Assembly (NCBI GenBank): GCA_026874595.1
Contig: CM049310.1
Location: 41,421,558 to 41,485,557 of the forward strand
Length of the DNA stretch: 64,000 nt
Direction: 5' to 3'
Source of the DNA: Sipunculus nudus
Taxonomy: Eukaryota; Annelida; Sipuncula; Golfingiida; Sipunculidae
The translations under genes were made by a program, and so were the position numbers. Below, in pieces: positions 1 to 64,000 of the stretch. The notes below the pieces were generated by a model, which saw only the letters and a list, made by a program, of their open reading frames with translations, had not been told where the DNA came from and did not search any database. Within the stretch, counting starts at the first letter, position 1; the number at the start of each line of letters is the position of its first letter.

Positions 1-1029
1 ATCGGTACGTATGTGGATGTATTGTGCAATGAAATATATATACTTACCGTATTTGCTCGTGCACAGGACGATAAATTTTATCCTAAAAATATTTGGCAAA
101 GAAGGGCGGCCGTCTTATGAAGGGATACAAGTTTTTCAGCGTCCTCAGGGCCGCCAAGGATAATTAACGGCAATCAGCATTATTACGCCGGTCGAGCTGG
201 ACGCCGTCATGTCAGTGATCATGTCCGTATGGTGGAAACATACACTCAATAAAGAACATTACAATGCTTTATTTATGTTTAAATGTATCGTTATACATCA
301 GATTTACATGTGCACATAGTCAAATAATTGGTAAGAAAAGGTTTGCGCTTGCCGCATTGACACAGAGATTTTAACTGAATCAATATATGAAAGCCCTTCT
401 GACAGTAGAGCCAGTGATTTTCCGGGATCGCGGACGGAATCGCAGAACTGACAGACCGAAACGGAATTCCAAATATTGAAAGTTTTAATGCATTTTTTTG
501 TCGAATATATTTTGGCAATTCTCTTGAATCATGTTTGCAGTGATATAAATGTCGATGCCACTGACAGCGTGCGGGGCTTACTCATGTACTCAAGATCCAA
601 GAACCGTGGGTTTATTTGTGTGTATACAGCGCTCCCGCAAGGAATGATGGGTACTTGATTAAATGTCATCCAGTAGCACGTAATATGCATATTAGATACA
701 ATGATGATTTTTTCATATGGTGGCGTATTTACCGCGTAAAATGTCCAGCGAATGCGGACGCTGTCAGCTGGCTTGTACACTGACTTACACGGAGACTCGC
801 ACATCTCATCGATTACAAGACAACCAGTAGCGCGTTATAAATGTATGCGCAAAAAAAAAGTTTTGTGGATATTATGTTTTTGACCGGGTTCCGCCGCCGC
901 CGCCGCCGCGGCTTTCGTTTCCGGAATAGAACACTGAGACCACTGGACAGTTTTTTCCGGAACTTTACAAGATTATCGGGTCACATGTGAACTGGTGCCA
1001 AAATATTTTGCGTTGACCTCTGACCTTTT
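1..1029. other. intergenic DNA, no gene recognised
   Basis: I see no coding exon here. Short open frames on both strands have no recognisable motif and no convincing splice borders. The only local structure is a short run of CGC triplets near 889-910 and a few A/T homopolymers. From about 1030 the tandem repeat block begins. Confidence 0.5.
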
Positions 1030-2185
1030 CTCTCTCAAGTGCGTCCATCTCTGCGTCTGTTTTGACACATTAACCGACATATCTCGGGAAACATTTAACC
1101 GATCAGGAAAAAAAAATTGCACAAATGTAGCCCTTGGATAGCTTTAAACCTTAAAAAAAATGGTGGCACCATCTGCAAACATTTTTGCACAGCGTCCATC
1201 TGTTCATCTGCTTTTGGATAAAATCACTCATATTTCTGCATTGGTTGGACTTATCCACCTGAAATTTTGCATGTTTATACATCCTGGGCAGCTTTCTTAA
1301 TTTTATGACATGTGGCGCCACCTACATTCACGTTTACGCTGCAGACATCCAAGCTCATATCTCGGGAACCGGTTGACCGATTTGGCCAACATTTTGCATG
1401 TGTCTAGATCTCACATAGCTAATTTTCATAGACAGAACTGATGGCGCCACCTGCAACCATTTTTGCACAGCGTCCGTCTGTTCATCTGCCGTTGGATAAA
1501 ATCACCTATATCTCGTCAGTGGTTTGACTTATTTGCCTAAAATTTTGCAGGTTTATACATCTTGGATAGCTTCCTGGATTTTGTGGCAGGTGGCGCCACC
1601 TACATTTATGTTTACGCTGCAGATATCCAGGCTTATATTTCGGGAACCGATTGACCGATTGGGCCAAAATTTGCATGTGTATAGATCTCACATAGCTCCT
1701 TATCATAGACAAAACTGGTGGCGCCACTTGCAACCATTTTTGCACAGGGTCCGTCTGTTTGTCTCCCTTGAGATAAAATCACTCAAATCTCGGCAGTGGT
1801 TTGACTTATCTGTCTAAAATTTTGCAAGTTTATCTTGAATATCTTTCTTGATTTTTTGACAGGTTGCGCCGCCTACATTCACATTTACGCTGCAGACATC
1901 CAATCTCATATCTCGGGAACCGTTTGGCCGATTGGGCCAAAATTTCGCATGTGTATAGATCTCACATAGCTCTTTATCATAGGCCAAATTTATGGCGCCA
2001 CCTGCAACCATTTTAGCCACAGCGTCCATCTGTTTGTCTGCCGTTGGGTAAAATCACTCATATCCCGGCAGTGGTTTGACTTTTTGCATAAGTATACAAT
2101 TTTGACAGCTTTCTGGATTTTGCGGCAGGTGGCGCAACCTACATACACATTTCGGCTGCAGACATCCATGCTCATATGCAATTCA
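1030..2185. repeat. tandem array, ~270-bp unit with GGCGCCACC cores
   Basis: The phrase around 'cgctgcagacatcca' recurs near 1335, 1610, 1882 and 2147, giving a period of about 265-275 bp and roughly four copies. Each unit holds two palindrome-like GGCGCCACC boxes and the recurring phrases 'atctcgggaaccg', 'tttttgcacagcgtcc' and 'gataaaatcactcatatct'. Copies have diverged but stay colinear. Open frames inside it are by-products of the repeat. The same core motif marks repeat blocks at 26213-28498 and 60180-62250. Function is unknown. Confidence 0.8.
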
Positions 2186-3270
2186 CCTCACTCTATTCCC
2201 CTTTGCCACTCAATCCATGCCTCACTTCACCCGTCCCACTCTGATTTCGGCGGATACACGTAGTCGCTTGTCGAATTCCCGAATTCTAGTTATAAATATG
2301 AAGCAGCCTTTCCTCAGGTGACGCGAAATTTAATGTTTGTCAAGCTTGTATTATTAAACTACGTCAAGAAATGAATGTATTATAACAGGCCAACAAAGTT
2401 CAAGTAAGGGACGTGTTTCCGCGGGATATAAATATGACGAATTTCCTCATAATTTCCAAACAAAACCCCGGATTTGGTGCGTATACGCACTGAAGTTAAT
2501 ATATTATGCTGGAGTCTGAGGGCCAGTATTTCAGCTTTTTTTCCCTTTGCATGTAATATCAAGCACAATGAAGGAAAAAAAGTATTGGCGATGCCATTCC
2601 ATGTCATACATCGGCTCAGCTGTCAAAAGTATTTGCACAAGGTGACTGACATATCGACGACACGTATTATATTTTTTAATAAATACCGTTTTACATACCT
2701 TTATATGAACATTTTATATATTCTACTACCTTATTAGGCGGTGATTTTTATTAAAGAGCTCAATTATTACGATCCTTATTTTTTCTCTTCACCTGCAAAG
2801 GAAATCTCGAACTGCAGTCATTCATTCAATTCTCTCATACATCACAAAATAAAATCGTCTGCAAATCGGTATCACTTGGATAAGTTATTATTTTTAAAAC
2901 TTCACACAATTATCGCTAAAAGATCGTTGGTTTTCTGAATTGTCCTGAATGTGCTGTGAAATCAAACGTGTGTACAAAAGCCGCAGTGTTAAATAAGAGG
3001 ATCGTAACGCACTTTGGAAGTTGGGGGGGGGGACGCTTATTAGGGTATAAAATATTTGGAAAAAATTAATTTTGAGAGCGCTTATTACGTCGAATACGGT
3101 ATATTAAAATTATTTAATGGAATAGTGTTTTTTTTTTATATTCAAAAATGCTTCACGTTCATCAAAACGTAGTTCTGAGTCGTGAACATCAGGAAAAGTG
3201 GTAATATATAAGTTTAAAACTGAAATTTGTGTTACTTTTATTTATCTGATGTTTGTTTCATTGATATTAC

Positions 3271-3317
<47 letters not shown>

Positions 3318-4451
3318 GGGAAAAGTTTACCATGGAACAGTTCTATTATGTCCCCCGCCTGTTGTCGAAGTAGCTGGAAAAAAGGTCTGAATACCTAGCG
3401 CTTCATGAGGTGTGTCCATGCTGTGCGACTGTGCCTCAAATTCGTTTCAGGTTATAGCGTTAACATAATTTAAGCATTATTGCCTATGGGACCTTGAAAA
3501 ATGCGTCAAGGTTGATCATATTCAAACTAGACTTAGCCCTTTAATGATATGCATCAATGCTGCCGCCTTAAATTCTTTTCGAGTTATATCACCGCATGAA
3601 AAAAGGCGTTTAATTATTCATTAAATTTGGAGTATATGAAATTAAATTGAACGTTTAATATGATTTAATTGGAAATGGAAAATGGAAATGATATTTTAAA
3701 TTTACTTGGCGTGTACTGCTGATATTATAAACACTAAACAGAGCGATTTAAGCATGATTTCAATAACCTTTATTTTACCTGAAACTCCAAAAATCTCTTA
3801 TAATTTGTTAATTTATTTCCAGTTTACTGTACGTTTCGAAGAGATTAAACGAAACGATTTTTGCCAAGTTTATGTATGGTTTACTTATAATCCATATTCA
3901 GTTAAAGTAAATGGATGTTAAATTATAATTTAACAGAGGAATTTAACACTGGTTAAGCCCAGTTAGCTGAAATGATGTATATACATGTATACAAATATAC
4001 TTTGTGTTTACTTTACTTTATCTAAGAGTTTACGCCTTGTTAACGTTTACGTTACACGAAACTCTAAATTTATTTCGGATTTCATTATCTTTAACTTCAA
4101 CTTTATAATTGGTTTTCCACCGACTCCATATATTTCCTAAAATTTTATATAAAAATGGTTATAATTTTTTTTTTACTTTCTGGCTTTAAGGCCCCATTTT
4201 CTCGTATTTTTACAGCATAACTGTGTTTCTGATGTAAACATGGTACTAATTTAAGCATTCAGTTCCTTTTGCATTCAAGTGTGCATGTAGGATGGCATGT
4301 AATATGGCTAAATCAAGTTTATACAGTCATGCTTCATAGTACTTGTAACAGGTCATAGCGTAACGATAATGGTAGGTCACAGAACTGTGTAACACGCCCA
4401 ACAGGCGCTTGAAACCTGGTTGCTACAAATTTGGGCTGAAACCAGTCAACT
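2186..4451. other. intergenic DNA, no gene recognised
   Basis: AT-rich sequence without a supported exon. It contains a G run near 3024-3032 and an (AAT)n microsatellite (listed separately). Open frames are short and low in complexity. Confidence 0.5.
3271..3314. repeat. (AAT)n microsatellite
   Basis: About fourteen uninterrupted AAT triplets. Confidence 0.95.
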
Positions 4452-4738
4452 ATATAAACCATCCCTACCCTTTTCTATGCGCTATACAAGTAAATAATGC
4501 TTGTCAGTAACTTGTCAGTTCATATAAATATACGCAAGGCTGGCATCTTCATTTGCAACTGGATTGTATCCATTTATTGGTACTTTCATAGTAGGCCAGC
4601 ACAGATTCATTTGTCATCTTTTGATTATGCACTTTCAATTGCTGGGTACCAGTCTATATATTTATTGTTTAAAGTCAATCAAATGATGACAAGCAATTTT
4701 ACTTATTTAGCGCTTAGAAAATGGTAGGGATGTGTATA
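4452..4738. mobile_element. short inverted-repeat element (MITE-like)
   Basis: The left arm starts near 'aaccatccctaccc' and runs to about 4512. The right arm (about 4685-4738, ending 'atggtagggatgtg') is its reverse complement over roughly 55-60 bases with a few mismatches. The arms include matching 'tctatgcgcta' and 'tgcttgtca' tracts. About 170 bases separate them. Length, arms and lack of coding sequence fit a non-autonomous DNA transposon. A TA at each edge could be the target site, but that is not proven. Confidence 0.55.
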
Positions 4739-5998
4739 ATTTTTACTGCTTTAACAATCATTAAATTAAAATAGAACAAATGGCTCGTAGGCCTTGTGAC
4801 GCTTTACTTATTCTGACCCACGAAATACGTCACAGCAATTAATGATGTCATTGCCCGTGTCAAAGGTCAGTCGATCAAACACAGCAGCAATAGACCCCTT
4901 TCAAACCAAAGTGGGGCTCCTCTGACGAAGCTCATTATAATTAAGTGGAGGTAGAAAGCAGGGGAAGCCCTTGCCTCCAGCCTTTGTTCGTATAGTACTC
5001 CAGCACTCAAGCAAGCGCCCGGGTGTTTCAAAACAACAATAAAATCATGGTATCTAACTGTTGTGTAGTTGATGCACATCTCAAAGAGCATCACAGTACA
5101 CACTATTCCAAAAGCCCTTATGGTCCTGGGGCCAATTTTCAAAAGGTCCTAAATTAAGTTTGCTGCACCCCGCTCCCCCCTCATTATGGGTTTGATGCTA
5201 TTTTCCATTGAAGTAATTAATAGACATGATATTTAAAAGAAATTACCACATGGAAAAGTTTCCAAATGGCCTTTTGCGAAAAAAGGGTTGACAAAATAAG
5301 TCATTATAATACAAAATAAACACAATATTTGATAAACAAAATTCAAAGAAATTGTGTCATAACATTTCGGATCTACAACTTAGAACATATAGTGTGTGTA
5401 ACTTCAAATATGCACGACATAGCTTTGTTAAATCTGGCTGGAGAACAAGGACATTTGATTTATTTTTTAAAATAAGTATTATTATAAACTTACCTATATA
5501 GTTTAGTTTTTTTTTCAAATACATTTCAATGAAACTCTAGTTAACTGTCTTGCTAAAGTTACATATTTTCATCATTTTAATCTTCAAAAAAAATTTTGTT
5601 GAAGAGTAATAAAATAAGTTTATATTTAATGTAACTGTTTGCATCTTTTGTTAATCTTGTCATGTGTCCGACAGGAGCGCAAAACCTGAGTGTGATTATT
5701 CCGTTGAAAAAAGAAACTTTATTTGTATTATTCATTTTCATTGGAATAAGTTTATTAAATTTAAAATCTCAAATTTCAAAATTATTGTAAAGCGGCCGTG
5801 AAATAAGCATTTAGAACAAAAGAAGACTTTGAACATATTTCAGGCTTAAGGCTGTGTGTGCAAAAAAAAACCCCAAAAAAACTGCCAAAGCTACCATAGC
5901 TGCACAAGGTTGGCAATGTACATAATATATTGTGTATGTGTATATATAAATATCTATATTTATTTTAATTAATTTATTTATTATTATTTTCATTTATT

Positions 5999-6042
<44 letters not shown>

Positions 6043-6288
6043 CATTATTATTATTATTGAGGTGAATGGATTAAAAGAAATGGCCTTGATTTTTAACAAC
6101 GTATTCACCGAAAACCAAATTGTTTAACGTTATTGTAATTGAAATATGTTTTAAGAAATGAGACGAATAGGTAAAACATCGATAGCCGTTGAAGACCATC
6201 ACATGTACAAAGTATATTTCTATAATCTTTCAGAGGGAGGAGCGGCAAGCATTTAGCTAGCGTTACGGTTAATGAAAACTACACTCAC
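4739..6288. other. AT-rich DNA, possibly containing the missing 3' end of the anosmin-like gene
   Basis: No exon is confidently recognised. The minus-strand gene upstream (exon 6289-6351) ends in a good splice donor, so at least one more exon should lie at lower coordinates. I could not fix which one: candidate acceptors here are weak. A (TTA)n-rich tract lies at 5978-6059. Confidence 0.4.
5978..6059. repeat. (TTTA)/(TTA)n microsatellite
   Basis: Alternating TTTA and TTA units, with one interrupting C. Confidence 0.9.
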
Positions 6289-6351
6289 CTCTCCTAAGTA
6301 TATGCCCTTTGGACGGGTTTTGTGTCGGCCTTCGTGTTGTTAGCGGGCCTT
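6289..6351 (-). CDS. anosmin-like gene, exon 6 (basic linker)
   Basis: The acceptor is 'ctctttattcag' with a strong pyrimidine tract. The donor is 'gagag|gtgagtg'. The 63-nt exon enters in phase 1 and leaves in phase 1, matching the upstream exon. It codes for a basic, low-complexity stretch (GPLTTRRPTQNPSKGHI) after the FN3 domain, so it is probably a linker or tail. Confidence 0.6.
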
Positions 6352-9300
6352 CTGAATAAAGAGAGGGAGAAAAATATAACAAGACATAATAAATTACAGG
6401 ATATCGAAATATTTCAGATACTTTATCGAGAGTATCGGAAACTGATTTTTTTAATAATGTTAGGTTTTTTACAGAGAAGCAATGTTCTAATCCCTCGGTT
6501 TGGTTTCTGTCCGGACTTGTTTTTATCACTGCTTGATTTCTATAGTGACAGCACGTATCAATTAATATATCACCTTTAGATTATTACTATTTTATCAACA
6601 TTTAAATTGTATGATATTGATTAGATTTTTCTATCTGAAAGAGACACAGGTAGAAATATAAATGGAATGCGAATCTTAATACAGTAACAATCAGTGGTGT
6701 GTCAATTAATCGATATTAGCGATAATCTTTCATAATTGATAAAATCTATTGAATTTTTGCATAGTCGATCATAAACCATGATGTATAGGCACATCCAGAA
6801 AAATCATATTATCCCAATAACCATATAAATTCTGTCAGAGATATAAGAAAGACGGAAATAAGAAAAACAGCAAACAGCATTAAAGGTTATCCTTGTGGAA
6901 TGGAAAAGAATCAACAACCTCTCCTTGAGGACCTTTCATCGTGATGTACAAGTAAAACTGAATTTACTGGGACAGTACATTAAGTATGACTCTAGACAGT
7001 ACAGTTCACCGTTATATAAATAGTACATAAATAATCGATTTTAATCGATAATCGGCCGTATTTTAAATTTCAATCATCGAACATGATTTTACCACAAATT
7101 CCTACCACTATTAACAGTTATACCATATAAATGCATCTTCAGGTGCAAGGTTTAAAAACGAGAAAAGTAAAGAAAATAATTCTTGGCGCCATACACACCT
7201 GTTCACACACGAGAACATATTACCCTTGCAACAGTTAAGTTTAATCATGCTTAATTGCTTGTTTTTCTCACAAAATAAATGCTTGTAACCACCAAGGTAT
7301 GGGAAACATTCATGTACATGTATATACAAAAGGAAATCGCTCGAAACTTACCTGATATAAGCTTCCCAGTCAACGTATCGAATGTGAACTCCGCTACAGC
7401 GCCCTCTAGCGTCACAGCGACTACTCGCACATGTTTGTTATAAACGCTCGATTTTGAAGACCACTCAGTGTCAGTGACCTGCAAGTGGTTAGCAACAAAA
7501 TTGTATGAGTATTACATCAGTGGCCACGACATAAATATGACATCACATCAATTGCTACCATGATGCGAAAGCTAAGGAAACTGTCAGAAAATTTTCTCCG
7601 GAGTGGTGAATTGAAAGTGTTTAAAATATGAGAAAAAAATGGAGCCAAACACTTTCTCTATAAGTCAACCCTCACCTAAGATTTCATATCAGCGGTAGAA
7701 TATGCAAAGTGCAGAATTATTTTTTTTAAACAATTGACCTGTGAAGTTAAAGATCAACTGTGGTATTTGTGATCGTGTCAATTTGGGAATATTTGCATAA
7801 CAGTGTTTATGACAGATTTTTGGTACCTAAGTGATTTATAAGTTCTAGGAGACTGCTGTTATGAAAACACGCTAAATTTAGAAGTAATTAATGACTGATG
7901 CAATCTTATGAAAGAAATATCATCATACATTTAAAGAAAAAGCACCCAGAGACCGCAAAGCCTCGCGAACATCCTGGACCACAAAATATGGAATTCCGGG
8001 ATGTTAATAGGAACCTGGTCGAACTATTAAATGTTATACTGTACTTCGAAAGTCAATTTTAAACTGACCTCATAATCACATGGCATCCGAAACTTGTATA
8101 TCATGGGAATCCAGCTTGGCAACATGCAAGCGTATCTCAGGTTTGAGTGTGTTTGTTTCAACAAAGTTCTTGGACGAGTTTGAAAACCGGCCACCTTGAC
8201 CAGGATCTTCAAGGTCAAATAAGCCGAATTATAATTATTGTCTTGGGAACACTTATGCAGTATTGCGTAATTTCCCCTCAGAATCGATAAACAAGTTGTT
8301 TCCTCTGAGTTCTCGGAATAGTAAGGGCACTGGTGACCTTGACCTTGATCTTCAAAGGCAAATCTGAGCAATTCTATGATATCTGTGACCCCCATAACTT
8401 TGGAAGTACTGATATTTTTTTTTTCAAATTTGACACACCAGTTCTTTCTGCCAAAATCTCAGGAGTTCGAAAACCGGTTACCTCGACCTTCTGAAATCTA
8501 ACATCACTGAGAAAATGCATATATATGTTTTTGCGCAGCAAAAAATAGCCATTCTAGTTTAAATAATATTTACTATAAGCGTTTATAGCGCACATGTCTA
8601 CGACCGCATTGTCAGCAACACACACACAATCACGTTTTGTTGATCCAAGACTGACAAACATACATAACCAAATGAAGTCCATTCTTTTTTTCCGGGTTCC
8701 CTGACCATCACGCTGTACACCAGGCTTTTTGACTGGGTAGCACCGGAACGAGACTGTGGGGCTGACCATTTCAGTACACCTTTTACAGGATCAAATGTCA
8801 CATCATCAAGGAAGATGTGCGTGTGGTGGTTGTTCTCTGAAACACACAAAACTTTAAATTAAATGACTTGAACACTGGATAACATTATGAACAATAAATA
8901 TCATAAACCTACAAAAATATATGATAAATATGTTATATTTCAAATCTGCATGTTAAAAATAATATCTTTATATTTATGATTTATTTACCTTTCGCTGGGG
9001 TGGACTTGAAATATGAACAAGCCGACTGGCAGCCTGGAATCTGGAACAAAGTAATTTTAAATTTCATTTTAAGCAACAACGACGTAAAACATACCAGACA
9101 CGGGGTTTAAAGGTAGGAAGAAAAAGTTCGATTTGAACTCTGGCAGAGGTATCCATGTAGGCTCTGACTACTGTTTTGATAGTCAGTCTTACAGTCGTAA
9201 TGTCTGAATCATCATCACTCAGGGGGAAGGATTCTGTTACACGTGGTTGTGGGATGCATATGCCTTATGCATCAAGAATCATAAGTGCTATCGCATGAAC

Positions 9301-10873
9301 TCACTTGTGTCTGACACAGTTGTAATCGATGAAGAATCCTTCATGACTGAGGTGAAAGTCAGTACCATTATTTTATTGTATATTTCATGTATTTGGGTAA
9401 TTAATTTACATCTTGATAAGCCAGTCAGACAACATGCAGACACACAAAACTAATTATACAAAAATCTAATTACACATAATTCTTAATCAAATCAATACTC
9501 TTGATCCCCTGAGTTTTTTTTGTCTAATTGGGATGCTAATGAAATGTTGTTTTTTAACCTACTAGCGGTATACTCATAATTTCGACAAGCGACTTGTGAC
9601 ATCCGAGTATTAGTGTATGCGCCAAATTGCAGCGCCCATTATCGGTTCCGAGAAAATGGGAGAAAAAAAGAAAAGAAAAAAAATCTAAATTCGGACAGAG
9701 TTTGGTGGCAAGGGGATGTATATCAGCATAGTTAGGAGCGGAATATAGATTTTTTTTACCACGCCCATATTCCCGAATTATAGTAGGATCCAAACATTAT
9801 AACAGATTTGAAACGGTGCTGTTTATGCTGATTGAGCCTGTTACTTACACAGATAGTCTCGTCTTCACAGCCTCCCCTCCAGGAGTCTCTTCCTTTCCGT
9901 ACGAGTCCGTCACAGAAAAGCCAGCACTAAAACAGAGTACCAATCTTTTCTGCATTGATAGGGTACGGTCAGAGAGACTAGGGTCATTTAGCAGGAAATT
10001 GTTCTGGAATACTAAGGCCGCAGTACTCCCTAGAAAGTCAGTTCTTTATGACAGATGCAATCCTTTAAACGTTAAACCTATTAAACGTCATTTTGTGAGT
10101 TTCTGGCTATGCAAATTATTTACATCCAGGGAAATTTCTGACATTTGGTATGACGATGTTGGTATCTTATTGTACAGAAACTAATACATAACACATGCAT
10201 ATATTTATATGTCATTGGGGGCGTGTCAGTAGTTTTATATACTAATAAAATTCCAACCCCTAAGAAAAAAAAATATTCAAATGTAGCCGATAATGGTACG
10301 AGTCACAATGTCGAAATTAAAAGAAAATGCATGAAAGCGAGATCCCCCTTAAGTGGGATCTTTTTTAAATATAGAAATGCATGTGTGTGTGTGCGTGTGA
10401 AGGCTATAATATTCACTGTGAATATACCCTGAAGAACATACAAATATACTTTGTACACATGACGCTATATTTCTTGAATATTACGTCTAACTGTGACTAT
10501 TGATTTTCTGATTTACATTCATACAACCATATTTTGAATATTATGCATAATATTTATAGAACACAGACAAATAAATTACAGTTGTTTGACAAAATAAACG
10601 TAATTACCATGTGACAGTTGAGGTTTTCTTTGTTACAGACGTGCAGCTTTCTCTCTATTGGCGTTTCTTTTGGAAGAAACTACAATGAAAAAAAAAATTA
10701 GAAATGCTTATGTAGACAGCCAGATCAGTCAGTTTCTTTTACATAAAACAAATTTTTTTATGGTTCTAAATATGCCAAACTCATACAATATTTCTTATTT
10801 TCCTAAACCATAAGTAATAGACATTTTGTTTATCTGAAGATTCTTAAATTTTATTATTCGGGATAAATGACCT

Positions 10874-10904
<31 letters not shown>

Positions 10905-11265
10905 CAATGGTTACGACACGGCTGGGCTGGCTCTTTCCGCACCTTACCCAATCGTTTACTTTTATAATGATATTCACTGGTCACCAAACAAGAGCGTACA
11001 AATCAACTCGGCGTGCAGTATTTACAACACAGGATAAACTAATATTGAAGAGATTATCCGAAATGCCTGCAACTCCTTGATTAAGTTATTTTTTTAAATA
11101 AAAGTTTCTATAAATAAGTATATTATCTTTTTACTGTTTTTGTTATAAGCTATATTTTGTATATCTATAAACATGGATCTCCAATATGGCTAATTTGGCT
11201 TACCTGTTTTCAGGTATATCTTCCATGTAATTAAATGATACATTCAAAAACATGAGTATACTCTC

Positions 11266-11332
<67 letters not shown>

Positions 11333-11773
11333 TGATATATATCTTAATACCGACCGGTATTTCATTGTATTATTGATCCGACTCGTAATCGTAATATATT
11401 TTTTACAGTATGATAAAAGAAAAGGTGCGATACCTTTAGTAACAGTATAAGGGTATTATCAGCTGCTTGTATCTCGATTTGGTATCTGCTTCTTATTTTC
11501 TTCATAACATATTTTCTTATCATCGATATCTGTACATCGGTATATGCACAGATCTTGATATATTCTTATAGCAGTTTCATATATTCTCGGGCTAGTTTTT
11601 ACTGATACCTGGAGAGTAAATGGCATTGGTCAAAATGTAAATGCAAATACCTGATGAAGACACACAGCTCGACATCTAGCAACATGAAGCACTGGATAAT
11701 CTATCCAGTTGTCATGGTAACAATGCACCACTGATGTGACCGACAGCATCACCATTAACATCCACGTATCCAT
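6289..11773 (-). CDS. anosmin-like secreted Cys-box / fibronectin III protein (whole gene span, 3' end not found)
   Basis: This six-exon minus-strand gene is joined from exons at 11651-11773, 10608-10652, 8989-9040, 8664-8836, 7352-7478 and 6289-6351. Exon phases agree at every junction. The product would be secreted. A hydrophobic signal peptide is followed by the motif ARCRAVCLHQ, very like the start of the anosmin Cys box, then a CNKENLNC piece and GCQSACSYFK. After these comes one fibronectin III-like domain (residues about 85-165) with WSAP, YSVMV and HVRVVAVT strands. Known anosmins carry a WAP domain after the Cys box and several FN3 domains; no WAP exon is visible here. Anosmins act in extracellular matrix and axon guidance, but this role is only an inference. 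The last exon ends in a donor site, so the gene continues below 6289. It could instead be another Cys-rich/FN3 family, such as a cytokine receptor-like protein. Confidence 0.6.
7352..7478 (-). CDS. anosmin-like gene, exon 5 (second half of FN3 domain)
   Basis: The acceptor is 'ccacttgcag|gtcac' and the donor 'tatcag|gtaagt', a perfect consensus. Phase is 0 in and 1 out. It encodes VTDTEWSSKSS, then HVRVVAVTLEGAVAEF. This has the Y-x-x-R-V-x-A-V pattern of the F and G strands of fibronectin III domains. Confidence 0.72.
8040..8500. repeat. two-copy ~285-bp repeat inside an intron
   Basis: 'tttgaaaaccggccaccttgacc' at about 8180 recurs as 'ttcgaaaaccggttacctcgacc' at about 8467, with similar flanks including 'accttgacc...tcttcaaggtcaaa'. 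This looks like a widespread invertebrate dispersed repeat lying in the intron between exons 5 and 4. The long minus-strand open frame across it is explained by the repeat. Confidence 0.5.
8664..8836 (-). CDS. anosmin-like gene, exon 4 (first half of FN3 domain)
   Basis: The acceptor is 'gtgtgtttcag|agaac' and the donor 'ttat|gtatgt'. Phase is 1 in and 0 out, fitting its neighbours. It encodes HIFLDDVTFDPVKGVLKW, then SAPQSR and SLVYSVMVREPGKKEWTS. This is the A-to-E strand pattern of a fibronectin III domain, with the typical buried Trp and the Tyr of the YxV strand. Confidence 0.72.
8989..9040 (-). CDS. anosmin-like gene, exon 3 (Cys box part)
   Basis: The 52-nt exon lies between 'tttgttccag' and 'aaag|gtaaat'. 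It enters in phase 0 and leaves in phase 1. It encodes IPGCQSACSYFKSTPAK. The C-x3-C followed by an aromatic and a basic residue is reminiscent of the C-x3-C pairs of the anosmin Cys box. Confidence 0.6.
10608..10652 (-). CDS. anosmin-like gene, exon 2 (Cys box part)
   Basis: The donor is 'cacatg|gtaatt'. The acceptor is uncertain: an AG at 10653-10654 gives phase 0 and RKLHVCNKENLNCHM, while a second AG just downstream would start at LHVC. Both keep the frame. The pyrimidine tract upstream is weak, so the 5' border is the least certain in this gene. Confidence 0.45.
10874..10902. repeat. poly(C) tract
   Basis: Uninterrupted run of about 29 C in an intron of the anosmin-like gene. Run length in an assembly is often unreliable. 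Confidence 0.9.
11267..11329. repeat. (AG)n microsatellite
   Basis: About 30 AG dinucleotides in intron 1 of the anosmin-like gene. Confidence 0.95.
11651..11773 (-). CDS. anosmin-like gene, exon 1 (start codon and signal peptide)
   Basis: The chosen ATG at 11773-11771 sits in 'accATGg', a good initiation context; a second in-frame ATG lies 9 nt upstream. It encodes MDTWMLMVMLSVTSVVHC, a short hydrophobic signal peptide with a likely cleavage near residue 18. Then comes HVARCRAVCLHQ, whose spacing matches the first Cys pair of anosmin. The donor is 'catcag|gtattt' with phase 0 out. Confidence 0.62.
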
Positions 11774-12349
11774 GGTGAACATCTTCAGCGTAAAGCTAAG
11801 AAACTCAAAACTCACAGCAACTGATCGTCAGTGTTCTGTTTGGGAAGTATGAACAATTCTTCTGGTCGAGCGAGAGCGTCAAACGGAATTAACGGTGGTC
11901 TTGTGCAAGGGTTTATAATGTTTAATCCTTTTCAATCATGCCTGACAACGAGTTTACAGAGTCTTCCAGTACCCAAGACGCGCTAATCACATGATCCTAT
12001 TAATATGCATTACTGCCAAATGACCGTTAAACACCCTCTCCGCAGTTAATGTTTGGACAAGCTTAGATTGGCTGTGGGGGCTATCGTGAGATATGTTTGC
12101 TGAGAAAATATTAGGGGGACAATCCTAAAAGAACCGACAGAAGCGACCCCCCCCCCCCCCTTTCTCAACTTCTCAATGATAAAGGACTCCCGCTCAATTT
12201 ATCCGGACTACCGCCCCCGCCCCCCACCCCCCCAACTCCCACACACACACCTTATGACAACCAGGACAAAATCCCTCTGAGGATTAGCACACTTTCTTCG
12301 CCCCATCCACAAATTATGAAATATGGGTGAATGAGCGGGCACATAGAAA

Positions 12350-12838
12350 TAGGGTGAATTTGTTTTGGTGGCGGCACTTGAAGAGAACTTCAGCTCTTGA
12401 GTTCAACAATGTTCCAGGGGAGGCCGTTGCAATAAGTAGCTTTTCAGACAAACAGAGATCACACTTTCTGGTCCCACAGAAGTAAGGTGCTGCCTTGGCA
12501 GAGATTTCCCAGGAAAATTTGTAATTGATATTGCTGTCTTTAGTGACCAGATGTGTTTAGACAGATCAGTGTTTTTAGCGTGGGATCTGTTACGAAAGGA
12601 TTGTATGTGGTTATTGTATCTGGTCTTGAAATCACCTTCAGTACACCCTATGTAATGTTTCTCGTCATTGCCTTATAGACAATGCAACTTAGCTGACACT
12701 GACCATTCATAGGACATTCGTCTTTTTTACGGCAGTTACATAGTTTTTGAGGTGCATTCACAGCTTTTTCAGTATTTAGAACCTTCATATTATGCTTGCT
12801 GATAAGGTTAGACATGTTTGGTAGACAGGATCAGTGTC
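12350..12838 (-). pseudogene. Penelope-like retroelement, C-terminal fragment with GIY-YIG endonuclease
   Basis: Reading the minus strand in shifting frames gives SNLISKHNMKVLN, then the Cys motif CNCRKKDECPMNGQC, then IVYKA and a degenerate GIY-YIG core (YIGCTEGDFKTRYNNHIQSF). The family-specific tail follows: DLSKHIWSL, CDLCLSEKLLIAT and a CRHQNKFT end. This order is the C-terminal endonuclease part of Penelope-like elements. Frameshifts in the GIY-YIG and Trp-rich parts break it. The reverse transcriptase part is missing on the upstream side, which ends at a poly(C) tract near 12850. Confidence 0.8.
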
Positions 12839-12931
12839 AGTCATTAAACCCCCCCCCCCCCCATACGCACAAAGCATAATCTCGCAGAGTCTCGGCTTTT
12901 CAAACCACGCCGTTAGCTTTATTCTAACAAC

Positions 12932-12979
12932 ATTCACCTGATGATCGGGTCGTATCCCGTGAAACAGACTGTAGTGAAT
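12932..12979 (+). ncRNA. candidate hammerhead ribozyme (type I, minimal stem III)
   Basis: The core CTGATGA (12938-12944) and GAAA (12961-12964) are present. Stem I is ATTCAC (12932-12937) with GTGAAT (12974-12979), six perfect pairs. Stem II is CGGG/CCCG around a short loop. Stem III is ACA/TGT (or four pairs), and the cleavage triplet GTA ends at 12973. The base of stem II is a T/T mismatch, so activity may be reduced. Tiny stem III is the hallmark of ribozymes of Penelope-like elements, and such an element lies next to it, though on the other strand. Confidence 0.6.
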
Positions 12980-13007
12980 TTACAGTGTTGTTTTTCTTCA
13001 GAGTTAG

Positions 13008-13008
<1 letters not shown>

Positions 13009-13086
<78 letters not shown>
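13009..13086. repeat. (TA)n microsatellite
   Basis: About 38 TA dinucleotides, directly after the hammerhead-containing segment. Confidence 0.95.
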
Positions 13087-13088
<2 letters not shown>

Positions 13089-13399
13089 CTCATTTTAATT
13101 AACGCTGCAACCTTGATACACTCATTAACAAACTAAGAGGGAGTGAGCCCATTTTATTGTTGTTTACACACACTTGAATCAGTCTCAAACTGAGCAAGAA
13201 TGAAACCACATCGTCCATGCGACAAATGAGGCGTAAAGGTTTGAAAACCACCCTGTGTTATTCTATAATCAACACGACTCTGTTAAAGAAGGTTACAAGG
13301 TTATTTAAACAGACCGTGCCAGATCATTAACCTTGCTTTGTATATGCGACTTTATCTCCAGAAGGTAAAACTATGCTCATGTATTTTCATATTGCCTCT

Positions 13400-14398
13400 T
13401 GTTACGGGACCTAATATAAACAGATCACGCATGCGTGATGAACACAAATTCTGTCAAGGATATAAAAAAATCCGATTCTGTAACATTTTAGGGAATGAAT
13501 AAAGAAGTCAGTGTTTTTTTGTTAACAAATAACTAGAATTTATTCCTCAAACAACCCTAACATTACAATACACTGAATCAATACAGTTAAACAGCGGTAT
13601 AACAACAAATCAATACAATCACACAGTAAGACAAACAATGTGCACAGTACCTGGATACCACCACCGTCACAACGATAAGTTCTTTAAAGGTATACTCTCG
13701 GAGAATGACAGTCCAGTGTAAAGCTCTTGTAACAATCCAGAAAGTAAACCTTAGGCAGGCAGCACCAAACTGTAAAGTGTGAGTAATGGCAGAATCCCTG
13801 AAATCACTGGATAATCGGACAGGTCCCACACGTCTACGTCCGCTTGAATATTCTTTCTGCTGCTCTCTCTCTCTCTCGGCTCCAAAACACAGCCCCTTTA
13901 CATAACTAATCACCTCAAGCCGAGAAGCTTATATTTCTAGAACATTCGAAGAACTTACATAATACACAGTAAATTTTCCACTTCTCGAACAGTCTAAAGG
14001 ATCTAACACAATACACAGCAAACACGCATTACAGGAATCATCTAGAAAATCTTCGCTGTGTCTCTATACATCAGGTTTCACACCTGATCTCGCGACCCGG
14101 CTCACGGCCAGGTGAGAAAGCCCCAAGCCAGCACAACGTCGAGAGTTCAACCAGTACAGACCCAGCTGAGAATGTAACAAGCGGCCCGGCGAGGGCGCTA
14201 CAACATGAGTTACGCCCGTGTCACACATAAAGGAGCACCTATAACACTCTCCCAAGTATTTAACTTTAAAACTTGTAGGTATTTTCGAGGATACTTCAGA
14301 GCGGATCCAGGGGGAGGGTCCATGGGGTCCGTGCTGCAATACTGCTGAGATTCTGTAGGGTCGCTCCGCAATGTGTCACTAAATTTGTAACTCCATCA
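13400..14398 (-). mobile_element. solo LTR, Gmr1-like family (diverged copy)
   Basis: On the minus strand this matches the LTRs of the element at 22348-31266. It shares the terminal '...tattaggtcccgtaaca', 'cactgacttctttattcattccc', 'gtgacggtggtggtatccag' and the U3 part with 'gtgtgaaacctgatgtatagagacacagcg'. No internal coding sequence follows on either side, so I read it as a solo LTR. The low boundary TGTTACGG is firm; the high boundary near 14398 is approximate and no clear target duplication is seen. Confidence 0.75.
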
Positions 14399-15182
14399 TT
14401 ATGATCAAATACGGCGGTGCTGAGGAATAACAGAGTAATGACAGTCTCCTGGGATAGGCAAGTAGCACGCTTCTATTACCAAGGTAACTGTTTCCGGTAC
14501 TCTAATGAACAAACTCATTAACAAGAGCTATAAAACTAAGGCATGGATGTCACTTACGGATGGAAACCATGTTTTATCCTCTAGTGGTTTCCTGGCTTGA
14601 AAACCTGCTGCAGTAATTGTTCACTTAATTAATCAAATCAAGAAGTATAATTATTTTATCAAAATACATACGCATTAAATAATATTTTGTTTACTATCAC
14701 ATTTACGTAATTAAGTATGAGAGTCTTACTTGGCTGATGTCCCCAATTCTCACTCTCTCTCTCGCTCTCTCTACATCTCTCTTTTACACATACACACACG
14801 GTTTTACAGACATCTGAATAATATCCCCCGATTCGCCCAAATTCAAAAACATTGGTTGCGCCTTGGTTGTCATTAATAGTGCATAATTTTCAACTCTGCA
14901 TTAATGGCTGGCTTTGCAGTCAATACACTATGCCTTTTTGAAATCAGAGTCTTTGAGTCTTTTTCGATTTACCAAGATAAATCACGTTCTTTGAACGCGA
15001 TTGATACTGCCAGCTGTGCTGTTGTAATACACATAGATGCAAATAATAGGGGCATTATGACAATAATAAAATACGGAACTACTTACATCATAATATATAT
15101 AGTTTAAAATATACCAACATTTCTTTCTTTATGTCTATAAGTAACTTTAAATATATATGGTAAGTCAAATCAGTTCACAATC
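14399..15182. other. intergenic DNA, no gene recognised
   Basis: AT-rich sequence with a (CT)n-rich patch near 14752-14782. No exon is supported. Confidence 0.5.
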
Positions 15183-15530
15183 TTATTTTTGTGTCTGTTC
15201 AAGCTGCCATCGGCGTTCCAACTCCTCTTTCATCTTGTTCAGTTTGGCTTGGTAGTCCGCTTGCTGCGCGCGCAGCTCAGCCTCGTATTCGGTTCGCAGA
15301 CGATTCAGCATCTCCTGCGCCTTTACACCAAACTCAATCGCTTTTTGTGGGTCTTTTTGATTGAGCTCATTGCATTTCGAATCCAGACGATCTTTTTCCA
15401 ACTGCAGTTGTTTTGAAAGTTTCCCTTCTTTATCGCAGAGTAACTGGTCGTATACAAGTTTCGTCTGCCTTAACATGATGACGTAATCTCGCCCATCCGG
15501 GACTTCAAGACACAAAGTGACCGAACCCAT
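15183..15530 (-). CDS. small coiled-coil protein of unknown function
   Basis: A complete open frame of 115 residues runs from an ATG (MGSVTLCLEVPDGRDYVIM) to TAA. From about residue 35 it is a continuous charged helix with heptad-like hydrophobics: KLSKQLQLEKDRLD, then AQEMLNRLRTEYEAELRAQ and MKEELERRWQLEQ. This predicts a long coiled coil. It is richer in G+C and in Lys/Glu/Gln codons than its surroundings, and the frame is clean, unlike the nearby transposon fragments. No membrane segment or signal peptide is present. I do not recognise the family. It may be a single-exon gene or the last exon of a longer one. Confidence 0.6.
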   Translation of the reverse strand: MGSVTLCLEVPDGRDYVIMLRQTKLVYDQLLCDKEGKLSKQLQLEKDRLDSKCNELNQKDPQKAIEFGVKAQEMLNRLRTEYEAELRAQQADYQAKLNKMKEELERRWQLEQTQK

Positions 15531-18500
15531 AATTGCTCGATTTCCTAAAGTTCATAAAATATCCTGGTTGTTTTTAAGTCTCTTCGCTCAAATGGCCAAA
15601 GTATTTGTTTGTAATTTCGTTTAACCGTCAAACAGATAGTGAATTAAGTGAACTATATTTGAAATGGTTCATCGCCAATTATCAATAAAATGTGATTTCC
15701 CTTGAAGCTTGACTAGGCATACACATCGCCACGTCGCCTAGAATGCGTGAACGTGCTACAGATAATTGATTGTTGTCCTGTACATACCAGTGGTCCGTAC
15801 AACTTGTATGTTAGCTAGAAAAACTGTAAATGTGGAACAGGTTTTCTTCCAGCGAGGTCACAAATAACGAGAACGAGACTAATGACTGTTGCAGCACCCG
15901 AATGACGTTAACAGTCCCTTACAATATATCAGTTTATAAACACAGGTTCCACAAAATGCGCTGACATCCGATAGCTGCTGCCTTCAGCAATTATGTATAG
16001 AACTACACACGATCGTTGGAACCTCGTACCATATATACTGAAACCACACAATAATTATTGCATTTAGCAGTGCATACTGACGACGAGGAATCTCGTCCCT
16101 GGGTAGTTCAGTGCTGTTCCGTCCGAGTGACAGCGTAAGGAAGCAGTATCTAAAATACCCGGTCGATTTTCACGTTGTTTCGTAATCTGTAGAGAGACTA
16201 TTTAGAAAAGCGTATCAGCTCCTCAGCACACACTATATTGACACCTTTTCCCGACTGAGCTCCGTTTTCTACTTTTATTTTTGTACTCTGAAGAGTCCGG
16301 CGAGAGACGTTATCGATAAGTAACCCAGATACCGGGCAGGGTGACGCGAGCTCTGTTCTTCACAGCGTGCTTGTCTATCCAAAAAAACACAATGCTCTGC
16401 GTTTACAACCTTTACACTCAAACCTGAGTATACAATAAATGGGGCCAAATGAGGCACGGTAGCAGACATACGGATCTTCGTTAGAAAAAGTGTACAATCC
16501 TATTAGAGAAGTAAAGCTACATAATAAATATGTTAATAACTATATTCAATACCGCGTGTAGCTTCCATCAATACATATCTATGTCCGGACAACCAACCGT
16601 TACACCAACTGGACTTTCATACTGTTTACTTAGTCTCCCCTTCTGTAGTATTTCAGAGTTCAGTCGTGTTTTATTATTCAGTTGAGCTATTCATTCTCGG
16701 CATGTGCAGATTATTGGTACAAACAAATGCAACTTACGGACATGACCGGTACATGTGGTATACTGATATATCAAAATATATACACAGCTCTCTCTGGAAA
16801 ACATTCAAACGCACCACTTTTTCATTAACAATGGACACTAATGCGAAAACACGTGTGTATTCACAGCAAATATTTCTTTGAACTTTCTCCTTCTTATATT
16901 GAAGAGTTATAGTATATATCGTTCATTTGCCCTCCGTTTAATTACCACGTACTGAATCATCCTGATTATAATTGATGGTAGTGACATCGTTGTCACGCAA
17001 CATCTCTATATCTACGCTTCAGTGTTGCCTTAAAAAGTGTTCTGTCCTGATGTATCTTGAATGATGCCAATTGTGTCATTAGGGGGTTATGGGGGTTATT
17101 TTCCATATTTAAATTGAACCCCGAGGAATTAATTATTACCTGACATTTTTTTCGCGAAGGGTCCATTACCAGATATTTTTGACACCTGTCTGTGTGCCCG
17201 TCTGTGAACTGCGGAAGTCGCTCGGACCTGTCCATTGCAAAAAGAGTAATATGCTAGTGTCCTTAATTTGTTCATAAATTTTTTTTTGTTTCGATAAAAA
17301 TGTCATAAAATCAGGGAAAAAGCATTAGAATAACAGTTTTTTTTTATAAACAGGTAAATGTACTACATAACAAAGGAAATCTTATCAAAATTATATGATA
17401 TTATCTTCTTGAAAGATGAAAATCAAAATAAAAATTTTTGATGCGGGGGTTAAAAAAATGACGTAGGCGTTGCCTGAGAACCAAACCTTATATTGTTTTT
17501 GCCTTATTTCAATTTTTAATATGGCACTGAGCTATTTGGTTAACGTACATGGTGAGTGAACACATTGTTTAGTTATTGTGTTCGTTTTGTAATACACACA
17601 AATTTTTAATATCCTTGGATGTACCGTCAGAGTCACTTGCATACTTAATTAGCTTGATGCATGGTAAAAAAAACTAGTTACACTTTCATCATATGGTTAT
17701 ACCCCCTATGAGATGTTTATGATTAATGTGTCAACAGATATTTAATATATGTTGATTTTGCGAATTTCCTTCGAGTCCCTTTTAAATAATAAATCTGAAT
17801 GGATATCAAAGATAATTCATATTATTCTGAAAAAAATTTTGAGAATATAGATTTTAATTTGAAATTGACTGCTTCAGTTTTATTAATTTTCTAATTTCCC
17901 TTCATGTATATACATGTATGTTTTTTCTGAAGTGAAGCTGCTTAAACTGTTGTAAATTGATACATTGTCAGTTTTAAATAGTATTTTTTAAATGATTAAT
18001 TTATCATGAAAAATCTATCATCATTTCCTTTTTTTAGAACCGCTTTAACAGTAATCTGGCCTGATTGGCCAAAATATCCTAGTCCGGAAAGTCCCATCTA
18101 AAGTGTCTGTCTACCACATGCAGTTTGCAGCTGGATTGTGAAGTTTTGAATTTGCAAATTCAAAATTTAATCCTGTCACCTGTTTATATCAATTTAGCTA
18201 GTTCTGTCTATTTCATTTTTACCTTAGCCATTTTAACCTTAGACATTTTTACCTAAGCCATGAATACCTCAGCCAGTTTTACATTAATCATTTTTACGTT
18301 AACCATTTTACCTCAGCCATTGTAACATAGAGCCCGTTAGTGTCCATGCCAGGTCAATGGAGCTGTGCACATATACAACGACACCAATTTCTGAGTTTAA
18401 GGCAATATTTTACAAATATATAAATTTTAAAATTTTAAATCTTGTTTTCTTCTTATTTTTTTATTTTCTCGTATTCTAGTTGTATGACGCTTTTTATATG

Positions 18501-19335
18501 CAATGAATATATGTAACTTGGAAGGCAATTATACGCCAATGCTTTGGATATAGAGTTATAAAGCCATATATGTCCATGTGTATGAGTCATGAGTGATTAT
18601 TTTTGGACCTCCATTTGGATCATCAGGCATTTCAACTGTACACTGTAAAAGAAAAAAATATATTTAACATAACATAAAAAAAGTCTTAAATCAATTCATC
18701 ATTAAGCATTCTCATATCCTCTTATATAAATAAACAGTACAAAATAGCAGCACACTAGAAACAATAGAAATAAGTAAACAAATACATATTAAATGAATCC
18801 ACACCTTTTTAAAATACGTATTATCATTTAAAAAATATAGGTCTACTACAGTCAGTACAAGTTTTCAAAATTGTTTTATTGACATTTTTAAGTTACATAC
18901 AAAGAAGCAATGTACAATAAAGACATGCTGACGGTGCAATTTTACAATACAGGTAATATAGTAAAATAAGTACATACGTGGCTCAACTAATTTTACAACA
19001 TGTTTAAAAATAAATAGATCGCAACTAATGTCATTCAATTTACATAATATAAATGCAATAATCTTCTGGAATATAGTGATCTGAATCTTTATAAATATGG
19101 TATCTGTTTTCAATTTTCGGCAGGTTTAAATTTATTTTCTTTGTCCTCTGTGCTATACTATACTCGTTATGTATTTCCATCTATTTTTGAACTGCTCGAA
19201 TAGTTTTCTGTGCATCTCTGCCATGATGAATGGTTGACTGATCCACTTATTTTCCCGAGTAGACCGTATGATAAGATACAAATTTCTCGAACAAAACATT
19301 CACATACAGATGTGTAACTAACACCTAATCAACAG
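15531..19335. other. AT-rich intergenic DNA; one possible exon at 17120-17235 (-)
   Basis: Mostly without signal. On the minus strand, an ATG at 17235-17233 opens a frame MDRSERLPQFTDGHTDRCQ that reaches 'aaatgtcag|gtaata', a good donor near 17123. It might be a first exon, but no partner exon or family is recognisable. A tract of related phrases ('accttagccatttt', 'acctcagccat') near 18220-18325 is a short degenerate repeat. The rest holds A/T homopolymers. Confidence 0.3.
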
Positions 19336-20873
19336 CGTATGATATCTACAAGAACGTATGATATCTACAAGAACGTATGATATCTACAAGAACGTATGAT
19401 ATCTACAACATCAGCATATAGGTTATCTTCATCAACGTTAAAAAGCTGCAACAGCGCAGGATATCTAAAACAGAGTATGATACCTAAAACAACGTTGGAT
19501 ATCTATAACAAATAACTTATGACTAGTACATCAACGTACGATATCTACATCAACGTAGGAAATCTATGGCAACATATGATACCCATATGTTCGCAGGATA
19601 TCTACATCAACGCGGGATATCTACAACAACGCAGGATATATACAACAACTTAGGATATCTACATCAATGTAGGATACATATATCAACATAGGAAATCTGC
19701 AACAACGCATGATATCTGAAACAACATAGGATATCTAAATAAACGTAGGATATCTACAACAACGAAGGAAACCTACAACAACGTAGGATATCTATATCAA
19801 CATATTATATCTTCATCAACGTAGAAAATTTACAATAACGTATGATATCTGCAAAAGAGTAGAAAATCTAAATCAATGTATGATATCTACATCAACGAAG
19901 GAATTCTACAACAACGTATGATATCTGCTACAGCGTAGGATACCTAAAACAGCATATACTATCTACATCTAATTAGGAAATCTACAATAACAAATGCTTT
20001 CTCCAAGAACGTATGACATCGTAGGATATCGACATCAATGTATGATATCGACATCAATGTATGTTATGCACAACAACGATGACAGTATATCTGCAACATC
20101 GTAGGAAATCTACATCAACGTATAGTGTCTACATCAACGTAGCTTATCAACATCAACAATGGATATGTACATCAACATAAAAACCTACCATAACGTAGTA
20201 TATCTACATCAACGTAGGATATCTACATCAACGTAGGATATCTACATCAACGTAGGATATCTACATCAACGTAGGATATCTACATCAACGTAGGATATCT
20301 ACATCAACGTAGGATATCTACATCAACGTAGGATATCTACATCAACGTAGGATATCTACATCAACGTAGGATATCAACAGAAACGTTGGATATCTACATC
20401 AACGTAGTATATTAACAGAAACGTTGGATATTTACATCAACGTAGTATATCAACATCAACAAAGGATATGTATATCAACTTAAAAACCCACAACAACGTA
20501 GCATATTACCGTCAACATAGGATATCTACATCCACGTAGTATATCAACAGCAACGTAGAATATGTACATCAACGTAAAAAATCATACAACATAGGAAGTC
20601 TATACCAACGTAGGAAATCTTCAACCACGTATGATAACTACATCAACGTAGGAAATCTATAAAAAATGTAGGAAATCTAGTATTATACATCAACGTAACA
20701 TATATACATCAAGGTAGGATATTTACACCAACAAAAACACCTAAAACAACGTATGGTACTTAAATAAACGTAGGGTATCAACAACGTAGTATATCTATGT
20801 TAACGTAGGATATCTACATCAACGTAGATACATCAACGTATGATATCTACAACAACTTAGTATATCTACATTG
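19336..20873. repeat. 19-bp minisatellite array
   Basis: The unit is gtaggatatctacatcaac. From about 20211 to 20372 some eight or nine copies are identical. On both sides the copies carry substitutions ('gtatgatatctacaagaac', 'gcaggatatctacaacaac') and small length changes. The total is about 1.5 kb. The array ends just at the terminus of an LTR-like segment (20874). There is no spacer/repeat alternation, so this is a satellite. Confidence 0.97.
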
Positions 20874-21250
20874 TCACACCCCACACGCGGCGGAAATATA
20901 TTCCCGAGTTCTTTTACACTGAAAAGTCCAAAATATAACTCGTCGTCTGAATTGAAAAACACAAGTTTATTCCTGTAGCATCAACTAAAAGACCACCGCC
21001 GTCGTTGACTGGCTCCAATCTCACAATAACAACGTCTTCAACAAAGTACAAGTCACGGAATCTTCTAACATCCTGCTTGGCTGTAACTATATGTACCGTC
21101 TCCAGGACTAATAATGTCCTCGCGGTATTTTACAAACACCCCGCTCGGTGTACACCTAATCTGTCGTTGATGTAACACGACCCGTCACCAGTTGACGTTA
21201 GCTTCCAATTTTTCACCCTTAATCGGCCTTGACAGGCAATAGATAAAACT
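20874..21250 (-). mobile_element. probable 3' LTR of the older minus-strand Ty3/gypsy element (B)
   Basis: On the minus strand the segment ends '...cgcgtgtggggtgtgaca', a TG...CA-type terminus, with an AATAAA ('caggaataaacttg') about 90 bases before the end. It lies downstream, on the same strand, of the RNase H remnant at 21970-22343, where a 3' LTR is expected. No second copy was found in the window, so the LTR identity and its 5' boundary are inferred. Confidence 0.45.
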
Positions 21251-21969
21251 GGGAGGTCGGAAGCCTTCGGAAGTCGGAATGCGTTTTACTTTTAAGTATA
21301 ATTAAAAAAATAACGAACAAATTGACACCTTTTGCGTTAAAACGGAAGATATAGATAACCTTTATCAAAAGGGGAAATTTCAAAGATATATATGTTAAAA
21401 TATGTGAAAATTAAAGCATATTTAATGCGTCTGAAGCCTCTCGGAAGTCATCCGGGAGTGTCAGATGATGCTCCAAATTCATAAAACTCGGAAGTCTAGC
21501 AAATAGCACAAACCAACAATGACACAGAAAAGGTCTTGCATCAACCCAAATTTTAATTATGGTAATATTTATGTATTTGAATAAAATCATAATGTTTATA
21601 ACTAACAAAATTATATAAAAATTAAAATTTAAATACAAAACATGAATGTAAAATACTATAAGAACATATAACAAACCAGTATAATACAAAACAGATTTAT
21701 TTTGGTATTTTCTATTTTATTATTGCACAAATACATACATGATGCAAAATTTAATAACATAATAACAGGTACACATAACATTACACTTTGCCTGAAATCT
21801 CTAGAACCTTCTGTCATCTAATTATAGTAAATCATGATACAGTTAGTCTATATGCTTACATAATAATCAAAATACTAATGAATAATCCTCCAGCCTCCTC
21901 GGCACTGATGTAATCAATACAGATGACAACAACAACATACAGCTTTACCAAATTATCAACTTCGTCTCT
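21251..21969 (-). other. degenerate interior of element B, no domain recognised
   Basis: Between the RNase H remnant and the LTR-like segment, no readable integrase motif remains. Phrases such as 'cggaagtc' recur (near 21270 and 21441). AT-rich drift has destroyed any frame. Confidence 0.35.
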
Positions 21970-22343
21970 CTAACTACACTTTATGATTTGATGTTCCAAA
22001 TTAATATAAACCTGTTAATGCACCGTATAAATAATGTTTTCCTTAACTATTTTGATTATTATATGAAATGCCATTTGACATACAGTGAAAAATCTCTGAA
22101 CGATATTTTCAAGTACCCAACAGTAACACAAATGTGTATGATGTACTGCTACAATAACAAATGCATCATCATGTATATTACAAGCTTTCATTTAGTACCT
22201 TGATGACCTTGTATTATATCATATTCTTGCAATAAAATAGCGCCGGCTCCTACATCTGAAGCATCTATCTACAGTACAAATAGTTTATTAGGATCAGCTA
22301 ACCTAAGAATCGGTTTCCTAGCCAAATACTCTTTCAGTGCAAT
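21970..22343 (-). pseudogene. Ty3/gypsy RNase H fragment of element B (distal part)
   Basis: On the minus strand: IALKEYLARKPILRLADPN, then a stop, then IDASDVGAGAILLQEYD, the start of a Ty3/gypsy RNase H with the catalytic Asp in IDAS. Below about 22190 the frame decays. The fragment is the direct continuation of the segment at 31271-31440, from which it was separated by the insertion of the 8.9-kb element. Confidence 0.8.
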
Positions 22344-22347
22344 ATAT

Positions 22348-23234
22348 TGTTACAGATGTCTCTTTTATTGTATGCAGCAGTCTTACATGTGTATGTGCAG
22401 CGCTGGTGTTGTCCGTTGCTATGCCGGCATAGCCCGGCCAACGCGTGGGGTCTGACGCGTAAACACAGCGGTCATGATAGTCTTGGGCTTTCTCGCCTGG
22501 CCGAGCTGGGCCGGCCCACGTGTGAACCCTGATATGTAGAAACACAGCGTTCGTTGTTCTAGATGTTTCCTGTAACGTGGGTATTATGGGTTCTTTAGAC
22601 TGTGCGGGAAATGGAAATTTCTCGGCTTTAGGTGAAAAGTTATAAAATGAGTGGCTGTTTTTGGAGCCGGGACAGAGGAGAGATATATTCCAGCGGAGAC
22701 AGAAGAGGGTAAGTCAGTTTGTGGACCTTTTCCGATAAGTGCGGCAGTTATAGATTTTATATTATTATATATATTATTATACTAATTACATAGTGTTCAG
22801 TTTGCTTTCGGGATTTTAATAAGAACTTCACTTTTGGATTACAACAAATTGATTTTGTGATTGAACTGGTCTGTTATTCTCTGGAAAGATTTGTGTGAAC
22901 TGTTCATCTGGATTATATGCTTTAAACGACTTGTTGCCGCTGTGACAGTGGCGGTATCCAAGTACTGTACACTTAATTTATATACTTGTATTGATTTACT
23001 GTTGTATTGTTGTTATACTGTATAAATGTATTGATTTAGTGTATTCTAATGTTAGGATTGGTTTAAGAATAAATTATAATTATTTGTTAAAAAAAAAAAC
23101 ACTGACTTCTTTATTCATTCCCCTAGACATTTCACGCTGCCTAATGTTACATAATCTGATTTTTCTCCATAACTCCATTACAAAATTTATGTTCGTCACG
23201 ACTACGTAATCTGTTGATATTAGGTTCCGTTACA
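22348..23234 (+). repeat. 5' LTR of the Gmr1-like element
   Basis: The 887-bp LTR starts TGTTACAG and ends GTTACA. It matches 30548-31266 over its last ~700 bp, including 'gcccacgtgtgaaccctgatatg', 'ttctctggaaagattt', 'gctgtgacagtgg' and 'cactgacttctttatt'. A TATA-like 'gttataaaa' lies near 22640 and a possible polyadenylation signal 'gaataaatt' near 23068. It is followed six bases later by the primer binding site. Confidence 0.9.
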
Positions 23235-23240
23235 TAAAAT

Positions 23241-23258
23241 TGGGGACTCGTCCGGGAT
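23241..23258 (+). promoter_or_regulatory. primer binding site, tRNA-Pro type
   Basis: The sequence tggggactcgtccgggat follows the 5' LTR by six bases. It matches the well-known proline-tRNA primer site of several retroelements with one difference. Confidence 0.75.
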
Positions 23259-23401
23259 GCTTAATAGTTTTGAAAATTTATTAGGCCTTGATCTAGAAAC
23301 ATTGTTTACAATACATTGTTAACAAGATTACATATTGTCTACAATACACTGTTTACATGATTTATAACAGTTGTTCTTTGTTATTGTTTTAACATCTTAA
23401 C

Positions 23402-24545
23402 ATGGCAGATTTCAAACCTAAGACATTTGTTGAAGATCGCGACCCTGATCAACTGGTCGACAAAACTGGTTCATAAAAGATCAGTTATTGTGTTTGGGAG
23501 AATACCTAGGGCTAGGTGTGAAAAAAGCTTTGAGAAAGCCTTATATCATTGCTAAAATCATGCAGGATCTAGTTAGCAAAGGTAAAATTGAACAGAGTGA
23601 AATGGAAACATAAAATATAACAGCCTTGCTATTTGCAGTTGGAAATAAAAAAAAGTAGCAATGCAACATGAGCTAGCATTAAAGCAGTTAGAATTAAAAA
23701 AATAAAAGAAAAAGAATTTGAGTTTAAACGGCTGGAGTTAGAAAGGCTCAAACTAGAACGTAGACTAAGTGCTTCGCCTACTCACAGTTTTGATGTTACT
23801 AAATAGATGAGACTTGTCCTCCCTTTTCAAGAAAAAGATGTTGATAAATATTTCTAACATTTTGAGAAGGTAGCTAAAAATTTAAAATGGCCTAAGGAAA
23901 ATTGGACTATGCCATTACAAAGTGTATTGTCTGGCAAGGCCAGAGAAATTTATACAGAGCTTTCAGTAGAAGCCGCTGCTGACTATGACCAGGTTAAACG
24001 GTTAATCCTAAAAGGTTACGAGTTAGTTCCGGAGGCATACCGTTAGAAATTCAGAAATTTGGGAAAAGCGCAAAGAATAGACCTATGTCGAATTTGCTAG
24101 GACAATAGATCAGTTGCTTGATCGCTGGTGTAGTTCTAAAATGTAATGAAAGATTATGACAATTTGCGCTGCATTAACGCAGATTTTAAAACTTTTCTTG
24201 ATGAGAAAAGTCCTGAAACATTTGACATTGCTGCTCAATTAGCTTATAATTATTCATGAACACACAAAATACCCTTTACTGGCAAATCAAACCAGCCATT
24301 CACAAACAAGAATGTTAATCAGTATGGTCCAAAGAATTTTACAGCGCAGTCACCCAGTACTAGTAGTCCTAATAGTTCAGCAAAGTCCATTGCTACACCT
24401 CAGTCTACGTCCACTGTGTCTGAATCCAACCAAGGCCAGTCATTTTCAAAGAAAATCTGTAATCCTTCATAAAGGAAGGTCATCCTAAATTTGACTGCTT
24501 GAAACTTGCAAGTAAACCTAAGGGTAAACCTTCTGGTTTTGTTTA
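23402..24545 (+). pseudogene. gag of the Gmr1-like element, broken
   Basis: ATG at 23402 opens MADFKPKTFVEDRDPDQLVD and soon hits a stop. Later pieces appear in other frames: LGLGVKKALRKPYIIAKIM; a Lys/Glu-rich helix (about 23660-23770); FQEKDVDKYF and LKWPKENWT; SVLSGKAREIYTEL; and DEKSPETFDIAAQLAY. A Ser/Thr/Pro-rich tail follows. The order matches the gag helix-rich capsid typical of the group. The knuckle region near 24460 keeps only a GHPKFDC remnant. At least five frameshifts or stops are present. Confidence 0.75.
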
Positions 24546-24612
24546 AAATCTATGCATAGCATAGTACAAGAGCCATGCTCTTTTCATGTAAATAAGGAGT
24601 AAAACTCCTTTA

Positions 24613-25372
24613 TTGACTCTAATAAAGAGTTTGATGCTACGGAGGCCAACGTGCCGTCTGATTAAAAAAAAATCCGTAGCTTGCTGGGTAAAAACCTCAG
24701 TTGATTCCTGCGAGGAATGTAATAAGGCTAGGTCCATTCAAGGCTCCTGCGAGGAGTATCCTATAAATAAGGCTAAGTCCTTTTATGACTCTTCTGAGAG
24801 TAGAAGGTCCTCTTATAACGTAGAGAAGTTTGTTTCTGCTGAGGCAAATTCCTGTATCGACTCCCATGAGGAGTTTGATTGTAATAAGGATTTAGATTCC
24901 TTTAATGACTCTGAAAAAGAGTGTATGACCGATACTATCAGTGTCGGTTCTTTGTTTGATGAAACTGAGGTAGTAGATTCCTCTCCTGACTCTGAAATTG
25001 ATTTATTTGAGCCATTCATACATGATGGTTTTGCATGGTGACACTGGTACAGGCCAAACTCTCATGTTTGCAAACACTTTGCCATTTTCTTATAGGTCTT
25101 TTACTGGTGCACATGCACTTGTTAATGGTATGTTTTCAGACAAGCACACTATAGTTCCGCTTCACAGTATACATTTAAACTCAGATTTGATTTCTGGGAA
25201 TATTGCTGTGGGCATAATTACTATTTTACTCTTTATGGGAATTCAGTTGCTGCCAGGCAATGATGTTGCAGGTTACAAAGTAAAGCCTGTACCAGTAGTG
25301 ACAGAAAAGCCGTCACTTGATCAGGACACTGATCCTGAAAGTCAGCAAACTAGATCTTTGGCCTGTTACTAG
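24613..25372 (+). pseudogene. linker and aspartic protease of the Gmr1-like element
   Basis: A long Ser/Asp/Glu-rich linker is open to 25041, ending FEPFIHDGFAW. After a frameshift, the protease continues from about 25030 with GDTGTGQTLMFANTLPF, where DTG is the catalytic triad. It runs on through VPLHSIHLNSDLISGN and ends with the family motif LLPGNDVAGYKV. The usual DTGAS active-site loop is DTGTG here. Stop at 25372. Confidence 0.8.
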
Positions 25373-25439
25373 ATCTATGGCCCAGATAAACACACATGAG
25401 GATAATGGTCCAGATAATAACACTCTAGGTGTCACTGAT

Positions 25440-26190
25440 GCAACATTTTCAAGGTCAGAACTTAGCACAATAGCAGAATAGCATAAGGACCCTGATATTT
25501 CATGTTTGTTTCCCAGGGCAGTTTCTAAAGATGAACTGTCACAGAACCCAGTTTGTTTCTATGTTAAAATGGAGTGCTCATGAGTAAATGGCGACCACCT
25601 GATGCATGCGCTGATGATGAGTGGGCCATCGAACATTATATAGTAATGCCCAAAAGCTTTCGCAATAAAATTCTAAGCATGGCACATGAGGCTCCTTTGT
25701 CTGGCCATTTAGGTATAAATAAAACTTATCAGAAAGTTGGCACACCTCAGGACAGATGTTGTACAATATTGTAAATCATGACACACATGCCAGATGGTAG
25801 GCAAGCCCAATCAGAATCTTCCTAAGGCCCCACTTAGGTTTATTTCTGCTTTCGAGGAACTATTTATTAGGAATATTGTTGATTGTGTTGGACTGCTGTC
25901 AAAAACAAAATCTGTACATGAATACTTGCTGACAATTATGTGCGCATCTACCAGGTTCCCTGAGGCAATACCATTGCGCAAAATTAATGCCAAAAGTGTT
26001 GTCAAGGCTCTGACCAAGTTTTTTTTACAACTTTTGGATTACCAAAATCTGTCCAGTCTGACCAAGGGTCTAATTTTATGTCTGGCTTAATCCATCAAGT
26101 TATGCTTGAGCTAGGTATAAAACAGTACAGCTCTTCGCCATACCATCCTGAAAGTCAGGGTGCCTCGAGCGTTTTCACCAGACAGTAAAC
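25440..26190 (+). pseudogene. integrase of the Gmr1-like element, first part
   Basis: Pieces in order are KDPDISCLFPRAVSKDE, NGVLMSKWRPPDAC and IVMPKSFRNKILSMAHEAP, followed by the zinc-binding His pair (H in MAHE and in GHLG). The Cys pair (YCK and HTCQMVGKPNQ) has one codon turned into a stop. The catalytic core follows: first Asp in VDCVG, LLTIMCASTRFPEAIPL, second Asp in SDQGSNF, and Glu in LERFHQ after YHPESQGA. Frameshifts occur near 25770, 26040 and 26160. The frame is cut at about 26190-26212 by a repeat-rich insertion and resumes at 28503. Its position upstream of RT is the striking feature. Confidence 0.85.
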
Positions 26191-26212
26191 AAGTGACCCA
26201 TTGGTCATGATG

Positions 26213-28498
26213 CTCAGCCGACTGCATGTTGACAATAATTCCTTGCATAGGGAACTAATTAAGATAATGTAGGTGGCACCATCATTCATGCAAGTTAGCT
26301 TAAGTTCATTAAGACGCATAAGCACACCCAATAAGACAATCCTTTCAGCAATTCCTGAGGAATCTCCCAATTTGTATGTATTTTGCATTATTTTTAGGAT
26401 GCTCAGACATGCCGCATTAGTTGGAAAAATGAGTTATAAACACCTATAATTTCAAGTTTTTTTCAAGGAGACATCTTATGGACCTCCCTGGATGTCAAAT
26501 GTGAATTCTAGGTCCAATATTTATGATTTGTGCCCTGCTTTTGTTTTAAACTTTTAATTGTTTTGAGGGCACTTTTGTGCGCCATAGCTCAAATGGTATT
26601 GGTAAGAGAGACCTAATTTCAGATTTTCTTGGAGACTTTTCATGAATCTTCCAGGATGTCAAGTTGAAAGGTTCTATGAGACTTTTCATGGGCCTCCCTG
26701 CATGTCAAGATACTAGATTCTAGGTCAAGTCATTACAATATATGCCCTGTTAACAGATGACCACATCTTAAAAAGCCAAAAACAACGAAAAAAAAAATCT
26801 TTAAAAAATATTCGGGTGGCACCACCAGTCTGCAGACTGATGAAACATTCAATGAAAAATATATACATGCAAAGAATGCATTAGCTGTTGAGATACTAGT
26901 GCTTTTGTATCAATTTTTCCATAACTCTGGGGGGTACTTCGAAGCAACATAGCTGAGAGGTTTTGGGTAACAGAGACCTAATTTTACGTTTCCTTAGAGA
27001 CGTTTCATGGGCCTCCCTGCATATCATGGAAGAAGATTGTAGTCCAGCTGTTACGATTTGTGCCCTGTTAACAGATGACCACATGTTTAAATGTATCAAT
27101 AAAATAGAGAAAAAAATGTTTGAAATAAAAAAAATTGCAGGTGGCGCCTCCAGTCCACAGGAACTAATTAAACACTCCACGATCAATATCCATGCAAAGA
27201 ATCATGGTGATCAATGTATAAGTTGATCAGATATATGAGCTTTTCTATCAAATTTTCAATTATTCTTGGTGGTACTTCAGAGCGGCATAGCCGGAAAAAT
27301 ATGGGTAACAGAGACCTTATTATAGGTTTCCAAAGAAATTTTAATGAACCTCTCTGGATATTAAGCTAAAAGATTCTAGGTCCAGCGGTTACAATGTGTG
27401 CCCTGTTAACAGATGACCGCATCTTTAAAGGTATCAAAAATACAGAAAGAACATAGAAAAATTTAAAAAAAGTTGCAGGTGGTGCCACCAGTTCAAAGAA
27501 ACTCATTAAACACTCCATGATCAATATCCATACAAATGATCATGGTGATCAATGTATTAGTTGTTCAAATACTTGAGCTTTTGTTTAAATTTTTTCATTA
27601 TTCTGGGGGGGGGGGGGGGGGGGGGGGGGAATTAAGAGCCCCATGGCTGAAAGAATATGGGTAACAGAGACCTAATATCAGGTTTCCAAGAAGATTTTTC
27701 ATGGACCTCTCTGAATGTCAAGTAAAAAGATTATAGGTCTAACGGTTACGATTCTTGCCCTGTTAACAGATGACCACATCTTTAAATGTCTCAACAAGAG
27801 AGAGAGAGAGAGAGAAAACAAAAATGAATAAAAATAAAAAAATTGCAGGTAGCGCCACCAGACCGCAGAGTCTCATTAAACACTCCACGATCAATATCCA
27901 GGCAAAGAATCATGATGATCAATGTATTAATTGTTTAGATACTACAGCTTTTGTATCAGACTTTTCATTATTCTGGGGGGTACTTCGGAGCGCAATAGCT
28001 GGAAAAATATGGGCAACAGAGACTATATTATAGGTTTCCAAAGAAATTTTTCATGGTCCTCACTGGATATTAAGCTGAAAGATTTTAGGTCCAGCGGTTA
28101 CAATGTGTGCCCTGTTAACAGATGACCGCGTCATTAAAGGTATCAAAAATACAGAAAAAAAATTCGAAAAAGATACAGGTTGCGCGACCAGTCCGCTGAA
28201 ACTGATTAAACACTCCATGATAAATATCCATGCAAAAATCATGATGATCAATCAATTAGTTGTTCAAATACTTGAGCTTTTGTATCAATTTTTTTTATTA
28301 TTCTGGGGGGGGGGGGGTTACTTTGGAGCACTATGGCTGGAAGAATATGGATAAACAGAGACCTAATTTCAGGTTTCCAAGAAGATTTTCCATGGACCTC
28401 TCTGGATGTCAAGTGGGAAGATTCTAGGTATAGAGGTTACAATTTGTGACGGACAAAGAGTAATTGCTAAAGCTCAGATGACTTACAGTCAGCTGAGC
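26213..28498. mobile_element. insertion of ~340-bp repeat units within integrase, with short inverted ends
   Basis: The block starts near CTCAGCCGACTG and ends with CAGTCAGCTGAG, its near-perfect reverse complement, directly before integrase resumes. Inside, the phrase 'ccctgttaacagatgacc' recurs near 26746, 27064, 27400, 27757 and 28108 (steps of about 318-358 bp). Each unit also holds a GGTGGCGCCACC-like core and 'attctgggggg' that expands to long G runs (27605-27629, 28304-28317). The coding value is nil. The inverted ends suggest one non-autonomous element carrying an internal tandem array. Confidence 0.7.
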
Positions 28499-28502
28499 TA
28501 AA

Positions 28503-29045
28503 AACATGATTGGGACTTATTGTTATGACACCCAGAAAGACTGGGAAGAAGAAATCCACCTATTGCTGATTGCTGTCAGAGAATCATTTCAAGAGTCCTT
28601 GGGTTTCAGTCCATTTGAACTAGTTATTGGACACTCAGTTCGCGGTCCATTACAACTGCTTAAAGGAAAACTCTTGTGTGAAAATCCTGATTCTCTTAGT
28701 TTGTTACAGTATGTCTCAGCCTTTCGCACTAAACTTTACAATGGTTGTGAGATTGCAAAGTCAAATCTAAAATCTGTACACAAAGTTAAATGAAAACAAA
28801 GTATGACAAGTACACTGTAAGTGGGACGTTTGAGCCTGATGAAAAGGTCCTTGCCTTACTTCCCATCCCTTGCAGACCTCTGCAAGCTAGGTATTTTGGT
28901 CCTAACACTATTTAGATGAAAGTAAGTGATTTATATTACATACTGTTGACACCAGATGGGCGTAAGATGAAACAACTGTGCCATGTTAACATGTTGAAAC
29001 CATATTATGACAGAAATAGCACATCACATGCTGTACATAATGGTT
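28503..29045 (+). pseudogene. integrase of the Gmr1-like element, C-terminal part with GPY/F-like module
   Basis: This resumes integrase after the insertion. MIGTYCYDTQKDWEEEIHLLL, then VRESFQESLGFSPFELV, then GHSVRGPLQLLK is the region downstream of the catalytic Glu. From about 28800 comes the module YTVSGTFEPDEKVLALLP, PLQARYFGP (the GPY/F position), SDLYYILLTPDGRK and CHVNMLKPYYDR. This typically ends a Ty3/gypsy integrase, yet RT follows it here. Confidence 0.85.
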
Positions 29046-29080
29046 AAAGTAGATACTGATTGTAAGTGTGATGTAGACAT

Positions 29081-29975
29081 TCAGTGTGGTACAGTACCAC
29101 TAAAAAACTCAGACATGCTTAACAACCTTGATGCCAAACTGTCACACCTTACCGCACAACAACAACAAGGCCTCAAGAACCTGCTGCGAATTTTGTAAAT
29201 TTGTTTATTGACATTCCAACGCGAACTTACATATTGTGCCATGACGTCGATGCACGCGAGGCAAGCGCAGTCAAGCAGCATCCTTATAGACTGAATCCAG
29301 GAAAGCAAAAATATCTACAGGATGAGGTTTAATATTTGCTGGACAATGATTTTATTGAACCTAGTAACAGTAACTGGAGTTCACCATGTATTCTTGTGCC
29401 ATAACCTGATGGAATTTACCGTATGTGCACAGATTATCGAAAACTGAGCTCTGTCACCAAGACCGACACGTTCCCGATTCCGAGGCTCGATGCTTGTATT
29501 GATAGAGTCGGTAGCTGCAGATATGTCTCCAAGTTTGACTTGCTAAAAAGATTCTGGCAAGTTCCGCTGACAGAACGAGCAAAAGAAGTGTCCGCATTTG
29601 TGACGCCGCAAGGACTGTATCAGTATAAAGTTTGGCATGAAAAACTCGCCAGCCACGTTCCAGCGCCACATCCATATGGTTGTCAAAGACATTCAGGGAT
29701 GCGACGCATATATATTGATGACCTTATCGTGTACAGCGACACCTCGGAGAAACATCTGCAAGTTCTTTGAAAGACTCAGTGAAGCACGTCTGACCATCAA
29801 CTTAGTTAAATCTGAGTTTTGTCATACACAAGTAACATTTTTGGGTCATATTTTAGGGCAGGGTCAAGTTAAACCTGTTGATGCTAAAATAAGTGCTACT
29901 TCTGCATTTCCTGGACCAGAAAACAAAAAGCAAATAATGCGTTTTCTTGGTATGGTTGGATATTAAAGGAAGTTT
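29081..29975 (+). pseudogene. reverse transcriptase of the Gmr1-like element
   Basis: Starts LKNSDMLNNLDAKLSHLT. Then come KQHPYRLNPGKQ, FIEPSNSNWSSPCILVP, RMCTDYRKLSSVTK and FPIPRLDACIDRVG. FDLLKRFWQVPLTERA holds the first catalytic Asp; the active-site loop IDDLIVYSD has YIDD, near 29710-29735. It continues with FCHTQVTFLGHILGQGQVKP and FLGMVGY, in frames that shift near 29640 and 29770. Several stops break it. Confidence 0.88.
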
Positions 29976-30501
29976 TGTCCAAATTTGTTTCAGCTGTAGC
30001 TGGACCTTTGACTATTTTGCTAAAGAAGAAACAAAAGTTTGTATGGAATGTTCAGTGTGAAAATGCATTTCAGGATTTGAATGCAATTCTGCAAAGTTCA
30101 CCAGTTTTGGTAGCTCCAGACTTTTCTGTACCTTTTAAGATAGCCGTAGATGCTAGTGATACTGCTGCTGCTGTGTTGTTAAAGAAGGCAGTGATGGCAT
30201 ATATCATCAAATTTGTTATTTTACAAGAAAGTTTAATACAAACCAGAAAAACTACACCACTATTGAAAAGGAATGTTTGGGTTTTATTCTGACATTGCAA
30301 CATTTTGAAGTTTATGTTACTTCATTCGTCAAGCCTATCATTGCCTTCAGCGATCACAATCCCCTTATATTCATTTACAAGTTGAAATATAAACATCAAA
30401 TATTGTCGAGATCGAGTTTGTTTTTACAGGATTACAACCTTGAAATCAGACACATTAAAGGGAAAGACAAGGTACTTGCTGATTGCTTATCGAGATGTTG
30501 A
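29976..30501 (+). pseudogene. RNase H of the Gmr1-like element
   Basis: FVWNVQCENAFQDLNAIL and SPVLVAPDFSVPFKI lead to the catalytic VDASDTAAAVLL. Then LTLQHFEVYVTSFVKPII, SDHNPLIFIYKLKYKH and the typical end NLEIRHIKGKDKVLADCLSR. One frameshift near 30195-30290. No coding sequence follows before the LTR. Confidence 0.88.
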
Positions 30502-30547
30502 TGTAATGTTGTAAATAAGATGTTTTTGAGGATTTAGTGATTCTAGT

Positions 30548-31266
30548 CGCCGGGACGGCCCACGTGTGAACCCTGATATGTAGAAACATAGCGTTCGTTG
30601 TTCTAGATGTTTCCTGTAACGTGTGTATTATGGGTTCTTTAGATTGTTCGGGAAATGGAAAGTTATCGGCTTGAGGTGAAAAGTTATAAATATGGGGCTG
30701 TGTTTTGGAGCCAGGAGAGAGAAGAGATATATTCCAGCAGACACAGGAGAGAGTAATTCAGTTTGTGGACTTTTTAAGTGCGGCAGTTATAGATTTTCTT
30801 CTAGATTTGTGATGGATCTTATATAGTCTTCAGTTTGCTTTCGGGATTATAACAAGAATTCACTTTTAGATCATAACAATTGATTTTTTGATTTGAACTG
30901 GACTGTTATTCTCTGGAAAGATTTATGTGAACTTTTCATCTGGTTTATATGCTTTAGAGGACTTGTTGTCGCTGTGACAGTGGTGGTATCCAGGTACCGT
31001 ACACTTTATTTATATACTTGTTTTGGATTACTGTTGTATTGTTGTTATAATGTGTATTTGTATTAATTTAGTGTTTTGTAATGTTAGGATTGTTTAAAAA
31101 ATAAATAATTATTATTTATTTATTAAAAAAAAAACACTGACTTCTTTATTTATTCCCCTAGACATTTCACGCTGCCTAGTGATACAGAATCTGTTTTTTA
31201 ATCTCCATTACAAAAAAAAATTGTTTGTCACGACTATGTGATATGTTGATATTAGGTTCCGTAACA
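30548..31266 (+). repeat. 3' LTR of the Gmr1-like element, 5'-truncated
   Basis: Matches 22510-23234 of the 5' LTR but lacks its first ~160 bp. The polypurine tract expected just before the LTR is also absent, so one deletion probably removed both. It ends GTAACA followed by the target duplication ATAT. Confidence 0.88.
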
Positions 31267-31270
31267 ATAT

Positions 31271-31440
31271 GCCCCCTCTTGATGCTCTTTCCACTCTATT
31301 TTATTAGGCTTTCCCTTTCTAGTCAAATCCGTAAGAGGAGCTGCTATAGTAGCGAAGTTAGGAAATTATATCCTGTAATAACCAACCAACCTATTAAATG
31401 GTCATCTCTTGTTCTTGGTTTAACGTCTTATATCTGGCCC
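31271..31440 (-). pseudogene. Ty3/gypsy RT end / start of RNase H linker, element B (proximal part)
   Basis: Minus strand: GYYRI, a stop, then FPNFATIAAPLTDLTRKGK and IEWKEHQEGAY, the standard segment between RT and RNase H. The frame runs without a break across the insertion point into 22343. Most of the RT catalytic part is deleted: the protease tail is followed directly by this segment. Confidence 0.85.
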
Positions 31441-31871
31441 TATTACGAACTAGATTTTCATGAATGCCCTCAATATTTCCAATAATCAAATCGAACATGG
31501 GATCATCGACACAAGCGTGTTCTGACTACACAGAATGGTGTGTCTATGGGTGTCATGGCCACACGATGTACACTCTCATGGCAATTAACCCAATGACACG
31601 TAGCCTATATCTTAAAATTACAGTTGACCTTTACCTACCAGACTAGTCCTAATAATAACACCAACACAACCGGGGTCTCTCATCACCCTTACATCACTAT
31701 TGTCCACTCCACCCTGGGTACTGGTACAGGACTTTTAGACTGAACCTCCGCAGTCTCATCTAAATTTGTTTCCCTTTCCATGCTAATACACGCAAAACCC
31801 GAGTGAATCACAGTCTGACTAGCTCTCTTGCCTACTTCATCTTCATCACTCTCATTATCCTTTGTTAACAA
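31441..31871 (-). pseudogene. Ty3/gypsy aspartic protease, element B
   Basis: An acidic linker (NESDEDEVGKRAS) leads to VRVMRDPGCVGVIIRTSLVG, where DPG stands in place of the catalytic DTG. It ends DDPMFDLIIGNIEGIHE, the usual flap/C-terminal LIIGNI motif. Stops lie in between. The loss of the catalytic Thr and the stops show decay. Confidence 0.8.
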
Positions 31872-32090
31872 ATTCTTTCAATCTCGTGCAAGATGACCGA
31901 TTATTCTACAATTATATCACCATTACAATTCCGTGCTATATGACCAGTCCTCCCACATTTAAAGCAATTTCAACACTTTCGCGCTATATGACCAATTTTC
32001 TCACATTTGAAACAACAGATCTATTTATCATTCAATATACTGTCAGATACTTCCTGATCTACTCCGGAACTCTCCACTAATGAGGGCCAT
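31872..32090 (-). pseudogene. nucleocapsid with three CCHC zinc knuckles, element B
   Basis: Minus strand: CFKCEKIGHIARKC and CFKCGRTGHIARNC are perfect C-x2-C-x4-H-x4-C knuckles. A third, CRIIGHLARDC, has lost its first Cys. Upstream is SGVDQEVSDSILNDK. This is the end of gag, placed directly upstream of the protease. Confidence 0.82.
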
Positions 32091-33216
32091 CTGGCAGGTT
32101 AAGCCTGCTGGTGGTACAAATATAGTGCTTGCTCCAGCACTCCGTGGTCATATTATATAGCATTTACCCTGTTAATAAAAGCCAGCTACTTTCTGTGTAA
32201 TCACCTCTTTTTACACTATTTTTCAACAGAAGGAGTGAAGGATTTCCTGGATTATTTGTAAGCAGATGGATTGCCTGTTTGTTGGGAAAAAACATCCTGT
32301 TATTAAAAATGCCCGCGACTCATTTTTTAATGGCTATTGAACCTTAAACTACAAAAACTTGTCTAAACCATGTTGAAATCTATTTACTATTACAATTTTT
32401 ATTTTTAATCTGCCAATTAGGTTGATTTAAACCAGATATTTCTTCAACCTCAAGGTGAGGTTGTCAACCTCAGGGTGAGACGAGCCAACTCAATAGGAAA
32501 CACCCCATCAGAGATTGAGTAACATTTGAATATTTTACATATGAAACATATTACATTTGAAATGTCTGTGTTGTGTCAATTTGGTGCCATCATGTGATCC
32601 TAAGTAATCACTGGTGTATAATCCTTATTAATTTTTTGGCCAATGTCATTCAGTAGGAAATGGCACTCAGCTGTTTCATAAATGTTAAAATCTTCAGTAA
32701 ATGTTAAATTTATTTCCACTATGACTTAGTACAGCAATTTATTAACATAACTTCATTATGTGGACTATTTTTATCTTAATTTATGTTTATTGCATCTTAT
32801 TCTCTTAATCTGTTCATTGTTTGCAATACTTTTACACGAAGTGGTTCAGAATCCAGTGTTAAAAGCTCAATATGTATCCAGTCTGATCTATTTCTCCTGT
32901 GATCTTTATGTGGGATTAAATTAAATCTCACGGCTTCTATTTGTGGCTTCAGTAGTTGCCTATGTTATCCATCTGGTAGTATTTAATTCTAATTATCCAT
33001 GGTCAATTACAGATTAATCTAAGTGAAATGGATCCTAGATTATACGCACAGCCCTATGTCCAGCCTACTACTGTGAATCACAGCCTTCAGTCACTAGACA
33101 CTGTTTGAACCACCTGCAGGCCTGTGTGGTCAGCTTGCAGGGAGTTCCGGATAAGGTCCATTCTAACTGCATTATAATGTAACAGCCTATTTGACATTGT
33201 CTGGCCACTTGGTGGG
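32091..33216. other. unclassified segment inside element B
   Basis: The gag coding sequence expected between 34462 and 32090 is not readable here. AT-rich text with phrases like 'agcctgctggtggtacaaata' suggests another inserted repeat. No terminal repeats or coding motifs were found. Confidence 0.4.
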
Positions 33217-34461
33217 TAAAGCCGTGGTCCCAACCCGCCGTTCTTGCAAGTGCGTGCTGTCTACTTGCAAAATAGTGGGCAAAATTTGGGGATCCGTCCG
33301 TGGTGAGTACCGCCTACGTGCGGATTTGGGAGCACGCATAGCACTTTTAGTGTACGAGGAATATTCGCTGCGTTCGGGCTACGGATTCACCCCCGACATC
33401 GAGCGGAAAAACTCACGTTCATCGCGCTTGCACGCACTTACAACATGCGAGTGAGTAAGGACACCATACACCATGATCAGCACGTGTAAGTACGGCCTAC
33501 GTGCGATAATGTGGCATTCGCACGGAGATTTACATTACAAACACGTTGTAAGCCGGTTCAACTGACTTACCTACGATGCACGCTAACGCTCACGGGCCAC
33601 GCCTTGCGCAACCGTGCGAGTGACGTGCCTTAACGTACCCCTCCCTACTCTTGCCAATCGCTCCCCTAGTTTTCAGGAAAAAATATGTGGCGGCCGTGGC
33701 CTCCCCCAAAAAAGTACTGACTAAAAACAGGCACAGTGAGTTGTGACATGGGCTTTACGGTTTACATTCAACCTACCAGGTTGATGTCTACATTCAAGTT
33801 GTGTGTTCCCGGCAACTAAGAACCTTTCTGCCAAATCGGCAAAATCTGACAAAAAAGCTGGGGCTGCATGACGCAGGTGTACAGTTTAATCAACAGGACA
33901 AGAGTTAAGCCCAAGTCACAACCAACCGTGCGTGTTTTTAGTCCGTATGTTTTTTGGGGAGGCCAGGGCCCCAACGTTTTCCTGAAACGTGGGGAGGGAG
34001 TGGCAAGAGTGGGGGAGGGAGTACGTCAACCCACGTCACTCGCACGGTTGCGCAAGGTGTTAGTAGGTGGCCCGTGAGCGGTTGCGTGCATAGTACGTTG
34101 CGCACGTGGCGAGTTGTGCGTGCTTACAACGTGTTTGTAACGTACGATCTCCGTGCGAATGCCACGTTATCGCACGGAAGCCGTACTTACACGTGCTGCT
34201 CACGTACGGTGTCCTTATTGTTGTAAGTGCGTGCAAGTGCGATGAACGTGAGTTTTTCCGCCCGTTGTCGTTGTCCTTAGCACGACCGCATCCCGAATGC
34301 AGCGAAAATTCTCATTGCACTTAAGGTGTACGGCGTGTCTGCGTGCGCCCAAATCCGTACTGAGGCGATACTCGCCACGTACGGTTCCCCAAATTTTGCC
34401 CACGTTTTTGCAAGTAGACAGCAAGCACTTGCAAGTACGGCGGGTTGTGACCATGGCTTTA
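33217..34461. mobile_element. foldback (hairpin) element, ~1.25 kb
   Basis: The left arm (about 33217-33775) and right arm (about 33900-34461) are reverse complements over almost their whole length, around a ~125-base loop. Ends are TAAAGCC and GGCTTTA. Arms are rich in CG and in phrases like 'cgcacggttgcgcaagg', 'ttacaacgtg' and 'caagtagacagca', unlike the AT-rich surroundings. Several long open frames in it are by-products of the GC-rich arms. It interrupts gag of element B right after EQFIKA. No target duplication is evident. Confidence 0.85.
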
Positions 34462-34640
34462 ATGAACTGCTCCTTTACTATCAATTCACATAGTTCCTCA
34501 GATGTACTGTCAGTATGAGATAACTCTGTCCATCCTTTTCAATATCCCCTTCAGTCTAACGATAAATTGACCCGGACTCTCTGAGTCCTCTGACTTACAC
34601 TCTTAAACTAACCCTGAAACGATCTTCCGTATGGCCATAT
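34462..34640 (-). pseudogene. gag (SCAN-like) fragment, element B
   Basis: Minus strand, with one frameshift: SESPGQFIVRLKGILKR, then WTELSHTDSTSEELCELIV, then KEQFIKA. This is the SCAN-like segment of Ty3/gypsy capsids (LxxLxxxEQF pattern). It stops at the border of the foldback element. Confidence 0.75.
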
Positions 34641-34894
34641 CTATTTAACAAGACAATTAATAGATATTATTAATAGATTTTAATGGTAAATCAATGCCAC
34701 GTACAGTGCAATATCGAACTTTTTCAGTATATCGTATTATATATACATCTATCAACTCCCTTTTGAATATTTTAAAACTAGAAGTGATAGAAGAAATTTA
34801 TCTTGCAAGAACTCTTCACGAGTAATCAACCAGGACCGCGTAAACGTCAATGACAACCGACATGTGGGCGCATATTGGGGTTGGAACCAGTCTA

Positions 34895-35164
34895 TCAGAA
34901 GTTCAGGAGTTGCATTTGAGAGTACTGAAGATGGCGTTGTGCGCCCGTCTGTATAATTGGCTGAGGGCCGAATAGAGCGGGGTACCGGTCTACAGTTTTT
35001 CTTTCTTTAGAAAAGAGCAAAACGGATCTCAAAACGAGGCTCTGTGTTGCCCCGGTATCCCTTATGATTTTCATTCGAACCTTCCTTGAAAAGTTTCCCT
35101 CCAACTCAACAAAACCGTCTGACACAAGGGCTGAAACTTTTTTCGACAGAGTTTTGTTTATCAC
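34895..35164 (-). pseudogene. aspartic protease, element A
   Basis: Open frame with SDGFVELEGNFSRKVRMKI, then IRDTGATQSLVLRSVLLFS. DTGA is the catalytic triad region of a retropepsin. Downstream the similarity fades after KERKT. It follows the CCHC region on the same strand. Confidence 0.78.
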
Positions 35165-36170
35165 CTGTAGTCTCTACATTACTTGGCATTTTTACCGGTT
35201 TCACGCTCTGCGTTGCAGTTGACGCATTAGCCTTACTCTGCTTTTCTCTTTCTTAAAGCATTCAGATTCTATATGCCCCTTGCAATTCATTCCACAGAAT
35301 CTACAAATCTTAATTAATTTGATTCAGTCCTAAGTGACCACTCTAAATTTTGAGCAGGAGAGTCAGAATGACTTTTAAACTTGGACCTTCTTTTATCGGA
35401 CCATTGTTTATTTGAGCCGGAAGAACCCCAGGTAGGAGGGAGTACCTTTTCTCCGACCAATCCTTGGACCTCAACAAACCTCTCTTTTTGACCAAACTTT
35501 ATCCTGTACCTTAGGCGGTGTGACAAGGCAACTTATCCGCCATGACACCAGCCTTACTTACATACTCTGTCTTATGCTCATTCAAAAACATTCTGATCTC
35601 ATGATGGATATGTCTTTTAAATTCTTCAAACAGAATCAAGTTTCAGTTTCTCAAAATCATTGCCAACCTTCATAGACTGACACCAAGCGGATAAATAAAT
35701 TTTCTTTATCTCTAACACATTCTACATGCATTTGATTCTCTCTCCTAACAGTGTGTCTAAATTACTGTGGATAAGCCTCGGGCACTAATTTATAAGCCCT
35801 CAATATGGCTTCCTTCACAATACATACATTGTTCGTCAGAGAGGGCGGGATTATAATCTTGAGCCGTCCTACTAAGAATCCCTGTTAAAAAGGGGTCCAT
35901 TTTTCTATAGGCCAAGCCATTAAAGAGGCCACATGCTCAAAATGATTGAAGTCACGCTCCACTTCATTTTCATTGAAGGGAGGAACCTTCATCGAATTTC
36001 TAAACAAGAATTCAGAGTTATCATTTACTCTAGGAGTTTGACGGTTTCGTTGTTCTAGCTCTTTCAATCTAATTTAGGTTTCTTGTTCATTCAGTTTAAT
36101 TTCTCTTTCAATTTCACACCTACGTCTTTCGCAACAATATATATATTTACGTATGTCTACTATTGGGCCC
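35165..36170 (-). pseudogene. gag of element A
   Basis: Minus strand: a charged helix (CEIEREIKLNEQE, LKELEQRNRQT) precedes MKVPPFNENEVERDFNHF and MAWPIEKWTPF, which match the capsid start seen in the Gmr1-like gag (FQEKDVDKYF, LKWPKENWT). Further on, GQKERFVEVQGLVGEK and a damaged zinc knuckle (ICRFCGMNCKGHIESECF, two residues too long) lie near 35240-35310. Stops are frequent between 35880 and 35530. The element was probably related to the Gmr1-like one. Confidence 0.75.
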
Positions 36171-36196
36171 CCAAATGAATATTTAGTTTCGCCACC

Positions 36197-36197
<1 letters not shown>

Positions 36198-36269
<72 letters not shown>
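36198..36269. repeat. (TA)n(GT)n microsatellite
   Basis: About 21 TA followed by about 14 GT units. It sits exactly where the start of the 5' LTR of element C should be. Confidence 0.95.
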
Positions 36270-36270
<1 letters not shown>

Positions 36271-36745
36271 CGGCTCCGAAAATACCACTTTCATAACATT
36301 ATCGTGTAATATCAGGTCATGAATTACATTTTACTTATGAAATGCCTTGGTTGTCTTGGTTGCTTTGCCTCATACTGATTTTCAGTCGAGAGCCGGTTTT
36401 CTATTGTTTTGTATTGTTTTCATTCGGACAAACACATCGACCGAATCGTACCCTGCCAAGCCTCAGTCTCAAGGCACCGAGAACTGATCAGTGTTAATGT
36501 TGTGCTTGGCAGGAAAGGACTGAACTTATTGAACTCTTAAACCCTAACATTTAACCAATTCGGCACTTTTAGTTTTCAGTTTCAGTATATCGTGTAAAGC
36601 TTTTGTATTCCATATTCCATTTGTAACTCTACTGGGTAATTTTCATTTGTTGTACACGCATGACTATTTGTATTTATTGCATGTAATACGCAATGGTATC
36701 TTCATGTGTTTTTTCATGTATACATTACCGAGTGATATGTTTTCT
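36270..36745 (+). repeat. 5' LTR of element C, partial
   Basis: Matches 43093-43585 ('aataccac', 'atatcaggtcatgaatt', 'accctgccaagcctcagtct', 'ttcatgtgttttttcatgta'). The first ~100 bp are replaced by a microsatellite, and homology stops after 'accgagtgata'. Confidence 0.8.
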
Positions 36746-37439
36746 TGTCTTCCATATCGCCAGTGGATAATAAAATTAATTAATTGGGTGTCTGTGCACA
36801 ACACCATTACACATGACCAGAGTGGACTTTTCGTGGACTCTTTATGACACTGGTTCCGTGTTCCCCCTTCGCTTCGCTTTAGTGCCTTGCACTGTAAACG
36901 CTGCCTTGCCATTGTTCTACGCTCGTGGGTTCTTCGTTTGTTTTCCTGGACTCCGTGCACGGAGACTTCGTCTGAAGGGCCCTGGCGAACGTCACTCTCC
37001 TTGGAGAAGATACACATTTTCTATGACTGCATGCACTTTTCTTCTTATATTTGTTATTGTCCATGGAATTTGTGCTTAAATAATCATATATTATGATGTG
37101 TAAGGTATTATTGCACTGTTTTGAATTTTAAGTGATCAATGATCATTGATCATTGTTCTGACTGTAAAATGTTTTCACAGTTTAGTATTGGTAAATTGAA
37201 CTGCATGTAAAGGGTATAAGCAGTTGTTCCGGTTTGAAGTTACCATGTTCAGTCACGTGTTCTATTGTCATTAGGCCTCGTGGTCACGGTAATGTAAACA
37301 ATGGCAAAGCAACTAAACACTGACATTTGCCATTAATATAACTTGCTGACTACATGAACCTGCTAATAATTTACCATCGTAGGACGACTTAAGACAATTT
37401 ACATAATTATTTCTGTTTGTTATTGTCTTCAGAGACCAC
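36746..37439. other. 5' untranslated part of element C, unassigned
   Basis: Does not match the rest of the 3' LTR. The segment 36840-37080 is more GC-rich. A short direct tandem repeat 'gatcaatgatcattgatcattg' lies near 37135. No primer site was recognised. Confidence 0.4.
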
Positions 37440-38710
37440 ATTCCATCCCATCTATTTGCAATAAATCAGTTGACATAACACGGGTCGTCTCCAAGCATGG
37501 GCTACCTCCTGATGTTAACGGATCTGAGAGTATTGTGCAGTTCTCGCAAATTGAAACCCCCACGCGTTTTATTTTTTGTTAAGGAAGCACATTCTGGTCG
37601 TTGCACTGGCCGTGGTTTTGTAGTTTTGGAATCTAAAGACTCCGCCAAACAGGCCATAGATAAGGGTTGCTCTTTACAAAAGGATTCAAATATCAAAATC
37701 TTTCTTGAGCATGCTTAGGTTTCCTCCATAACTGAGGTGTCACATCTGATTCTTAACAAAATGCTCGATTCGTTAAATCCTTCTTCCCTTCAGGTATCCG
37801 AGGGTAAACGTGTCTCAGAGATAGTAACAAAGCTCGATTTTCTTTCAGATTTCGAGGTAAATCAGATGACTTTAAACACAGAAGGGGTGATGCAATTCAG
37901 GTGCCATCTTGGGCTACTGGTTACAGTATAATATCTCCAAAGCTTCCTTTTCAGGTAATCACGAAAAAACTGGTAGCTACGAACAATGGCGCTCCCATCT
38001 CAAATCTATGATGAAAGCTGGCGTAACACCAAATTCTCAGATATTGTCAGCAATTCACCAGTCTGTTAGGGGAACAGCAGGTAATGTTCTATTACATATG
38101 CCTGATGAATCCACTCCTACAGATATACTGAATAAATTTGACAGGTACTTTGGTAATGTGCTCCCCACAGAGGTACTTATACAGCAGTTCCACTCTCACA
38201 AACAAGATGCCAAAGAGGATTTAAATTACTGGAGCTGCAGACTTAATAGACAGTTAGACCTCATTATCCAAAGAAATCCTGTTCCTCATAGGGAATATGA
38301 GCAAATGCTTCGCTCTAGGTTCTCGAATGGACTGTATTCCATATATATATCAAAGAAGCCTTGCGTCATAGGTATGATAATGGGGAAGAACAAGATGATA
38401 TGTCTGCAGCCGCCCATGCTTTAGAGTCCGAAGTTGCACATAGTTCACAGGTGAAGGTTGCATCGTCCAATCACATTTCTCAACAAGGGGTTAAATCTTT
38501 GTCTTTTGAGAGCTTTGTGCTGGAGCAGATAAATAACTGTCTACCCTGGAGAATCGCATATCAACACTTGAATCGTCTCAGCCGTCCAAAACAAATTGAC
38601 CATCACATGCGCAGGTTGACGTTCGTAAAAGTAATACTTTCTCGGACGAAATTGTCTGCTCTCGTTGCCATCGTAACACACATACTGTTAAGAAATGTAA
38701 TGCTGAACGA
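37440..38710 (+). pseudogene. gag of element C (RRM-like N-terminus, capsid, CCHC knuckle)
   Basis: The N-terminal part shifts frame: VVSKHGLPPDVNGSES, then HSGRCTGRGFVVLESKDSAK, with the G-x-G-F-V core of an RRM-like fold. Capsid from about 37935: FSGNHEKTGSYEQWRSHLK, SVRGTAGNVLLHMPDE, FGNVLPTEVLIQQFHS and a C-terminal RFSNGLYS. Knuckle CSRCHRNTHTVKKC (C-x2-C-x4-H-x4-C) near 38657-38698. The layout recalls PNMA-type capsids. Frameshifts near 37560, 38370 and 38600. Confidence 0.78.
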
Positions 38711-38763
38711 ATCAAATACGGTAAAATCCTAAAAAAAAAGTAAGAGTCACCCGTGTCCAGTCT

Positions 38764-39215
38764 TTGGAGGCCACGGGTTCAGATAATACGATTCCCACAA
38801 CAAATGTATGTACCCAGAATGTCCCTCTCGTAGGTGAAGCTCAGGTTGTTGACATGACTGCAGATGGTATTAACTCCAATGGTCTTTTAGATACAGGTTC
38901 CCAAGTCTCTACTGTCGCTGAGTGGTCTTATGAAAATCACCTAAACCCGTCAGACTTAGTCCCCGTGGAAGAGATGATGGATCTCCGGCAACTAGACGGC
39001 TAGAAGGTAGAGTATTGTGGTATCGTTCCTGTTGACTTAGTTTTCTTATATACTTGCTCAAACATTTTCTGTGCCAGTATTGGTGATGTAAAATACACAT
39101 TTCAATCCAATGTTCCATTTTTAATTGGAACAAACCTGCTAAACTCATGTTTATATTTTCTACGGACAAATGCTGGTCGAAATTTAATTCAGAGTTTACA
39201 CATGTCAGAACCATA
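38764..39215 (+). pseudogene. aspartic protease of element C
   Basis: LVGEAQVVDMTADGINSNG leads to LLDTGSQVSTVAEW, the catalytic DTGS loop. After a stop at 39001 the same frame goes on through VPVDLVF to VPFLIGTNLLNSC, the C-terminal IGTN motif. Confidence 0.82.
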
Positions 39216-39380
39216 GAAGATTGCTACTAAATGTATGAAAAAGGGAACAGAAAACACTAAATAAATGTACGTGGTCATGTTTTATCCACTAAGTCTACAG
39301 TAGTACCTGCTCAAAGTGATATCACTATAAATGGTTTAACTAGAGGTTGTAAAACAGGCAAAACGCTTGTTATAACTGAT

Positions 39381-40490
39381 GTGAATGTACTTAACAGGTT
39401 GCCAACCGGATTGATTCTTCTTCCGTGTGTCAAAGAACTTTATTTGTCCATAGGTACAAGTCACAGAAATTCAGTACAGGTAAGAAACATAACAACACAT
39501 TCCATCACTATTCAAGCAAAAAGAATTGTCTGTAACATACAGGAAGCTACCTTCGTAAACCAATTTACACCATCTTCTGAACCATTTGATCATAAATTCT
39601 TAAGCATGTTCAAGTTCGGTCAAGATTTGTCACAATCTGAATCTAACCTACAGCAGCAACTGTTGCTTAAATGGAAACATATATTTTCCTTAAGTAATAC
39701 AGATCTTCGACATACCAGTGTAGAAAAACACCGTAATGTGTTAACTAACAACGAACCATTTAGGGGGCGATATCGTATCCCTCCACAATTATATGATGAG
39801 GTAAAACAACATCTGAGAGAGATGCTTGAGTCAAAAGTAATAAAGAGGAGCAGAAGTCCGTTTGCGAGTCAAGTGGTCCATGTCAGAAAAAGTGACGGGA
39901 CTCCTCGGTTCTGTATTGATCATAGATCCCTTAATAGCAGAACTGTCAGAGACACTCATTCCTTGCTAAGAATCGATGACACCTTAGATTCTTTAATTGG
40001 CGCTCGTTACTTTTCCTCTCTAGATTTGAAGTCCGGTTACCGGCAGGTTGAGTTGGCAGATGAAGATAAAGACAAAACAGCATTTACATTAGGTCCCCTC
40101 GGTGTTTATCAATGGGAAACCATGCCGTTCGGTTTGGTGAACGCGCCAGCCTCATTCTAAAGATTAAGGCAAAAGACCATACAAAAGAATGTCTGCTCTA
40201 TCTTGACGACATAATCGTATTCTCTGCCACCTTTGAAGAACACCTCATTCGCTTGAATAACATCTTTCCTCGTCTTAATGATGCAGGCTTAAAACTTAAA
40301 TCATAAAAAAGCCAGCTAATGCAAAACAAAAATAAATACCTAGGACACAGTCTCAAAAGAAGGTAAACAAACTGACCGGAGTAAAATAAATGCCCTCAAA
40401 GAATGGCCTGTACCTAAATGTGTCAGTGATGTACGCCGTTTCTTAGGCTTTGCGAGTTTCTTTCTTAGATTTGTCCTGGATTTACAAACA
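39381..40490 (+). pseudogene. reverse transcriptase of element C
   Basis: Open for 259 codons. Motifs: GRYRIPPQLYDEVKQHL, SPFASQVVHVRKSDGTPRF, CIDHRSLNSRTV, FSSLDLKSGYRQVELA (first catalytic Asp), METMPF-like WETMPFGLVNAPASF. A deletion shifts the frame at 40157, and the YLDD loop follows in CLLYLDDIIVFSATFEEH. Then KYLGHSL and FLRFLGFA-like remnants after stops. Confidence 0.9.
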
Positions 40491-40900
40491 ATTGCGAAAC
40501 CATTACATGACTTACTGAAAGGTTACCATATTCAGAATAAAAAAACAAAAAAAAACAAAACAAAAAAAACAGCAATCGTATCAAAAAGAAAATTCCATCC
40601 CAACCAAACTTTATCTGGTCACAACAACATCAACTAGCATTTGATCAATTAATAGGACTGCTATCTTCTGCTCCTGTACTAGCGTTTGCAGATATCTCAC
40701 ACAGATGCAAGTTTTGATGGGATCTCTGGTATCTATTATAACAACCCTCTAACATGCATCATGTCCTCTGCCAAATTAGACGCAACGGGTCAAAGATCGG
40801 TATCGGATTTGGCTAATTACGACTTCAACAGTCAATATAAAGCCGGCAAACACAACATCGATGCCGATGCACTTTCAAGAATATCTCGAATGCCCGCTGA
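40491..40900 (+). pseudogene. RNase H of element C, badly damaged
   Basis: FIWSQQHQLAFDQLIGLLS and SAPVLAFAD are readable around 40605-40692. TDASFDGISG carries the catalytic Asp. An internal deletion removes the middle. The end ANYDFNSQYKAGKHNIDAD and ALSR is intact. An A-rich low-complexity insertion lies at 40537-40575. Confidence 0.8.
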
Positions 40901-42280
40901 AAAGCGGAACCAAAACCATCACTGTATTACCAATGACGTTGTAAAAGCTGTTTGTCAATCAGTGACAATACCATCACCTGTAATATGTAGTCTTACTTGT
41001 GACCAGTCCAATGCTGTTCCATCAAGTGATCCTATCGATATCCTTGGACAAACACGATTAGACTTATCTAAAGAACAAATTCTGGATTCGACTCTGAAAC
41101 CATTCATTTTGTATTTCAGAGACAATAATGTCATAAACAAGAAAGACTTGACTCATCCTGATCTAATAATTCTTTTCAGACGAATAGATAGTCTTGTGCT
41201 ACGAGATGACATACTTTATCGTAAACGTACACTGAATGGCAAAATTCAATGTCAAATGGTTATACCTAGGAGTCTACGTAAAGTTGCTTTATCTGGTATT
41301 CATGACGATGTTGGGCATCTGGGTCGTTATCGGTCTCTCCATCTTGCCCATGACCGATTTTGCTAGCCGAAAATATATAAAGACATAGATTAATACATTA
41401 AAAATTGTCCTCGTTGTATAAGGCGGAAGTCCCCTCCAGGAAAGGCTCCTTTGGTGCCGAAAAAATTCCACACAACCAATGAAACTCTTATGTGTTGATT
41501 ATAATCATAATCTATTTTAGCCTGTGCCATCTAAAGGTGGAGTTGAAAACATTCTGGTCATGACCGATAATTTCACCCGCTACGCTATGGCAGTTCCTTG
41601 TCGCAATACCACGGCAAAAAAACACAGCTTAATTACTCGTTGACACCATCGTTCAACACTATGGCTTCCAGCCCGCATAATCATCAAGAACTATGCAGAC
41701 TAGCAGGTATCCATAAATCATGATGTACAACGTACAATCCAATGGGGCAAGGGCAAACCGAACGGTTTAACCGTAGTCTAATCAGTAAGTAGGGTACTCT
41801 TGAGGAAGAGAAAAAGAAAAACTGGAAAGAATACGTAAGTGCTCTGACTTATGCCTACAGTTGTACTCAAATGACACAACTGGTTATACTCCTTTCTATT
41901 TAATGTTTGGTAGTCATCCACGCCTCCCTATTGATTTAGTACTTGGAACTAACAACAATCCTAACCATCAAATTACAACACAAATGTTTCCGAACTCAAA
42001 GACCAACTTTCTTCTGCATATGATATTGCTACACAAACGGTTGTATGATAAACGTGCTCGTAATGGGTTGCTTGGTATTGGAGATCACGTCTTAGTACGA
42101 AAGGTAGGGTTAATTGGGAAACAGAACTGACCAATAAATGGGAAGAGCGGATGTATGAGGTATTGGAACAATCCAATGTCGTTTGCCCCTTGGGTAATAA
42201 AAGACGTACTCGTACCTTGCATCGCAATATAATCCTGCAAACCAAATGATACATCATCAGAGTCAGATGAGTCATCGTCA
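40901..42280 (+). pseudogene. integrase of element C
   Basis: LDSTLKPFILYFRDN and ILYRKRTLNGKIQCQMVIP precede the zinc site: His pair in GIHDDVGHLGRYRS and Cys pair in NCPRC-like text near 41402. The core keeps NILVMTDNFTRYAMAVPCRN. The segment with the second Asp is deleted after HYGF (about 41670). NPMGQGQTERFNRSL holds the Glu. The end is TGYTPFYLMFGSHPRLPID, then RARNGLLGIGDHVLVRK. Several stops. Confidence 0.85.
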
Positions 42281-42679
42281 GATGATGACCTTATGTTGAC
42301 TATAATAACACCACCAAACAATGATCCTCACAATAGTATTACTGACGATGTGAGTGCTTTATATTTAGAACTTGAATTATCGGATGATACGGATGAAACA
42401 ATTACATCTGATCATCCTGATGTTCCCCCAATATATGGTGACGTTAATACACCTGTTGAAAATGTAAATACTACAGGTGTGTTAGGAGGTAATACTGATA
42501 CGTCACAACCACATGACCATGACGTCATGTCATCACATGATCAAAATAATGATGATAAGAGCACATCGATTACTGATCAGGCTAGCGATCAGGAACCTGT
42601 AAATACATAACGTAGGTCTACCCGAGAACGTCGTCTGCCTGAACATTTCCGGTTCGGGGATTATGTGCTTAACCGATGA
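42281..42679 (+). pseudogene. acidic C-terminal tail of element C polyprotein
   Basis: A Ser/Asp-rich stretch (SSESDESSSDDDL, DDVSALYLELELSDDTDE) precedes the conserved end TRERRLPEHFRFGDYVLNR and a stop at 42677-42679. Confidence 0.75.
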
Positions 42680-42981
42680 CTGCAGTTAAAATAGGCTACC
42701 TTGAGCATAGTTTTCAGCAAGTTCATGTGTTTGCATAGGTTTTAGGTTAAGATCTTTCTGTACGCTTCATATGGCTCGTTCTGCGATTTTGACGGGTCAG
42801 TGATATCTTTTAACTTTAATTTTGCGTATACTGCCACCAGCTTAATTCAGGTATAATTATCAACCCCATTCCTGTTAACATTCCAGTTAAAGCATCCAAC
42901 CTAAGTCCTACTGAGCGCCGTCCACCGCTGTCATGCGAGACCTATAAATCTTTGTAGGTGAAGTGTCGGGGCACCATTGAC

Positions 42982-42992
42982 TAGGGGGAGCG
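42982..42992 (+). promoter_or_regulatory. polypurine tract of element C
   Basis: 'tagggggagcg' directly before the 3' LTR start TGTGATG. It is the expected plus-strand primer site. Confidence 0.65.
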
Positions 42993-43809
42993 TGTGATGT
43001 ATGGTGTGGTGACGGTGATGTTAGTATGATTTTGTGGCTGCGTTTGCTGCCAATAATTTTTCTTGTTTATATTAAAGTAGGGGAGGGTATAACGGCACCG
43101 AGAATACCACATACATAACATTATCGTTATATACCATTTCATAACATTATTAACATTATAATATATTTCAAAACACATATAATATCAGGTCATGAATTGC
43201 CTTGCAGTAATGAATTGCCTTGGTTGCTTTTTATCATACTGATTTCCAGTCGAGATTCGGTATTCTATTGTTTTCATTCGGACAAACACACAGAACGAAA
43301 CGCACCCTGCCAAGCCTCAGTCTTATGACACCGAGAATTGATCTGTGTTAATTTTGTGCGTGACAGGTAAGGACTGTTTTTACTGAACTCTTAAACCCTT
43401 ACATTTAACAAATTCAGTTTTTAGTTTCACTATATCGTGTAAAACGTTTATATTCCATATTCCACTTATAACGCTACTGGGTAATTTACATTTGTTGTAC
43501 ACGCATGACTCTTTGTATTTATTGCATGTAATACGCAATGGTATCTTCATGTGTTTTTTCATGTATACGTTACCGAGTGATAGGTCAACTACTTCAGTAT
43601 ACTTAATTGTAATGTGCACGTTAAATGAATTGTATATATCATATATCATATTTTGTATCATATGTTAAGAATTGCTTTGTCAATTCTGTGCTTGGCAGGG
43701 ACTCCGGATCGGAGCAATCCAGTATATGTATATATATTACTGAATAAACCGACTTTTATACATATATCACATATATTATATATTTCAGTTTTTTCATGGT
43801 TTTACTTCA
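42993..43809 (+). repeat. 3' LTR of element C
   Basis: Starts TGTGATGTATGG and ends ...TTTACTTCA, 817 bp. The middle part matches 36270-36745. A possible polyadenylation signal 'tgaataaacc' lies near 43740. It is followed by tggtgtctgaagcg, which looks like a tRNA-Leu-type primer site. Confidence 0.8.
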
Positions 43810-43810
43810 G

Positions 43811-43824
43811 TGGTGTCTGAAGCG
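43811..43824 (+). promoter_or_regulatory. primer-binding-site-like sequence after the 3' LTR
   Basis: tggtgtctgaagcg differs little from the common leucine-tRNA primer site. A primer site should follow the 5' LTR. Here it follows the downstream LTR, which suggests a tandem or recombined element. Confidence 0.45.
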
Positions 43825-45067
43825 AAATATCATGTAATTTATAATGAGGCAACACGTTTTCAGTGCATACTTTTGCAATCAGAAGAACAAAGACCATGCA
43901 TATACATACACTGTATATGGTGTTTAGCTGAAGTGCAATACAATACCATTCACTTAAAATCAATCAAAAATGTATGTTCTTCTTATAAGGCGAGGTGAAG
44001 GAAACCTCTCTATAAAAGCCTTTTTTTAAATTTTTATGTCTACAAGCAAAGATATTAAAAGCAAAAAGAAACTGAACATTCCACGTGAGAAGAGGAAGTC
44101 ATGTTAGAGAAATCCTTTCGATAGAAAGGTAATGAGTGTCTACATAAATTGTGGGTATATATCCAACCTATTCTTCTGAAGACGTAATATGCGCTTTTAG
44201 AAGAGAAATTGTGTATTCTTTTTCAAATCTATACAACTGAGTTGGTGGTTTGTTAAATGAAATTAAGCAAATGATACAGGAATACGTGCTGAAATTTATA
44301 TACGCTCCCGAGGCAGCAGAAATCTTACGCTTCTAAAGAAGCAACTGATTTTCACGCTGCCAGTTTTGACCGTTTATGATATATTTAGACACCAGATTGC
44401 GGTTCGTTGTCCACTGAACAAAACGTGCGTATGATGTGACAAGCAGATGTCAATAAACAAACACTCGACAGGCATCCTGGCTCAGCCCATAGCTGCGCTT
44501 CAAGCGCCGTTTGAAGACAGTTTACGTATGAATTTTAATTGCTCCATCTGCATTCTCGCATCATCGACCGATTCGATTCTGACAGCATGACTGTGTTAGC
44601 GTAGCAATGTGTCTGGTGTCTGCAGAACTGAAACCAGCCAGCGAGGTGTGCACGTAGCCTTTGTTGTTACGTTTCATTTGAATTACAGCTCACCGACCTA
44701 TGTGCCCGAGGCCCTAAACAAACCACGTCTGCGGCAATTCTCTCTGAGTCTGTGGCCTGTTCTGACGGTTACCGGGGCGATGAGCTGTCACTCAAAACGA
44801 AATGAACATGATTGGCTCCGTGTATTCCTTGCTACGCCACGTCTTCCAGCACAAGGTCTCATCTGATTGGACAAAAATACAGTGCTCCCCTCTGGTGTAG
44901 CAATTCAGGATACGAGGTCATAACAAACAGCGATTACCATATAGTAAGTAGGCCAATGGTTAAAGCCCTGTGTAAAGAGCGTAAAATTTATATTTCTCTG
45001 ATAAAAATGGTACTTGTGGTTTCGGTGGGGGGGGGGGGGGGTTTAGCATCGTCAATATTAGGCTCTG
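43825..45067. other. no gene recognised
   Basis: AT-rich to 44450, then more balanced composition. No retroelement domain is readable after the primer-site-like sequence. A G run lies at 45026-45042. Confidence 0.45.
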
Positions 45068-45500
45068 AATGAGACTAAGCAGGGCCTCCGAGAAAAATAT
45101 TTCGAGGCAGTAAAAATGGTGTCCGGTCCCCTCCTTTTTCTTCGTTATAACAACCATTCATTTTTACGGATGTAATCAACTCTTTATTCGATTTAAATCC
45201 AAGGCTATACTTATTGAAGCAGTATACTAAAATATGGACTGTAACAGATGGATGCATATAGTTTTCTCCATGTAATGCTACGTATATTATATCATTTATA
45301 TATAATTGATCCACATGCTTAACTGAAATAAAAATCATATGGAGGTCTTAGTAGGCATCCCTATAACCTCAAGCTCAAGGCAAGCAACCTACTATACAAG
45401 AGGTTACTCACACTACAGTATGTGCTTCTCATGCTATATGTGCCATCAACAACAATACTATCACAATAAAGACAAAACCAATTGAAACTTGGAAGAACAA
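45068..45500. repeat. 430-bp dispersed repeat, copy 1
   Basis: From 'tgagactaagcagggcctcc' to 'aacttggaagaacaaaaa'. It is almost identical to 53728-54163 in the same orientation. Differences are limited to a C-run length and scattered substitutions. On the minus strand it holds 'caataaag', a polyadenylation-like signal, so it may derive from a 3' end. No coding content. Confidence 0.9.
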
Positions 45501-45579
45501 AAAGCGCCGAGTGTTTGTTTAAAGGCTTCTTTTATGCCCCCAAAGTCGTAACCCCCCCCCCCCCCCTTGATCCGTCATT

Positions 45580-45905
45580 GTTATAGTGCTTACAGTGTAA
45601 AAGCACCCTGACGCTAGGCCAAACGGCCCATAAATCCTTCTTCGGATCATTGCGTTTACCTGTAGGCTCCCCTGTCGTTTTTCTTGCATGTAAAGGTCGC
45701 CTCGTAGGGAGTGCCCCATTCCTGCTCATCGGTCTAGATGGTTCAGATCAAGCAAGTCACCCTCAGCCGTAGTGAATCACTTTCATAACAGCGGATGAAG
45801 GTATCCATTTACATCTTGAAAAGTAGTCAACATTCTTTAAAGGTAAGGTTATAAATGTGTGGTTTTGAATTTGTTTCTTTATTTAGTTAAAACAGGTACG
45901 GTTAC
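45580..45905 (+). repeat. promoter/exon-like duplicated segment, copy 1
   Basis: Matches 63310-63635 in colinear phrases: 'gtaaaggtcgcctcg', 'gtgccccattcctgc', 'aacctcagccg'-like, 'cagcggatgaaggt' and 'aggtaaggttataaatgtgtgg'. The last phrase looks like a splice donor. It may be a duplicated non-coding first exon. Confidence 0.55.
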
Positions 45906-46162
45906 ATAAAATAAAATACTTGACCTCAAGTATTTAAGTATATACTTGTATATAACAAGTATAAATTATGATTTTATGTATAATAATCCATAAACGTCTC
46001 CGAGCATTTCTTCATATAGATCAGGGATCTCTCGTGGCGAACCTAGGTTTTTTTGCCGCCCAGGGCAATGAGATCTTAATCATAGAAAAAAGTCATTATT
46101 TATAATTATTATGTAATTGCATATTTTCCTTTATACACTTAAACCCACATGTATATGCATAC

Positions 46163-46174
46163 ACACACACACAC

Positions 46175-46262
<88 letters not shown>
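46163..46262. repeat. (TA)n microsatellite at the 3' end of the LINE
   Basis: About 100 bases of almost pure TA, next to the LINE 3' untranslated region. Confidence 0.95.
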
Positions 46263-46582
46263 CACATGTATACTTACCTACATGTGCCCACACATATGCG
46301 TCTACAAAGTGTTATATGACTATACACACATTACATCCAAAACATTTTATGCTAACTTTTTTAAATTACTCTTATTTTAATATTTTTTGTTTGCTGGGAA
46401 AATTCCTTCATGCCAACAAGTCCATCTTATCTCTATCATACATGATAATATTTCTGCACAAAGAGAATATATACACGTTTCACACTAAAGAATCAACTAA
46501 TTTTTTTGTGTGAAATAAAACAACAAAAAAATCAATAAAGTCTTTTCACCCATCTTATCTCTATTATACATAAACACATTCT

Positions 46583-48014
46583 TTACAAAAACAATATATA
46601 AGTCTTTTGCACTAAAGGATCAACATCATTTATACATGAAAAAAAAGTCAATAAAAAGTCATCAGTATCTTGAAAATTAAAAACTCCCCACTTTCTTAAG
46701 TGATTTTCTATACAATTTTTCTTTGCTGCAATATGTTTCTCTATAAAATATATATTCCTCACATAGTTTATTGCTTCACTTTTTGTTGGTTTAGCCTGTT
46801 TGCATCTGCATGCATATACATATTTTTTTTTCAAAATAAGTAGTATAAGACTTCGGATATCATTATCTCTGTTCCCTAGTATCACCAAATTAAAACTTAA
46901 GGTCACTTTTTTACTTCCCATTTTCATATTCATCCATAATGTAATATCTGACCAGAATTTTTGCACTATCGTGCATTCCCATAGTAAATGGACAAAATGG
47001 CTCCATGAGACAAAAAGAACAGTAATCACAATCTTTAATCTTTATCTTACATAAAAAAGTATTTGTCGTTAAAATCCTGTTCAGTAATTTATACTGAAAC
47101 GATCTTAAATTTGGAGATTTTGTTATATTCATTGTATGTATAAACGATCTGGAAATGGTGGAAATATTTTCATATAAATTCAGGTCTCTAGACCCTTTCT
47201 TTATTGCCTTTTCTGGTGTTTTATACACATATTTTATCATTTCATCATACACCATCTTCGAAACTTGTTTTGATATTAAAATAACCGTAATTTTATTTTT
47301 TTCCTTATAGGATCCCCCAGTTTCCATAAGCATTTTCTTCCATGCTTTTGGGATGGCATTTATCAGTCCCTGATATTCAAGAAAATGTAAAGGGCTACCA
47401 ATAATATTATTTAACTCTTTATTACTGATAAACCTGTTTAGTCCATTCTCATTGATTATTAACAAGTCAGCTACATTCTTTATTCCGGCATCAAGCCAAT
47501 GTTGATAAAATATTGGTTTATTATCTTTTCTAATATAAGAGTTCATCCATATACATTGACTAAGAATATCATTTTCATCTTCAAGGTTATTATTATAGTT
47601 ATATAAGCACCAAGCTTCCAAAACCTCTCTCTAGAACGGATTAATGTTACGACATATATACAGCAAATCTGTTTTTGCTAAATTACATTTTAAGAATAAA
47701 AAGCCACTTTTAATCAATTTCAGTATATCATGTTTCCATCCTAATTCTGCTTCCTCGAGTAGTAATCTTTTTATCCAGGTAATTTTGAGTGCAGTTTTGT
47801 TGGTCTGTATGTGAGTCATCCTCAGACCCCCACATTCATATGTTCCCACTAATGTTAGTCTTTTTATCTGTTCAGGTTTATGTGACCAAATAAATCCAAA
47901 CATTATTTTTTCTATTTCTTTAAAAAATATTTTGTCAGGCGCAGGTAGGACTGATAGTAAAAATGTAAGTTGTGACAGAGCAAATGTTTTTAATATTATT
48001 ATCTTTCCCTGCAA
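46583..48014 (-). pseudogene. LINE ORF2, C-terminal part
   Basis: Reads QGKIIILKTFALSQLTFLL, FGFIWSHKPEQIKR and GGLRMTHIQTNKTALKITW, the region after RT in L1-like proteins. Further on are LRSFQYKLLNRILTTNTFL and a Cys motif CDYCSFC followed by HLLWECTIVQKFW. Frameshifts near 47625 and 46960. Confidence 0.85.
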
Positions 48015-49389
48015 TGTTATGTTTCTATATGACCAAATATTTAGAAGACTCTTTATTTTCTACACTGCTGGAGTAAAATTAAGTTTCATTAGATGTTTCA
48101 TTTCTGAAGTAATTTTTATTCCTAATATATCTACTGGGCCGTAGGACCATTTAAGATGTAATCTTTCTGTTTTATGTCTCCATGGTAAAACCGGCCTATT
48201 TTGCCTTAAGAAAGGCATAACTACTGTTTTCTCTATATTTATATTAAGCCCCGAAACCAATGCAAAACGTTTAAATATTTCAAGAGCTTCTTTTAATGAG
48301 GTTGCATCTTTTAGGGTAAGTGTAGTGTCATCTGCATATTGTAGTATTTTGTTTCCAAAATATCCCTTAATGTTTTGATTTGCTCTGATTTGTATTGCCA
48401 AGGTTTCTATACACAAGATGAAAAGATATGGGGAAAATGGGCAGCCTTGCCTTACTCCTTTTGAGATTTCAAAATAGTCAAAAATCCAACCATTATTATT
48501 AATACAGCTACTGGCATTTTTTTAAATATGTTACACCACTTTTCAATTAAAGATCCAAATTTAAAATATTTCAAAGCCTGTGATAAAAATCCTCTTTCTA
48601 ATTTATCATATGCTTTCTCAAAATCTATCATAATCAATAAGCCATTTATTTTTGTTTTCTTTGCCTGGTAAATATTATTAATAATTTGATTGATGTTTTC
48701 ACTAATGTATCTATTTTTTAGAAAACCTGTTTGATTTTGATTAATTATTTCAGGCAAGGCTTTTTTCATCCTAGAGGCTACAATTTCGGCAATAATTTTA
48801 TAATCCGCATTAAGTAAAGATATAGGTCTCCAATTTCTCATTTCCATTTCATATTTACCTTTCTTTGGAATTAGACTAATAACACCCTGTTTTATAGAAT
48901 ATGAGAGATCTCCTGTATTATATATATATATATATATTCTAATGCATCTATAAAGTATGTTTTGAGTTGTTCCCAAAATGTTTTGTAAAATTCTGCTGGT
49001 AAACCGTCACTTCCCGGCGTTTTGTTATTTTTCTGTGACATCAAGCTTTGAGTAATTTCCTTTTCATTTAGAGGTATACTAAGAAATTCTTGCATTTTAT
49101 CTGAAAGTTTCATTGTTGGGTTTAACGAAGCCCAAAAATCATCTTTATATTCTTTATTTATATCATCCTCTTGTTTTTTATAAAATGACTGATAATAATT
49201 TCTAGCTGGAGATAGAATATTTTTCTGGTTTTCTGTTATTGTGCCATCAGGTAATCTTATTTTATTGATCCTTTTTTTATTATAGTTTCTTCTTTCTAGA
49301 TCGAGAAAGTATTTTGAGGATTTTTCACCATGTTCGTACCATCTTTCTCTACTTCTAATTATTACACCCTTTGTTTGTTCTTGTACCAT
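48015..49389 (-). pseudogene. LINE ORF2, reverse transcriptase
   Basis: Motifs in order: NNKTPGSDGLPAEFYKTFW, GVISLIPKKGKYEM, NWRPISLLNADYKI, LKNRYISENI, LLIMIDFEKAYDKL (first catalytic Asp), GVRQGCPFSPYLFIL (in a shifted frame near 48450), and the YADD loop in ILQYADDTTLTL. This is a non-LTR RT of the L1 group. Breaks lie near 48910 (a TA repeat) and 48430. Confidence 0.92.
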
Positions 49390-50400
49390 TTGTTCTAATC
49401 TTTCCTGTATTTATATATTCTATATCTTCCTGTTGGTTTCTATCAATGAATAATTTTATCTTTTTTTCAAATGATTGTATTTCATCTCTCCTTCTTTCTG
49501 CTCTTTGAATTCCATATGTTATACTTTCTCTTCTAAAACTCATTTTCAAGGTTTCCCATAATAAAGCAGGATTGGCACCAATGTTATCTTTCACAGTGTT
49601 TTGTATGGTTAAATTTTTAGTGTATTATACTCTTTCTCTTTCAAATAGGCAGTATTTAGTTTCCATAGTCCTTTACCACTCTTATTAAATGATGTTTGTA
49701 GTACGAAACTTACTGCAAGGTGATCAGATTTATAATTGGGTACAATTTCTGAAATAACTGCTTTGTCCTGAAGCCCATTTGAAATAAAAAAATAATCAAG
49801 ACAGCTTTGGATAAGGGAGTTTTCTGGACCACGTACATTTTTTAACTTCTGGATTGTTGTATCTCCATATGTCAATCAGTCCACTTTCATCCATGTAATT
49901 TAATATAACACTCTGGCTATGTTTATTTGTATCCAATCTACCTCCAGCTTTTTCTTTATTTACGTCTAATACTGTATTCCAATCTCCTGCTAGGAGCCTG
50001 TTATCATTGGCTATATTTTCATTCTTATTAAAAATTTCATGGAAAAAGGATGGTGTATCATTGTTTGGTCCATATATATTTGAAAGTGTCACGCGTATAC
50101 CTTCAACTGTACAGTCTGCAATTATATAACTACCATTTTTGTCAATTTCTTTTTTATGTATCTCATGTTGAATGTTATTTTTAATCAATATGGCAACCCC
50201 CCTCGAGTTACTGCTGTCATGACTTTAAAAAAATTGTATGACCCCATTCTGAACGCCACATATACTCTGTCTTTCGTACTATGCGTCTCTTGAATAAAAA
50301 TTGAATGTTTTTTCTTTGCAACCAGTAGAATGTTTCACGTCGTTTCTTGTTGTCTGCTAAACCCCTTGCATTAAAAGAAAGAAAATAAATACTACTGTTC
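49390..50400 (-). pseudogene. LINE ORF2, APE-type endonuclease
   Basis: From about 50400: FNARGLADNKKRREVFHWL, then QETHST (catalytic Glu), then TRGGLPY-like text. IADCTVEGIRVTLSNIYGP, LLAGDWNTVLDV and SDHLAV (catalytic Asp-His) follow. Two or three frameshifts lie in the first 200 bases and near 49800. Confidence 0.88.
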
Positions 50401-51062
50401 GTTTTGAATCAATATACTAACTCAGTCATATATTTTCCAACTACAAGCATATTAATGACAAAGCCCAAAAGGATACATGAACCAAATATCGCCCTTGCAG
50501 TACTGCCCACATGGCCATAACCCTGGTTCGAAAAGTTTAATCTAAAGTATACTTGACATAACTTGTAGACTATAGTAAGTGATGTATCAATAATGTAATT
50601 TGTCGGCTGGATATAACATAATCACAACACATATATCTGAAAACGCCTACCACATAAACCATACAAATTCTGTCACAACGTCAACAGTACAACAAAATCG
50701 CTTGAGCGATAAATCAGTACACAGAGTAGGAAACACCAAAATAACCTTCCAGTTGCTCGTAATCTAAACCAGTCACCTCCCCTCACAGCTATTTAACATT
50801 TTCTATTTTCATTTGTACATTGAATTCTGTCACCTCGGTTTTTTTACTAAAAAAGAATTAAATAATTATAGTTCGAACAAAAAAGTTTATCACTGGTTTT
50901 TCAAACATGTGAAAACTAATAAATTTGAAATAAATACCACAATTATGAGCTATAATAAAACAAAGTTATGAGCGCCCTCTTTTGGCAAATATTAAAACAA
51001 TTGCCACCATGTGCCGTATCCGGGGCGTCTTTGTTATGTGGTACAGGTGTTGTTTACTGTCT
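50401..51062 (-). other. spacer between LINE ORF1 and ORF2
   Basis: About 660 bases with no readable domain. Longer than usual for L1-type elements, so it may hold a decayed insertion. Confidence 0.4.
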
Positions 51063-51948
51063 CTACGGAGATGTTTCTGCGTTCTTGTTGTTCTGGTCGT
51101 TGATTTTGACCACATGGCCGTCAACGATTAGTTTGCCGCGGTAGAACCTGGCCTTTAATCCGTGTTGCCTATATGCTGTTGCCATTTGTGGTTGGGCTCT
51201 TTTCTTCAGTTGATAGTCAGCCTTGGTCAGGTCCTCGAAAACTCTGATTCGGGCGCCTTCAACTCTGTTCATGTTTTGTTTGGCCGATTGTAGTATTTTG
51301 TTACGCTCTTTTTGGCTTGTCAGCCTGGCTTTAATCTGTCGTTGGCCTGTTGACTTTCATTCCCCACACGGTGTGCATTTTCTACAAGAGTTATAATTTC
51401 ATCCACGGATTTTAACCCAAGCAGCTCATTTGTTGATATAATTTCTGCCACTAATGGCGCACAGTCCTCATTGTTTTGTTCTTTTATACCTGTTACAAGG
51501 ATGTTGAACTCTCTAGAGTATCGTTCCTGGCTGTTAGGTATATCCAAAATTTGCTGGATAATTTGTTCCTGGTGTTTTTCATATGTCACTTGTTTTTCTC
51601 TCAGTTTTGCAAGTTCTGTGTTTAATGTTTTGTTTTCTTCTACTGTATTTTCCAGTTTACTTCTACAGTCTGCAATTTCTGTTTGTGTGAATTCCATGCT
51701 TTCTTTCACTCATCAATAAGATTAGTGTTCTTATCTGTTTGGACTTTGATATTATTCAATTTTCTGTCAATTTCTTTATGAAGTGATTTTTGGCAATTTT
51801 CTATGGCGTCAGTTAATAATTTCTTCAAGTTCTCAAATTCATTGTCAATGTGTTCTTTGATAACCTTTGTTTGCTCACCTTCACTATCGGCCATAGTGAA
51901 CGTTTGACCTGCTATTTCCTCCTGTATACTTGACTCACTGTCCGCCAT
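51063..51948 (-). pseudogene. LINE ORF1 (coiled coil, RRM, C-terminal domain)
   Basis: ATG at 51948 (MADSESSIQEEIAGQ). A long coiled coil (about residues 25-150) is followed by the RRM-like SREFNILVTGIKEQN and IITLVENAHRVGNE. The C-terminal domain has MNRVEGARIRVFEDLTKADY and YRGKLIVDGHVVKI. Two single-base shifts (near 51708 and 51325) are the only breaks seen. The layout matches L1-type ORF1 RNA chaperones. Confidence 0.87.
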
Positions 51949-52155
51949 ACCTCCCGTCGAATGGTACTTCCTTTTCTATAAATATTTTTCTATTCCGTGT
52001 ATTTTTGACTTGGTTTGTTTTTTGGATCTAAGTTCCATTCCTTAGACCAACTCTAGATATGTCCACTAGTCCGAACACTCACAATAATCCGACTTTATTT
52101 GAGAGGTTTTGAGGAACAGGTCCGTCTAGCCCGCCATATTGCACCGGAAGTCTTG
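51949..52155 (-). promoter_or_regulatory. LINE 5' leader
   Basis: More GC-rich than the flank, starting near 'acttccggtgcaatatggcggg' on the minus strand. The likely transcription start region; exact border unknown. Confidence 0.45.
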
Positions 52156-53727
52156 TAACTTGTAAAACTTCATTTGGTGAGTATTATTCAATTCTGAACG
52201 CATCTAAATACATTGTCATTTATGTAACTCCACCTCTTGTTATCACATCCATGACTTTAGTCTATACGAGAAGCGCGAGTGGTTATTTCATGTGCTGTAT
52301 GTGTGCAAGACATAGATAATGTTTTAAGATTAAAGACCAACGTATTGGATAAACTATTAATTTTATGTGTACTTGCAATATCCTAAAAGTAAAATCATGC
52401 AAGGCAACATCAATTTAATATAAGTATTAGTTAGTATGTTTGTGCACTTTTCTGCAAAGTTTTATTTTTGCACTCATGAATATTTGTTAATCAGTAGAGT
52501 ATTTCATTAAATTTTAAGTGATTATGTCATTGAAATAGTAAATACATATTTTATTATATACTGAGTAATTATTTGACACAACACAGCTCAATTGTCTGTA
52601 GGTAATCGATCATGCAGTTAAATGATAAATAATGGTACAGGCAAAATCACTAAATCAGGTAAAATGATACTTAATACGTTTGTTGAACGTGTGGTATAAA
52701 GGGATTTTCCAGAAGGGTTCACATCTACGGGACATTTTAATAGATTTGTACTTAAATGCAGTTACATATGCCATCTTAAAGATAAAATAACTCCTACAAA
52801 GGTCTGGAAAAGAGCCTTACTACACAAAGGATCAGGTCATATTACCATCAAGTTCAATAACCAGTGGTAAATCAAAAGACGCAACAAATTTAGGTACTCA
52901 ATAGGTAGTACTCAATAAGTTCAAAATAGTTTAAACGTTTTTAGTTGAATGAGATTGTTGTATGAATATGTGGAATCTTGGAATGTAAAGGGGATTGTAT
53001 GTTGTTTCACGCTTTTTAAATATCAAGGTATTTTTGGGAATTCAAGAGCCGGAATTCCTGATACATTCCAATGAGAGAGCAACAAAGTTCACCATTAAAT
53101 TTTTCGCACAATGACTAAGAAAGACATCCCTCCCCATCAGGGGGCATTGGTCTTTTTGCTGGGTTTCTCCCTGGCAAGTGCCCTATTGGGATTTCTCTAA
53201 ACGAAGACAACCCGAAATGCATGCCTTTGCACGACTGGTCAGATTCTCGTTGGCGCTGGCAGCAGCGTTGGTGTTAAACACTTACGGTTGGTAGCTGGAG
53301 CAAAATCTGTAAAATTTCAGTTTCCTGCCAGTTTTCGTATATGCGTGTGATAAGCGTGAATCGACTCGTGGTTGTTATTTTGCTGGACGAAATCTGTAAT
53401 TTCACCTTCGACATTTCTATGCGGCGATCAAGGGCGTGCGCAGGATTTTAGCGGGGGGGGGGGGGAGTCTGAGGGCACAGCTCCCCCCCCCCCTTCGTCC
53501 GAGACAGTCGACAATCGCACTATGACCTATATATCCCCCCCCATCGGATGTTTTTTTGCAAATGCATAGAGTTATAGGCCTACTTCGCGTCAGGAATGAC
53601 AGTCACTGACAATTGGTTATGTGTCTATTAGAGCAAATTATTATTAGGATTAATTAAAACTCAATGATGTTTGAGCAGAAAGGATATATTTCATTCAGTT
53701 CATTTTGGAGATAACATGTTAACGCTC
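52156..53727. other. no gene recognised; G/C-run dispersed repeat at 53420-53600
   Basis: AT-rich until 53100. The segment 53420-53600 ('gcgtgcgcaggattttagcggggg', then a long C run) is a dispersed repeat with expandable G and C runs, typical of many invertebrate genomes. No exon is supported. Confidence 0.5.
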
Positions 53728-54163
53728 TGACTGAGACTAAGCAGGGCCTCCGAGAGAAATATTTCGAGGCAGCAAAAATGGTGTCTCGCCCCCCCCCCCT
53801 TTTTCTTCGTTATAACAACCCTTCAGTTTTACGGATGTAATCAACTCTTTATTCGATTTAAATCCAAGGCTATACCTATTGAAGCAGTATACTAAAAATG
53901 GACTGTAACAGATGGATGCATAGTTTTCTCCATTTAATACTACGTATATTATATCATTTATATATAATTAATCCACATGCTTAACTGAAATAAAAATCAT
54001 ATGGAGGTCTTAGTAGGCATCCGTATAACCTCAGGCTAAAGGCAAGCAACCTACTATACAAGAGGTTACTCACACTACAGTATGTGCTTCTCATGTTATA
54101 TGTGCCATCAACAACAATACTATCACAATAAAGACAAAACCAATTGAAACTTGGAAGAACAAA
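53728..54163. repeat. 430-bp dispersed repeat, copy 2
   Basis: Same as 45068-45500, same orientation. The flanking bases before both copies are similar ('ctctgaa/c'), the bases after differ. Confidence 0.9.
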
Positions 54164-54965
54164 AATATAAAAAAATATAAGGGGTTAAAAATTATAATAA
54201 AGTGAGACTTCTGCATTTTCGAACATTTCATTGGACTTAATTTAGACCCCTCAATTTGGATTAAGAACTCCATATACATGTTTCAAAATGACAAACGGGA
54301 TGCGCATTTCTGTCGCCCTATATCGGATCCTCACTGAGTTTCCTTACTTAATTTATATAAGCTTAAATAAAAACTAAATGAGACTTCTACATATTCAAAC
54401 ATATTATTCTACTCCTTAGGAAATGCCTGGTCGATAGGGCACCCCTTTGGCGCATCGTGCCCCCGTTACGGTGAACCTGCTCACCTCACCGCTCATAGGG
54501 CCTGCTTCAGATACTGACGTTACCTGAAACAATCACAGAACCGATATTTAATGGCTAACCACCAGGACTGTCGTTCTCCATGACCTATGCATGAGCAGCA
54601 GCTTTCAATGAGAATTGTGATTGGTCCATCATAGCTACAAGAGGGTGTCATCATATACTGTTACTAAATCGAAACAGTTAAAACTTTGCCCTGGGCCTTA
54701 CAAATAGTGAGCTTATTTTGCTAAAAGGTTGGGCACGCCCTAACAATTAACGAAATTGGGTGCAAAAAAAATTTATTGGACAGATTTAAGGGGGGGGGGG
54801 GCGCCTGTTGCGCATATTCAGTGAATTCATCAAGTGCAGGACTAAATGTGTGGCCGGTATCTGGCAGTGTGCTAAAGATTTCATTTAAATCGGGGCCAGC
54901 AGCTACTATATACCCTTTTTCTGATTCTGATTACGAATGTTCATAGCCAGGGACGTAGTTATTAA

Positions 54966-54968
<3 letters not shown>

Positions 54969-55040
<72 letters not shown>
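54969..55040. repeat. (TA)n microsatellite
   Basis: About 36 TA dinucleotides. Confidence 0.95.
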
Positions 55041-55042
<2 letters not shown>

Positions 55043-55349
55043 TGTATGTCAACATTGTCAAGGGTGCATATTACATGTAAAGAACACCTTACTTGTACTA
55101 CTCTATCGATGATTTCCTACTTTTGACATGTTGCTAATATCCTAAGACTGGTTCCTTTCCTTCATTTTAATCTATTGGTATTATTCCCGAATAAAGGAAC
55201 GAATCTGCAGTATTTCAACAGTTCTGTAAACGTGATATTGAAGCATATGTACACTGTCAACGCCTCTAATAACGATGGATAATAAATCGTTACGTGATTG
55301 ATACGTCTGCGTTTCGTTTTCGATACGAGGAAATGGCATGTACGTACCG

Positions 55350-55512
55350 CCGACGTGGCGTTTTGTGTACACGATATGACGCTGAAGTTAGAGCTCGTTC
55401 AATTTTTATGAGCGCAATGCAGACAGATCGCAGGAAAAAAAAACATATGGTGTTGCTAACACGTTGTTCAAACGTTTGCCCAGCCAATATCGTGTACACA
55501 TAACGCACGTCT
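55350..55512. repeat. small inverted repeat
   Basis: 'gacgtggcgttttgtgtaca' near 55353 is repeated in reverse complement near 55485-55512, continuing with 'cacgatat'. About 110 bases lie between the arms. It may be the remnant of a small hairpin element. Confidence 0.5.
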
Positions 55513-57983
55513 GCGTAACGTCCATGGAGGTGATCGCACACATATTGCAGACGATTCGTTAGAAACCTTAGGGAAGCGGAGTTTATTTACTGGGGTAACT
55601 GAACTTCTTTTTTTCGGTGATAAAAGTTGACACTTAACGTGTTCCACCACAAAGGTGACATCATTTGACAATTCATGACATTAACAGCTTAGCAACGTTA
55701 AATGGACAAAAAAAAATCGTATTTATAAAGCACTCAAATGATATAAATAATATAAATCTTCTAAGGAGAGGTTCCATTTTAATTCAGTCCAATGAATTGT
55801 AGATATCCGTCTTTGAGAAAGAAGATAAGAGAAGGCCCGAATGAAATACAATGTCAAATTAACTGTCTTTTTGCAGAAAGTTATAAATCATTAATATTAC
55901 ATTTATTAGCTTTCTAGTGATAAACATATCTCATTTTCTCGTACAAACATATATAATTGTATACCAACCCGCTACACAGTCAAAGTATGAAGTCAGCAAG
56001 GCGGACATCATGAGGAACCCCACAGTTACAACAAAGACGTATTTCTATTAAATTGTATTACCATGTCTATTGCTTTATAACATGAGGGTCTTTCCAAGGC
56101 TGATGATGTTCCTGCTAAAGCCTGATATATCTACATGTATTACATGCATTTTTGAAGTCCCGGCTCAGTAAGCTTCTTAAATAATATTTAATATATTTAG
56201 AAAATAATCTTACTTTTGATATTGAAAACAAGTAAACAGAAAAAATACCGTATATCAGCTCATTCTTAGAATAATTCCCTTTTAAATGAGTATCTGTTTT
56301 CCACTGAATACGAAAGGGAAATATACTCGCAAAGGAGAATTAAGGTATGAATGATTTTGGATAAAGTTTTTTTTTTAAGGAGTTCGCATATGAAAATACG
56401 ATATCTATACACGCATATAGATAATTATTTTTACGCCTGAAAAAAAGGTACAACACAAAACTCACTTCACCAGAACCTAGAATTCATATAGAAGTACAAA
56501 TATAAAAATATAGCTTAAACTATCACCCTGACGAATACCTAATACTGGTTGGAATAGCCGTCGATTTTTGAATCTATGGGGACCATAATGTAACAGAAGA
56601 ATAAAATATTGCGACATGAGACACGTTATCGTTGGCATTTATTTGTTGTAGATTTGTTTTATTTGATCCTACTCTTCGATAAAATAAACTTTGATATAGA
56701 ATACAATAAATAATATATAATTTACATATAATTCATATATTATATAAAATGCTTACATTTACATCATAAAACTTATTATGTTATGTTTAACGATTTTTAT
56801 AATTGAGCGATGTATAAACTTAACGGATTCACTTAAAAAAAGTAATCAGCAACTGAGCAAAGTTTTTCGTCTCTCAGTGTCAGCAGTTCCTTGTATGCCC
56901 AGCTTTGTAATCCGACGTTTTAACGTAAACAGAAAAGAGAGAGTCCATTATGAGAGGGTGAGGTAAGGATGCCGGAAAATCAATGTACAACTTCTTCAAA
57001 GCGTTAAATAACTTACCCAACGTTTCTAACAATTTAAAATTGTCTAAATAATGACAGGCATGAGAAAAACTAGTTTACAAATATATTTTATATTTTTACA
57101 CATTATATATATAGCCCACCCTACCCATGGCTACTTCAAGAACTTCAGGAATGGACGATTTGTCCGTTAAAACGGGTGTCCGCCTCAGCGGGGGTTGGGG
57201 CTAGGCCGTCATATCTGAGATCTAAGTGCAGGGCAAAACAATAGATGAAAACTTATTTTTTCCTATATCGATTGGTTCTTTACGCAAAATTACAAACGAA
57301 TAAATGTTATTGTTATTTTTTAATAAATAAGCCAATCACATTAATGATTATACATTCATGTTAATGATTGTTAACGTTATTTCGTCTTTTTTGTCTTTTT
57401 CAAAGGTCGTCTTTTTGTTTTGCCATTAAATATTATTAAAACAGTCAAAAGAAGCAAAATGGAACATTTTCTCTTTAAAAATCACTCAAAGTTTTATTAA
57501 TATTACAGTGTTACAATTACCGCCACCGCAGGCTGTTTTTTTTTGGGGGGGGGGGGGTGGGTTTCATGGTCTCCATCTTAGATTTTGACGTCAAACAAAG
57601 ATTCCCCACGTTAGACGTAGTAACACCCGCTTCATTCATGATCTCTACGCCACCGTTTTCCATTTTTAGTAATTTAATTGTAATTACACCGGGTAAACAC
57701 TTCATTTGCATCCATTCTATGATGTATTAAAATAATTACAGACGCCATCATGCTCAAATAAAAAACATCATTTTATATATTTCAAGGCAATGATTTTTAC
57801 TTCTCGTTGGTTCCTGAAGCGAGTTATTCCCTTTTTTTATACCCAAGTGGTTCAGTATTATCAACTATACACACATTGCGAAAGGAAATTCCGCCCTTTT
57901 GAGGCGTTGTCAAAACAACAAAAATATATGCATCTTCATAAAAAAAAGTTGGTAAAATTAGTTAAAAGGAAAATGGAAAAATA

Positions 57984-58135
57984 CTTTCTGATGATGGCAA
58001 GATAGCTAATATGTTAAATGAATATTTCTCTGCAGTAGCTACAAAACATATTGAATCACTACCTGAACCTCCAAGGCTATTTGGGACAGAAACAGTGAAA
58101 GAATTCTATGATAGTGAACGTCAAACAAACTGGTG
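57984..58135 (+). pseudogene. LINE fragment, pre-RT region (CR1/jockey-like)
   Basis: Open text DDGKIANMLNEYFSAVATKH, then IESLPEPPRLFGTETVK, up to a TGA. The motif of an acidic start, then 'LNEYF', is typical of the stretch just before the RT of many non-LTR elements. Nothing else of the element is readable. Confidence 0.5.
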
Positions 58136-58289
58136 AACTCGTTCATACGTACGTTCCAAAAAAAGTGTAATAAGGAATAAGGAATAAGACCAGTGTTAAC
58201 AAAATAATAATATATATTAAAAAAAGTTACTTACATTCTCTGGAGAGGCCCTCCCTTTACACCATTAAAGAATATAAACACATGCATAC

Positions 58290-59168
58290 TTTTACGGAAC
58301 CTAATATAAACTGATCACGTAGTCATGACGAACATAAATGTTGTAATGGAGAAAAAAAAAATCAGATTCTGTAACACTTGGCAGCGTGAAATGTGTAGGG
58401 AAATGAATAAAGAAGTCAGTGTTTTTTTGTTTGTTAACAAATAATTATAATTTATTCTTAAAACAATCCTAACGTTACAATACTATAAATCAATACAATT
58501 ACATAGTATAACAACAGTACAACAGTAAATCAATACAAGTACATAAATAAAGTGTGCAGTACCTGGATCCACCACTGTCACAGCGACAACAAGTCCTTTA
58601 TAACGTACAACCCAGATGAACATTTCACATAAATCTTCTCAGAGGATGACAGTCCAGCTCATTCACCAAAATCAATTCGTTGTAATCCAAAAGTAAAGTT
58701 CTTGTTAAAATCCCAAAAACAAACTGAAGGCTATTTACGATCCGTCACGTATTTAGAGGAAAATCTATAACTGCCGCACTTATCGGAAAAGGTCTACAAA
58801 CTGACACACACTTCTGTGTCCACTAGAATTTTTTTCTCCTCTCTATCGGCTCTCAAACACAGCCCCCCTATTTATAACTTCTCACCCCAAGCCGAGAACT
58901 TTCCATTTCCTGAAACATCCAGAGAACCTTACATGATACACAGTACACACGCGTTACAAGAAACATCTAGAACAAGAACGCTGTGTCTCTACATGTCAGG
59001 GTTCACACGTGGACCAGCCCGGCTCGGCCTGGCGAGAAAGCCCGACACTAGCATGACCGCTGTTTACACGTCAGTCCCCATGCGTGGGCCGGGCTATGCC
59101 GCAATAGAATTAACCGAGCGCTGTGTAGAGTTCACATGTAAGAATGCTGCAAACAAAAATTTTAGACA
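58290..59168 (-). mobile_element. solo LTR, Gmr1-like family
   Basis: Matches the 5' LTR (22348-23234) over almost its whole length on the minus strand: 'tgcagcattcttacatgtg', 'ggcatagcccggccc', 'ccacgtgtgaaccctgac', 'ttctctgagaagattt', 'gctgtgacagtgg' and 'cactgacttctttattcattt'. It keeps the first ~160 bp that the 3' LTR at 30548 lacks. No internal sequence adjoins it. Confidence 0.85.
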
Positions 59169-60179
59169 TGGGGCCAAGCTGAAAATAAATTATCTTGGCC
59201 AAAATCCGCCAGATTAGAAAATGTTTATAACTTTAATTATAATATCCCATCGCAAATACTCTAATACTATGTTTTTTTTTTGCTGAGAAATTGAATTTTT
59301 TTTTAGTTTCAAACTTCTCCAGGCTCTCATAAGCTGTGTTTTTTTTTTATCACGGATCTTATAATATTCCCATAAATCCAGCGGTTAAGCTTTTTATAAA
59401 TGATAGATTTAGGCCTGTTGGTATCACTTTCTAATGGATGAGAATGAGGTTATCCATATGATAAAGATGGTATGTTGTTAGAAAGAAGACTAAATCTTTC
59501 GTTAAGACATTACAGCAAATCTCTTGGTTTGTATCGAGAGTTCACCATTATGTCATTGAGGCATCGACGGGGCTCGAACCGGGGTTCTACAACCACGTCC
59601 AGAACCACGAGGCGACGTTCTTACCCCGTATATGCTATCTTTGTACTGTGGTGATGGCGTATGACAGAATCTGGACACTCGTAGACACTTGTACAGTTTG
59701 TGGTTTACCTGCTACATTGGTTATATGGTTGATAATCCTTACCAATCAGCTAACATTGACTTTGCATTTCCAAGTGTTTTCTGAAAATACTTCGTTTGCT
59801 TACATAATGCACACTTTAATAAATGTAATAATTATTAGACTGCATGTAATGAATATTTGCTTTATTTAGTGAAATCATTTATCTTCGTCTAGACATATTG
59901 TCTAGACACCAGACAGAGCCAGGTCAGTTGCCATTGTGATGTCTGAACCCAACCTGGTTGACCTGAGATACCTCTTGACTTGGCTGCTGTAACTCGCCAT
60001 GTTGTCAAATCTGTTTTCAAACACAGAAAGCATTTATCAATTGGCTACACTGCTTTTTTAAAGCTGCATTACCCATTCTATTCTTATAAAACTGGCAGAA
60101 CAATACCATAGAACAATTCTTGTAAAGTTTAAACCAATCAGCTAAACAGTTTAATCCTAAAACAGTGTGTAAGCAAGAA
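59169..60179. other. no gene recognised
   Basis: Low-complexity T runs to 59350, then mixed sequence. A B-box-like 'ggttcgagcccc' lies on the minus strand near 59570-59585 but without a tRNA fold. Confidence 0.45.
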
Positions 60180-62250
60180 GAGTCTAAACTTACATTTTTG
60201 CCTGTAAAAAACAGATCAATGTAGGTGGCGCCACCAACACCTGAATTTCAGATATGACGCATGTGACAAACATTGGCATAAAATTTGGTGATGACAGCTC
60301 CAGCTGTTTCTGAGATTTTAAGTTTAGTATGCTTTTTTTACACAGATGACTAAGTTAAACCTCCTGTAACTCGGCCAAAAATCACCAAACTGGAGCCATT
60401 CAAACTAATTTGCGAGAGATTGTTCTAAGGATCATTTCTGTGAAATACTGGACAATTTAGATTTTGTTTTATCTTTTTTTTAAACTTTTCCTGCGTAAAA
60501 TCTGATAAACTCAACGAATAAAAACCATTTGAACAAATTTGAATTATCAACATCTAAGAATCATTCATGTGTGAAATTAAAGAATTTGATCTAGTGGTTT
60601 TTGAGAAGAAGATCTTTGTAGCCACTGAGCAGAAATGGGCTGCTATAACATTTGACTATATTTAGCTTCCTATAACTCGGCCAAAAGTCATTGAACAGAG
60701 ACCATTTGAACAAACTTAAGAAAGCACTACCCGAGGAGCATGTCAGTGCACTATTAAACAATTTGGCTTAACGTTTTAGAGTAGAAGTTTTCTGTAGCCC
60801 TTTAGCACCGTTGACACCCATACAAAAAGACCAATGCAGGTGGCGCCACCAATACCTCAATTACAGATATGACTCAAGTGACCAACATTAACATAAAATT
60901 TGATGATAATAGCTCAACCTGTTTCTGAGATTGTAATTTTAGCATGCCAATGACTAAGTTCAACTTCCTGTCACTCGGTCAAAATTCACCAAACTTGAAC
61001 TATTCGAACAAATTTGAGAGAATTTTTTCCAGGAAACATTCCATTGAAATATTGAACATATTTCAATATAAAAAAATATAATACAATATAAAATATACAA
61101 ATCTAAATAAATGCAGATACTCAATAATAAGCTCTAGGGAACCAAGTTTCACGTGTGACTAATTCTTACACGTAATTTGGAGCTGCTTGCTCCGACGGTT
61201 TCTGACTTACAGCCATAGACGGCTACAGCCAACCTTGGACGGCGGACGGACGACGCCGCGCCATCGCATAAGCTCACAGGTTCGCTAAAAATTGCTGGTA
61301 ATATTACAAAATAAGGGACCTGTGGGTCACGGCGCTCAGTTGGAATTGATTATTAGAATATTTTTTTAAATTATCAGCTCAATTAGTCTATAAGGTTATG
61401 TTTATGCGCTTTTTCAAATGTTGGCCCTGTGATCAAGTCTGAAGCCATTCTGTCTATCCAAACAGAAGTTATCATCTGTTAACTAATTTGTGAATGGATG
61501 GTCCGTGTGACCTTAACCTTCAAGCTTGTGACCCCAAAATCCATAAGTTACTTCCATTATTGGCAGGGGAGCAAAATGTGGAAGATGGAAGGTTTGGGAT
61601 AAAATGTTTGGCTTTAAAAGCATCCGTTATCTTTTAAAAGAAGTGGGTCCTGTGACCCTGTGCCTTGTCCTAATGTCCAACAAATCAAAAGGGTTCTTAC
61701 TTTATTGGTGGGCCACATATAAATTTTAAACCAATACAATTTTAAACCAATATGTTGATTCAAACTGGACTTATCATTCAGAAACAAATATTTGCACAGA
61801 TGGCCACTGTGACCTTAACCTTGTGACCCCAAAATCGATCAGGTTAATCTCCTATTTGCAGGTCGCCTCTAATTGCTATATGGAAGCTTTGGGATGAAAA
61901 GGACATCCGCTTAATCATGTGGCCCTAATAACACACAGGGTTTCAGGACACTAGATGAAACTACAGTTGAAAATCTGTTAGCATCAATACAATTTGGAAG
62001 TCTCAAAATAAAGAGAAAAAATCATAAAAATTAGAAAAAATACAGGTGGCACCACTACTATTCAGGAACTGAAGAAACCAGTCATAATCAATAAACAGAC
62101 CAAGTTTCGGGACACTAAATGAAACCAAAGTTGAGAGAAACTGACATAATTACTATCTGCTAACAAATGTGAGCTTCTGACGTTGGTTTGTATCCTGCCA
62201 TGCATGCATTCAGTCTGATACAAAAGTTATAAGCAAGATATACTTAATAT
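60180..62250. repeat. repeat block with GGTGGCGCCACC cores
   Basis: 'aggtggcgccaccaacacctgaa' at 60223 recurs as 'aggtggcgccaccaatacctcaa' at 60838 with long colinear flanks ('agatatgac', 'gtttctgagatt'), a period of about 615 bp. A third core 'aggtggcaccactac' lies at 62043. Between them 'gtgaccttaacctt' and 'ttgtgaccccaaaat' phrases recur (61511, 61810). A GC-rich tail 'cggacggacgacgccgcg' at 61242 is a common end of such repeats. No coding content. Confidence 0.7.
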
Positions 62251-62546
62251 TTGATGGATTGTCTCATTTATTTTATTATAATATATAGTTATTTGGATTG
62301 TTTAGTTAGTTATAATTACTATTACTAGCCACTTTCAATGGTTCGGGTGTTAGCGTTCTGCGGTATTTATAAAGGGTTTGAACATGCAGGAAAGCGAAGG
62401 ACTGTGGAATTAACCCACCTTGACGGGCTATTATAACTCACTCTAATAGGAACGATGTTGAATAACCTGGGGCGCCAGTAGAGATAGTCGAGCGTTCATT
62501 ACATCAAAACCGACATAGGGCTCCAATACGTAAAATTAATATATAT

Positions 62547-62624
<78 letters not shown>

Positions 62625-63309
62625 TGTCAGCACAGTTGGATTTATCCATTTGATATACCCCAATTGCACTAACATAGGTTTCCATGAATGCTGATCGTAA
62701 ACTGAAATAACATGTATATGTAGGTTTCAAATATTCTATTGATTACTGTTTACGGATATATGAAGTTCAATCCTAGTTTTATTCAAGAATTGGACAGAAA
62801 AGTTTTTTACACCAACCCCCCCCCCCCCCTTCTTCACCTCTTCTAAGCAATTACATTTGTTAGCATGCAAATAAAGGGAAATTAAATGGAAGGAGGGAAG
62901 AAATATTGCAATAAAAACTATTCTAAAATACATCATCCAAATGCATGACAAAGCAGACAAATCTAAGCCAGCAAATGACACTTTCATTTGAATACAATCA
63001 CAATGTATACGCGACTACTGTGCAGAACTCAAACAATGTTTTCTGTCCATTGTGCTAGTAAACAAAGGCTAATTTTAGGACAATTCCAATTTAATTAAAA
63101 CAAGGATTCATTCACAGAGTCATTTTACAGGCTTTTAAACCTTATAAATGAATTTATCGACCCCAAAAACATAGAAAGAAAAGGATTCTAGGAAAATATT
63201 CCTGAATAAATTGATATTTTATAATCAGGCGGCCATCTTGGCTGCCCATTTAGATTTTGACCCATGTGGAATGAATTCCGCTTTGTCCTATATCTGAAAA
63301 TATTGAGTA
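62251..63309. other. no gene recognised; (TA)n tract at 62539-62620
   Basis: Mixed sequence, then a TA microsatellite and AT-rich text with a C run at 62818-62829. No exon is supported. Confidence 0.5.
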
Positions 63310-63635
63310 TGGTCTGGCCATACACTGTTAGGGCACTGACGCTCGCGGAGACTCTATTGTCAAAGGTCCAATGGCAGAACGCGCTTCACGGATCACTGCT
63401 TTCGCACCTCGTTTTTTTCCCCTGTAAAGATCGCCTCTTCGGCAGTGACCCCATTCGTGCCCATCACAATTTAAAGTTAGGTTTCAGATCAACCATATCA
63501 ACCTCAGCCGAACTGAGTCACAGCGGATGAAGGTTATCTTTTTAAATCGGTAAAAGTTTATAATATTTCTAAGAGGTAAGGTTATAAATGTGTGGTCGTG
63601 AATGTGTTTCTTTATTTGAAAATAACAGGTAATTG
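63310..63635 (+). repeat. promoter/exon-like duplicated segment, copy 2
   Basis: Colinear with 45580-45905 over about 320 bases. Both end in 'aggtaaggttataaatgtgtgg', where 'ag|gtaagg' resembles a splice donor. Confidence 0.55.
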
Positions 63636-63849
63636 TGCACTTACTGGACACGCTTTGAGGGAGCGCGGATGGCACCATGAAGTTAAGACCCCTCTACACA
63701 GCTCGGAGATCGTTGGGTGACCATTGAGCGATCAAACGTTGGCCCGATCTCGTTTTGCGATAAAAAGTTCAATTTCGGCAACTTTCATGGCAATATATAG
63801 AGATCTTTGATCGGCCTTGGTGGTCATTATGCACTAAATGAAACATCTT

Positions 63850-64000
63850 TGAGTGACCATTGAGAGTTCAGGGGCGGATCCAGGATTAAGGAAAAGGAGG
63901 GGTCCAACCCAGGTGGACTTATGAAAACCCTGACCAGGTCCGGAAAAGGGGGGGGGGGGTCCAGGCCTGAAAAATTGATCAGAAACCCTTTAAAAAAGGT
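63850..64000. repeat. dispersed repeat with G run, cut by the window edge
   Basis: 'aggggcggatccaggattaagg' followed by 'ggtccggaaaagggggggggg' is a dispersed repeat style found in many invertebrate genomes. It continues past the window. Confidence 0.5.

What the first reader, a model, noticed from the sequence alone, without database searches (positions are those of the whole stretch)
22348..31266. Ty3/gypsy element with integrase upstream of RT (Gmr1-like) in a probable protostome
Seen: between two LTRs and on one strand lie gag, a DTG protease, an integrase with HHCC and DDE residues and a GPY/F-like end, then RT (YIDD) and RNase H. Known: this copia-like order with gypsy-like domains defines the Gmr1 group, first reported from deuterostomes. 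Inference: the window appears molluscan, so this would extend the group. Two related solo LTRs show it has been active more than once here.
Basis: partly seen in the sequence, partly recalled or inferred. Interest (0 to 1): 0.75.

Follow-up and report, generated by a model that had tools for sequence, protein, structure and literature searches.

The report
Old jumping gene with swapped parts
This is a dead copy of a virus-like jumping gene (retrotransposon) whose DNA-inserting enzyme sits in front of its copying enzyme instead of behind it, a rare but already described layout that this animal genome carries in very many copies.

Summary
Window 22348-31266 is one LTR retrotransposon: 887-bp 5' LTR, a site one base off the complement of tRNA-Pro, gag, protease, integrase, then reverse transcriptase and RNase H, a truncated 3' LTR, and a 4-bp target duplication. 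It is dead: frame breaks, a 2.3-kb tandem-repeat insert inside integrase, LTRs 85% identical. Of 30 related loci examined, 29 have integrase upstream of RT and none the reverse. Two tests support the Gmr1 assignment. (1) In RT trees from this genome, integrase-first and integrase-last lineages are the two sides of one branch (100/99); a lineage of unknown order that fell on the integrase-first side then gave weak integrase hits upstream of RT. (2) Gag carries a SCAN domain, which papers trace to Gmr1-like gag; two further integrase-first lineages match SCAN (one below Pfam's cut-off), two integrase-last ones do not. No named Gmr1 sequence was at hand, so direct placement is untested. The claimed novelty fails: Gmr1-like elements are in print from crustaceans (2013) and an annelid (2021). 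That the host is a mollusc could not be shown. New member of a known kind; the SCAN-gag / integrase-first link is the most interesting part.

The parts
22344..22347 (.). target-site duplication, left copy (ATAT)
22348..23234 (+). 5' LTR, 887 bp, TGTTAC...GTTACA
   Evidence: in seven of seven other genomic LTR loci the similarity begins within 6 bases of this point
23241..23258 (+). primer-binding site TGGGGACTCGTCCGGGAT, one base off the complement of this genome's tRNA-Pro(TGG) with CCA added
   Evidence: ten other copies differ from that complement by 1 to 4 letters
23858..24040 (+). gag piece upstream of SCAN
   Evidence: found in 12 of 12 SCAN loci
24029..24268 (+). gag SCAN domain, frame broken here
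   Evidence: tblastn with ten stop-free SCAN pieces of other copies, 50-53% identity, E 2e-19 to 2e-21
24977..25369 (+). aspartic protease piece with DTG; no Pfam hit
25568..25768 (+). integrase zinc-binding (Integrase_H2C2) piece
25782..26087 (+). integrase core piece holding the first catalytic Asp (by eye)
25988..26185 (+). integrase core (rve) piece, second Asp region
26193..28499 (.). about 2.3-kb foreign insert inside integrase, with 338-bp tandem repeats at 26875-28448
   Evidence: absent at this point in the six copies compared
28497..28790 (+). integrase piece after the core
   Evidence: 150 of 150 scored genomic candidates match
28790..29041 (+). integrase C-terminal region (GPY/F-like by eye; Integrase_p58_C below cut-off)
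29405..29963 (+). Ty3-type reverse transcriptase, two overlapping frames, YIDD
29888..30498 (+). RNase H, two overlapping frames
30549..31266 (+). 3' LTR lacking about its first 157 bp
31267..31270 (.). target-site duplication, right copy (ATAT)
58294..59159 (-). LTR copy of the same family, 82%; no coding piece of the family was found beside it
13400..14123 (-). related LTR copy in three pieces, 73-76%

Best explanation
A decayed copy of an abundant Ty3/gypsy LTR retrotransposon of the Gmr1 kind (protease-integrase-RT-RNase H). Inferred cycle, as in LTR retrotransposons generally: the LTR drives a transcript; SCAN-bearing Gag packages it; tRNA-Pro primes reverse transcription at the site next to the 5' LTR; protease cuts the polyprotein; integrase, encoded ahead of RT, inserts the copy with a 4-bp duplication. 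Shown here: anatomy, order in many copies, a primer site close to the complement of a tRNA-Pro of this genome, 4-bp duplications, LTR-only copies. Not shown: any activity. This copy is dead.
For: Ends, LTRs, target duplication. Domain order by Pfam on pieces. Order in 29 of 30 loci, none reversed. The only PDB matches of the RT piece up to E 0.01 are six polymerase or polyprotein chains, led by 4ol8 (7.7e-20; that it is Ty3 is recalled) and 7q5b, named Ty3 Gag-Pol (4.2e-19). SCAN in gag: 150 of 150 scored candidates over Pfam's cut-off, 2198 first-look candidates; the only PDB hits of one gag piece up to E 1 are 3lhr, Zinc finger protein 24 (0.0088), and 4bhx, PEG3 (0.66) (that both are SCAN structures is recalled). 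RT trees: integrase-first against integrase-last is one branch, 100/99; L057, placed by the tree before its order was known, has SH3_Tf2-1 and Integrase_p58_C hits upstream of RT, both below cut-off. Primer site one base off the tRNA-Pro complement. 4-bp duplications also at L003 and L005.
Against: No named Gmr1 element could be put in the tree. Within-genome RT identities are low (38-47% between the window family and the other lineages), and pairwise identity alone puts the window family nearest to the integrase-last L053 (47%), not to the integrase-first L055 (43%); only the model-based tree and AU tests (p 0.0007 and 6e-12, for groupings named after the first tree was seen) separate them. 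The root is unknown, so one side of a branch is not proven to be a clade. One of 30 loci (L029) shows no RT downstream and a reversed RNase H piece. None of ten other copies has an exact tRNA-Pro primer site; they differ by 1 to 4 letters, several sharing an indel. GPY/F was only read by eye.
Confidence: 0.93

Rival explanations
1. A conventional gypsy element whose parts were scrambled in this copy by nested insertion or rearrangement.
For: The copy does carry a 2.3-kb insert inside integrase, and a gypsy element of conventional order lies 5 kb away at about 36406-43585.
Against: 28 of the 29 other loci examined show the same order, and the insert is absent from the six copies compared; integrase-first lineages L055 and L064 have integrase C-terminus and RT in one stop-free stretch.
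Confidence: 0.02
2. An independent swap of integrase and RT in a gypsy lineage unrelated to Gmr1.
For: No named Gmr1 sequence was compared; the RT is only 38-47% identical to the other lineages in this genome, and nearest by plain identity to an integrase-last one.
Against: The integrase-first lineages found in this genome sit on one side of one branch, and gag carries SCAN, which papers tie to Gmr1-like gag and which two integrase-last gags lack.
Confidence: 0.05
3. A Ty1/copia element.
For: Copia-like domain order.
Against: RT and RNase H match the RVT_1 and RT_RNaseH models, and the closest solved relatives of the RT piece are Ty3.
Confidence: 0.01

Closest known systems
Gmr1 group of Ty3/gypsy elements (Goodwin and Poulter 2002; not read, seen only as cited in PMC6238403 and PMC8220671)
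   Same: Integrase upstream of RT with gypsy-type enzymes; SCAN-like gag; LTR-flanked
   Different: Host outside deuterostomes is likely but not proven; sequence distance to named members not measured
Crustacean Gmr1-like elements GyRex4, Gychoro2, GyMaja1, GyLiva4 (PMC3587641, passages)
   Same: Same clade assignment in a protostome phylum
   Different: GyRex4 was known from RT/RNase H only (the related GyRex5 from integrase only); how much of the others was known I did not see. Here many copies show the order
Annelid LGF3 family of Lamellibrachia luymesi (PMC8220671, passages)
   Same: Gmr1 family in a lophotrochozoan
   Different: Fewer than 25 elements there; 3718 loose integrase candidates here
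Cigr-1 clade of molluscs (PMC6238403, section 6 read, passages elsewhere)
   Same: PMC8220671 cites a Ciona paper as a source of a Gmr1-clade element, so the mollusc Cigr-1 families may be the same kind (my inference)
   Different: The mollusc survey lists no Gmr1 clade and built its trees from RT/RNase H, not from domain order

Membership tests
Gmr1-like Ty3/gypsy | Integrase upstream of RT | tested here: met
   Window; 29 of 30 loci
Gmr1-like Ty3/gypsy | Gypsy-type RT and RNase H | tested here: met
   Pfam models and PDB best hits
Gmr1-like Ty3/gypsy | Gag with SCAN homology (PMC4592553, PMC4131045, passages) | tested here: met
   in the window copy only by tblastn at 24029-24268, since its own broken pieces give no SCAN hit in Pfam
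Gmr1-like Ty3/gypsy | RT/integrase tree groups with named Gmr1 members | not testable with these tools
   No named Gmr1 sequence held; proxy within one genome met
Gmr1-like Ty3/gypsy | GPY/F module at the integrase end | tested here: inconclusive
   FGP motif by eye at 28790-28909; Integrase_p58_C 24.4 bits, cut-off 27
Ty1/copia | Copia-type RT | tested here: not met
Conventional Ty3/gypsy | Integrase downstream of RNase H | tested here: not met
   RNase H frame ends at 30498, LTR sequence resumes at 30549

The most novel reading that the evidence does not exclude
SCAN-type Gag and integrase-first Pol were inherited together from a single ancestor older than the protostome-deuterostome split. 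In this one, probably protostome, genome at least four deep integrase-first lineages form one side of one branch (window family, L055, L064, and L057 on weak hits), the three gags tested match SCAN (one below cut-off), and the two integrase-last gags tested do not. If so, the SCAN domain of vertebrate transcription factors is an ancient capsid domain, and mollusc and annelid clades defined by RT alone hide further Gmr1-order elements.
Probability: 0.5. Interest if true: 0.45.

Novelty: new member of a known kind. Interest (0 to 1): 0.3.

Why it matters
It adds a high-copy family to a little-sampled retrotransposon group and shows that the odd domain order is not a quirk of single copies. The link between order and a SCAN-bearing gag gives a marker for finding the group without reading domain order, and would date the source of the vertebrate SCAN domain if it holds in named protostomes. 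For the claim that the group is new to protostomes it does not matter: that is already in print.

Tried and rejected
Host identity: the mollusc haemocyanin domain PF14830 gave 0 matches (the control genomes also gave none, so this shows little). COX1 search: 11 matches. Nine, on contigs C60-C89, have near-equal scores and open frames of 577-578 aa; the one used as a query (L081) is nearest, at 59%, to a bacterial MAG. C123 reads by eye like a bacterial cbb3-type operon. A 51-aa piece on C5 was not followed. So no mitochondrial gene was found. Muscle myosin exons: the first ranks 3i5f first (196.3 bits; squid, recalled) but Myosin-6 follows at 194.8; the second ranks Myosin-6 first (87.4 against 84.9). 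So the phylum is open. Viral contigs scan for the integrase piece: 10 pattern matches, no relative. The first tRNA pattern asked for a T that the genome's sites do not have and for one base more; it found 0, the corrected one 49. Two of the three fetched tRNA-like sites were not called tRNAs by ARAGORN. SCAN did not show in Pfam for the window's own broken gag pieces. A search for the 338-bp repeat and a C1q count to test for a bivalve did not complete. Structure prediction was not used.

Rows dropped: of 30 RNase H loci, 17 were used in the first tree, 9 left out as near-copies and 4 (L059, L062, L067, L077) for more than 3 stops; of 14 window-family copies tried, 7 kept. Order was tested directly in L053, L055, L056, L058, L060, L064, L072 and L057; L051, L054, L061, L063, L065, L066, L068, L079, L080 carry the label of their close kin, and of these L079 and L080 have 11 and 33 stops after RNase H, so that their own integrase was not seen. 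L068 was not within 80% of L058 and is its sister in the tree. The 30 loci are the best-scoring 30 of 150, not a random draw.
Full report
What is there. The element spans exactly 22348-31266. The 5' LTR is 887 bp (22348-23234) and begins TGTTAC; the 3' LTR ends GTAACA at 31266; both sides are flanked by ATAT. The 3' LTR aligns with LTR positions 158-887 only, at 85.3%. In seven of seven other genomic LTR loci the similarity begins within 6 bases of 22348. Around these, L003 and L005 (the latter with an insert in the LTR) have a matching 4-bp duplication, L002 and L007 match at 3 of 4 bases, and L004, L006 and L008 have damaged or cut ends and were not scored; neither the gag piece nor the RNase H piece searched for was found in any of the seven stretches of about 3.5 kb. 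A primer-binding site follows the LTR at 23241-23258. The genome has 49 sites with the T-arm and acceptor end of the matching tRNA and none for the reversed control; ARAGORN calls one of three fetched a tRNA-Pro(TGG). Against the complement of that tRNA with CCA added, the window's site differs by 1 letter and ten other aligned copies by 1 to 4.

Domain order. Searching stop-to-stop pieces apart, Pfam gives Integrase_H2C2, rve (just under its cut-off), Integrase_p58_C (under its cut-off), RVT_1, RT_RNaseH in that order on one strand. The RNase H frame ends at 30498 and LTR sequence resumes at 30549, so no integrase lies behind RNase H. A search of the genome with the 98-residue integrase piece gave 3718 first-look candidates; 150 were scored and all matched. 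Of the 30 loci cut out (the best-scoring ones, the window's own among them), 29 have RT downstream of integrase on the same strand, most of them also with protease or the zinc-binding piece upstream; L029 has no RT and a reversed RNase H piece; none has RT ahead of integrase. The 2.3-kb insert with 338-bp tandem repeats is absent from the six copies compared at that point.

Gag. The window's gag pieces have no meaningful Pfam hit. But a search of the genome with Pfam's SCAN model gave 2198 first-look candidates, of which 150 of 150 scored pass the curated cut-off (best 57.1 bits; none in 14 control genomes). The eight control genomes that another search names are bacteria and archaea, so that control says little about animals. 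All 12 loci cut out carry this family's gag piece beside SCAN, and 11 of 12 carry protease, zinc-binding or integrase pieces downstream on the same strand. Ten stop-free SCAN pieces match the window at 24029-24268 at 50-53% identity. The only PDB hits of one such piece up to E 1 are 3lhr, Zinc finger protein 24 (0.0088), and 4bhx, PEG3 (0.66). [quoted passage not shown] PMC4131045 (passages) found SCAN in over half of frog Gmr elements only.

Relatives in the same genome. Pfam's RNase H model brought 30 loci of several gypsy lineages. Integrase lies behind RNase H in L053, L056, L058, L060, L072, and the integrase C-terminus lies ahead of RT in L055 and L064. In a tree of 26 RT rows, integrase-first (12 rows) and integrase-last (13 rows) are the two sides of one branch with support 100/99; L057, whose order was then unknown, fell on the integrase-first side. 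Its upstream piece matches SH3_Tf2-1 (3.2e-4) and Integrase_p58_C (0.0015), both below cut-off, as an integrase-first element should. A second tree of 19 rows without the short rows gives the same branch, and AU tests reject joining the window family to L053 (p 0.0007) or L058 (p 6e-12); these groupings were named after the first tree was seen. Against this, plain identity puts the window family nearest to integrase-last L053 (47% against 38-43% for the integrase-first ones), and the root is unknown, so a clade is not proven. Gag pieces of the two further integrase-first lineages match SCAN: L166 at 34.6 bits, over the cut-off, and L167 in two frames at 22.9 and 18.5 bits, under it. They are tied to the pol of L065 and L055 by lying upstream on the same strand; the stretches between, about 0.7 and 1 kb, were not read. 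Gags upstream of two integrase-last lineages (L072, L053) match Retrotrans_gag, one of them below cut-off, and not SCAN. The gypsy element at about 36406-43585 in this window has RT at 39.9-40.2 kb and a zinc-binding hit (below cut-off) at about 41.3 kb, the conventional order.

Age. The two LTRs differ by K2P 0.125, or 0.120 without CpG sites, over 711 and 669 sites; at rates of 1 to 4 x 10^-9 per site and year, which are assumed, that is about 60 to 15 million years. LTR loci elsewhere are 84-88% identical to this one, one short piece 80%. So this is an old insertion, probably from an old burst; nothing here shows current activity.

Known or new. [quoted passage not shown] PMC8220671 places an annelid family in Gmr1. 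PMC8556966 lists Gmr1 among clades present in several phyla, but its own annelid survey did not recover the clade. The mollusc survey PMC6238403 (section 6 read, passages elsewhere) lists 21 gypsy clades without Gmr1, but includes Cigr-1, and PMC8220671 cites a Ciona paper as a source of a Gmr1-clade element. Library searches for Gmr1 with integrase and mollusc (4 papers, all listed), Crassostrea (10 of 16 listed) and gastropod (6 of 7 listed) showed, beyond the papers above, none whose title or abstract start is about such an element. SCAN domain with retrotransposon and mollusc gave no paper. These cover open-licence papers only. The host's phylum could not be settled.

Verdict. A well-supported Gmr1-like family, ordinary in kind, notable for abundance and for the SCAN-gag / integrase-first association.

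Noticed in passing
34898-36073 (-): Relic of a second, distinct family of this kind: gag piece 41% identical (35771-35944), a SCAN-like fragment at 35535-35639 found by 8 of 10 SCAN pieces, and a DTG protease piece by eye; Pfam finds nothing in the SCAN-like and protease pieces.
   Followed up: partly
36406-43585 (+): A conventional-order gypsy element with similar ends (86-92%) and RT before the integrase zinc-binding region.
   Followed up: partly
26875-28448: About 4.6 copies of a 338-bp tandem repeat inserted in the integrase gene; origin unknown.
   Followed up: partly
19314-20562: A 19-bp minisatellite array, two blocks.
   Followed up: no
1104-2177: About four copies of a roughly 277-bp tandem repeat.
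   Followed up: no
45258-45503 and 53920-54165: Direct repeat pair of 246 bp at 97%, 8.7 kb apart, perhaps another LTR pair.
   Followed up: no
G000 contigs C60-C89 and C123: The assembly seems to hold bacterial contigs: COX1 matches of near-equal score on eight contigs (two on one), one of them 59% identical to its nearest relative, an Oligoflexia MAG, hinting at a bacterial associate.
   Followed up: partly
G000:C14:19081324-19319682: A run of tRNA-Pro-like 3' ends, many about 3.65 kb apart, as in a tandem array; the one at 19086938 is called tRNA-Pro(TGG) (L173).
   Followed up: partly
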